DNA from: Sipunculus nudus | Taxonomy: Eukaryota > Annelida > Sipuncula > Golfingiida > Sipunculidae | Length of the DNA stretch: 64,000 nt | NCBI GenBank assembly: GCA_026874595.1 | Contig: CM049319.1 | Location: 2,942,601 to 3,006,600 of the forward strand | Reading direction: 5' to 3' | Shown: one piece after another, positions 1 to 64,000 of the stretch | How positions within the stretch are numbered: position 1 is the stretch's first letter | How the letters are laid out: each line of letters starts with the position of its first letter | The notes under the pieces: model-generated | The model's database searches: none | Seen by the model: the letters and a program-made list of their open reading frames with translations, nothing else | Told to the model about the DNA's origin: nothing | Made by a program: the position numbers and the translations under genes

Positions 1-1255
1 CACTCATATCTCTGCAGTGACTTGACTAATTCACCTGAAATTCGGCATGCGTATACATCCTGGATAGCTTTTCTGATTTTATGACAGGTGGCGCCACCTA
101 CATTCACATTTACGCTGCAGACATCCAAGCTCATATCTCGGGAACCGTTTGACCGATCAGGAAAATTCTTTTGCACAAATGTAGCCCTTGGAGAGCTTTA
201 TAACATACACCAAAAATGGTGGCGCTACCTGCAACCATGTTTGCACAGTGTCCATCTGTTTGTCTGCCTTGGGTTAAAATCACTCATATCTCTGCAGTGA
301 CTTGACTAATTCACCTGAAATTCGGCATGCATATACATCCTGGATAGCTTTTCTGATTTGATGACAGGTGGCGCCACCTACAATCACGTTTACGCTGCAG
401 ACATCCAAGCTCATATCTCAGGAACCGTTCGACCGATCAGGAAAATTTTTTTGCACAAATGTAGCCCTTGGAGAGCTTTATAACATACACAAAAAATGGT
501 GGCGCCACCTGCAACCATGTTTGCACAGTGTCCATCTGTTCGTCTGCCTTGGATTAAAATCACTCATATCTCTGCAGTGGTTTGACTAATTCACCTGAAA
601 TTCGGCATGCTTAGACATCCTGGATAGCTTTTCTGATTTTATGACAGGTGGCGCCACCTACAATCAAGTTTACGCTGCAGACATCCAAGCTCATATCTTT
701 TGACCGATTGGGCCAAAATTTTGCATGTGTATAAATCTCACATAGCTCTTTATCATACGCAAAACTGGTGGCGCCACCTGCAGCCATGTTTGCACAGCTC
801 CCGTCTGTTTGTCTGCCATGGGATAAAATCACTCATATCTCGGCAGTGGTTTGACATATCTGCCTAAAATTTTGCAAGTTTATACATCCCCGACAGCTCT
901 CTTGATTTTATGACAGGTGGCGCCGCCTGCATTCTAGTTTATGCAGCAGATATCCAAGCTCATATCTTGGGAACCGTTTGACCGATTGGGCCAAAGTTTT
1001 GCATGTGTATAGTTCTCACATAGCTCTTTATCATACGCTAAACTGGTGGCGCCACCTGCAACCCTTTTTTGCACAGTGTCCATCTGTTTGTCTGCCAAGG
1101 GCAAAAATCACTCATATACATGTAGTGGTTTGACTTATCTGCCTTAAATTTTGCATATGTATACAACTTGGACAGCTTTCTGGATTTTTTGGTAGGTAGC
1201 GCAACCTACATACACAATTTGGCTGCAGACATCCATGCTAATATGCAACACTTCA
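1..1255. repeat. ~280-bp tandem satellite with a palindromic core
   Basis: About 4.4 copies of a ~280-bp unit; the phrase CACTCATATCTCTGCAGTG recurs at 1, 281 and 561, with diverged starts near 830 and 1109. Each unit is an internal dimer of ~140-bp halves, each half carrying a GGTGGCGCCACC-type core. The 14-bp perfect palindrome AGGTGGCGCCACCT is at 86-99, 366-379 and 646-659. Short open frames at 88-300, 368-589 and 611-832 are the same repeat read in different copies, not genes. Related ~127-bp units occur inside the lectin gene near 33600-34165. The array may extend beyond the left edge. Confidence 0.9.
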
Positions 1256-1299
1256 CCCGTTCCACTCTGATTTAGGCGGATACAAGTAGTCGCTTGTCG

Positions 1300-1315
1300 A
1301 CTACCCGTATTCTAG

Positions 1316-1347
<32 letters not shown>

Positions 1348-3810
1348 GATAATTCAATAAAATACCAACTCATTAAAATTTGCATCTATACAACCTGAAA
1401 GGTTTAAATTTCAATTCAACGAGTGTGTGTTTTTTCACTCGTCATTTTAGTTCTATTATATCATGTTTGGGCATAATATAGATAATAAATAAAAGAAATA
1501 AATAAAATAACAAACCGATAAGGTATCGTTTGTTTTCCGACGGTATACACACCTGGTTGATTACTATATATATATAGGAAACATTGAATTACTGAGATAA
1601 CATTATAGAGGATGATTTTATATTTTCCCAGACTATTTGTAATTTCTATTTCTGAATATTATTACATTATGAATGTTATATTGTATATTTAGGGAGGCAG
1701 GATATTAACTAGGACGGGCTACCTAAAACGTGTTTAATTTGTGATAACGGTGGCGCATTATTTACACATGTTGTCCATTCCTGAAACAATACAAAATCTA
1801 AAGATTAAACAAATATTCTCAGTCTTTTTAAAGTGACTACGAAATCGTGCTATTAAACATTTCATTGCCCATATTTTTGCGTCAGATCCAGAGTTTGAAC
1901 GGGCCATAATCTAAAAAAAAACTTTATTTACAACAGGGTTCTTTATTCATCTTTTATATTAAAAACAGATTAAATTATCAACAGATCTTTATTTCATGTC
2001 CTTGCATTTTTATTATTTAGAATAAAACATGGCTTAATGTAAAAAATAATGATGGTTTATGTACCCAGATTCAAATTATAAACATTATAACCAATTTATG
2101 ATTTTAATTACATCATAACCAGTGCATAATATACACAAAAAATAAACTGAGGAGCGCGATAGCCTCAAGAAGCCCCCATATGGACAGCTAAAGTGCTTCT
2201 GAGATAGCACCCATATTAGCCTGCTGCCACTTGGTCCACAGAAGCCGATATTTGATTCTAACATTACCGAAAAGGGGCAGTAGACGTTTTGTTCTTTGTG
2301 ATAGCCTAGGGAAGATTTATGGTAACTAGTTAATGTTATAACAGATATATAGGTTATGAGTCTGTGACAGAGCTGAAAGGTTGCCATAATTATCAACTTA
2401 AAGTGTCATTTGCCTCGCAGTCTCGCCACCATACAAAGTACAGAACAATATCAAGGTTTTCTGTTCGAGTATTAGTGTGCACAAAACAGCCTGCATACTT
2501 GTCCTGTGATGGAGACCATGTTTCACTGCAGAGAACGACCGTATTCCTTGTCTTGGCTATTTCTAAAACCATGGTAATTTGTTCAGAATAAGTCATTTTA
2601 CACAATGCATGCGTTCAGGGGAAATTCTCAGCACATATTTTTCGTATTCATTTTTACTGTGTAGAATAAACAAATGTTACAATGAGCGGCTAGTGGATAC
2701 AAAAGGAATAGATTTGGAGTATCACAATTTATTGATTCCTTGGAATAATGGGAGTAAAATACAGCATTCGCTCATCATTGCCACTTATTGTCTTTAATCA
2801 AATTTGTTACGTTATTACATCACAAAGTTATCTTCAAAGTGATATGTTCATGACTCGTTAAATAGGTAAACAAGCCTGGTCACCTAACTCAGACTTTCTA
2901 GCGTGTGCAGGTATCTGATACACAACCCGCTAGTTCACCTTACCTAATACACATTTAAAAGACCTGCTGCAAACCCCAAATTCAGTTACGATCGTTTAAA
3001 TTAACTCAACGCATAGCTGTAATTCAATATAAGGATTTTGATTTCACTTGAACACGTTTGTCGTTTACTCCTATATCATTTATGGTATTTTAACTATGGG
3101 CATTTTATACACCATTTATTATAGATTTGACACCCCTTATCAAACCGGTGTGATTGGGCTGTGTCTTCGTCAGTCCAACTACAAGTATTTCTGTTTGAAA
3201 GCAGTATGTAATAAGTGCCTTGTGGGTCTCTTTGAGGAGGCTGTTTTAAAATTCTGGAGAGGAAAAAGGTGATGTTCAACTCGAGTTAACCTTTAATTCA
3301 TGAGCCAAATGTAATGGCATCGTGAGCAGGCTACGTCACATCGAAAGCTGCACAAATATCAGCACGATAATGAGGCTAAGTCAGATAAAAGATATACTTG
3401 AAACAAACTCAGCACAGAGGCTACATCAGATGCAAAGTAGCCTTTTTATAACCAACGCAGTGAATCCATGTTCGCTTCTAGATTTGATTGGAATCACACT
3501 AAATGGCAAGGTGATGTCGGATGTGTATATAGCCTTTCAGGAGAGCTCGTCAAAGAGAAGATATCCAATGTAGGACGGATCCAAACAAGCTAATTGTGGA
3601 GGCTATGTTGGTTGCAAGGTAGCCTTCAAAGAATAGCTTGATTAAGGCCATGTGGGTGGTTGTATGGACTGTACATGTGCTGGGTACATGGCTATACGGG
3701 TTACAAGTGACGGCCTACATAACGCACGGCACGGCCGGCAGAAAGGACATTTCAGGTCTAAAATAGCCTCCATGGTAGCCCATTGGGATCAGGCTACATC
3801 ATCTTCGCCA
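1300..3810 (+). repeat. Composite dispersed repeat, copy 1
   Basis: A non-coding mosaic of modules that recur elsewhere in the window. An ATT-rich stretch (1317-1350) is followed by a 'CAGACTATTTGTAATTTC' module (1530-1700), a 'CATTCCTGAAACAA' module (1735-2070), a 'GGGGCAGTAGACGTTTTG' module (2140-2310), a 'GGCTAGTGGATAC' module (2660-2790), a 'GATTTCACTTGAA...CACG' module (3030-3260) and short units of the 'GGCTA-GTCAG-GCAA-TAGCC' type (3310-3800). Counterparts lie at 9065-10400 and 18690-19990 and, inverted, at 23485-25870. Copies are diverged and carry many stops. No transposase or reverse transcriptase is visible, so the mobile class is unknown. Confidence 0.7.
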
Positions 3811-3811
3811 T

Positions 3812-3895
3812 TATGGAATCACAAATATTACTATTACTATCACTATTACAACAACAACTACTACTACCTCTACTACTACTACTATTAGTAGTAGT
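3812..3895. repeat. Impure ACT/TAC microsatellite
   Basis: Trinucleotide-rich tract with interruptions, running from ATTACTATTACTATCAC into (CTA)n and ending in a short inverted AGTAGTAG block. The Tyr- or Ser-rich peptides it encodes are artefacts of the repeat. Confidence 0.85.
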
Positions 3896-4149
3896 GCTAC
3901 AACTCCTTTCACTTTCCTTCCACATATTCATTTTGGTTAAGTGATGTATGTATTTCACAGAGATAACAGATAAATGCCGCCCTACCTTCGTACGCTGTGC
4001 TATAACCTGTAGTAAATGCAATATAAAACCCAGGGTACAAGTCTGTATTTACGGCAATCACGGTTTCAGATTTAATTTTAAGAGATGCATTCTCAATAAT
4101 GGCAAATTTGTACAATATAACTAATTCAAGAGAATTGATCAAATGAAAT

Positions 4150-4335
4150 ATGCAGGGATAGGACGTAGCCTAGTGGTTAAAGTGTTGTACTTCGGAGTTG
4201 AAGATCCCCAGTTCAAATCCTACCGATGTCTCAATGGCGTCATGACGGTAAATCTCGCTAGAATCTCAGAGATTCGCTCTGATATGTTAATGACAGGTTT
4301 TGACTTCTGGATTATAACAATCTACGTTGAATAAA
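4150..4335 (+). mobile_element. tRNA-derived SINE-like element
   Basis: A tRNA-like RNA polymerase III promoter is readable: A box TAGCCTAGTGG at 4166-4176 and B box GTTCAAATCC at 4211-4220, with normal tRNA-like spacing of about 35 bases. The flanks do not fold into a clean cloverleaf with a paired acceptor stem and CCA end, so a SINE head or tRNA pseudogene is more likely than a functional tRNA. The 3' boundary near 4335 is a guess, and no target-site duplication is clear. Confidence 0.5.
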
Positions 4336-5063
4336 TCCAGAAGGCTAAATAATAATATATCATCCTTATCGTATGAATGCCTTTATCCTGATTCAATAGT
4401 TCCACCAACAGGCCATGGACCTATCTTTATAAATAATGAAATATGTATAATAAATGTAACACCAAAATTATGTCATTTTGACGGGAAAAATATGTTAAAT
4501 GGTGAACGACACATCATTGCTGAATTAATGCAAAAGGATAGGGATTCAAGTCCAATTTTTGAACGGTATATGAATTTTTAACAAATGCAAAATATATAAT
4601 TAAACAATATAAATAAAAACCTTTCCTGTAGTAAACTGGTGACATAGAATTATTCCCGGAGTAACTTTGAATCACATAGTCCCATTTGAAACTGGAACCG
4701 GTATTGAGAGACTTGTGTTATTATCAATGCAAACAAGTGAAAGTCTGTTATGACTGATTTAAATAAACATACATCTGTTTAGATAAATGAACATTTTTCT
4801 TTAACAAATTAAAACATGTTATTCTTCCATTGTTCTTTTGAACGATGAAGCATTAATCCTCAATTCCATTGCACACAATAAATATCATAGTCATATAATT
4901 AGTAAAGAAACATATATAGGAACAGTCTAGAAAAAGTTTTACAAAACCTGAGTCTGCTGGCTGCAGGAGAATATTTGCTTTACTGTAAAGTGATTTCAAT
5001 GTTATGAGTAGGCAAACCTGTCTGAAAAAATATCCAGAATTCAGTTGTCCAATTCCAGGACGA
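4336..5063. other. AT-rich DNA without a recognised feature
   Basis: The longest open frame (4327-4581, 84 codons) has low-complexity composition and no recognisable domain or splice structure. No repeat module of the neighbouring composite family is obvious here. Confidence 0.6.
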
Positions 5064-5140
5064 GTGTGTGTGTGTGGGGGGGGGGGGGGGGGGGGGGGAT
5101 GGAGGTTGGAATCAGGATGGAGGCTGTGATTCCAACCTCC
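5064..5140. repeat. (GT)n, 23-base G run and a perfect hairpin
   Basis: A short GT repeat leads into an uninterrupted run of 23 G (5076-5098). It is followed almost directly by a 14-bp perfect inverted repeat: GGAGGTTGGAATCA at 5101-5114 and its complement at 5127-5140, with a 12-base loop. Both parts can form non-B structures. Confidence 0.85.
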
Positions 5141-5864
5141 CTCCTCGATAACATCAAATTATGTAAATAAAAATCTATATCTATTTAACAGTGAAAACCG
5201 CGGGAAAAATCCCACCATGACAGGTGACTATTTAACTTTATTCAATGAATAAATCTCAGAGTTAACTGCCATTTGATGCCAGAATAAATTATATTGCTAA
5301 GTCAGAATCAATATTTTTTTCCTTAGTAACTCAAGTGTGTAGGCTTAAAAAAAAATAAAAAACACTACGTTCTCACACTTTGCAAACAGGGGCAGCACAT
5401 GTTTCGTCCCAGGAGTTAGACTGCAGTTAGCCTCCTGATGGTTCATGGTTCCGTTATTACACATGAACGGACTATGATGCTGTGACGGGTCCAAGGTAGC
5501 CTTCAGTTTCGACGGCTTAGACAAAGGCTATGTTACGCAAACCTTTCCTGCCCGTCTAACCGTCTTAAAATAAAATATAAAGAACATGAACTTAGAGGTT
5601 CGTTTTCATGCCCAAGTCCACATAGGGTATATAATTACTCTATTCCTGGCGGGGCTATGTTTGCTTGCGGTGGATATCTATATATCTGTTATCAGTTGTT
5701 GTACTATGATGATTGTTACTAAATGACTTGTTTTACAAGCACAGGGAATTATCAGCATATCATTGATTCAAATCCATATATTTTTTATTGTATAAATAAA
5801 AACAATGACTTAATTAGAGAAAAGAAAACAAGTTTTCAGTATTCAAATTATTTGTTTATCCGTG
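5141..5864. other. Non-coding spacer with one dispersed-repeat fragment
   Basis: 5378-5560 resembles the 'GGGGCAGCAC...GTTAGCCTCCTGATGGTTCATGG' module also seen near 21915-22080 and, more distantly, at 2270-2310. The rest is AT-rich with nothing recognised. Confidence 0.55.
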
Positions 5865-6835
5865 TGAAAACATTCATATAAGTTTGAATATGTGGCTAGC
5901 GGTTACGGAATGGGTAGATCTGGATTATAATATATCACTGATAATGGATGTACACGAAAAATTGGCATCCCATGTTCATACAGAAGAGTCTGGTTCCGGT
6001 CTAATATTATTCAAATATTCTACAAGTTCCTATGTTTTTTTTAAATTATTTGTTAAACAGTGTGGAAACATTCATAAAAGTTTGAACGTGTGGCTAGCGG
6101 TTACGGAATGGGTAGATCTGGATTATTACAAATCACTGATAATGGATGTACACCATATTATTGCATCCCATGTTCATACAGAAGAGTCTGGTTCCGGCCT
6201 AATATTATTCAAATATTCTTCAAATTCCTATGTTTGTTTAAGTTATTTGTTAAACAGTGTGAAAACATTCATATAAGTTTGAACGTGTGGCTAGCGGTTA
6301 CGGAATGGGTAGATCTGGATGATTACAAATCACTGATAATGGATGTACACGATATTATGGCATCCATTGTACATACAGAAGAGTCTGGTTCCGGCCTAAT
6401 ATTATTCAAATATTCTTCAAATTCCTATGTTTGTTTAAGTTATTTGTTAAACAGTGTGAAAACATTCATATAAGTTTGAACGTGTGGCTAGCGGTTACGG
6501 AATGGGTAGATCTGGATGATTACAAATCACTGATAATGGATGTACACGATATAATGGCATCCATTGTACATACAGAAGAGTCTGGTTCCGGCCTAATATT
6601 ATTTAAATATTCTTCAAATTCCTATGTTTGTTTAAGTTATTTGTTAAACAGTGTGAAAACATTCATATAAGTTTGAACGTGTGGCTAGCGGTTACGGAAT
6701 GGGTAGATCTGGATGATTACAAATCACTGATAATGGATGTACACGATATTATGGCATCCATTGTGCATATAGAAGAGTCTGGTTCCGGCCTAATATTTTT
6801 CAAACATTCTACAAACTCCTATGTTTACAATTGAA
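5865..6835 (+). repeat. 197-bp tandem repeat, about 4.9 copies
   Basis: GTGTGGCTAGCGGTTACGG recurs every ~197 bases, near 5890, 6088, 6285, 6482 and 6679. Other landmarks are GGGTAGATCTGGAT and AGAAGAGTCTGGTTCCGG. Copies are nearly identical, implying recent expansion. Since 197 is not a multiple of three, each open frame crosses about two units and stops, giving the overlapping 68-130 residue frames here; these are not genes. Diverged single copies lie at 2660-2790 and 9535-9640 and inverted at 24590-24680 and 25560-25660, so the array is a local amplification of one module of the composite repeat. Confidence 0.92.
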
Positions 6836-7365
6836 AAGAACCCTACGAATTTCGATTACGCACATAAAATATGGTATTGATATGATAATTTGTAATTCTA
6901 AAAGAAATCACAGTTTATCTCACAAAAGAATGTTTAATCAGACCTTTTGTAAAGCCCTGATAAGGTCGCTGATATCAAAATGAAACCTTGCGTTGTAGTT
7001 ATCTGATTATTCAATATTACATCTTAAATAATTAAAAGGGCCCTTATACAACTTAAAGTTTAAGTTAAGGGTTATTTTACTTTCACTTTACTACGGGGAT
7101 TGTTTACATATCATTCTGTTAATCAGTCATAGCATTTTGTGTGTGCCTTTTGTTTACACAAATTTTTGCATTTATGACGTCGATAATCAACCCACCGTTC
7201 AAATTACAGAGTTTAATCTTACTACATCTTCGGCAATTCAACCTTTGGTATCTCTTCTTGATGTGGCATGTAACCAGCGTCATACGGGGCTCTTGGCAAA
7301 GGTCATAATTCCCACACATTTGAAATGTAAACGGTCATGTTCAGCCGCAGTTGGTCTCTCATTTG
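6836..7365. other. AT-rich spacer without a gene
   Basis: No recognisable coding, RNA or repeat feature. Overlapping short frames on both strands at 7119-7397 lack any domain. Confidence 0.6.
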
Positions 7366-8350
7366 TGAGCCAAATGGCCTCCAGATCTGCATTGTGAAGT
7401 GGCTATGTCACATCCAACTTAGCCTCCATAGGTGTGAGCGACAATTAGAGCACTTGGCCCATTTTGTGTAGGGTCCACCGGACTGAATGCAATATGACAG
7501 GGCCGGGCTGAAGTGTGTCACCTTAAAATTAATAGGGGGGCCATTATAATGTGGTTTATTTTTTTTGATAACATAGGTTTTTAGCTTTTTAATCATGCCA
7601 AGATAATGTTTTTTTCTGCAGAGATAAAATTTTGACATGAGATGCAGTGAGAGGTGTGCTTTTTCCACAGTTTGCTCTGGGAGGTGCTGCCATCTTCAGA
7701 CAGGGAGGGAACTAGGCTTATAGTTCCTAAATGAGTCACATGAGGCGCCACTTTTTCCGCATTTGTAAACAGATTTCAACATGGTCTTTAAGACCAATGT
7801 GCTGGAGATGTCAAAATGTGGTCAGGTGTGTATGAATACGGCTTTGTTTACAATGATAATATATAGTGCAAATAATGCGTCAGTCTGACCTGACCTCCAT
7901 ATCAGCACGACAGAAAGGCTAAGTCACGTGTAACATAGACTTGAACCAGCTCATCACATCGCTATGTGAGATCAAGGTAGCCTTCATGTTAGCACAGCAG
8001 TGTGAAGGCCAAGTCGGTTGTCAGACAGACTCCAAACAAGCTTGGTACCAAGGCTATGTCAGGTGTAAGATAGACTAGAAACAAGCTCTTCTCAGGGCTA
8101 TGTCACAAGACCATTTCAGATGCAAGATAACCTTCATACTAACTCAAGAATGGCACATTGTTTGTCACATGGACATGAGACAGCTTGTTTCAGAGAAAGG
8201 TAGGATGCAAGATGGCCTTCATACAATCACTACGAAAAGGCTATGTGGGATGTGAGCTAACCTTCAAACATTGTCAGATGGCCTACATAGGCATGTGGCA
8301 ACAACGACATTTCAAATCTAATATAGCCTCCATGTTATAGGCATTTTACA
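7366..8350 (+). repeat. Cluster of short dispersed-repeat units
   Basis: Repeated use of phrases such as GGCTATGTCA, GACTCCAAACAAGCT, AGATAGACT and TAGCCTTCATGTTAGCAC at roughly 60-base intervals. The same phrases recur at 3310-3800, 19720-19990, 20330-20680 and 21620-21910, and inverted at 22885-23250. Units are diverged and frames broken. This looks like an old internal tandem array within the composite repeat. Confidence 0.7.
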
Positions 8351-8385
8351 CTCAAGCTGGGTTTCCTTCTTGATGTTTTCTCACA

Positions 8386-8408
8386 TTAATGATAATAATA
8401 ACAATAAC

Positions 8409-8453
<45 letters not shown>
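8386..8453. repeat. (AAT)n microsatellite
   Basis: A nearly pure AAT tract with a few AAC interruptions. Confidence 0.95.
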
Positions 8454-8559
8454 TCTTGTTGTACATTTAGAGAATTTTCACGTTATGGTATTTGATACAG
8501 ATACACTTTGAACACTTTGAACGTTTATAAAATAAGTGAATATACAGTAATACAACGTC

Positions 8560-10934
8560 CGAACCAGATTTCTAAAAACAAATACTGCCTTTAAACGTAG
8601 ACAGGTCGCTTTCAGAATGGTTACGATTCTGCCGCAGGTAAATTTAGAAAGCTGAGTGCAAATTAAAAAATTATCAACATTTTAATGATAGTTTCAGTTG
8701 ATGATCCTTTTGCAGATCAGTGCCCAATATATAAATGTGCCTCGTGCCTTTTTTATATTTTATATATTTTTTTTATATATTGCTCCTTAAGCAAAGATTT
8801 CTATAACATAGCAATCCAGAAAAATATACCTTTATTAGGTAATCATGAAAAACAGATGAGAGAACATTTAGTCACAGTATGGAATATAAGACAGTCACTC
8901 CCATGCACATTAGTATCATGTAATAATATTTGGTTATGGAGTGTCTTAAAACCTCCGCTGAGGGGTTGGGTAACTTGTCATTTGTCAAGGTTTTAGTCTT
9001 GAAAATATTGCGCAACACACCATACTTAATAAACTAAATAAATCCGAGGTGTCGTTGGATTTTAGATTTGACGGTATACAGGTCTGGTGGATTACAATTC
9101 ATTTAAATAGTAGGAAAAATAACTGGAATAAAATGAAACTAAATGTTTTGATATTATCCGAGATATTATTTGTAATTTCTATTTCTGAATATCATTACAT
9201 TAATTAATTAGTATTAATGATGACCCACTTTTTTAAACTGATATGCATTCCTGAAAACAAATTATAAAAAAAATACAGTCATTTTTTTAACGACGAAGAA
9301 CTCATTTTAATAAACCGTTCATGACACCATCATTACTCAGTGTCAGATCCAGAGGACGCTGCCATATTCTAATAAATCTTTATTTTCAGCATGATTACTT
9401 TACGCCTCTTATTAAAACAGAGAAAATTATCGACATATCTTTATTTTATGTTCATATATTTTATTGTTTAAGTAAAACGATGGCTTCATGAAAGAAAATC
9501 TTCAAGATTCATGTATTTAGATTAAAATTCTTACAGTGTGAAAATAAATACATATGTTAAATCAGTGGCTAGTTAATACGGAATAGTTAGATCTGGATTA
9601 TTACGATTCCTTGACAATGGGTATATTTCAAACAGACATCTTTTGTTTATAATCTTTGTTTTGGTTTCTGATAATGGTACTGTGTTATAGAAAGATTCTA
9701 CCAAGTTGTATATTTCAGCTCGCATTAAAACACACTTTATACTCATCTAACTCAGGTCCTATAATCTGTAGTGTCTGATACACAAGCACTTTACCTTACG
9801 AAAGTTTTATAAAACCTGCTGTAAGTTCTTGATATTCAGTTACTGGTGTCTGAATCAAACCTCGCATTTTTATTATTAGATATTTAAAAAGAGTCAAATT
9901 TGACCTATACAATCGAAAGATTTAAAGACCTTGGAAGTTATAAACCGTGATTTCACGGGAATACTTTTATGGTTTACCCCTGTATCATTTATAGTGTATT
10001 AAGTATAGACTTTTTATTCACTATTGATCAAATATAGAAATGCTTAATCAAATCCCCGTTCTATGGCAGGGGTTAATGGCTGCGTCTTCGTCAATCCCAC
10101 TGCTCTGTTTGAAGACCACTTGTAACTGTCTTATTGCGATCGTTGTGATGAAAGCCTTTTCAGTTAGCCAACTTAATATACAGAAAATGAAAATTGCTGG
10201 ATGAGATAGCTTCCATATGGACAGCATGCAGAAGGGCTCCTGAAACAGCTTCCATATAGCCTTGCGCCACTTGATATGGCGGATTGAGTAAAGAACCCGA
10301 TATTTGTTCCTAAGATAACCGGCAGGGGGCAGTAGAAGTTTTGTCCTTTGAGTTAGCCTCCTGAAAAGTCATGAGTCATATGTTTATTTCATAACATATA
10401 AACAGGCCATGAGGCTGTGACAGCTTTCTCATTTACAAACATGTACAGAACAAGATCATTAAAGTTTTCGGTTCGACTGTTCATGTTTACACAATACAGC
10501 CTGCATACTCACAGGCACTTGACACAATGTTTTCGGAATCTAACATGGCCTCCTGATCAGGACGGTAGCAAAGCAATTGGTTGTGATGGATTTAGTTTTC
10601 TCCTTCAACAAATATACTTTGGGTGTGTGAGGCTGTATGGATTTCGTTACTGCCTACAGCGACACCAGCAGAGAATCTCTTAGTTTGTTACCCTGAGCCT
10701 TTATAACCACTACAGTATATTGCTGGAGAGGGTCAGGGTTTAAATTTCATCTCAATAGATGGAATCCATAATTTACACATTTTTAAAATAATACCCGTAG
10801 AATGACAATAAAAGATGGATATACAGTAGAAAAGCAGTAATCGACATCTCAATTATGAAAGATAAGATAAGATATAATTTATTGCCAATACGGAATTTGG
10901 GTATCAAGCAACTAATATATGGCACAACTAAGAA

Positions 10935-10978
<44 letters not shown>

Positions 10979-11251
10979 TTAGGGTAATAATAATACTGTG
11001 TAAAAGCATATGATTAACGACTAGAAAACATATTTATGCTTTATATATGCTTATTGAACAAACGATATGTGATATAGATATGTGTATTACACAATTATAC
11101 CTGTTAAAGTTTCTTCATTTTTTAAGAAAAAAATATAACAAAAAAGGCTGCATGAAAAGTACTTTACAATAAATATCAATCCATAGAATAAAACTGAAGG
11201 ATACAATCATCACATAAAAAAGTTTTAATGATGATGATGATAATGATGTTG

Positions 11252-11282
<31 letters not shown>

Positions 11283-11410
11283 AATTATTATCGATAATTC
11301 AGTAAAGTATTACAACTATACAACCTTAAGATTTAAATTTACATTTTACTATGATTTCATTTTTTTACACATGTTATTTAAATAACAGTATTTTATCTGG
11401 GGGTATACCT
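8560..11410 (+). repeat. Composite dispersed repeat, copy 2
   Basis: Module order can be matched to other copies: 8570-8990 resembles 20860-21180; 9065-9530 resembles 1530-2070 and 21185-21620; 9535-9640 is a single relative of the 197-bp repeat; 9745-9850, 9945-10150 and 10195-10400 match 2880-3000, 3030-3260 and 2140-2310. An (AAT)n tract sits at 10935-10975 and another TTA-rich tract near 11250-11300. The 103-codon frame at 8685-8996 and the 88-codon frame at 10417-10683 lie wholly in repeat sequence and are not counted as genes. Confidence 0.7.
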
Positions 11411-12034
11411 AATTTATAACATAAATGGTACCGGTCAGTAATAAAACTACAAGTAGAATGCATGTAACTGGCGTCTCTTAGTGAAGGCTATGTTTTCCTA
11501 TCTAGGTTTACACTTACCAGTCGTCCGACATGTATCACGGCAGATAATGATGCTGAGTGACCGCATTTATCCCAAAATCGCTCCGGTGATTCCTCAACAT
11601 GAAACCTCTCTAAATATATTTAACAAAACAAACAATCTGCACATTCATATTTCTGGTCAGTGTTATTCCAGTGATTTTATGCTCAATTACTGGATATATC
11701 GCTCTCGGGCCTGACAAGCTTCAGCGGACTGCGTAAGTAACATCCAACAGCCTCGCTAAATCAAAAGCCGTGCCGCAGCTGCGCATGACACCACGGTACA
11801 ACAGTTACACAATAGTGTTAATGGGTTTATCATGTCTTAATTGCAATCACACGACTGGCATGCGAGACCTGGCTAAACTTCTCGGAGCTGAAACTCCATT
11901 TGTTATATACTCCTTAGTCAGACGGACTTTTGCAGGCTTTGTTGGTAGCATTCCGATGATACTATTGCCTGAATAAGCCATGTAGGTTATTTGGATGGAC
12001 ATTACATGAAGTGGGTACGGTAGTCGACCAGATG
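11411..12034. other. Unassigned DNA with short open frames
   Basis: Frames of 77 codons (11481-11714) and 68 codons (11770-11976) contain ordinary-looking amino-acid mixtures but no domain I recognise and no convincing splice partners. I do not call them genes. Confidence 0.5.
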
Positions 12035-12102
12035 GCCGAAACCCAGAACGCCGAAAACCAGAATACCGAACCCAAAATGCCGAAGCCAATCTTGCCGAAA
12101 AA
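12035..12102. repeat. 15-bp tandem repeat (GCCGAAACCCAGAAC type)
   Basis: Five degenerate units of 14-15 bases starting with GCCGAA or ACCGAA. GTCGGCA-type fragments reappear at 12235-12265, so this may be the end of a small element. Confidence 0.7.
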
Positions 12103-13743
12103 GAAAATTAATAATAGCAAATAATGTGATTATTGCGCAGTAAAGTGTTTAGTCCGTTGTCTGTTAAGGTACTTTAACAAAATTTGATACCATCCTCTAA
12201 TATTTTCAAATAATTAACGGTAATTTATTTGGCATGTCGGCAGCGGCACTACGATAATGTCGGCATGACAACCCGGTCCAGCTAAATGTCCCTGGCTTTA
12301 TTAATTCCTCATTTTGCAGGTATAGTCAGATTATAACTGATTTTCATGAAGTTATATCTTGGGTCACATTTATGAATCTTTGTGAACTGTTTTTTTTTTA
12401 AATTTACACATAGTTCAACTGCATGTAAGCCAAGATGGCGGCGGTCGCGTGAAGAACTCAAGGAAATCGGAAAAAAAACCTGCCTGACGACACTGGACCC
12501 GCAATCCCTCGTGAAAATGGCAAGGAAACCCCCGAGGGTTTAAGAAGGTTGCACAGACCTTCCCCCTTCATTTAGAAGATTAAATATTTAGCCTATCTTA
12601 CAATACGCTATCATTAATACCGGTATGCATGATTATTCGTATAATACAAAAAATAGCCAACGGTGAAACCGATACAATCCGCACTGCTTTGAAATTATGA
12701 CGAAAATATTAAGGTAAATTTGGAGAAAATCGGGTCTTTTCAATATTTTAACAGAATTTTATTTCCAGAAATCAAAGATTCTTTAAATTGAAAATTTTAG
12801 TGGGAGAATTTCAAAAGAACCAGACCTATGTGAGTTTAACAAAATTTACTTTGAAGAGAGCGAAGTCCAGTTTTGTTAATAAGCTTGTCAATTATGGGGG
12901 CCTCTACTGGTTGTGCGTATACATGTATAAACCATGTCCGACTTTTGATTAGAGTGATGTAGTTGGTCATAGCTTATTGAGCAGAGGCATATCAAAATCA
13001 CATTTTCTCCAGTGAATAATCAATTTATACATCAGGTTTGTATATGTTTGAATTAATAGTTTAATCTGAATCTGATTTAATCTTTATTGTTTTTTAATTA
13101 TCTGTAATACTTTAATATCGTAATTCACATTTGAATCGAGGAGTTATGCTAATATTGCACTGATATATGAAAGAACATCAGATATCGAATGTGAATGCAT
13201 ATTGTTTATCATTTATTCATGTTGAAAATAATGGAAGAACAAACAGTCTGAGTAGAAAAAAATGTGAAGTATGAATTATATGAATATTCTATAATGATTG
13301 AAATATAGTCATAATAAAAATGAGTTACAAATATCCATATACACAAACACACACGTGCAAGTGCACTTTATACATCGTTAATTTATAATTTGCATGTTTA
13401 TTAACAAATATTTTGTTTTAGATTCAAAGAAAAAAAAAATTATATTAACGCCACTAGTATTTTAAAATAAACTGAAATATAAAAAAAATCGCCGTTCCAA
13501 TGTTAATGTATACCATTTTATATGTTAACAAAATTTATAATAGGCCTATATGTTTTACAAATAAAATTATGTGACACTTAATCCTGCACGAAAAGACAAA
13601 CATATGTCATATCAATATTACACGTTTATTTACATTATATACATGTTACTCAAGAAGCCTGTGCATCGTTATCAAACATAGAGCAATTATTTTTTTAATC
13701 ATATACATATAATGGACAAACCAAAATATGAATTTGTAAGAAC
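12103..13743. other. AT-rich DNA, nothing recognised
   Basis: A GC-richer island near 12425-12560 (CCAAGATGGCGGCGG) interrupts otherwise AT-rich sequence. No long frame or RNA gene is evident. Confidence 0.6.
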
Positions 13744-13768
13744 GAGAGAGAGAGAGAGAGAGAGAGAG
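13744..13768. repeat. (GA)n microsatellite
   Basis: Uninterrupted GA dinucleotides followed by GCGCGC. Confidence 0.95.
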
Positions 13769-14012
13769 CGCGCGAAAATAAAAGAGAGGCACTTCATAAT
13801 ATTGATCGACAAGCCATATTTTTTCATATTATCAATTACAAACACTAGTGTATGCATGACATGACCGAAGGAACATGATACAGCAGGTACATGAAGTAAT
13901 CGGTTAATGATCGATCTCCAGTAGTTTTTAGTACTCAATAATCGAACCTAACTTCATTTTACAATTTATCTTTCCGTTATAAAACCTGATTTAACAACCA
14001 GGACCTATCTCT

Positions 14013-14069
<57 letters not shown>

Positions 14070-14148
14070 GCCCGTAGGCTGTCTGCTGATTGGGAGGGTT
14101 CGTCTTCACTGATGGTGGAACCTTTATAATATATATATATATATATAC
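14013..14148. repeat. Two (TA)n tracts around a short shared motif
   Basis: (TA)n at 14013-14066, then CAGGCCCGTAGGCT from 14067 and a GGGAGGGTTCG segment, then a second (TA)n at 14126-14148. The CAGGCCCGTAGGCT motif is found in inverted orientation beside another (TA)n tract at 16392-16405, suggesting a small element that carries or targets TA repeats. Confidence 0.75.
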
Positions 14149-16340
14149 CCGATGTTTTCTTTTACCGGAATAAAAACAATCCAAATAAGCAATTTTTAGT
14201 GAATTTTCCACTTTCTCGCCGTGTGTACTGAGAACGTCATATTCAAAGCGTTTCGCAAGCATCTGCTACAGCACAAGTATGGTCATAAGGTGGATTCTGC
14301 TTTATATGCCTATACGTGTAGGCCTTCACTAAACAGGGGCATTTCATTTGCAAAAAAAGTGCATTGACATCCGTAACGTTTCATTTCAGAAAAGAAAACA
14401 ACAATATTCATTGTCAAAATTACACCTCAGTCATCTAGCTGATATTTTCCGGTATTTGTCTATTCGAGTGATTATCAAGTCAACTGACTGTTAAATGAGT
14501 TTGCCTAAAATTGATATACATTCAATGCAGATAAGTTGAAAATTAACATTCTTGGAAAGAAATGAACCAGGTGATGTTTGGTCTCAAGCAGGATGCTGTT
14601 TGCTTTTTCTAGCTGTACTTGAAATTTACATGAAATTAAAAAAAGGACCAGCAGGCGAGGCAGTTAGAAGCTGAAAATATCAGAAATTTATTAATATTCC
14701 TTGACAAATAAGGCAATGTATAGGACACTGTGAACTGGGCCGGAGCTGTAACGTTAAGGGATAAATTAAGATCCCAGGGCACTTCTGCGAGTTTCGAATA
14801 AAAACAAAATGTGTAGTTTGAACAATTTAGGGAGTGTAAAACTGACAAAATAAACGATCAAAGTAACTTAAAAGCGCCTTGGTGAATGAAATCCATGTTA
14901 ATATTAAACATATTATATGATAATTATGTCATTCATCAGTCCCTACAGGCATGGGCACACGCGCACACAGCGGCTGTGCTCCACTTCGGCATATATCTAG
15001 GCCTATATACCAAATCGCCAGCCTGCCCTATGGTACACTGTGGAGGTGGCCTGTTCCCTGATCTGGATTACTCATAAATTATAAAGTATTACCCCCCTGA
15101 AAATTTTCATACCTGACCAATTTTTTTGGTAACTGCATTAGAATTTCAGACCAATAGCTTAAATACATGTATTAACGGTATTTAGAAAATAAAACAACAG
15201 TGCTTAGAAGAAAACAATATGCGATAGTCAAAGTATAGGGTGAAATTCATGGAAGTGATTTAAAATTTGTTGATTACTTTAAAAATACTTTAAATTTCTG
15301 ACCTGATCTTCGGTGTATACTTAAATATAAATTAACTGTAGTTATTTTCTGGATGAACTGAGCTCCAGCTTTAGAGGTTAACATATTCATTGAGAAAAAA
15401 GATTCTCGACCAAACACATGATCCAGTCCATAATTTTTTTTCTAATTACTCAATACTGACTTAATTTTCCTCATATTCATCAGACCTATAATGAAAAGCT
15501 CTGTGCCTTAATCAGAACAATACAAGCTAATTTTTTTTTTATAAAAGGCAGTCCTGAATTGGTAGAATAGGTTTTTAATGCAAACTGGTTTAGTTTAATT
15601 TTTCAAAGGAACAAAGCACAGTGACCTAGTTTCCGGTTTGGTAGAACTTCTGTACATCGTACGGTATGTAAAATTTCAAATCCATAGGTAATGATGTAAA
15701 ATCATGTTAATCTAACGGGCAGACAAATTGCTGATAGGACGACTTTAGACAGTGGATCATCGCCATATAGTCTTCTGAACTAACGAAGCAATATGCAAGG
15801 CCCTCCTTTTATTTTGCAACAACAACAAATCGAAAAGTTTCATAAGCTCATTTATAAATCTCTATATGATATATTTTAACTTTTTTTTCTCCTTTATTTA
15901 TTATTCTTATTGAATCAAGCTTTAGGTTTAGGTTCTTGACACGTATGCCCCCTGTGCTCTATTGACAAAGTGGCCTTAGTTACATCCTTTGGCCCGGAAA
16001 CAAGAGGGTGCTATACTGCATGCCCTCTTTGCATGAGAGGGGGCAATCAACATTTTTCTCTTTTCTCTCACACGGCAACAATCATCCAATTTTGGATTAT
16101 AATCAGAAGCAAGCATTGAACAGGTTATTTAAAGCTTCTTTCAGAGGTGAAATTAAACATTTTTAAACTGTGCTTGCAATCTACATCCCTGACAGAGCTA
16201 AACAAAGAGGCCGCTATAAACAATATTTATACAGAAATATGGTCTCTCCCTATGAGAGTATGCATGGAACCGGACAAAAATGGTTAAACATAAAGTTCTG
16301 TATAATTTTCCCAATTAAAGAATATCACTTTTCGTCAGGT
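14149..16340. other. Long non-coding stretch, nothing recognised
   Basis: AT-rich sequence with only short unremarkable frames (14636-14848 minus, 14886-15077 plus). A small GC-richer patch with GAGAGGGGGCA lies near 16020-16050. Confidence 0.6.
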
Positions 16341-16402
16341 GGAACTCAGATGCTCAACGGGGGGGTTCGTCCGAACCCACCGAACCCCCCTAGCCTACGG
16401 GC

Positions 16403-16471
<69 letters not shown>
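16341..16471. repeat. Inverted G/C-run segment plus (TA)n
   Basis: GGGGGGGTTCG and its near complement CGAACCCCCC form an imperfect hairpin at 16360-16390. AGCCTACGGGCCTG (16392-16405) and (TA)n (16407-16471) follow. The segment is the counterpart of 14067-14148 in the opposite orientation. Confidence 0.75.
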
Positions 16472-16500
16472 CTAAAGTACGGTTAGTTTGACTTCATCAG

Positions 16501-16562
16501 TTTGTGCTACAGATCTGTTTCGTGAGAGCAGCATTCAAGCCGGCTCACTCTTCAGGTACAAA
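16501..16562 (-). ncRNA. Hammerhead ribozyme motif of the Penelope-like element
   Basis: All core parts appear in order on the minus strand: stem I strand TTTGTAC (16562-16556); core CTGAAGA (16555-16549), matching CUGANGA; stem II GTGAG (16548-16544) with CTCAC (16526-16522), extended by CGGC/GCTG across a bulge; core GAAA (16521-16518); tiny self-complementary stem III CAGATCTG (16517-16510); cleavage site after TA (16509-16508); stem I return strand GCACAAA (16507-16501). Stem I has one A-C mismatch at its second pair. A very short stem III is typical of ribozymes in PLEs and related retroelements, where it favours cleavage by dimers. Activity is inferred from the fold only. Confidence 0.85.
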
Positions 16563-16873
16563 CTAGTGATCAGATATTTGGGTGAAGTTTGTCGTAATTG
16601 GTAGGATTTATCTGGGGTTACTAGGTTCGGTGAGGCATGTATTTAAAGTTTTTGTTTTGTTGGTGAATAATGGTTACTGGGTGCCTGGCTTATTGTACTT
16701 GTATTAGGGCTATTATGAAGCGCTCGAGGATTTGTTGAATTGCTTAAAGTTGATCATGACCCCAGGTGTTGGTTCGGTCAGGGGATCAGTGGATTAGTGG
16801 TCCAGTTGGTTGTTCCTGCATACATTGGCTGGGATCTTGAGACTGCATATTTAACTTTTTTATCGGCTTAAAA

Positions 16874-17297
16874 TTATTTAAGGTTAAAAAGGAGGTATTT
16901 AGTTCTATGTTTGCATGACGTTGTCAGCTCGTTCCTATTGTTTAGTGAACTCAGATCAGGTCGGCAAATTATGTAGTATTTCTCGGTGGTGCATAAATTA
17001 CATTTTTTTGACGTGTTGAAATAAGCTCTGCATTTAGCCATGATTTTCCATTTGACCGAATAGGGTATGTTTTTTTCTTTCAGAGTCCACACGTACTTGC
17101 TTAGTGTTGTGCTATTTCTGTATTTTTCATTCCTGAAACTACTGATGTGTCCATAGTATCTCGTTTTAAATGCGTTTTCTGTCAGTCCGATATATGTTTC
17201 CACTTGTTTGTTATCTTTTCTGGTAACTGTGGCCTGGTAAATTATGCTTTGAGTAAGGCATCCTTCTTTGATTGGGCATTTTTCGGGTTTCTACAGA
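16874..17297 (-). pseudogene. GIY-YIG endonuclease fragment of a Penelope-like element
   Basis: The minus-strand frame 17203-16874 encodes 109 residues with the PLE hallmarks: TYIGLTENAFKTRY (the YIG half of the GIY-YIG motif and its downstream Arg), a KNIPYSVKWKI stretch, CNLCTTEKYYIICRP and RNELTTSCKHR before the stop. Upstream the same frame continues with GCLTQSIIYQATV and a CP...GC cysteine pair. A one-base shift near 17280 is needed to reach a preceding CRNP, and the direct frame has a stop there, so the reading frame is broken. PLE proteins join a reverse transcriptase to this nuclease for target-primed insertion; here only the nuclease end survives. The codon at 17201-17203 is GTG, and there is no reason to think translation starts there. 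Confidence 0.82.
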
Positions 17298-17305
17298 TCT
17301 ATATA

Positions 17306-17368
17306 GTTTCTATATATATATATGAGCGAGCGAGAGGGATGAAGGAAGAGAGAGATCGAACCTATAGG

Positions 17369-17444
<76 letters not shown>

Positions 17445-17515
17445 AGCGGTTGAGGGATAGAGAGAGATAATTATAAGAGAGAGGGGGAGGAGAGAGAGAT
17501 TTTATTTGGATAAAG
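17306..17515. repeat. TA and GA microsatellite cluster
   Basis: Short (TA)n near 17311-17325, (TA)n at 17371-17409, (GA)n at 17411-17439 and further impure GA to 17500. It borders the truncated 5' end of the Penelope-like fragment. Confidence 0.92.
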
Positions 17516-18659
17516 GAAACATTGAAGATAAAACTTAGCGTTCATTCTTTTAATTTGCATTGGAAGCTAAAGAATGAATAAGTGGTCAAAAAGTTACAAG
17601 ATAATCCGTTTTTCATTGTGCATGGTAGGATTTATATTAACGTTTTGTTGATAAAGCTGCGGACTCGGGACTAAGTACAGAAAAATCATTCATACAGCTA
17701 ATACTCCATACAGTGCTTGCGGAATAATTATATAACAAACATACACATTTCACAAAGTATGCATCTATAAACATACGAAATCTTATATTGATTTTTTATT
17801 CATTGCAGAATATGTATACGATTTTTATATACCCGTACTCAATTAACTGTGACCTACTTCATCACTCTAATCAAACGCCAGAATTAGTTATTACAACAAT
17901 ATAAACACAACCGGTAACGGACCCCCATCATAGGCAAGCTAATTAGTAAAACAAACAGGAGCTCACTCTCTTTGAAGTAATCTTGTTAGACTTCTCAGTT
18001 CTGGTTTTATTTCACACGTATATTTTTATGAAATTCTCCAACCGTTTTTATTTATAGAAATATTTTCTGTTAGAATTCCGTAAAAATATCGATCAAGACC
18101 GAGAATTATCACTGGTAATTTTTTTGCCTGCAATATTATGAACTAGTTATTGAGACTAGATCATTGATCAACATGTTAATGGTAACTAAGACAAAATGTG
18201 AGAAAAAAATGACTATCATTATGAAAAGAAAGTTCAAATGAGAAATGGATGGATGAATGGATAGAATGAAAGAGGTTTCCTTGCTATTTCCACGGTCCTG
18301 GAGTCTTGGGGGCTTATAAAGGTAATTATAAGGATGATTATTTTACATCAAAGGATATAATAATGAATGAATATATCTAATGTACGGTATACATAATCTT
18401 TCATGCATGTACTGTCATAACACATTCCCATTCAGACAATCAACCCACCAAAGGATAATTTGTCTTACATCACAAGAAACTCATTAAAGCTTCCAATGAG
18501 ATTAAAGGGAATCAGCCTCACAGAGTGTTCCTTCAGATTAGTGGGAATTTACAGTTATTATTCTACTTAATATAGTGGCATTATTTATAATCTGTTAAAG
18601 AACATCTTATGAGGTTATTTTTTAGGAAAATTGGTCACTGTTTAGATCTGTCGTACAAA
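17516..18659. other. AT-rich DNA, nothing recognised
   Basis: No frame of note on either strand and no repeat module identified by eye. Confidence 0.6.
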
Positions 18660-21600
18660 GTCTTATATCACTCACTTTAAAAAAATTGGCGTCCTCTTGG
18701 TATTTCAACTATGGTATTTTATACTGTATTTATCACATATATAAACGCTTAATCAAACCACCGTTCTGTGACAATGTTTGATGGCTGCGTCTTCGCCAAT
18801 CCAACCGCTAAGACCACATGTAAATGGCGTCTTCCAGGCGCCTGGATGAAGGCCATGTAAATTAACCACCACACTGTGTACGGAACAAGAAAGTTGAGGG
18901 ATAAAATAGCCTCCGCATAGCCTCAATATGGACAGCTTGTCGATGTTAGAGACCCATATTAGCCTACTGCCGCATGGTCTGGCGGATGGAGTGCAGAAAC
19001 CGGAATGTGTTCCTAAATTTACCGACAGGGGGCAGTAGACGTTTTGTCCTTTGAGTTAGCCTCCTTAAGAGTCACGGGAACTACATGTAGTTTGTATAAT
19101 AACATATAAACAGGCTATGAGTCTGTGATAACTGACAGGCGGCCTCCAGTATCAACTTAGTTTGCCATTTGACTGGTAGTGTAGCGACCAAAAAATGTAA
19201 AGAATAAGGTCTATAAGATTCTCTGTTCGAGTGTTCTAGTGCGACCAAGATAGCCTGTATACTTGTGAAGGATGACCGCGGATATTGTGTTGTCTAGTTT
19301 TCTATCCCAGTAATCCTTATACACAACTAGATAATTAACTCCACAAACACGTTTTATAAGACATGCTTTAAAACTCAAATTCATTTATTGGGGTCTTAAT
19401 CAAATCTCTGATTACTATAACTCAATATTAAAACCGTGTAAATGCACATATAATAACCTTAATGTTTAAAGGACTTTGATTTCACTTGAATACGTTTGTG
19501 ATTTGCTCCTATTAAATATATAGTGTTTTATTACTGGCATGTTTAAAATATTTAATCAATCAATTACATGGGAGGGTTTGATACTGCTGCGTCTTTGCCA
19601 GTCGAAGTCCAATTTTTCTCTGCTTTAAGATTGCATGTAACTTGCGTCTTGCGGGTCTCTTAGTGAAGGCTAAACTAACCTACTCTGGAAAGCAAAAGAG
19701 TCCTATTCAGCCGGAGCTAGCCTCTTATTCATGAGCAAAATGGCCTCCAGGTCGGGATCGTTGGAAGGCTATGTCTCATGGAACTTAGCCTTCATGTTAG
19801 CAGGACGGAGTGGCTACGTCAGGTGTGAGATGAACGTGAAACAAGCTCGAAACAGGGATAAGTTAGATGCAAGGAAATCTTCATGTGAGAACGGCAGCGA
19901 AGGCCATATTGTATGTGCGATTGACTCCAAAGAAGCCCCGCACAGCGGCTATATCAGATGTAAGGTCACCGTACAACGAACGCAATAGACCCATCCATTT
20001 GTAAGACTTGATTTGAAACACAATGAGTAGTTCATGGTCCTTCCACAAATAGATTTGGGGTATGTAAAGTATATATGGATGTTTTGCTCTTGTAGTTCTC
20101 ATCTTGGTACCCTCCGCAATATCCACGCCTTCAGATTTCATGTTATAACCGAAATAAGCATATTCGCATAACATAACGATATTGAGATAAACATCAATAA
20201 AATTAGAAATGTAAAAAACATGTCACATCAGATGTATGTCATTTGGACCCGTAAATGTGTTAAAAATCGTTAAAATGATGACGGGCCTATTGTTGCTGGA
20301 ACATCATACAATGAAAGGGATTGTTAACACTGTAATGAAGACCAAGTCGTTTGACAGACGGACTCAAAACAGGCACGGTACCAAGGCTATGTCAGGTGTA
20401 CGATTAACTTGAAACAAGCTCACAGGGGTATGTCGGATACAAGATGGCCATCATGTAAGCACGGAAGTGAAGGCCAGGTCACTTGTAAGACAGACTCCAA
20501 GCAAACTCAGTGCCAAGGCCATGTCGGACGGAAGGTTGCCTTCATACAAACCACTACGATAAGGCTATTACGGTTGTGGTTGTATGAAGGCCACAATGGC
20601 TGAACACAGACCCATGTCCAACTTTGGTGGCATACATAAACTGATGGCACCAAGGATCTAAGTTACCCTCCATGTTAGGCTATTTACATCATAATAACAA
20701 CAATAATAATATATGTTTGCATAATTAGGGAGACTCGACGTTTTGACACTTTATACAAATAAATATATATAACTATTCGATGGCTTAAAAAGTCATAAAA
20801 GGGTTAGGATAATATGCGGTTATACAAAGTCGAATCCAGGTTAAAAAAATACTCCGTTAAGATGATTTATACTGCCTTTAAAAGTAAAAATAGGTCGCCT
20901 GCAAAATGTTTTCGGTTCTGCAGCAGGTACATTTGGAATGCTGAGGGCTAACGATATTAATTGTGTATGCCAGTGCCTAATATAAAAGGTACCACGAGCC
21001 ATTCTTTTGTATGTCAGTGCCTTATATACGAGCCTTTTAATATATCAGCGTTTGCTCCGAAAACAAATATTTATATAACATAGAAATATATTCATTTATT
21101 ATGTATTCATGCTAAACAGATGTGAAAACAATTAGTCATAGCATTGAACATAAGTCACTGTCACACTTATTCAATTATGCTTTTAGAATTAACGGCATAC
21201 AGGTCTGATAGATAAATATTCGTTTTATATATTAGGAAACATTAAGTTTAACATTATAGAGGGTGATTTGATATTTTCCCAGACTATTTGAAATTTTTGT
21301 TGTTATTCTGAATGTTATTATAGTGTGAATAATATATTATAGTTTATTAAGGAAGACGTGATAGGAACAAGGACGGTCTACCTAGAACATGTGGTTAATT
21401 TAAGTTAACGGCGACACATTATTTGCATATGTCTATTCCTGAAACAACACAATATTAAAAGATAAAACAATTATTCACAGTCTTGAATAAAATTATCAAC
21501 ATATTTCTTGTCCATATATTTATATTAATTAAAATGAAACGATGACTTCAGGAATAAAAATAATATGTTTTATGTATTAAGTAAGAATAAAAGTTTTTTC

Positions 21601-21910
21601 ATTATAAGAAAATTAACATTATAAGATAGACTTGAAACAGGCTCATCACAGCTATGCTTGATTCAAGTGGGGCTTCATGTAAGAACGGATGGGAAGGCCA
21701 AATCGGTTGTCAGACAGACTCCAAACAAGTTCTTTACCAAGGGCATGTCAGGTGTAAGATTGACATGAACCAGGCTATTCTCAAGGCTTTGTCAAATACA
21801 AGATGGCCTTATTGTAAGCAGGCAGTGAAGGCCAAGTCTTTTGTCAGACAGGCTCCGATCAAGCTCCTCCTTTCCAAGGCCATGTCAAATACAAGATAGC
21901 CTTCACGTTC
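18660..21910 (+). repeat. Composite dispersed repeat, copy 3
   Basis: Modules in order: 18690-18860 (GGCTGCGTCTTCGCCAATCC, partner of 10080-10110); 18890-19085 with GGGGGCAGTAGACGTTTTG (partner of 2140-2310 and 10195-10400); 19310-19400; 19460-19690 (second copy of the TGCGTCTTTGCCAGTC module); short-unit clusters at 19720-19990, 20330-20680 and 21620-21910; 20860-21180 (partner of 8570-8990); and 21185-21620 (partner of 9065-9530). Frames here are diverged repeat translations. The order 8570-9530 repeated at 20860-21620 indicates duplication of blocks, not just scattered insertions. Confidence 0.7.
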
Positions 21911-22884
21911 TTTCAGTTTGTCAATAGGGGGCAGCACATGGTTTGAACATAGCAGTCGTCCCTCAGTGGATACTGAAGGCTAACTTGCCGCCGTGAGAGC
22001 CTCACAATTATTTTTGTGTTATTACGGAACCATGACTCTCTGATTCATCAGGAGACTAACTGCTGGCTGAATCATGGGACAAATCATATACTGACCCCTA
22101 TATGGTGAAGAAAATGTGGTGGTTTGTTTTCTATAGAGTTTCGATTTAAATTACAGTTAAGAGATAAGAAATGTTTTGGACTAATTAAATTCTTTCAATT
22201 AAGCTAAATGTCAATTAATGTTTCAGTTAAGTGAAACCGGCTGTATATATTTTCATGATGCTGCGGAAAATGATTAATGTAAGTAATGTTACTCTAGGAA
22301 AGGTTTTCACTTATCTTGTGGGAAAGGTTTCGGCATCTCCTTTTTTAACGCAGGTTTATGGTACTTTTTTGCATTTGATTGACTAAATGTAATGCTGTTT
22401 TCACTGTATAATTATATATATTTTGCTTTTGTTTAAAAAAATGAAATGCGGGTCCTAAGTTGGACTTTTATCCCTTTCATTGTGCAATTATAGGAACAAA
22501 TAGGTCAGTCGTTTTTATCCTTTTTTCATGGTTTATCTGTCCAAATGATATGATTTTGCGTCTTACATTTATAATACATATCAGATTTTAATGCTTTTTT
22601 ATCCACATCGTAATATTGTGCAAATATGTCAATTGAGATTGCCCCTATTACAATGAAACATAAAAGCCTGAAGACTTCCAGCGCGGGGTATAGTGATGAG
22701 ACGGTGTCGCTGAAATACAAGAACAAATTACATACATACATCACCAACACCAAATATTATTGTACAGGAAAAATGAACAAAATCTGGCACAATTTAACTA
22801 CGCCATTATCCACAATAATTATTTTTTTTTATTTTAATTATTAAAGCATTATAATATATAGCGATGAAACTGTTATAGCGAATA
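21911..22884. other. AT-rich spacer with a repeat fragment
   Basis: 21915-22080 carries a GGGGGCAGCACATG module related to 5385-5490. The remainder has no supported gene; the frames at 22526-22844 overlap on opposite strands and show no domain. Confidence 0.55.
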
Positions 22885-25800
22885 TAATATACAGCCTTTT
22901 CCTTATAGGCTACCATTGAGGCTATATTATATCTGAAATGTCCTCACTGCGGAACGTTTATAGAGGCTATATCGTATCCATGTAGCCGTTTCGTGTAGAA
23001 CCATTCCAAATAACCTACATGGCGTTATTCAGGTGATACCATAAATGCTACCAGCATAGCATGCATAGTGATGTTCTTTGGAGTCCATCGTATACAACCA
23101 GGATGGCCTTCACTGCGGTGCTCACATGAACGTTATATACCTTGTAAATGGCATAGCCCTGGTATGAGCTTGTTTCAGGTTTATCTTACACCTGAGATAG
23201 CCTCAGTGCTGTGCTGATATAGAGGCTACGTTAGATGTGAAAAAGCCGATGTGGAGGCCATTTGACTCATTAATAAGAGGCAAACTCCCACTGAACATGA
23301 CTTTTTCCATTTCAGAGACAGGAAAACTTAGCCTCTACTACGAGACGCCAGTTACATGCATTCTACTTGTAGTTTTATTATTCACCGGTATCATATATGT
23401 TATAAATTTTGTATACCCACAAACGAAAAAAAATATAACTCAAATTACATGTGAAAAACCACAATCCAAGTTAAAATGACTTCATAGTAACAATCAAATT
23501 TAAATCTTAAGGTTGTATAGTTGAAGTTTTATCGATAATAATAATAATAATAATTACACCATCATCATCATAATTAAAAGTATATATGTGATGATTGCAT
23601 CCCTCCGTCTTTATTTTACGGATTGATATTCATTTTAGCGTTCTTTGCACGCAGCCTTTGGATTATTGTTTTCGTAAAATAATTTAAGAGAAAAGAGCAG
23701 GTATAATTAGGTAATACGTTTATTTTTAATAATTAAAATGTCAATTACTTCTTTTCTACTGTGTAACGGTCTTTTATTGTAATCAAACGGACGGCTATTA
23801 TTTAAAAAATGTATCTATTTTGGATTACATGTATTAATATGAAATTTTAAGCTCTGACTGCCGTCTCTCAAGCATTTTACTAGTTTTAATAAATAACGCA
23901 GAGTAAAAAAACTGAGAGTTTCTCTGCGGTTGTAGGTGAAAGGCAATAAAGAAATTCACATAGCATCACATACCCTAAGTGTATTTGTTAAAGAAGAAAA
24001 CCAAATCCGTCACAACTATACTAGCCTTGCTACCGTGCTGATATTGAGGCTATGTTAGATTTCCGGCTATCGGAAAACACAGCTTCCACTAAGAGACTCG
24101 TAAGGCGGTAGGTACATTTAAAGGTGACATTCCATACATGCGTATGCCGTAAGCATGCGTAACGTTTGCGTATGCAGCTGGGAATCGGACACATATTTTC
24201 TTGGAGTAATTTTGATACATGCGTATGCAGTATGTATATGTATATATGTATGCTAATGCAGCACGTTTCGATTGCTCAGGATAGCCATTGAAAACGCATA
24301 CGCATGCTAACGGAAAGGGGAAATTCCACACTTTGACGTCATTAATGATGTATTCCTCTAGGGAATGACTTCTCTACTCATGAATCTACATGTATATACA
24401 ATAGGCCCGATTTTGTTGCATACGTAAGGCATACACATACGTATGAATGGAATAAGAGGCGTTCCTTATTTAGCTGCATTACGCATATGTGCTGCATGTT
24501 CATACCTGCCGCATACGAATGTATGGAATGCTAGCTTTATTCTAATATTCAAATAATTTATTCATTTTGTGTTCAATAAATTGTGATACTCCGAATCAAG
24601 TCCTTTTGTATTCACTAGCCACTCATTATTCTACACAGTTTAAATGAATGCAAAATAAATGTACTGAGAATTTCGCGAAATATATGTGCTGATAATATCT
24701 CCTGAACGTATGCTTCTTCTTACTTATTTTGAGCATGTTTTCAGCAACAGACAACCCAAAAGTTTGGTCGTCCTCTACACAGACACGTACATAACCTCCG
24801 TCACAGGACCAGTAGGTAGGCTGTCTTGTGCACACATGAACAGTCTAACAGAAAACGTTAAAGATCTTTTTTTCTGTACATATTTGGTGGCTAGACGGCA
24901 AATGACACACTGAGTTGATATTGAAAGGCACCTTTCAGCTGCCACAGCCTTATAGCCTGTTTATATGTTACAATATAAACGAAGTTCTCATGACATTTCC
25001 GGAGGCTAAATCAAAGGACAAAACTTCTATACTGCCCCCTGTCGGTAAGCTTAGGAACAAATATCGGGTTCTGTACTCCATCCGCCAGATCAGGTGGCGC
25101 AAGGTTGTATATGGAAGCTGTTTCCATCTCTCATTCGGCAATTTTCTTTTTCTATATATCACATGTCTTGAAACGGAGATACCCGCGGTGGGTTTGACGA
25201 TGACGCATCCATTAACCCTGCCATAGAACAGTGGTTTGATAAAGCATTTGTATATATATGTGATAAATGGTGTATAATATGCCCATACCTAATACACTAT
25301 AAGTGACCCAAGGGTAAACCATAAAAGTGTACCACTGCAATCAAGGTTGGCCTTTCAAGATCTTTAAATCTGTTGATTTTATAGGTCAAAATGTACTCTT
25401 TTTGAATATCTAATTTTATCAATTCTGACCTGCATTAGATGAGTATGAAGTAGTTTTTATGCGAACTGAAATATACAAATTAGTGGAATCTTTCTATAAT
25501 ACAATACCGTTACCAGAAACCAAAACAAAGATTATAAGAATGTAAACATGAGATGCCATGATTTGAAACACACCCATTGTCAATGAATTGTAATTATCCA
25601 GATATAACTATTCCGTATTCACTAGCCACTGATTTAACACGTTTTTTAACACTGTTAAATCTTAACTTAAATACATGAATTTTGTTGATTTTCTTTCATG
25701 AAGCCATCGTTTTTATTTTCAACAATAAAAATATATGAATATGAAATAAAGCTGGGTTGATAGTTTCTTCTGCTTTAATAAGATGCGTAAAGAAATCCTG

Positions 25801-26060
25801 CTGAAAATAAAGTTTTAAAAGAATATGGCAGCGTCCTCTGGGTCAGACATTGAGTAATGGTGCCATGAACGGTATTATAACACGATGTCGTTGAATTGTT
25901 AGAGCGTATCTCTGAGGTTCAAGCGGGATATCACAGTATATGTCCAGTTATGCAGTTATCATTCAGCAGCAAAATATCGGTAACGTGAAAAGGCCATGTC
26001 ATATACAAGTTTGCAAGATAGACTTGTTACAAGCTGATCACAGGGCTATGAGATTAAGAT
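22885..26060 (-). repeat. Composite dispersed repeat, inverted copy
   Basis: The same modules appear reverse-complemented: short units at 22885-23250 and 24020-24070; the TATCGATAATAATAATAA block at 23485-23580; relatives of the 197-bp repeat at 24590-24680 and 25560-25660; the ACTGCCCCCTGTCGGTAA block at 24985-25150; the GACGCATCCATTAACC block at 25180-25340; and the GGTCAGACATTGAGTAATGG block near 25780-25870. Order is broadly that of copy 2 read backwards, so the two form a large, diverged inverted pair about 12 kb apart. Confidence 0.7.
24128..24530. mobile_element. MITE with CGTATGC-type terminal inverted repeats
   Basis: CATTCCATACATGCGTATGC (24128-24147) is repeated inverted with one mismatch at 24511-24530 (GCATACGAATGTATGGAATG). 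The interior has many GCGTATGC/GCATACGC copies in both orientations, no coding capacity, and about 400 bp in total. Target-site duplications are not clear. It interrupts the inverted composite repeat. Confidence 0.7.
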
Positions 26061-27929
26061 CTTAATTGGTTTAATGTGAGTTTGAGTGAATTGGGTGTTT
26101 GAATAATCGTGTGTTTACCGCATTGAAAAGACATTGACATTTTGATTTAATATCATAGGTGCACTTGGGACAAAATTCAGTCAGCTCCTATTTATTTGAA
26201 TAAATTGTGTTACTGTCGTGGTTATATCAGACTTATCAGGGCTACATTGATTGTGATATAGCCCGATGCTGAGTGTATTTTAAAGAGAACCTGGACTCGC
26301 GTCCTACGTGGGTCCGTACAAGCATAGTTTGTCAGGGCTTTGGAACACATCTTGTATGGGTTATATGTTGGATCCTACATGGCCGTCACTGCCAATTAAG
26401 GGCGTCAATATATGGGTGAGGGATGGGTGGGATATTAACCCCCCCCCCACCTACACACACACTCACACATACTTTTTTTTGGCAAGAGGGGGATGGTCAA
26501 TATAATCCCCCCTCCCCCAGCCCCCCCCTCTATTTAGAGCAAAATATTTATGTGTTGCAAATGAACTATATTAATAAATAGAATGATAGATTTTAGTTCA
26601 ATTAATGAATTAACTATGAAATATAATATCTAAAACTGGCTTCGAATCAACTGATACTGTTGCGGATGTCGAATTAATCGACGCAAGTTTCGACGTATAC
26701 ACCTTTATTTTGGACACACAAGCTTATCATGCACGTCGTGTATAGGATGAAAACGGTGAATGGTACAAGCGTGGTGAAACTATAAGAAGAAGAAGAATAT
26801 GTGGTAATACACAAAATGTGACAGCATACACAAATTGATAAATACACAGAGTATGACAGAATATTTAGTTATGAATGCATACATCGTTATGTATCAAATA
26901 TTTCTACAAATACCCTTGGTTCCAAACTCACGACAAACCACAAATATACGTGTAAGGCCCTTACATTTAACATAGAATTCAATATAACGACACGTTTATT
27001 GATACACGGTTAATGTTATTAATATGGGAATATGGGAAATACCATCATTTACAACATAGTGCGATCGTAGAATAGTCTTCCATTCAGGGCATATCGTGGG
27101 TCCAATTATAATGAAGCTGAAACAGATACACAGAAATTCAGCGCTAATAAAAATATTAAACTCAAATTTCATATCATTTTCAAGGCGTAGCGGTATCAAT
27201 ACGATAGGGTCTTCTCTTTATACGAGTGAATTACCGACTACACATAATCTTAGCTCTCAGACAGATCATTCAGACCATGGCGGTATCTACATAGAAGGGT
27301 CAGTCTAAGACCCTCTCCTCGATATACAAATGCTTCGATATGCGAGTGATTTACCAACCACACTTAAGAGTTAAGAATAGTCACAATATCTCCATATAAA
27401 GAGTATGACTCGTATACTGATTTATACGCCTAAAAGAGGTGAGAAAATACTCATCAGTTGAGCATAGTATACACAGTATGTGTGAAAGGAGGATATGCTT
27501 AAGCTGCATATTTCAGGACCCCCGAGTCCTACATCACTGATAAATACAATGTAATTTTAATTCGGACTATTCTAAGACAAATCGGCTTATTCTGAATTTC
27601 TGTGATTGTCAACTATGTAACCCTTGTCTCTGTTTCTTTTAACCCATTATGTAGGTTTGAATAGCGCAAGATATTACATTATTACCAGGTATTAACGATA
27701 CTGAAATGAGTATTTTTTAAAATTCTAAATTGATGGGTATTTTTTTATGCCCGCCTCATAAGAAGATGCGAGAGAACAAATATTTGTCTGGAGATTCAGA
27801 ATAAAGATTTAAAAATTAAGTCTTATGTGGCCTGTTTCTTGAAATAAGTGCTGGTGCATCTGGACAGTACAGAGCTTATTGCGCTCCGAATGGCTTCGAG
27901 ACTGCATTTAATAAGTCTCATTATTGTCT
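26061..27929. other. AT-rich DNA, no gene recognised
   Basis: The only structured part is a C-rich and CA-rich low-complexity patch at 26438-26530. Short frames at 26308-26505, 26996-27199 and 27096-27308 show no domain. Confidence 0.6.
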
Positions 27930-28130
27930 CCCCAAGAGAGGAGGTAATGCGTTCTTCCCGTTGGTGTGTGTTTCTGCGTGTGTGTTGGTTCACAACATAC
28001 CTTGCGCAGTCATGAACAGAGTCTCATAAAATTTTCAGGGCCTTTTGAGAATGGGCCGTTTATGAATCGATTATATTTTGGTGTGGATCCGGAAAATGAT
28101 CCTGATTCAGACACGTCATCAAAGTATATT
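27930..28130. repeat. Dispersed repeat, copy A
   Basis: Shares GAGGTAA-GC-TTC, TTCACAACATA, TCATAAAATTTTCA, a GGGCC...ATTTTGG stretch and a GATCC-GGA-AATGATCC tail with 29225-29400. The module ends in a double GATCC motif. Confidence 0.65.
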
Positions 28131-29224
28131 CAGAAACCTTAAGTCAGTAATGCACGAATGAACCTAGAAATATGAGCCGAATAAGTGAATGAAATCACGG
28201 ATGCAGAACAAGTCACAATAGAAAAGTTTGCAAACCTTAGTTTGTAGACAGCTATTATTTATTTATGTTTCAGTGGTTATTTAATTCAAGGCACGTTTCT
28301 GTGATAATATAAAGTCATATGTCGACTTCCTGTGACTGTGCAGTGTATAACGTTATGTTCTCCTGACTGAGCTTCTCATTACTCCACGTCACGTCACGTG
28401 ACTGTATATTAAAGCCATATGCCGTAATGACAGCCTTGGATATTTCTGTTACGGGAAGATAGTATAGGGACAGGTTTGATATTTACTCTTGACGTTAAAA
28501 TCTACGCTGATTATCACGAGCTACAACTGGCCTTTGTTTTCCTGGTGAATAAATGGACAAAAAGGATAATATCTATTGGGTTTTGTTTGTTCTTTTTTAA
28601 CATTTATCTCTTATTTCTAGTTGACTGATGAAAGAATGAATGTGGTTTCATAACCATATAAATATTTAGATATCGAGAGAATGAAACTATTTTTTTAACC
28701 ATATCTACATACCCATATATGAATACAAATGAAAACACTTTCTTCCTGCATGGCGATAATTATAGTCACTCGTGTATTAATTTAAGGTATTAAGACAGGG
28801 TTCGATATTTACGCTAAGTCTCTTGTCCGAGTATGGGCGAATGCACTGGGTATTTTTATTCGACATCCCTTTCGAGTAATTTCAATTTTCAAGCAATCCA
28901 GATTAATAAGAAACAAATACAATGAGGACGTCTAAAATTAAGACCACGTGTATATCAGACACTATACGTACATTTGTGCATGTATATCATCTCAGAAACT
29001 ATACCTGAGTTTGATTTCGTATATTGTGCCCTTATTTTAATAGAATAAATAAAAATAAATTTCGATGACTACATCTTAAGGAGTGTTTGGCTGTACTGGT
29101 CCTCCGGGAGGGTTCTACGTTTCTGCTAATGTCGATCCCTTGGAGAAGTATATAGTGTCTTTACAAACCCCAAGATTATAAATTGACCTGGACTGATAAA
29201 GGAAGAGAGAGGATCCAAGCACTT
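28131..29224. other. AT-rich DNA, nothing recognised
   Basis: No long frame, RNA gene or tandem structure seen. Confidence 0.6.
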
Positions 29225-29400
29225 ACCGCTTCCGTAAGGAGGTAACGCATTCATTCTCCTTCGTGTGTGCATTTGTGCGTGTTTATTTACAACATAACTA
29301 TCGCCATCATCAACGGAATCATATGAAATTTTCAAGGTACCTCTTGGGCCAATAAAGAATTGAATAGATTTTGGTCAGGGTCCGGCTGATGATCCGGTTC
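29225..29400. repeat. Dispersed repeat, copy B
   Basis: Second copy of the family at 27930-28130, with GAGGTAACGCATTC, ACAACATAACTATCGC, ATATGAAATTTTCAAGG and GATGATCCGGTTCC. A further partial relative follows near 29450-29560 (ATGGGCCGAATTAGTTAAG, ATGGGCCAATAATTGAATG). Confidence 0.65.
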
Positions 29401-31550
29401 CAAGAACGACTTCCAGGAATGTTAACAAATGTACAGTAACGTATGCATAATTGAACATGAGAATATGGGCCGAATTAGTTAAGACAAACATTTGTTGGGG
29501 AACACATGCACCATTGAACTTGTGAATATGGGCCAATAATTGAATGAAAACGGGTTGCGGTGTACCCCACTTTAAGGACCACCAACATGGCGGAAGCCTG
29601 TAATCTTGTTCCATTGTTTGGCGTCCGCCTCCTGTATCTTTAAATGTTTTGTGGGTTGTCTTTTTATGTAGGGACGTTTTCAGCTGGAAGGAATATTTCC
29701 ACACAATGTTGTTTGCTCAAGCCTGATAATTGCCCGTTTGGATTGTAGAACTCCTTTGATCACTTCTTCCTCTACTTGATAAATATTTTGTTTTTGATAC
29801 CTATGTAGTCTAGATGATTGTTTCTTGAGGTGGGCCGTCATTTTTGTGTCCATAAAAGCAAAACCAAAATCTATATTATTAGCATTTTTAGAAATACATG
29901 TATCAAAATAGTGACTGAAATTAATTTATTTTCCCATTTTTGACCAGTCTTGTGTTTACAAAGGCATAATGTTCAGCTGGCATCTACTATTATTTTGACA
30001 ATATCAATGATGATGGAACCGAAAAAAATCGACTGATTTACAACCTTCCTTTCTTTTTATCATTTCTGGTACCAATGACATACCTGGAGACGAAATCAGA
30101 GGTCACCAAATTGATCAGAAAAACCTAGTTATTGACATAAAAAATCCGTAAGTATATAAAACTCGCCGGCCGGTGAGACCTTTACGGATTTTCCAGCCGT
30201 TGTAAAATATTCCGCCGCTAGATTGGATAATGTGTTGGTAGCTGGGAGGCCGGCTTTATTATACAGTTTACAGATGCGGGTTGTTTTGCAGGCATCTTGT
30301 TTTTGTCCTGTTGTGTTAACAGTGAATAAGAATCATGTCAATATTTGACGTTTTGTAATTAAGGTTCCATTAGGACAAATCCGATTATTTCATATTCATA
30401 TTTTTATGGTTATCCATGTCACATAAGAATAGGCAGTGGTGTGATGAAACAGTTATGACAGTGAAAGGCCCTTGCTGCCCTCGGCCAGGATAATGAAATC
30501 GGCCTATCTCAGAAAATTAAAAAAAAAATATACTAAAATCGTTCGAACGTGATGTGGATTATCTCCAAATTTTAGTTGCTTGATCTTTGGTGTCACCCTA
30601 AATCTCTGTCGAAACCCGGTCATAACTTTCCTGTAAAAAAAACATAAACCAAAAACAAACAAAGGATAAAACGAGTTAGATTAGCCCATGGTGGATGTAT
30701 CAAAATGAAAGAATGTTTGTTTACAAACAGAGGTTCCTGATATTTCCTACAAGCTCCTAACAATCTAACCTACACGGCGTGAGCCTAGCTGTTCTCTATA
30801 TACTTCTTCGTGCCCTAATGTTCACCATTGTCAATAAAGTATATGTAATTGGAAGGCCAAATATATGTGCATTTGTGCATGGAATAAAACATTGATTCCT
30901 TAATGGAATGCCATTTGTAACTCACATTTTATGATACTGCATGTCCCTCAGACACAGACATGCTGATACGTTATCTCCTTTAATTGACAAGGTAAACTTA
31001 TACGGAGTTTCACTTTCGGATTTGTAAAGCCTACGTTATAATTTAGTATGAAACTAACCATTTGAGGCCTGTTTAACCAAAGAGTAGCTGAATGATCCTG
31101 CACTCTATGTTCCCAGAGCAGCTAGGGATTAACATACTGAAAACATGTAAAACTAAACCGATCTCTGACCCTGAGAAAATCTCTAAACGTAGATTACTGT
31201 ACGTTATTCACGCAGCGGTTGTCCTGTCGTCCAGATCTCCTTTTTAACCGTCATGTGCTAGAACCGGTGTAATCAGACCAAAGAGAGCTTAAAATACCTT
31301 ATCAATGTTTTGCTATATATATAATAAATATATAATATAAATATAATTGTTCTGTTGATTTGCCGCTTTTATTTTTCATGGCTCATTTTTTGCGAAAAGA
31401 GAGCAGGTCTTTGGCAATGTTGCTATCTAAGTTTTGTAGTTCAACCAGTAATAACAAAAATAAAGTACAAAATAGTCTGAACGCACTGTATTTTTTTTTC
31501 TGTTCCTAGAGTCCACAGAGTAGAAAATTGTTTTTATGTGGCCTTATTTC
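29401..31550. other. Non-coding region upstream of the lectin gene
   Basis: The 109-codon minus frame at 29375-29704 overlaps dispersed repeat sequence and has no recognised domain. At 30141-30192 an inverted repeat (AAAATCCGTAA with TTTACGGATTTT) encloses the palindrome CCGGCCGG. No exon upstream of the signal-peptide exon was found. Confidence 0.55.
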
Positions 31551-31551
31551 A

Positions 31552-31601
31552 TTATCAGATAACACAAATCCATATTATCTCGTGACGTGTTTAGTATATT
31601 A
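31552..31601 (+). promoter_or_regulatory. Candidate promoter of the lectin gene
   Basis: TTATCAGATAA (31552-31562) is a back-to-back GATA-factor site. GTGACGTG (31582-31589) resembles a CRE/bZIP half site, and AGTATATTA (31593-31601) is a weak TATA-like element 41 bases before the ATG. If used, transcription would start near 31620-31630 and leave a 5' leader of only about 15-25 bases. Motif matches in AT-rich DNA are weak evidence; position relative to the ATG is the main support. Confidence 0.35.
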
Positions 31602-31641
31602 GACGCTTAACCAGAACTCAGCTCACTGCTGCGTTTAGAAC

Positions 31642-31711
31642 ATGGATTACTGGGTTTACCTCCTTTTTCCCTTACTTGTTCTGATACAAAGGACTGTCCA
31701 GGCAGACATTG
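31642..31711 (+). CDS. Lectin gene exon 1: signal peptide
   Basis: ATG at 31642 opens MDYWVYLLFPLLVLIQ, a hydrophobic core, then RTVQA before Asp22. The A-x-A-like TVQA gives a normal signal-peptidase site. The exon ends at ATT G, followed by the strong donor GTAAGT at 31712, leaving phase 1. No in-frame ATG upstream competes, and its size suits a separate signal exon as often seen in lectin families. Confidence 0.82.
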
Positions 31712-34700
31712 GTAAGTGGTGGGTTTAAGTTAGGATTAACTTTGACGTAATACTGTTCTGTTATATATAAGCTCATCCTCTAACTCTTCCCATATACTCC
31801 AATAGTGCATAGCAGCGCTGTGCTCAACTACTTTCTGTAAAACGAAAACTCTATACTGAAAGTTGCTTAGTGACTTCTGTTTTATATGTACAGAGCATTG
31901 CAAATAGCTCAGCTGATTGTAAGTCAGCCAAGCCATAGTGACCGGTCAGCGTCCGTCATTCGTCCATCCGTCCTTCTGTCTGCCTGTCACGTTTAAACAT
32001 CGTTGAACCTAGAATCCTGTAAGTGAATATCCAGGGAGGTCAATAAAGATCTTGGAAAAATTGAACTTCGGTCACTATGATCCATATATCTCCCAAACCA
32101 TGGGACTTGTAATACCCTTACAATTGATTAAAACTTTGATATTAAACCTGCAGTAATTAATGCATGGATTGCCCTGAATCTTGCTTTGAATATTGACCAA
32201 GATTAGGGTTTTAAGTTGCCTCAAAGAGGTCGCGCCACCTGCATCTTTTCTAATTTTTACGCTTTTTTGTCTGTTTTGAGACGCTCAAATGAAAGCAATC
32301 ATGCCAGTTTCTCTACTGCATGGTTTCATCTAATGTCTCGAAACCTTGTGTACTTATTGATTGTGACTGTTTTTTTCTGTTCCTGAAGACTGGTGGCCCC
32401 AACTTTATTTTTATCTATTGTTTAAAGAATTTTTCCTTTATTTCCAGATTTGCAACTATGGTTTCATCTAGGATCATGAAACCTTTTGTATCCTGAATAA
32501 GCGGACGCCCTAAAGTAATCACCGTTTGGGTCCGTCTGTCTAAGGCAAAAACTCTATCAATTTTGGGTAATGTGGTCAAAGGCCAAGGTCACAGGACCAC
32601 CTATATAGAATGATTGTGGATGCATTCAAAGCCAAACCTTTCAATCCAAACGTTTCATGACCTGCAAATAGGAGGTGAACCTGATTGATTTTGTGGTAAC
32701 AAGGTCAAAGGTCTATGTATATGTAACAGTGGCCATCTGTCCACATATTTGTTTCTGAATGATAACTACAGTTTAGATAAACATATTGATTTCAAACTTT
32801 ATTTATTTATGGCCCACCAATGTAGTAAGAACCCTTTTTATCTTGAGGATATGAGGTCAAAGGCCAGGTTCACAGGATAGAAGGCTTTATTCAGTATTTT
32901 GTCAAATCACAGTCTGATTCAGGATTTCGGCTGGACAAGATCCTGAGCAGGGTTTGGACTGGGCGGAAGGGTGGGATTAGTCCAGCCAAATTGGCGATTG
33001 GTCCAAACCAAATCCCGATCGGGATTCAAGTTTATTTAAATAACATTTGGCTAAATTATTGGACCTTTGCCTTTGGACCACATTATTGGACCATGAAATA
33101 CTTTGGTAAACAAGTAGATATATTGTATTAACAGACTGAGCTCTGTGGGTAAATCCAACTTATGTGTAGGATAAATCAATGACTAAAACATATCTGTATT
33201 CTGATTTAGCTTTCAATAGGCATCTTTTATCTCCTAAACATTATTATAAAAAAAATCTTATCAATATGTCAGCCTAAAAAAAAAGCATTGTAGCCAAAGT
33301 CTTTCAGTGTGTGTAAACAGATTTATCAATAGACAAAGATTGTGTCTGTGTCAATAAATTTCTTGGCAGACTGCCAACGGTGTCAAATTTGGCAACAGGC
33401 CAAGTGTAGGCTGTATATATCTTTGTAGCTTGGACAGACTGTCAACTGTATCAGCTTAGGCAACAGGTCAAGAGTTCAGTCGGTACAACTAAGTGAAGGT
33501 CGGGATTTCCCTCAGTGCAGTAGCTGCAGCTGGCAATTTGTTCCGGTTCGCTTGGGGCAACTGCCTCCTCAGCTGAGCTTATTCTGCCGAGTGCACATAA
33601 CCCGAAGAGAAGTTTAATGTATCTGCCTGAAATTTTGGTCGTCCATGCATTTTTATGGCTTTCTCGTGTACAAGGCTGGTGTTGCCACGCAAATGATTTT
33701 TGCTCTTTGTATGTACCTGCTTATTTCTCAGGAGGGATTTGATATATTAGCCTAAAATTGTGCATCGCTATACTTATTGGATAGCTTCGGCGTATACAAG
33801 AATGGTGGCGCCACCTACAGATTTCTTTGCACAGTTAATGTCTCTACTTATTTCTCAGGAGTGATTTGATAAATCAGCCTGATATTGGACATATGTATAA
33901 TTATCGGATAGCTTCGTTGTACATGAGACAAGCGGCGCCACCTACAACAATTTTTGCACAGTTAATGTCTCTTCTTATCTCTCATGAGTTATTTGATATA
34001 TCAGCCTATGTATACATCTCGGATAGTTTTGTTGTATTCAAGACTTGTGGCACCAACTAAAATTGTTTTTGGGTTTCATAGCCCAAGAGTGATATGAAGT
34101 ATCTGAGGGAAATTTTGCACGTCCATATATCTTTAAGGTCTTTCTCATACACAAGACTATCATGATATAGCTACAGGCCTGAAACGCATACAACTCTTTA
34201 ATTATTATTTCTTGAATGGAGGCTAAATGGTCGGGCTAATCACATATATATGGAACCCAAGGAAATAAGATGATAAGGAGAGGAGGATGTAGCTGCACAA
34301 ATAGATTAAAACACCTCTAGAAACATGGCCTGTTTATCACCAACCTAATCTGTTCATGACATCGAAACAATGCAGCCAATCCAAACACACATTAATTTTT
34401 GTAAAACCTGCGGTTATCATAGTATAATGACTGTAACAGGAATAAATGAGGTATTGTGGGATTTCTTCATATTTATAATAGATACAAGTACTGGTATATT
34501 TACATCGTATAATATGGGTACAATCGCGAAAATGAAACCCTGCAAAACGTTAAAAATGAAGAGATTGAAGAAGTTGCGAATAGCTAATACAAAGCTAACC
34601 AAAGTATATATTTGCATCAGATACCACCCACAATTTAAAACCTTGCCATAAAATTTTAGGGAGATTGGCGAATTTTATTGGACTGTAACTAGGATAGAGA

Positions 34701-37252
34701 AACATAATTGAGGCTATATATGATTATACTTTATTATTTAAAAAAGCGAAACTCTTTTTGCATGTCAGAGTTCACATGCCAGAGTTTACGACCCACACAC
34801 CTGTAGGGAAAGGGAATGGACCTAACGCACAGGAACATATATGTAGAATCAAGTCAGGTTAATTTCTTTTTATGCTAAGTTTAATCGAAATATTTAAAAC
34901 TGGAATTATAACTGGAAATATCGATTTTTTAATATTTTATATTTTATTTGATGTGTAAATAACCAGCTGTTGGTACTGATTACTGAATCACAAAAAGCGA
35001 CTGGCTTGACATTCCCTGGGAAACAAAAGAATACATGTTGACACACAAATGAACATGTGTACATGCATGTCAGAATAATTTTTCAGCTGATGATACACTG
35101 TGACAGGCGGGTAGAAGAATTTACCATGACAGGATGATGACTGACAGTATAGCAAACACAATTACGATTATGTACCTATTGTATGCATATGATCTTTGGC
35201 TCAGCGGAATCGCAATTATCAAATCTTAACAATTTTTTCCCAAAAGCTCTAACTTAATATGCAACAATGTCCTGGGGAAATCTCCTTTAAAATGTTAAAC
35301 TATGTCTATCGTGAACTATAGAAAAATCTCCTTTGAAAAGTTAAACAATGTCATGGTGAACTATATTGAAACCTCCGTTGAAATGTTGATCGAGGTCATG
35401 GTGAACTTGATTGAAATCTTTGAAATGTTAAGTTAGATCATGGTGAACTATATTGAAATCTCCTTTGAATGTCAAATTAGTTCATCCTTAACTATATTGA
35501 AATCTCCTTTGAAATGTTGAACTAGGTTTTTGTGAACTTTATTGAAATTTCCTTCGAAATGTTAAATTAGGTCATGGTTAACTATTTTGAAATCTCTTTT
35601 GATATGTTGAATTTGGTCATGGTGAACTATATTGAAATATCCTTTGATATGTTAAACTAGATTATGGTGAACTATAATGAAATCTCCTTTGAAATGTAAT
35701 ATTAAGTCATGGTTATCTATATTCTGCGAATTAAGGGAAAACATGACTTTGACCACCGTTAGTTTTCTTAGTGTTCAGGGTTCATTGACATTAATAAAAA
35801 TGACAATATAGCCCATAGGCCAGTGGAGGTAAAACTCCCCCCCCCCCCCCCATCCTCCCGGAGGAGATTTTTTAAGACCCTAATTTTCTTATACCTAGAG
35901 ATCCCTAGTTTTTTTAAAATGAATGTTTTGCACTTGAAACAAAGCATATTTTTCGAAAAATGGCCCTTTTATCAAACCGCGTCAAAGTGCGAAGTCTTCG
36001 ACTTACGGAGATCGGCTAAGGGGGTATCGACTGTAAACTCCTTAATATTAACCCCTTTATGCCTTAAAATGATCGATATGACTGTGTTTGTATTTGGATG
36101 TGTTACTTGCTTATTAAATGCAGTTATATCCAATTCACAAAATAATATTGAAATGTTGGTAGTTGAAACAATGTCGGTATTTCGAGAAATGGCAATTTTA
36201 TTATATCGTGTCAAAGTGTCGGGTTCGCGGCTGAGGGAAATGAGTAACGGGGTATGGTCACAGAATCGACTGTAACTTGCTTAATACCAGTCCTTTAGTT
36301 TTGAAAGAACCACCATTTAACTCCTCTCTTATTGCTCAATAATGCAGATGTAAATGTGCATGTATATGGATGAATAACATGCATATTAAGGGTAGTAATG
36401 TCCAATTCAAAGAATAATTTTGTTTTTTTTTTTGCACGTTTAAAACCAAACGTTTAGACACAATAAATTGTTTGATTTTACTTTATTATTTGAGTTATTT
36501 TTTGTTTCTTATGGTTCATAGGTTATGTAAAGTAATGGTCTGTTTATAAAACCTAGTCAAAGTGGAAGGGCTTAAGGAAGGAGGAAACGGGGTATGATCA
36601 CTAAAATCTAAAATCAACTATAACTTCCGAATAAATAGGTCTAGGAACCATGGAATAAGTACCAATTTATATTTTTTATTGCTGAATAAGACAGATATAA
36701 ATTGGTGTAGAAACTGCAGTGACAACTAGGGGCAATTATTTTCAGGATTCACAGCCTGGAAAGTTGGATATGAGAGTGATGTCCCTTCGTGGGTGTGTGT
36801 TTTTTTTTTGTCATTAAGAACATGAGCAATTTCGACATAATTGCGGTATCAATTAACTTAAGAAACCTACAAGAAATGAAAATCCTTGTCCTAAAATTTC
36901 AAAGAGTAGGCCAATGCCCCCTTAATAATAGATTTATTATACATTTTATGAATTGTCCTTTAAACAGAAATCATCAAACATAGTCGGGGCTCCTTATACT
37001 TGATCCATGGGATTTGTAGTTGTAGGGGATTTGTAGTTGGTCACAAATCAAAACACCTCCTGACCAACTACAAATCCCCTGGATCAACTATAAGGAGCCC
37101 CGATAAGACCACTCAGTGTTCCTTACGAGTGAGGGTCCGTAGGGGCCCTTACGTAACAGAGCTGTCGACCACAAGTAAGTGTGTTTAAGTCCTGAAATAT
37201 ATGTATTACAGCTCCTAGTATTAGTTGAGCACTTTAAAACCCCATGGTTTTG

Positions 37253-37298
<46 letters not shown>

Positions 37299-40200
37299 GG
37301 TACTTATTCCATGATCCTACGAAAATCATTAAGGAACTTTCTTTCAGCAAAGAGCATGACAATTTGACACGGTTTGATAAACAGGCCGTTGCTCCAAAAT
37401 ATCACATTGTTTCAACTACCAACATTACTTTTCATAACTAAGGGATCATAGAAAAAAAGAACTGAGATTGTGAAGTAAAATTAAACAATTTATTGTATCC
37501 AAACGTGTCCAAAAATTTGCATAAAATTAAAAAAAAAATCTAAATTATTTTCAATATTGGATATAATTTCTCTTAATGAGCATGTAATTCATCCAAATAC
37601 ATGCATATTTATATCTAACTTATTTAAAAATAAGAGAGGAGTAAAACGGTGCTTATTTCGTTACCAAAGGACTAGTATTAAGGAAGTAACAGTCGATTCT
37701 GTGACCATATCCTGTTCCCTCAGCCGCGAACCTTGCATTTTAACGCGGTATCATAAAAGGGCCATTTCTCTAAAAATCGACATTGTTTCAACTACCAACA
37801 TTAATTTTGATTATTTAGGGACATATGAAAACGATAAAAAAAACAATAGATCATATGGATTTTCTTCGCAATCTGAGCTTATGTTATTGTTTTAAGGTCC
37901 CTAAATTAGAAAATTAACGTCAAAATTTATGGTAAAAAAATACGCACACTTCCAAAAAAATCCAAAATAATTTTGTGAATTGGATAAAACTGCATTTAAT
38001 AAGCAAGTAACACATCCAAATACAAACACAGTTACATCTGTCATGTTCAGGTATAAAAGATAAGTAAAATGGTGTTTATTTTACTATCATTGGGTTAATA
38101 TTAAGGAAGTTAAATTCAATACCCCCTTAACCGATTTCAATCAGTAACAATCTTGGCATTTTGACGCGGTTTGATAAAAAGTCAGCCTTGTTTCAAGTTC
38201 AAACATTCATTATGTCAAACTAGGGACCTCTAGATATACAAAAATTAGTGTCTAGAAAATCTTCCCCTCGAGCGGGGGGGGGGGGGGGGGTGGGGATGTA
38301 TACCCCTAATGGTGTAAAGACTAATGTGATTTGTTGGTTCATTAAAGTCTGGTGTCTGATTTTCATATTTGAGACTAACACCAATATTGCACAGTTTAGG
38401 CATAATCGACCCAACAAGATTTTTTTTCAGATATTTCAACTAAAGTTGTTATTTTGCACCGATATTTGTTTCTGTTATCTTTCTCGAATATCGCGAATTT
38501 GAAACCCTCGCGAACAAAAGATAACCACAGTATTAAGCCTAGTGTAAGTGGTCCATCGCCAGGGTCTCATGTGGAAGATTAATTTTTTTTCAGAAAGACT
38601 CACCTGGAGAGAAGCAGAAGGGAAGTGTAGGAACGAGAGCAAGGACCTCTACAGTAACCTTGACAACCATGGGGTCAAGGACGTTGGTTTGACCGGAGAT
38701 TCGTGGACGGTCTGGACCGGAGCAAGGCGGGAGGACTTTAACACTCCGCGCTGGATCAATGGATCAGACGTTGGTAAGCTTGAGCTTTGTTTCGGGGGGG
38801 GGGGGGGGGGTTAAATCGTTTTGAGCAATATGTATTTGCTTTTATGTCCATGTTTTCCTTAACTTACGGACATTGACTTGACCGCAATGGAAAGGCGCCC
38901 GTAGAAGTGAGGTTGTAGATCTTGGGAAATATATATCCATATATATATATATATATATTTTATATATGCATATGTATGTACGTATCTCGAATTTAAAATT
39001 AGCATAACTGTAAAGTATTGTGTTCCAGACCTGACCATGCTATCTTACTACACCAAAGGTGACGAAACACCCATATGTGGCTATCTCCACACACGGGATA
39101 ATACCCTGGAGCTGCAAAGCTGTGATGTACAGCATATAGGATACCTATGTCAGATACCTGGTGAGCACACTACAATGATGGTAAAGATAAATCAGAAACA
39201 CTAAAATAAGGGTCGATATACACCAGATACCTGATGAGTACACTATAATGATGGTCCATATACATCAGATACCTGGTGAGAACACTATAAGGATGATCAA
39301 TATACATCAGATACCTGTTGAGTACACTACAATGATGGTCAATATACATCAGATGCCTGGTGGGAACATAATAACGATGGTCAATATACATCAGATACCT
39401 GGTGAGTACACTATAATGATGGTCAATATACATCAGATACCTGGTGAAAACACTATAATGATGATCAATATACATCAGATACCTGGTGAGTACACTACAA
39501 TGATTGTCAATATAAATCAGATACCTGGTAAGAACACTATAATGATGATCAATATAGATCAGATACATGCTGAGTACACTACTATGCTGGTCAATATACA
39601 TCAGATACCTGGTGAGTACACTATAATGATGATCAATATATATCAGAAACCTGGTGTAAACACTATAATGATGATCAATATACATCAAAAACCAGGTGAG
39701 TACCCTATAATGATGATCAATAAACATCAGATACCTGGTGTGTACACTGCAATGATGGTCAATATACATCAGATACCTGGTGAGTACACTACAATGGTGG
39801 TCAATATACATCAGAAACCTGGTAAGAACACTATAACGATGGTCAATATACATCAGATACCTGGTGAGTACACTACAATGATGGTCAATAGACATCAGAT
39901 ACCTGGTAATAACACTATAATGATGATCATTATACATCAGATACCTGGTAAGAACACTATAATGATGATCAATATACATCAGAAACCTGGTAAGAACACT
40001 ATAATGATGGTCAATTTACATCAGATACCTGGTGAGAACACTATAATGATGATCAATATACATCAGATACCTGGCGAGAACACTATAATAATTATCAATA
40101 TACATCAGATACCTGGTGTGTACACTACAATGATGGTCACTATACATCAGAAACCTGGTAAGAACACTATAACGATGGTCAATTTACATCAGATACCTAG

Positions 40201-43200
40201 TGTGTACACTACAATGATGATCAATATACGTCAGATACCTGGTGAGAACACTATAACGATGGTCAATATACATGAGATACCTAGTGTGTACATTACAATG
40301 ATGATCAATATACGTCAGATACCTGGTCAGAACACTATAACGATGATCAATGTACATCAGATACCTGGTGAGTACACTACAATGAAGGTCAATATACATC
40401 AGAAACCTGGTAAGAACACTATAACGATGGTCAATATACATCATATACCTAGTGTGTACACTATAATGATGATCAATATACATCAGAAACCTGGTAAGTA
40501 CACTATAATGATGGTCAATATACATCAGATACCTGGTGAGAACACTATAATGATGATCATTATACATCAGATACCTGGTGTGTACACCACAATGATGATC
40601 AATATACATCAGAAACCTGGTAAAAACACTATAACGATGGTCAATATACATGAGATACCTAGTGTGTACACTACAATGATGATCAATATACATCAGATAC
40701 CTGGTGAGAACACTATAATGTGGTTGATCAATATACATCAGATACCTGGTGAGAACACTATAATGATGATCAATAGACATCAGATACCTGGTGAGAATAC
40801 TATAACGATGGTCAATATACATCAGATACCTGGTGTGTACACTACAATGATGATCAAAATACATCAAATATCAGGTGAGAACACTATAATGATCATCAAT
40901 ATACATCAGTTACATGGTGAGTAAACTACAATGATGGTCAATAGACATCAGATACCTGGTGAGAACACTATAACGATGGTCTATATACATCAGATACCTG
41001 GTGAGTACAGTACAATGATAGTCAATATACATCAGATACCTGGTAAGAACACTATAATGATGATCAATATGCATCAGATACCTGGTGAGTACACTACAAT
41101 GATGGTCAATAGACATCAGATACCTGGTAAGAACACTATAATGATGATCAATATACATCAGATACCTATTGTGTACTCTACAATGATGGTCAATATACAT
41201 CAGATACCAGGTGAGAACATTATAATGATGCTCAATATACATCAGATACCTGGTGAGTACACTACAATGATGGTCAATAGATATCAGATACCTGGTTCAA
41301 TCGGGAACACTAAAACGATGGTCAATATACATGAGATACCTAGTGTGTACACTACAATGATGATCAATATACATCAGATACCTGGTGAGAACACTATAAT
41401 GTGGTTGATCAATATACATCAGATACCTGGTGAGAACACTATAATGATGATCAATAGACATCAGATACCTGGTGAGAATACTATAACGATGGTCAATATA
41501 CATCAGATACCTGGTGTGTACACTACAATGATGATCAAAATACATCAAATACCAGGTGAGAACACTATAATGATCATCAATATACATCAGTTACATGGTG
41601 AGTAAACTATAATGATGGTCAATAGACATCAGATACCTGGTGAGAACACTATAACGATGGTCTATATACATCAGATACCTGGTGAGTACAGTACAATGAT
41701 AGTCAATATACATCAGATACCTGGTAAGAACGCTATAATGATGATCAATATGCATCAGATACCTGGTGAGTACACTACAATGATGGTCAATAGACATCAG
41801 ATACCTGGTAAGAACACTATAATGATGATCAATATACATCAGATACCTATTGTGTACTCTACAATGATGGTCAATATACATCAGATACCAGGTGAGAACA
41901 TTATAATGATGCTCAATATACATCAGATACCTGGTGAGTACACTACAATGATGGTCAATAGATATCAGATACCTGGTTCAATCGGGAACACTAAAACGAT
42001 GGTTAATATACATCAGATTCCTGGTGAAAACACTATAATGATGATCAATATACATCAGAAACCTGGTAAGAACACTATAATGATGGTCAATATACATCAG
42101 ATACCTGGTGATAACACTATAATGATGATCAATATACATCAGGTACCTGGTGAGAACACTATAATGATGATCAATATACATCAGATACCTGGTGTGTACA
42201 CTACAATGATGCTCAATATACATCAGAAACCTGGTAAGAACACTATAACGATGGTCAATATACATCAGATACCTAGTCAGAACACTACAATGATAATCAA
42301 TATACATCAGAAACCTGGTAAGAACACTATAACGATGGTCAATTTACATCAGATACCTTATGTGTACACAAGAATGATGGTCAATATACATCAGATACCT
42401 GAGGTGTACACTACAATGATGATCATTGGACATCAGATACCTGGTGAGAATACTATAACGATGGTCAATATACATCAGATATCTGGTGTGTACACTACAA
42501 TGCTGATCAAAATACATCAAATACCAGGTGAGATCACTAAAATGATGATCAATATACATCAGATACATGGTGAGTAAACTACAATGTTGGTCAATAGCCA
42601 TCAGATACCTGGTGAGAACATTATAACGATGGTCTATGTACATCAGATACCTAGTGAGTACACAACAATGATAGTCAATATACATCAGATACCTGGTAAG
42701 AACACTATAATGGTGATAAATATACATCAGATACCTGGTTAGTACACTACAATGATGGTCAATAGACATCAGAGACCTGGTAAGAACACTATAATGATGA
42801 TCAATATACATCAGATACCTAGTGTGTACTCTACAATGATGGTCAATATACATCAGATACCAGGTGAGAACACTATAATGATGCTCAATATACATCAGAT
42901 ACCTGGTGAAAACACTATAATGGTGGTCAATATACATCATATACCTGGTGTAAACACTTTAATGATGATCAATATACATCAGATACCTGGTGAGAACACG
43001 ATAATGATGATCAATATACATCAGATACCTGGAGAGAATACTATAATAATTATCAATATACATCAGATACCTGGTGTGTACACTACAATGATGGTCACTA
43101 TACATCAGAAACCTGGTAAGAACACTATAACGATGTTCAATTTACATCAGATACCTAGTGTGTACACTACAATGATGATCAATATACGTCAGATACCTGG

Positions 43201-46200
43201 TGAGAACACTATAACGATGGTCAATATACATGAGATACCTAGTGTGTACATTACAATGATGATCAATATACGTCAGATACCTGGTCAGAACACTATAACG
43301 ATGATCAATGTACATCAGATACCTGGTGAGTACACTACAATGAAGGTCAATATACATCAGAAACCTGGTAAGAACACTATAACGATGGTCAATATACATC
43401 ATATACCTAGTGTGTACACTATAATGATGATCAATATACATCAGAAACCTGGTAAGTACACTATAATGATGGTCAATATACATCAGATACCTGGTGAGAA
43501 CACTATAATGATGATCATTATACATCAGATACCTGGTGTGTACACCACAATGATGATCAATATGCATCAGAAACCTGGTAAAAACACTATAACGATGGTC
43601 AATATACATGAGATACCTAGTGTGTACACTACAATGATGATCAATATACATCAGTTATCTGGTGAGAACACTATAATGTGGTTGATCAATATGCATCAGA
43701 TACCTGGTGAGAACACTATAATGATGATCAATAGACATCAGATACCTGGTGAGAACACTATAACGATGGTCAATATACATCAGATACCTGGTGTGTACAC
43801 TACAATGATGATCAAAATACATCAAATACCAGGTGAGAACACTATAATGATCATCAATATACATCAGTAACATGGTGAGTAAACTACAATGATGGTCAAT
43901 AGACATCAGATACCTGGTGAGAACACTATAACGATGGTCTATATACATCAGATACCTGGTGAGTACACTACAATGATAGTCAATATACATCAGATACCTG
44001 GTAAGAACACTATAATGATGATCAATATGCATCAGATACCTGGTGAGTACACTACAATGATGGTCAATAGACATCAGATACCTGGTAAGAACACTATAAT
44101 GATGATCAATATACATCAGATTCCTATTGTGTACTCTACAATGATGGTCATTTATACATCAGATACCAGATGAGAACATTATAATGATGCTCAATATACA
44201 TCAGATCCCTTTTGAGTACACTACAATGATGATCAATAGACATCAGATACCTGGTTCAATCGGGAACACTATAACGATGGTTAATATACATCAGATTCCT
44301 GGTGAAAACACCATAATGATGATCAATATACATCAGATACCTGGTGAGTACACTACAATGATAGTCAATATACATCAAAAACCTGGTAAGAACACTATAA
44401 TGATGATCAATATACATCAGATACCTGGTGAGTACACTATAATGATTGTCAATATACACCAGACACCAGGTTAGAACACTATGATGATGATCAATATACA
44501 TCAGATACCTAGTCACAACACTATAATGATGATCAATAGACATCAGATACCTTGTGAGTACACTACAATGATAGTCAATATACATCAGATACCTGGTGAG
44601 AACACTATAATGATGATCAATATAGATCAGACACATGGTGAGTAAACTATAATGATGGTCAATATACATCAGATACCTGGTGAGTACACTTTAATGATGG
44701 TCAATATACATCAGATACCTGGTGAGAACTCTATAATGATGATCAATATAACTCAAATACCTGGTGAGTACACTACAATGATGGTCAATATACATCAGAT
44801 ACCTGGTGTGAACACTATAATGATGATCAATATACATCAGAAACCTGGTAAGAACACTATAATGATGGTCAATGTACATCAGATACCTGGTGAGAACACT
44901 ATAACGATGGTCAATATACCTCAGATACCTGGTGTGTACACTACAATGATCATCAAAATACATCAAATACCAGGTGAGTACACTAAAATGATGGTCAATA
45001 TACATCAGATACCTGGTGTGAACACTACAATGATTATCAATATACATCAGAAACCTGGTGAGAACACTATAATGATGATCAAAAGACATCAGATACCTCG
45101 TGAGAATACTATAACGATGGTCAATATACATCAGATACCTGGTGTGGACACTACAATGATGATCAAAATACATCAAATACCAGGTGAGTACACTATAATG
45201 ATGATCAATATACATCAGATACCTGGTGAGTAAACTACAATGATGGTCGATAGACATCAGATACCTGGTAAGAACACTATAATGATGATCAATATACATC
45301 AGATACCTAGTGTGTACTCTACAATGATGGTCAATATACATCAGATACCAGGGGAGAACACTATAATGATGGTCAATAGACATCAGATACCAGGTGAGAA
45401 CACTATAACTATGGTCAATATACATCAGATACCTGGTGAATACACTACAATGATAGTCAATATACATCAGATACCTTGTAAGAACACTATAATGATGATC
45501 AATATAGATCAGACACATGGTGAGTACACTATAATGATGGTCAATATACATTAGATACCTGGTGAGTACACTATAATGATGGTCAATAGACATCAGATAC
45601 CTCGTAAGAACACTATAATGATGATCAATATACATCAGATATCTGGTGTGTACACTACAATGCTGATCAAAATACATCAAATACCAGGTGAGATCACTAA
45701 AATGATGATCAATATACATCAGATACATGGTGAGTAAACTACAATGATGATCAATATACATCAGATACCTGGTGAGAACATTATAACGATGGTCAATAGA
45801 CATCAGATACCTGGTGTGAACACTATAACGATGTCTATATACATCAGATACCTGGTGAGTACAGTACAATGATAGTCAATATACATCAGATACCTGGTAA
45901 GAACACTATAATGATGATCAATATACATTTGATACCTGGTGAGTACACTACAATGATGGTCAATAGACATCAGATACCTGGTAAGAACACTATAATGATG
46001 ATCAATATAGATCAGACACATGGTGAGTACACTATAATGATGGTCAATATACATCAGATACCTGGTGAGTACACTATAATGATGGTCAATATACATCAGA
46101 TACCTGCTGAGAACTCTATAATGATGATCAATATAACTCAAATACCTGGTGAGTACACTACAATGATGGTCAATATACATCAGATACCTGGTGAGAACAT

Positions 46201-49200
46201 TATAATGATGATCAAAATACATCAAATACCAGGTGAGTACACTAAAATGATGGTCAATATACATCAGATACCTGGTGTGAACACTAAAATGATGATCAAT
46301 ATACATCAGAAACCAGGTGAGAACACTAAAATGATGATCAACAGACATCATATACTTCGTGAGAATACTATAACGATGGTCAATATACATCAGATACCCC
46401 ATGTGTACTCTACAATGTTGGTCAATATACATCAGATACCAGGTGAGAACACTATAATGATGCTCAATATACATCAGATACCTGGTGAAAACACTATAAT
46501 GATGATCAATATACATCATATACCTGTTGAGAACACTTTAATGATGATCAATATACATCAGATACCTAGTGTGTACTCTACAATGATGGTCAATATACAT
46601 CAGATACCAGGTGAGAACACTATAATGATGCTCAATATACATCAGAAACCTGGTGAGAACACTATAATGATGATCAAAAGACATCAGATACCTCGTGAGA
46701 ATACTATAACGATGGTCAATATACATCAGATACCTGGTGTGGACACTACAATGATGATCAAAATACATCAAATACCAGGTGAGTACACTATAATGATGAT
46801 CAATATACATCAGATACCTGGTGAGTAAACTACAATGATGGTCGATAGACATCAGATACCTGGTAAGAACACTATAATGATGATCAATATACATCAGATA
46901 CCTAGTGTGTACTCTACAATGATGGTCAATATACATCAGATACCAGGGGAGAACACTATAATGATGGTCAATAGACATCAGATACCAGGTGAGAACACTA
47001 TAACTATGGTCAATATACATCAGATACCTGGTAAATACACTACAATGATAGTCAATATACATCAGATACCTTGTTAGAACACTATAATGATGATCAATAT
47101 ACATCAGATATCTGGTGTGTACACTACAATGCTGATCAAAATACATCTAATACCAGGTGAGATCACTAAAATGATGATCAATATACATCAGATACATGGT
47201 GAGTAAACTGCAATGATGATCAATATACATCAGATACCTGGTGAGAACATTATAACGATGTTCAATAGACATCAGATACCTGGTGTGAACACTATAACGA
47301 TGGTCTATATACATCAGATACATGGTGAGTAAACTACAATGATGATCAATATACATCAGATACCTGGTGAGAACATTATAACGATGGTCAATAGACATCA
47401 GATACCTGGTGTGAACACTATAACGATGGTCTATATACATCAGATACCTGGTGAGTACAGTACAATGATAGTCAATATACATCAGATACCTGGTAAGAAC
47501 ACTATAATTATGATCAATATACATTTGATACCTGGTGAGTACACTACAATGATGGTCAATAGACATCAGATACCTGGTAAGAACACTATAATGATAATCA
47601 ATATACAACAGATACCTAGTGTGTACTCTACATTGATGGTCATTATACATCAGATACCTAGTCACAACACTATAATGATGATCAATAGACATCAGATACC
47701 TGGTGAGTACACTACAATGATAGTCAATATACATCAGATACCTTGTAAGAACACTATAATGATGATCAATATAGATCAGACACATGGTGAGTACACTATA
47801 ATGATGGTCAATATACATCAGATACCTGGTGAGTACACTATAATGATGGTCAATATACATCAGATACCTGCTGAGAACTCTATAATGATGATCAATATAA
47901 CTCAAATACCTGGTGAGTACACTACAATGATGGTCAATATACATCAGATACCTGGTGAGAACATTATAACGATGTTCAATAGACATCAGATACCTGGTGT
48001 GAACACTATAACGATGGTCTATATACATCAGATACATGGTGAGTAAACTACAATGATGATCAATATACATCAGATACCTGGTGAGAACATTATAACGATG
48101 GTCAATAGACATCAGATACCTGGTGTGAACACTATAACGATGGTCTATATACATCAGATACCTGGTGAGTACAGTACAATGATAGTCAATATACATCAGA
48201 TACCTGGTAAGAACACTATAATTATGATCAATATACATTTGATACCTGGTGAGTACACTACAATGATGGTCAATAGACATCAGATACCTGGTAAGAACAC
48301 TATAATGATAATCAATATACAACAGATACCTAGTGTGTACTCTACATTGATGGTCATTATACATCAGATACCTAGTCACAACACTATAATGATGATCAAT
48401 AGACATCAGATACCTGGTGAGTACACTACAATGATAGTCAATATACATCAGATACCTTGTAAGAACACTATAATGATGATCAATATAGATCAGACACATG
48501 GTGAGTACACTATAATGATGGTCAATATACATCAGATACCTGGTGAGTACACTATAATGATGGTCAATATACATCAGATACCTGCTGAGAACTCTATAAT
48601 GATGATCAATATAACTCAAATACCTGGTGAGTACACTACAATGATGGTCAATATACATCAGATACCTGGTGAGAACACTATAATGATGATCAATATACAT
48701 AAGAACCCTGGTGAGAACACTATAATGATGGTCAATATACATCAGATACCTGGTGAGAACACTATAACGATGGTCAATATACCTCAGATACCTGGTGTGT
48801 ACACTACAGTGATGATCAAAATACATCAAATACCAGGTGAGTACACTAAAATGATGGTCAATATACATCAGATACCTGGTGTGAACACTAAAATGATGAT
48901 CAATATACATCAGAAACCAGGTGAGAACACTAAAATGATGATCAACAGACATCATATACTTCGTGAGAATACTATAACGATGGTCAATATACATCAGATA
49001 CCCCATGTGTACTCTACAATGATGGTCAATATACATCAGATACCAGGTGAGAACACTATAATGATGCTCAATATACATCAGATACCTGGTGAAAACACTA
49101 TAATGATGATCAATATACATCATATACCTGGTGAGAACACTTTAATGATGATCAATATACATCAGATACCTAGTGTGTACTCTACAATGATGGTCAATAT

Positions 49201-52200
49201 ACATCAGATACCAGGTGAGAACACTATAATGATGCTCAATATACATCAGAAACCTGGTGAGAACACTATAATGATGATCAAAAGACATCAGATACCTCGT
49301 GAGAATACTATAACGATGGTCAATATACATCAGATACCTGGTGTGGACACTACAATGATGATCAAAATACATCAAATACCAGGTGAGTACACTATAATGA
49401 TGATCAATATACATCAGATACCTGGTGAGTAAACTACAATGATGGTCGATAGACATCAGATACCTGGTAAGAACACTATAATGATGATCAATATACATCA
49501 GATACCTAGTGTGTACTCTACAATGATGGTCAATATACATCAGATACCAGGGGAGAACACTATAATGATGGTCAATAGACATCAGATACCAGGTGAGAAC
49601 ACTATAACTATGGTCAATATACATCAGATACCTGGTGAATACACTACAATGATAGTCAATATACATCAGATACCTTGTTAGAACACTATAATGATGATCA
49701 ATATACATCAGATATCTGGTGTGTACACTACAATGCTGATCAAAATACATCTAATACCAGGTGAGATCACTAAAATGATGATCAATATACATCAGATACA
49801 TGGTGAGTAAACTACAATGATGATCAATATACATCAGATACCTGGTGAGAGCATTATAACGATGTTCAATAGACATCAGATACCTGGTGTGAACACTATA
49901 ACCATGGTCTATATACATCAGATACCTGGTGAGTACAGTACAATGATAGTCAATATACATCAGATACCTGGTAAGAACACTATAATGATGATCAATATAC
50001 ATTTGATACCTGGTGAGTACACTACAATGATGGTCAATAGACATCAGATACCTGGTAAGAACACTATAATGATGATCAATATACATCAGATACCTAGTGT
50101 GTACTCTACATTGATGGTCATTATACATCAGATACCTAGTCACAACACTATAATGATGATCAATAGACATCAGATACCTGGTGAGTACACTACAATGATA
50201 GTCAATATACATCAGATACCTTGTAAGAACACTATAATGATGATCAATATAGATCAGACACATGGTGAGTACACTATAATGATGGTCAATATACATCAGA
50301 TACCTGGTGAGTACACTATAATGATGGTCAATATACATCAGATACCTGCTGAGAACTCTATAATGATGATCAATATAACTCAAATACCTGGTGAGTACAC
50401 TACAATGATGGTCAATATACATCAGATACCTGGTGAGAACACTATAATGATGATCAATATACATAAGAAACCTGGTGAGAACACTATAATGATGGTCAAT
50501 ATACATCAGATACCTGGTGAGAACACTATAACGATGGTCAATATACCTCAGATACCTGGTGTGTACACTACAATGATGATCAAAATACATCAAATACCAG
50601 GTGAGTACACTAAAATGATGGTCAATATACATCAGATACCTGGTGTGAACACTAAAATGATGATCAATATACATCAGAAACCAGGTGAGAACACTAAAAT
50701 GATGATCAACAGACATCGTATACTTCGTGAGAATACTATAACGATGGTCAATATACATCAGATACCTAGTGTGTACTCTACAATGATGGTCAATATACAT
50801 CAGATACCAGGTGAGAACACTATAATGATGCTCAATATACATCAGATACCTGGTGAAAACACTATAATGATGATCAATATACATCATATACCTGGTGAGA
50901 ACACTTTAATGATGATCAATATACATCAGATACCTAGTGTGTACTCTACAATGATGGTCAATATACATCAGATACCAGGTGAGAACACTATAATGATGCT
51001 CCATATACATCAGATACCTGGTGAAAACACTATAATGATGTTCAATATACATCATATATCTGGTGAGAACACTTTAATGATGATCAATATACATCAGATA
51101 CCTGGTGAGTACACTATAATGATGATCAATATACATAAGATACGTGGTGTGAACACTATAATTGTGGTCAATATACAACAGATTCATGGTGAGTACACTA
51201 CAATGATGGTCAATATACATCAGATACCTGGTGACAACACTATAATGATGATCAATATACATCAGACACCAGGTGAGAACACTATGATGATGCTCATTAT
51301 ACATCAGATACCTAGTCACAACACTATAATGATGATCAATAGACATCAGATACCTGGTGAGTACACTACAATGATAGTCAATATACATCAGATACCTTGT
51401 AAGAACACTATAATGATGATCAATATAGATCAGACACATGGTGAGTACACTATAATGATGGTCAATATACATCAGATACCTGGTGAGTACACTATAATGA
51501 TGGTCAATATACATCAGATACCTTGTGAGAACTCTATAACGATGATCAATATAACTCAAATACCTGGTGAGTACACTACAATGATGGTCAATATACATCA
51601 GATACCTGGTGAGAACACTATAATGATGATCAATATACATAAGAAACCTGGTAAGAACACTATAATGATGGTCAATATACATCAGATACCTGGTGAGAAC
51701 ACTATAACGATGGTCAATATACCTCAGATACCTGGTGTGTACACTACAATCATGTTCAAAATACATCAAATACCCGGTGAGTACACTAAAATGATGGTCA
51801 ATATACATCGGATACCTGGTGTGAACACTAAAATGATGATCAATATACATCAGAAACCTGATGAGAACACTAAAATGATGATCAACAGACATCATATACT
51901 TCGTGAGAATACTATAACGATGGTCAATATACATCAGATTCCTGGTGTGTACACTACAATGATGATCAATATACATTAAATACCAGGTGAGAACACTATA
52001 ATGATAATCAATATACATCAGATACATGGTGAGTAAACTACAATGATGGTCAATAGACATCAGATACCTTGTGAGAACACTATAACGATGGTCAATATAC
52101 ATCAGATACCTGGTGACAACACTATAATGATGATCAATATACATCAGACACCAGGTGAGAACACTATGATGATGCTCATTATACATCAGATACCTAGTCA

Positions 52201-55200
52201 CAACACTATAATGATGATCAATAGACATCAGATACCTGGTGAGTACACTACAATGATAGTCAATATACATCAGATACCTTGTAAGAACACTATAATGATG
52301 ATCAATATAGATCAGACACATGGTGAGTACACTATAATGATGGTCAAAATACATCAGATACCTGGTGAGTACACTATAATGATGGTCAATATACATCAGA
52401 TACCTTGTGAGAACTCTATAATGATGATCAATATAACTCAAATACCTGGTGAGTACACTACAATGATGGTCAATATACATCAGATACCTGGTGAGAACAC
52501 TATAATGATGATCAATATACATAAGAAACCTGGTAAGAACACTATAATGATGGTCAATATACATCAGATACCTGGTGAGAACACTATAACGATGGTCAAT
52601 ATACCACAGATACCTGGTGTGTACACTACTATCATGTTCAAAATACATCAAATACCCGGTGAGTACACTAAAATGATGGTCAATATACATCGGATACCTG
52701 GTGTGAACACTAAAATGATGATCAATATACATCAGAAACCTGATGAGAACACTAAAATGATGATCAACAGACATCATATACTTCGTGAGAATACTATAAC
52801 GATGGTCAATATACATCAGATTCCTGGTGTGTACACTACAATGATGATCAATATACATTAAATACCAGGTGAGAACACTATAATGATGATCAATATACAT
52901 CAGATACATGGTGAGTAAACTACAATGATGGTCAATAGACATCAGATACCTTGTGAGAACACTATAACGATGGTCTATATACATCAGATACATGGTGAGT
53001 ACAGTACAATGATAGTCAATATACTTCAGATACCTGGTAAGAACACTATAATGATGATCAATATACATCAGATACCTGGTGAGTACACTACAATGATGGT
53101 CAATAGACATCAGATACCTCGTAAGAACACTAAAATGATGATCAATATACATCAGATACCTATTGTGTACTCTACAATGATGGTCAATATACATCAGATA
53201 CCAGGTGAGAACATTATCATGATGCTCAATATACATCAGATACCTGGTGAGTACACTACAATGATGGTCAATAGACATCAGATACCTGGTTCAATCGAGA
53301 ACACTATAACGATGGTCAATATACATCAGATACCTGGTGAAAACACCATAATGATGATCAATATACATCAGATACCTGGTGAGTACACTACAATGATAGT
53401 CAATATACATCAGATACCTGGTAAGAAAACTATAATGATGATCAATATACATCTGATACCTGGTGAGTACACTACAATGATGGTCAATAGACATCAGATA
53501 CCTGGTAAGAACACTATAATGATGATCAATATACATCAGATACCTAGTGTGTACTCTACAATGATGGTCAATATACATCAGATACCAGGTGAGAACACTA
53601 TAATGATGCTCAATATACATCAGATACCTGGTGAAAACACTATAATGATGATCAATATACATCATATACCTGGTGAGAACACTTTAATGATGATCAATAT
53701 ACATCAGATACCTGGTGAGTACACTATAATGATGATCAATATACATAAGATACGTGGTGTGAACACTATAATGGTGGTCAATATACAACAGATTCATGGT
53801 GAGTACACTACAATGATGGTCAATATACATCAGATACCTGGTGACAACACTATAATGATGATCAATATACATCAGACACCAGGTGAGAACACTATGATGA
53901 TGCTCATTATACATCAGATACCTAGTCACAACACTATAATGATGATCAATAGACATCAGATACCTGGTGAGTACACTACAATGATAGTCAATATACATCA
54001 GATACCTTGTAAGAACACTATAATGATGATCAATATAGATCAGACACATGGTGAGTACACTATAATGATGGTCAATATACATCAGATACCTGGTGAGTAC
54101 ACTATAATGATGGTCAATATACATCAGATACCTGCTGAGAACTCTATAATGATGATCAATATAACTCAAATACCTGGTGAGTACACTACAATGATGGTCA
54201 ATATACATCAGATACCTGGTGAGAACACTATAATGATGATCAATATACATAAGAACCCTGGTGAGAACACTATAATGATGGTCAATATACATCAGATACC
54301 TGGTGAGAACACTATAACGATGGTCAATATACCTCAGATACCTGGTGTGTACACTACAGTGATGATCAAAATACATCAAATACCAGGTGAGTACACTAAA
54401 ATGATGGTCAATATTCATCAGAAACCTGGTGAGAACACTAAAATGATGATCAACAGACATCATATACTTCGTGAGAATACTATAACGATGGTCAATATAC
54501 ATCAGATACCTGGTGTGTACACTACAATGATGATCAATATACATTAAATACCAGGTGAGAACACTATAATGATGATCAATATACATCAGATACATGGTGA
54601 GTAAACTACAATGATGGTCAATAGACATCAGATACCTTGTGAGAACACTATAATGATGCTCAATATACATCAGATACCTGGTGAGTACACTACAATGATG
54701 GTCAATAGACATCAGATACCTGGTTCAATCGAGAACACTATAACGATGGTCAATATACATCAGATACCTGGTGAAAATACCATAATGATGATCAATATAC
54801 ATCAGATACCTGGTGAGTACACTACAATGATAGTCAATATACATCAGATACCTGGTAAGAAAACTATAATGATGATCAATATACATCTGATACCTGGTGA
54901 GTACACAACAATGATGGTCAATAGACATCAGATACCTGGTAAGAACACTATAATGATGATCAATATACATCAGATACCTAGTGTGTACTCTACAATGATG
55001 GTCAATATACATCAGATACCAGGTGAGAACACTATAATGATGCTCAATATACATCAGATACCTGGTGAAAACACTATAATGATGATCAATATACATCATA
55101 TACCTGGTGAGAACACTTTAATGATGATCAATATACATCAGATACCTGGTGAGTACACTATAATGATGATCAATATACATAAGATACGTGGTGTGAACAC

Positions 55201-58200
55201 TATAATGGTGGTCAATATACAACAGATTCATGGTGAGTACACTACAATGATGGTCAATATACATCAGATACCTGGTGACAACACTATAATGATGATCAAT
55301 ATACATCAGACACCAGGTGAGAACACTATGATGATGCTCATTATACATCAGATACCTAGTCACAACACTATAATGATGATCAATAGACATCAGATACCTG
55401 GTGAGTACACTACAATGATAGTCAATATACATCAGATACCTTGTAAGAACACTATAATGATGATCAATATAGATCAGACACATGGTGAGTACACTATAAT
55501 GATGGTCAATATACATCAGATACCTGGTGAGTACACTATAATGATGGTCAATATACATCAGATACCTGCTGAGAACTCTATAAAGATGATCAATATAACT
55601 CAAATACCTGGTGAGTACACTACAATGATGGTCAATATACATCAGATACCTGGTGAGAACACTATAATGATGATCAATATACATAAGAAACCTGGTAAGA
55701 ACACTATAATGATGGTCAATATACATCAGATACCTGGTGAGAACACTATAACTATGGTCAATATACCTCAGATACCTGGTGTGTACACTACAATGATGAT
55801 CAAAATACATCAAATACCAGGTGAATACACTAAAATGATGGTCAATATACATCAGATACCTGGTGTGAACACTAAAATGATGATCAATATACATCAGAAA
55901 CCAGGTGAGAACACTAAAATGATGATCAACAGACATCATATACTTCGTGAGAATACTCTAACGATGGTCAATATACATCAGATACCTGGTGTGTACACTA
56001 CAATGATGATCAATATACATTAAATACCAGGTGAGAACACTATAATGATGATCAATATACATCAGATACATGGTGAGTAAACTACAATGATGGTCAATAG
56101 ACATCAGATACCTTGTGAGAACACTATAACGATGGTCTATATACATCAGATACCTGGTGAGTACAGTACAATGATAGTCAATATACATCAGATACCTGGT
56201 AAGAACACTATAATGATGATCAATATACATTTGATACCTGGTGAGTACACTACAATGATGGTCAATAGACATCAGATACCTGGTAAGAACACTATAATGA
56301 TGATCAATATACATCAGATACCTAGTGTGTACTCTACATTGATGGTCAATATAGATCAGATACCAGGTGAGAACACTATAATGATGGTCAACAGACATCA
56401 GATACCTGGTGAGAACACTATAACGATGGTCAATATACATCAGATACCTGGTGAGTACACTATAATGATGATCAATATACATCAGATACCTGGTGAATAC
56501 ACTACAATGATAGTCAATATCCATCAGATACCTGGTAAGAACACTATAATGATGATCAATATAAATCAGATACCTGGTGAGTACACAACAATTATAGTCA
56601 ATGTACATCAGATACCTGGTAAGAACACTATAATGATGATCAATATACATCAGATACCTGGTGAGTAAACTACAATGATTGTCAATATACATCAGACACC
56701 AGGTGAGAACACTATGATGATGATCAATATACATAAGATACCTGGTCACAACACTATAATGATGATCAATAGACATCAGAAACCTGGTGGGTACACTACA
56801 ATGTGGTCAATATACATCAGATACCTGGTAAGAACACTATAATGAAGATCAATATAGATCAGACACATGGTGAGTACACTATAATGATGGTCAATAAACA
56901 TCAGATACCTGGTGAGTACACTATAATGATGGTCAATATAGATGAGATACCTGGTGAGAACACTATAATGATGATCAATATACATCGTATACCTGGTAAG
57001 TACACTATAATGATGATCAATATACATCAGATACCTGGTGACAACACTATAATGATGATCAATATACATCAGATACCTAATTAGAACACTATAATTATGA
57101 TCAATATACATCAGATACCTGGTGAGAACACTATAATGATGGGCAGTATACATCAGATACCTAATTAGAACACTATAATGATGATCAATATACATCATAT
57201 ACCTGGTAAGTACACTATAATGATGATCAATATACATCAGATACCTGGTGAGAACACTACAATGATGGGCAGTATACATCAGATACCTAATTAGAACACT
57301 ATAATGATGATCAATATACATCAGATACCTGGTGAGAACACTATAATGATGGGCAGTATACATCAGATACCTAATTAGAACACTATAATGATGATCAATA
57401 TACATCAGATGCCTGGCGAGTACACTAAAATGATGGTCAATATACATAAGATACCTGGTGAGTACACTACAATGATGGTCAATATACATCAGATACCTGG
57501 TGTGAACACTATAATGATGATCAATATACATCAGATACCTGGTGAGTACACTACAATGATGTTCAATATACATCAGTTACCTGGTGAGAACACTATTATG
57601 ATGATCCATATACATCAGATACCTGGTGAGTACACTATAATGATGGTCAATATACATCAGATACCTTGTGAGAACTCTATAATGATGATCAATATACCTC
57701 AAATACCTGGTGAGTACACTACAATGATGGTCAATATACATCAGATACCTAGTGAGTACACTACAATGATGATCAATATACAGCAGATACCTGGTGAGAA
57801 CACTATAATGATGATCAATATACATCGTTCTATGTTCTAATATAATGCTCTTATTTTTAATTATTATCCTCTTGATCACAATGTGACAGGCAAGGACACG
57901 GACGATATTTATATTTTTATTTCAGCCTCTAGAACATAAAACTTCCCCGCCTGTCTTATAGAATCTTTCCCAGTGTTTAATATTCGCCGCACAATCTTGA
58001 TGTTTACAGCAATGACCAATATCAAGTAATAAATGTATATTTTCATGATGTAGGCAATGTCTGTCCAGAAACCAATTTTCGTTAACCCTCCCATTAAAAT
58101 CATGCACCTATACAGACCGGTCACCTTAAGTCAGATTTAATCCAGTGTGATTTTTTTTCCCAGATTTTTCGCAGCAGAAAATCTGATTAGGAAGATATAA

Positions 58201-58206
58201 GTACCT

Positions 58207-58265
<59 letters not shown>

Positions 58266-61200
58266 GGGGGGGGGGGGCATTTATTCAACTAACATAGTAG
58301 ATTTTATTATGAGCTACCATCTGAGTAGGTCGATGATCTTGAATCTTAGTTCAAGATGTACCGAATATACAACCTCCATCTGTAGTGACATGAGGTACCG
58401 AATATACAACCTCCATCTGTAGTGACATGATGTTCCGAATATACAACCTCCATCTGTAGTGACATGAGGTAACGAATATACAACCTCCATCTGTAGTGAC
58501 ATGAGGTACCGAATATGCAACCTCAATCTGTAGTGACATGATGTACCGAATATACAACCTCCATCTGTAGTGACATGATGTACCGAATATACAACCTCCA
58601 TCTGTAGTGACATGAGGTTCCGAATATACAACCTCCATCTGTAGTGACATGAGGTACCGAATATACAACCTCCATCTGTAGTGACATGAGGTACCGAATA
58701 TACAACCTCCATCTGTAGTGACATGATGTACCGAATATGCAACCTCCATCTGTAGTGACATGATGTACCGAATATGCAACCTCCATCTGTAGTGACATGA
58801 TGTACCGAATATGCAACCTCCATCTGTAGTGACATGAGGTACCGAATATACAACCTCCATCTGTAGTGACATGAGGTACCGAATATACAACCTCCATCTG
58901 TAGTGACATGATGTACCGAATATACAACCTCCATCTGTAGTGACATGATGTACCGAATATACAACCTCCATCTGTAGTGACATGATGTACCGAATATACA
59001 ACCTCCATCTGTAGTGACATGATGTACCGAATATACAACCTCCATCTGTAGTGACATGATGTACCGAATATACAACCTCCATCTGTAGTGACATGATGTA
59101 CCGAATATACAACCTCCATCTGTAGTGACATGATGTACCGAATATACAACTTCCATCTGTAGTGACATGAGGTACCGAATATAGAACCTCCATCTGTAGT
59201 GACATGAGGTACCGAATATAGAACCTCCATCTGTAGTGACATGAGGTACCGAATATAGAACCTCCATCTGTAGTGACATGAGGTACCGAATATACAACCT
59301 CCATCTGTAGTGACATGATGTACCGAATATACAACCTCCATCTGTAGTGACATGATGTACCGAATATACAACCTCCATCTGTAGTGACATGATGTACCGA
59401 ATATACAACCTCTATCTGTAGTGACATGATGTACCGAATATACAACTTCCATCTGTAGTGACATGAGGTACCGAATATACAACCTCCATCTGTAGTGACA
59501 TGAGGTACCGAATATAGAACCTCCATCTGTAGTGACATGAGGAACCGAATATACAACCTCCATCTGTAGTGACATGAGGTACCGAATATAGAACCTCCAT
59601 CTGTAGTGACATGATGTACCGAATATACAACCTCCATCTGTAGTGGCATGATGTACCGAATAGACAACCTCCATCTGTAGTGACATGAGGTACCGAATAA
59701 GCAACCTCCATCTGTAGTGACATGAGGTACCGAATATACAACCTCCATCTGTAGTGACATGATGTACCGAATATACAACCTCCATCTGTAGTGACATGAT
59801 GTACCGAATATACAACCTCCATCTGTAGTGACATGATGTACCGAATATACAACCTCCATCTGTAGTGACATGATGTACCGAATATACAACCTCCATCTGT
59901 AGTGACATGATGTACCGAATATACAACCTCCATCTGTAGTGACATGATGTACCGAATACACAACCTCCATCTGTAGTGACATGATGTACCGAATACACAA
60001 CCTCCATCTGTAGTGACATGAGGTACCGAATATACAACCTCCATCTGTAGTGACATGAGGTACCGAATATACAACCTCCATCTGTAGTGACATGATGTAC
60101 CGAATATACAACCTCCATCTGTAGTGACATGATGTACCGAATATACAACCTCCATCTGTAGTGACATGATGTACCGAATATACAACCTCCATCTGTAGTG
60201 ACATGATGTACCGAATATACAACCTCCATCTGTAGTGACATGATGTACCGAATATACAACCTCCATCTGTAGTGACATGAGGTACCGAATATACAGCCTC
60301 CATCTGTAGTGACATGATGTACCGAATATACAACCTCCATCTGTAGTGACATGATGTACCGAATATACAACCTCCATCTGTAGTGACATGATGTACCGAA
60401 TATACAACCTCTATCTGTAGTGACATGATGTACCGAATATACAACTTCCATCTGTAGTGACATGAGGTACCGAATATACAACCTCCATCTGTAGTGACAT
60501 GAGGTACCGAATATACAACCTCCATCTGTAGTGACATGAGGAACCGAATATACAACCTCCATCTGTAGTGACATGAGGTACCGAATATAGAACCTCCATC
60601 TGTAGTGACATGATGTACCGAATATACAACCTCCATCTGTAGTGGCATGATGTACCGAATAGACAACCTCCATCTGTAGTGACATGAGGTACCGAATAAG
60701 CAACCTCCATCTGTAGTGACATGAGGTACCGAATATACAACCTCCATCTGTAGTGACATGATGTACCGAATATACAACCTCCATCTGTAGTGACATGATG
60801 TACCGAATATACAACCTCCATCTGTAGTGACATGATGTACCGAATATACAACCTCCATCTGTAGTGACATGATGTACCGAATATACAACCTCCATCTGTA
60901 GTGACATGATGTACCGAATATACAACCTCCATCTGTAGTGACATGATGTACCGAATATACAACCTCCATCTGTAGTGACATGATGTACCGAATATACAAC
61001 CTCCATCTGTAGTGACATGATGTACCGAATACACAACCTCCATCTGTAGTGACATGAGGTACCGAATATACAACCTCCATCTGTAGTGACATGAGGTACC
61101 GAATATACAACCTCCATCTGTAGTGACATGATGTACCGAATATACAACCTCCATCTGTAGTGACATGATGTACCGAATATACAACCTCCATCTGTAGTGA

Positions 61201-62241
61201 CATGATGTACCGAATATACAACCTCCATCTGTAGTGACATGAGGTACCGAATATACAACCTCCATCTGTAGTGACATGAGGTACCGAATATACAGCCTCC
61301 ATCTGTAGTGATATGATGTACCGAATATACAACCTCCATCTGTAGTGACATGAGGTAACGAATATACAACCTCCATCTGTAGTGACATGAGGTACCGAAT
61401 ATACAACCTCCATCTGTAGTGACATGAGGTAGCACAAAGGAAGGGTGTATTCTAAAACAATAATAATAGCCTAATATCTGCCATGAAAAATGTTCTCATT
61501 ATAATTCACAGCAATTCTGACTTTAAGACTGTGATTAGTATAGTATAGGCGGGCCCCTGGAACCAACCAATGAACGATGACCCCCTAATGAACTCATATT
61601 GAGAACGATTTCGTTATTTCACAGATTTTAATAGTGAATAAAACATATATGTGGAGGTTTATAATTCGATATCACCCACGATGTTGGGCTCTCTCCTACT
61701 GTACACTTTGCCTCTCTGTTACATTTCGTAGGGTTATTTGGTATACATTTGCCTCGCGTCCATGACCAATACCCATTCATAGCTGGGTGGAGAGAGTGCC
61801 CTCAGGTGGTCATAGCGAGGAAGGTGTGAACGAGACGCGAACCCACGAACTTGTGAACCCAAATCCAGGGCCTTATTAAACCATTACGCCAACTACCCAT
61901 CACAAATGTTGGTAAACTGCCTTAACAAGAATCAAGAACACTATAATTTTAATCAAAATGTTAACTTGAAATTCATGTTTTATTTTAAGGATGTACCCTT
62001 TGTCCCAGAGGCCTGTACGATTATCAGTGTTTCTCCTTGGACAACAATTGTTACGTGAACTTCTGTGGTATAGACAACTGGTATTCGGCCAGAGACACCT
62101 GTGCTCGTCGCGGATGGACGCTGACATTGATAAAATCTAAGACCCTTATTAGCAGTGTGGCGGGGAAACTGTACAAATCCACGGACAACAAACCGTGCAA
62201 GACCTTCTGGGTCGGCTTCAGGACGGCCGACTGGTTTGATG
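31642..62241 (+). CDS. C-type lectin-like domain protein gene (5' part, four exons)
   Basis: Join 31642-31711, 38594-38773, 39029-39160, 61990-62241. All introns are GT-AG and phase 1, and the joined frame is open for 211 codons plus one base. Residues 1-21 form a signal peptide with likely cleavage after VQA. CTLD1 spans about 24-127 with outer Cys pair 35/124 and inner pair 100/115. CTLD2 begins at Cys129 and has its first half (CY at 148-149, W158-A161-C165 helix, WVGF at 201-204). N37 and N79 are N-glycosylation sequons. Neither domain half shows the EPN/QPD or WND calcium-sugar motifs, so classical sugar binding is doubtful. Phase-1 joints suit domain shuffling. I expect a secreted or receptor-like protein, perhaps immune-related, but that is inference. 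The rest of CTLD2 and any transmembrane part lie downstream. Introns are 6882, 255 and 22829 bases. Confidence 0.88.
31915..32900 (+). repeat. Diverged repeats in intron 1
   Basis: 31920-32060 contains GTCCGTCATTCGTCCATCCG, a low-complexity tract of a style common in bivalve dispersed repeats. TCGCGCCACCTGCATC near 32230 recalls the 1-1255 satellite. ATGGTTTCATCTA-ATGAAACCTT phrases repeat near 32320 and 32460. No exon was seen between exon 1 and exon 2 here. Confidence 0.5.
32901..33599. other. Intron 1 DNA, nothing recognised
   Basis: Contains loosely repeated phrases (TTGGACTGGGCGG/TTGGTCCAAACC near 32950-33010 and GGCAACAGGCCAAG/GGCAACAGGTCAAG near 33393-33470), but no coding potential. 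Confidence 0.5.
33600..34165 (+). repeat. ~127-bp tandem satellite in intron 1, related to 1-1255
   Basis: Units begin CTTATTTCTCAGGAG near 33719 and 33846 and CTTATCTCTCATGAG near 33972. Each contains TTTGATATAT-AGCCT, a GGATAGCTTCG-TGTA stretch and GGTGGCGCCACCTAC or GCGGCGCCACCTAC, the palindromic core of the satellite at the left edge of the window. About four diverged units. Confidence 0.8.
34166..35265. other. Intron 1 DNA, nothing recognised
   Basis: A 93-codon plus frame (34370-34651) overlaps a minus frame of similar size; neither has a domain. AT-rich otherwise. Confidence 0.55.
35266..35725 (+). repeat. ~45-bp minisatellite in intron 1
   Basis: About ten diverged units of the type GTCATGGTGAACTATATTG followed by AAATCTCCTTTGAAATGTT. 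Divergence between units is much higher than in the intron 3 arrays, so this is an older array. Confidence 0.88.
35825..38292. mobile_element. 2.5-kb foldback-type inverted repeat in intron 1
   Basis: The left arm (about 35825-36680) reappears reverse-complemented as the right arm (about 37290-38292). Examples are TATCAAACCGCGTCAAAGTG near 35972 against its near complement at 38158-38177; TTTGTATTTGGATGTGTTAC near 36087 against GTAACACATCCAAATACAAA near 38008; and CATGGAATAAGTACCA near 36649 against TGGTACTTATTCCATG near 37299. Each arm holds about three diverged ~300-bp subrepeats, and the tips are a C run (35837-35851) and a G run (38274-38290). The ~600-bp centre has (TA)n at 37258-37297 and a separate hairpin. 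There is no transposase. The frames at 35823-36275 and 37557-37895 are arm sequence. Confidence 0.82.
36984..37103. repeat. 120-nt nested hairpin at the foldback centre
   Basis: Outer arms TCGGGGCTCCTTATACTTG (36984-37002, continuing ATCC) and GGATCAACTATAAGGAGCCC (37081-37100, then CGA) pair with one mismatch. Inner arms GGGGATTTGTAGTTGGTCA (37024-37042) and TGACCAACTACAAATCCCC (37062-37080) pair perfectly over 19 bp. An extra GGGATTTGTAGTTG (37010-37023) duplicates part of the inner arm. Confidence 0.85.
38594..38773 (+). CDS. Lectin gene exon 2: first half of CTLD1
   Basis: Acceptor TTTTTTTTCAG ends at 38593; donor GTAAGC starts at 38774. Residues 24-83 include LTWREAEGKCRNES (helix 1 with W28, A31 and C35), WTVWTGARR (61-69, the WIGL-like core) and W77-I-N-G. 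Phase 1 at both ends, 180 bases. The usual N-terminal strand of a CTLD is nearly absent: helix 1 begins three residues into the exon. Either this is a short CTLD or a small upstream exon in intron 1 was missed. The open frame continuing upstream to 38548 lies before the acceptor and is intronic. Confidence 0.88.
38794..38810 (+). repeat. 17-base G run just after the exon 2 donor
   Basis: An uninterrupted G run starts 20 bases into the 255-base intron 2. G runs close to a 5' splice site can bind splicing factors or fold as quadruplexes; here it may simply be a mutable homopolymer. Intron 2 also has a (TA)n tract near 38939-38960. Confidence 0.8.
39029..39160 (+). CDS. Lectin gene exon 3: second half of CTLD1
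   Basis: Acceptor TTGTGTTCCAG ends at 39028; donor GTGAGC starts at 39161. Residues 84-127 give C100, the strand L110-E-L, C115-D and the terminal YLCQIP with C124, completing the four-cysteine CTLD pattern. The region has no WND motif. The last ten bases, CAGATACCTG, are also the first ten bases of the 42-bp minisatellite that fills the next intron. Reading through the donor would add about a dozen residues before TAA at 39202-39204. Confidence 0.88.
39151..57830 (+). repeat. 18.7-kb minisatellite of 42-bp units derived from the exon 3 splice junction
   Basis: About 440 units; landmarks in each are CAGATACCTGGTGAG, AACACTATAATGATG and TCAATATACAT. Unit starts are at 39151 (in exon 3), 39193, 39224 (a shortened unit) and 39266, then every 42 bases. 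Variants replace GGTGAG with GGTAAG, GGTGTG, AGTGTG or CAGGTGAG; occasional units carry +6 (GGTTCAATCGAGAAC type, e.g. near 41297 and 53290) or +3 (ATGTGGTTGATC, near 40718 and 41400). Because 42 is 14 codons and the consensus lacks stops in one frame per strand, open frames reach 720 codons (49817-51979, plus) and 734 codons (51074-53278, minus). These are Met/Ile/His-rich or Tyr/His-rich repeats without domains, inside an intron, and I do not call them genes. Higher-order blocks repeat at offsets such as 714, 882 and 2604 bases. Confidence 0.95.
57841..58356. other. Spacer between the two intron 3 minisatellites
   Basis: Contains a 61-codon Cys/His-rich minus frame (58107-57922) whose TGA stop is followed directly by AATAAA on that strand; no domain recognised. 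(TA)n occupies 58209-58262 and a G run 58264-58277. Confidence 0.6.
58357..61436. repeat. 3.1-kb minisatellite of 37-bp units
   Basis: About 83 units with landmarks CCGAATATACAACCTCCATC and TGTAGTGACATGATGTA. Common variants are ATGAGGT for ATGATGT, and ATATAG, ATACAC or ATAAGC for ATATAC. As 37 is not a multiple of three, three units (111 bases, 37 codons) make one coding period. The minus strand lacks stops in all phases of the consensus, giving spurious frames of up to 1028 codons. A 27-unit higher-order repeat is visible: 59412-60407 and 60411-61406 correspond at an offset of 999 bases. No unit resembles the 42-bp array. Confidence 0.95.
61440..61734. other. Intron 3 DNA, nothing recognised
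   Basis: Anonymous AT-rich sequence between the 37-bp array and the SINE. Confidence 0.6.
61735..61905 (-). mobile_element. tRNA-derived SINE in intron 3
   Basis: Read on the minus strand: A box TGGCGTAATGG (61891-61881) and B box-like GGTTCGCGTC (61842-61833) at tRNA-like spacing, then a body with CCACCTGAGGGCACTC and CCCAGCTATGAATGGGTA. The 'ATGAATGGGTA' body after a tRNA head is a pattern I associate with invertebrate SINEs. It lies about 85 bases before exon 4. Ends and target duplications are uncertain. Confidence 0.6.
61990..62241 (+). CDS. Lectin gene exon 4: first half of CTLD2
   Basis: Acceptor TTTTATTTTAAG ends at 61989; donor GTGAGG starts at 62242. Residues 128-211 carry an N-terminal Cys pair (129, 132) and C141, which suggests a long-form CTLD; CY at 148-149; the helix NWYSARDTCARRGW; LTLI; and FWVGFRTADWFDG, the WIGL-like strand. 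Phase 1 at both ends and 252 bases. Domain layout parallels exon 2, whose second half was in a separate exon. The frame would otherwise stop at 62319-62321 beyond the donor. Missing parts are the C-terminal half with the remaining cysteines. Confidence 0.87.
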
Positions 62242-63279
62242 GTGAGGAATTGTATTTCCAGCTACATGAGACAGATAATAGAAAGGAACGAATTAAGCCG
62301 AACTGGATTAGGCATATGTGAATATTATAATGCTCACGTGGTTGTCCTTTCTAAGTAACATGTCTCATTTTGTAATAATTAAGGTTTGAATGTTTTAAAG
62401 ATAATTTATGATAGGTATTCCTAAGATTTCAATTTTTATATGTGTTTGACTTAAAATTACTTACTTTTCACAAAGTAACATAATTTGATCACTTAAAACT
62501 TTTACAGAGGTTGTTCACAAACGTTAAATGACGCTTGCATATTATTGCTCGTTCTCTGATATATGAAATGTATATATGTAAAAAATATACGACATATATA
62601 TTACATATGTAAATTTGCCAACATAGGCTGTCTAGAAATTAAAGGCTTCTTCCTTTGGAACATTAATCTTTTTTCTGTGATTTACATTTACAGTCATGCG
62701 TTTCGCTTTAATTAAGATTCCATACTTTATTCATCTGGTTTGTTAAACAGTCCAGCACAGTCACTGGGGTTTGAATCTTTCACCGTCCTTATACATTTGA
62801 CAATCCAATGTGAATAAATTAACTACTAGAGAAGAACACTTGCGTTTATTCAACAGCAAAAACCCAATATGACGGCCATCTTGACCCATCTCCGTTCCCC
62901 GTTCCAATCATACCTCAGTACAACTATATCACAAATCACACATCTATAATCTAAAGATCCTAGATAACATTCTTACAGGCCAGACACCTGTCATGAATGA
63001 GGACAGTATTTATCCTAGAGCTCTAAAGTTGTTATATTAATTCAAATACGTTGAACGTGAACACAACGGTGAAAAATGTACTTTTGTGTGTAACAAAATG
63101 TATGATTATAATATACAAATTACAATGCTTAATGCAATTAAAATTCCCTTGTGTAGAAGTGGATGTTGATCGAATAACATATCAAATTATTGATGATCTG
63201 TGACTTAACGACCAAGAAAGAGGTTAATAACAAAAGTTTACAAAATAGTGTGCAATGGCTGACAGAGAGCGGTTTTCAG
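62242..63279. other. Probable intron 4 or 3' flank, nothing recognised
   Basis: AT-rich, with no frame of interest and no clear acceptor followed by a CTLD second half other than the doubtful candidate at 63280. Confidence 0.5.
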
Positions 63280-63458
63280 CTCACCTGACTATAAGTCATC
63301 TGAGCTCTAGTAATGGTCCTTTGTTCGTCAGGCCATCCTTTAACAAGACAAACTGTTGGACTTGCAAATCCAAAATTCTACATGCAAATAAATGTACCCA
63401 CGTTCTCTTAGGAAACGGAAAACTGGGTCACTGTGACTTCTTTCTTTTGAGAAATTAA
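63280..63458 (+). CDS. Doubtful exon 5: possible end of CTLD2
   Basis: GGTTTTCAG at 63271-63279 could be an acceptor. The following frame joins exon 4 in phase 1 (G+CT gives Ala212) and runs 59 codons to TAA. It includes KCTHVLLGNGKLGHCDFF, which resembles the CTLD1 region CGYLHTRDNTLELQSCD (C, hydrophobic strand, L, then C-D). Against it, the final CTLD cysteine is missing, no AATAAA follows soon, and the first 50 bases (CTCACCTGACTATAAG, GGTCCTTTGTTCGTC) look like a dispersed repeat common in bivalve DNA. The resemblance may be chance. Confidence 0.25.
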
Positions 63459-64000
63459 GAAAAACATTCGTTTTCAAGTAAAACATATTTTTCATTTAAA
63501 AACTGTGCACTAAAAAATCACTAGTGTTAATGTATTCCTGTTTAATATAACCATTCCTACATATATTTCCTATTGACAACCCAGAAAGTAGATCAATGTT
63601 GCATCAATTGTTAAAGTTATAGGCTCAAATATAATGCAATTAGTATAAAAAATCAGGAAATATGTTTGCTCCCATTACAAGATAATTGTTGAAGCTAGAG
63701 ACTTTTTTTAACTAAGGATATATCTTTATTTAATCAAGATGTAAATTGTATAATAGAAATCAGTTCAGACCTAATCAGACTCGCATTATTGTAAAAACAG
63801 TACCATAAATTTGGCCGAACTGTCACCAAGGTACATTTTGTTCTTATAAACACTATTTATTTAACTTTCACAGTATTTATAAATAAGGATTTAAGCTTTT
63901 AAAATCTTAAGTTTGAAAGTTAGAGATTAAAAATTGGGCTTGAAATTGAATTTTCATTTTGAGGCCCTTTTGTTTCGTTTTGCATTGTAAATCCCAAGGC
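63459..64000. other. AT-rich right edge, nothing recognised
   Basis: No frame, RNA gene or repeat array is visible. The true continuation of the lectin gene is likely outside the window unless exon 5 at 63280 is real. Confidence 0.5.

Follow-up and report, generated by a model that had tools for sequence, protein, structure and literature searches.

The window analysed here is a stretch of 64,000 nucleotides from the sipunculan Sipunculus nudus (G000:C14:2942601-3006600, in a searched assembly of 1.43 Gb and 153 contigs), and it harbours a C-type lectin gene on the forward (+) strand. Exon 2 (38594-38773, +) is in phase 1 on both sides and ends at the donor gtaagc. Exon 3 (39029-39160, +) lies between the acceptor ttccag and the donor gtgagc, is followed by a phase-1 intron and encodes a peptide closing in GYLCQIPG, while exon 4 (61990-62241, +), with the acceptor ttttaag and the donor gtgagg, is by its sequence the predicted start of a second lectin domain. 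In a profile search the joined translation of exons 2-4 is recognised as Pfam PF00059 (Lectin_C) over residues 2-101 with 33.3 bits, against a curated cut-off of 22.6 bits. The last bases of exon 3, CAGATACCTG (39151-39160), encode the QIPG that follows the final cysteine of the CTLD, and the donor GTGAGC comes next. The exon 3/4 junction is predicted to be in phase 1 on both sides, across an intron 3 of 22,829 bp. Several tandem repeats lie in the window: a minisatellite of 10 copies of a 45-bp unit upstream in the lectin gene region (35277-35723), two long-period repeats (280 bp x 4.5 at 1-1244 and 197 bp x 5.0 at 5848-6826), and, within intron 3 itself, a minisatellite of 83.2 copies of a 37-bp unit with 97% matches (58355-61431), which is unrelated to the array described below.

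Intron 3 opens with a 42-bp minisatellite that is contiguous with its host exon and whose repeat unit carries that exon's own splice donor. The first unit (unit 0; 39151-39192, +) is the junction itself, made of 10 exon and 32 intron bases, and agrees with the array consensus at 37/42 positions. Unit 1 (39193-39223, +) is a remnant of 31 bp that lacks 11 bases of the consensus (TACCTGGTGAG) and has no donor; a full unit follows at 39224, and the remainder of the array (39224-57826, +) comprises 442 units and one trailing base. Segmentation, in which the first two units were set by hand and a final row of 1-2 bases was dropped before counting, yields 444 units over 18,676 bp (39151-57826) including the junction, with 207 distinct unit sequences, whereas TRF alone reports 442.7 copies at 39197-57826. 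The initial annotation had described the unit as the end of exon 3 together with its donor and had put some 440 of them into an 18.7-kb array in intron 3, and both statements are borne out by this anatomy. It had also placed the first two units at 39151 and 39193; the former start stands, and a unit is present at the latter position, but as a donorless 31-bp remnant rather than a full copy.

The best ungapped match to the junction segment elsewhere in the window, with bases 39151-58300 excluded, has 17 mismatches on the forward and 18 on the reverse strand, so that the likeness between junction and array is not a matter of chance. Genome-wide, a pattern search that registers exact matches only located 45 copies of the unit's 30-base core, 44 in the window and one at the junction of a paralogue, and a DNA search queried with the junction of the window gene returned 14 matches, all of them at these two loci. 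When the paralogue's array served as the query, the DNA search recovered only itself and missed the window, and diverged copies elsewhere could escape in the same manner. A dispersed repeat or mobile element of the introner kind was rejected, the exact core being confined to two loci, with that proviso about diverged copies. Intron gain by tandem duplication of AGGT was likewise rejected: the consensus unit has CTGGTGAG and no AGGT, and the intron position is also found in lectin exons that have no array.

The paralogue emerged from a protein search of the genome with exon 3, which gave 54 matches at E values up to 10 but only two strong ones, the window gene (3e-26) and the paralogue (1e-24), the next best being at 7.5e-5. 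Its exon 3 lies 182.5 kb downstream (G000:C14:3164150-3164284) and is 93% identical over the 45-aa exon. The two lectin regions are co-linear duplicates whose blocks match in order; the blocks holding exons 2, 3 and 4 are 79.3-86.3% identical, and examples away from these exons are a 948-bp block at 70.7% and a 1,155-bp block at 68.6%. The paralogue's intron 3 measures 1,945 bp, opens with the same junction and contains a 14-unit array of the 42-bp unit, which stops in the same phase as the array in the window (...CAATATACATC). The initial annotation had envisaged a short orthologous intron with a single unit; a short intron does exist, albeit in a paralogue instead of an orthologue, and it holds 14 units rather than one. 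Copy number thus stands at 444 in one paralogue and 14 in the other, within a single assembly. Between the two genes, exons 2-4 show 18 synonymous and 22 non-synonymous differences and are equal in length. Because dN/dS is 0.31 and there are no stops or frameshifts in these exons, both genes look functional, and splicing in both presumably works despite the array.

Other features of the duplicates and of the wider lectin family can be noted alongside. The paralogue's counterpart of the 37-bp minisatellite is, by eye, a diverged and unexpanded stretch, in which the best ungapped match to the unit has 16/37 mismatches. In the next exon beyond the window (L012:1221-1520) the paralogue's end reads CCAAATG|GTAAGT and the window gene has CCAAACGGAAGG, the next phase-1 donor of the window gene, again by eye, being ACG|GTAAGA, 15 bases further. 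Forty of the 54 lectin exon matches, mostly weak ones, fall on a single other contig (C12), an indication that it carries a large lectin cluster. A protein search for relatives elsewhere produced 15 candidates, none at E 0.01.

The lectin family also bears on the question of which came first, the junction or the repeat. Thirty of the 54 matches were compared with 1.5 kb of flanking sequence, the two focal exons and 28 others. When the first phase-1 GT downstream of the final cysteine is accepted, a lenient criterion, all 28 others have one within six codons, at three residues in 19 cases, at one in eight (including L043, which can also be read as three) and at two in one. Two of them, L017 and L018, have CQIP as in the focal gene. 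In none of the 28 does a TRF array extend across the donor GT, and in none is the exon's own 20-base junction repeated with fewer than six mismatches in the next 400 bases. Since every one of these exons has the phase-1 GT and none has the array, the exon 3 junction is most likely older than the repeat, with the array derived from the junction. Together with the paralogue, whose array starts in the same way, the comparison sustains the origin from a functional exon-intron junction that the initial annotation had proposed.

The opposite order, in which an array was first present in the intron and its edge then overwrote the original end of exon 3 by gene conversion or unequal exchange, appears improbable. 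Exchange as such is possible, for the paralogue's junction unit (P0) is identical to window unit 11 (at 39602) at 42/42 positions and to the window junction at only 36/42. Moreover, the first three paralogue units, P0-P2, fit best at window units 11-13, a fit matched by 27 of 5,000 random orders; it is, however, a single triple out of 12, and it had been noticed prior to testing. The remaining 11 triples gave no signal when set against the order of the window array (at least 53 of 500 random orders equalled each), and overall co-linearity of the two arrays was rejected, P0-P2 alone standing out. We take the fit as a hint of unit loss or gain beside the exon, and a former array unit may now be serving as the paralogue's real junction. 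In a FastTree phylogeny of 71 edge, junction and paralogue units the two loci are mixed, and with 42 columns its root is uninformative. Against an overwritten exon end stands the ordinary character of that end within the family, seen in the phase-1 GT of all 28 other exons and the CQIP of two of them, and an outside repeat would have had to supply the right codons, the right phase and a donor by luck.

The interior of the array bears traces of growth from within. Repeated runs, defined as at least eight units that recur elsewhere in the array with each unit at least 40/42 identical, number 35, and runs of 8-28 units take in 339 of the 444 units; the longest comprises 28 units at 99.2% identity. 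Both edges, units 0-20 and 408-443, fall outside every run. The clearest example of block growth is a stretch of 17 units present twice in tandem with no differences (47231-48658, +; 47231-47944 and 47945-48658). A strict alternation of two unit types was considered and rejected, identity at a lag of two units (0.865) lying within the 0.84-0.87 seen at other lags up to 60. The picture that these runs suggest is an interior built largely by internal block duplication, between edges that would be older. That the length is in part an artefact of assembly, with blocks gained or lost in the joining of long reads, is similarly improbable. The 17-unit block duplicated without any difference could be so explained, but 34 of the 35 runs do differ (by 0.2-3.3%) and they recur at many different lags, as real repeated duplication would give. 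The small array of the paralogue, in addition, supports the origin of the repeat irrespective of how long the large array really is.

Turning to the donors within the array, the GT is retained in 411 of 444 units and the fuller motif G|GTRAG in 264. The GT pair is kept in 92.6%, compared with a mean of 82.2% across 41 pairs of neighbouring bases, and ranks ninth, which leaves room for some constraint. The nine-column donor stretch as a whole is, however, the most variable of the 42 circular windows of the unit, and the mean entropy of its columns (-3 to -1, +1, +2, +4 and +5, leaving out two columns in which acceptable letters replace one another) is 0.55, compared with 0.36 in the 33 columns outside. 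Maintained donors should show conserved columns, and nothing indicates that the donors of the array are kept as such. Scored with a hand-entered donor matrix, 153 of the 443 donors in the array equal or exceed the real one. The GT is missing from three of the first five units after the junction compared with 30 of 438 later ones (Fisher p 0.0034), or from three of the first four (units 1, 2 and 4, in 39193-39349; Fisher p 0.0014), and this deficit near the exon is the most extreme among 41 pairs of neighbouring bases. Donors close to the exon could thus be other than neutral. Selection against decoy donors near the exon is not claimed, since the pattern was seen before it was tested, one of the losses stems from the deletion that shortened unit 1, and the first seven post-junction units of the paralogue all retain their GT.

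Coding use of the array was also considered. The consensus unit is open in the frame of the exon and its 42 bases are a multiple of three, but read-through from exon 3 in the window runs into a stop in unit 1, 13 codons beyond the junction codon, and there are further in-frame stops inside the array. Non-consensus rates at the three codon positions (0.120, 0.096 and 0.053) are unlike those of a constrained coding repeat, and coding use was rejected. A functional array, whose donor copies would act as binding sites for U1 snRNP or be used alternatively, extending exon 3 by 14 codons at a time, could appeal to the abundance and strength of the retained donors, to the open reading frame and to the human ABCA7 VNTR, the length of which correlates with skipping of exon 19 and the second unit of which carries a donor that has been observed in use in the accessible part of the report (PMC5954066), but it is very unlikely in view of the higher entropy of the donor columns and of the stops that read-through encounters.

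The explanation we strongly favour is that of a minisatellite that arose from the junction of exon 3 and intron 3 before the gene duplication, has grown to 444 units in the window and probably evolves neutrally. In the order of events that we infer, a 42-bp segment of 10 exon and 32 intron bases, donor included, would have been duplicated in tandem in the ancestor of the two neighbouring lectin genes, an ancestor whose array began with a single unit. Such a duplication would be tolerable: the first donor still closes the exon at the right place, and splicing from a second consensus donor would insert 14 stop-free codons. The gene region would then have been duplicated in its turn, leaving one copy that now has 14 units and the window copy with 444, much of the latter probably by duplication of unit blocks within the array. 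In all likelihood the array is neutral, and the spliceosome probably picks the first donor, paired with the acceptor of exon 3 by exon definition. A more speculative addition is that of a renewable splice junction, in which array units come, in the course of time, to replace the real junction and decoy donors near the working one are inactivated; we consider it unlikely. If true, a deletion or an unequal exchange between the exon and any unit with the exon end and a donor, as a typical unit has, would rebuild a correct exon 3, and the junction of the paralogue would be a former unit resembling window unit 11.

Among the papers listed in a literature search, none described a lectin junction array. 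The initial annotation had known of no named system like it, a view that does not hold: two human repeats, as characterised in the accessible parts of the respective reports, are of the same kind (ABCA7, PMC5954066; CBS, PMC2630376). The VNTR in intron 18 of ABCA7 is built of 25-bp units that take in the donor of exon 18, and its largest allele spans 10,678 bp, or about 427 repeats (PMC5954066). Like the lectin array, it begins at the exon edge, has the exon's donor in each unit and runs to hundreds of repeats. As far as the accessible account goes, its unit opens with the donor GT and no exon bases are mentioned, whereas the lectin unit has 10 coding bases; the ABCA7 unit is out of frame at 25 bp and the lectin unit in frame at 42 bp; and ABCA7 varies in length between people, while variation of the lectin array is seen between two paralogues of a single assembly. 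In human CBS the VNTR sits at the boundary of exon 13 and intron 13. Its 31-bp unit is given as c.1444_1467+7(16_21) (PMC2630376) and by this notation comprises 24 coding and 7 intron bases, so that it crosses the exon/intron boundary as the lectin unit does, with 16-21 copies compared with the 444 and 14 of the lectin arrays.

More distant likenesses are found in other systems, each as described in the accessible part of its report. The 30-bp VNTR (TRACT) in an intron of human CACNA1C resembles the lectin array in being an intronic minisatellite of great length (3-30+ kb) whose units vary, but unlike the lectin array it is described there without derivation from a splice junction (PMC13131567). 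In the RdRp gene of potato a new intron arose from a tandem duplication across an intron-exon boundary (PMC4974935); the duplicated segment spans such a boundary in both cases, but in the lectin gene an existing intron has been lengthened, no new intron is seen and the consensus lacks AGGT. An earthworm gene has minisatellite-like repeats in its introns, the accessible account making no mention of a unit that crosses a junction (PMC12783039). Overall, the lectin array is a new and very large example of a splice-donor-spanning minisatellite, and to the known kind it adds a non-human lectin setting, coding bases in the unit at scale and a gene pair with 14 and 444 units. This pair, with exons 2-4 intact in both members, lends itself naturally to the question of how the spliceosome picks one donor out of hundreds of copies, and also to the question of whether the repeat born from a junction can supply that junction's replacement. 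Splice-donor-spanning minisatellites, described for two human genes, are thus present in a non-human lectin gene as well, and there on a larger scale.
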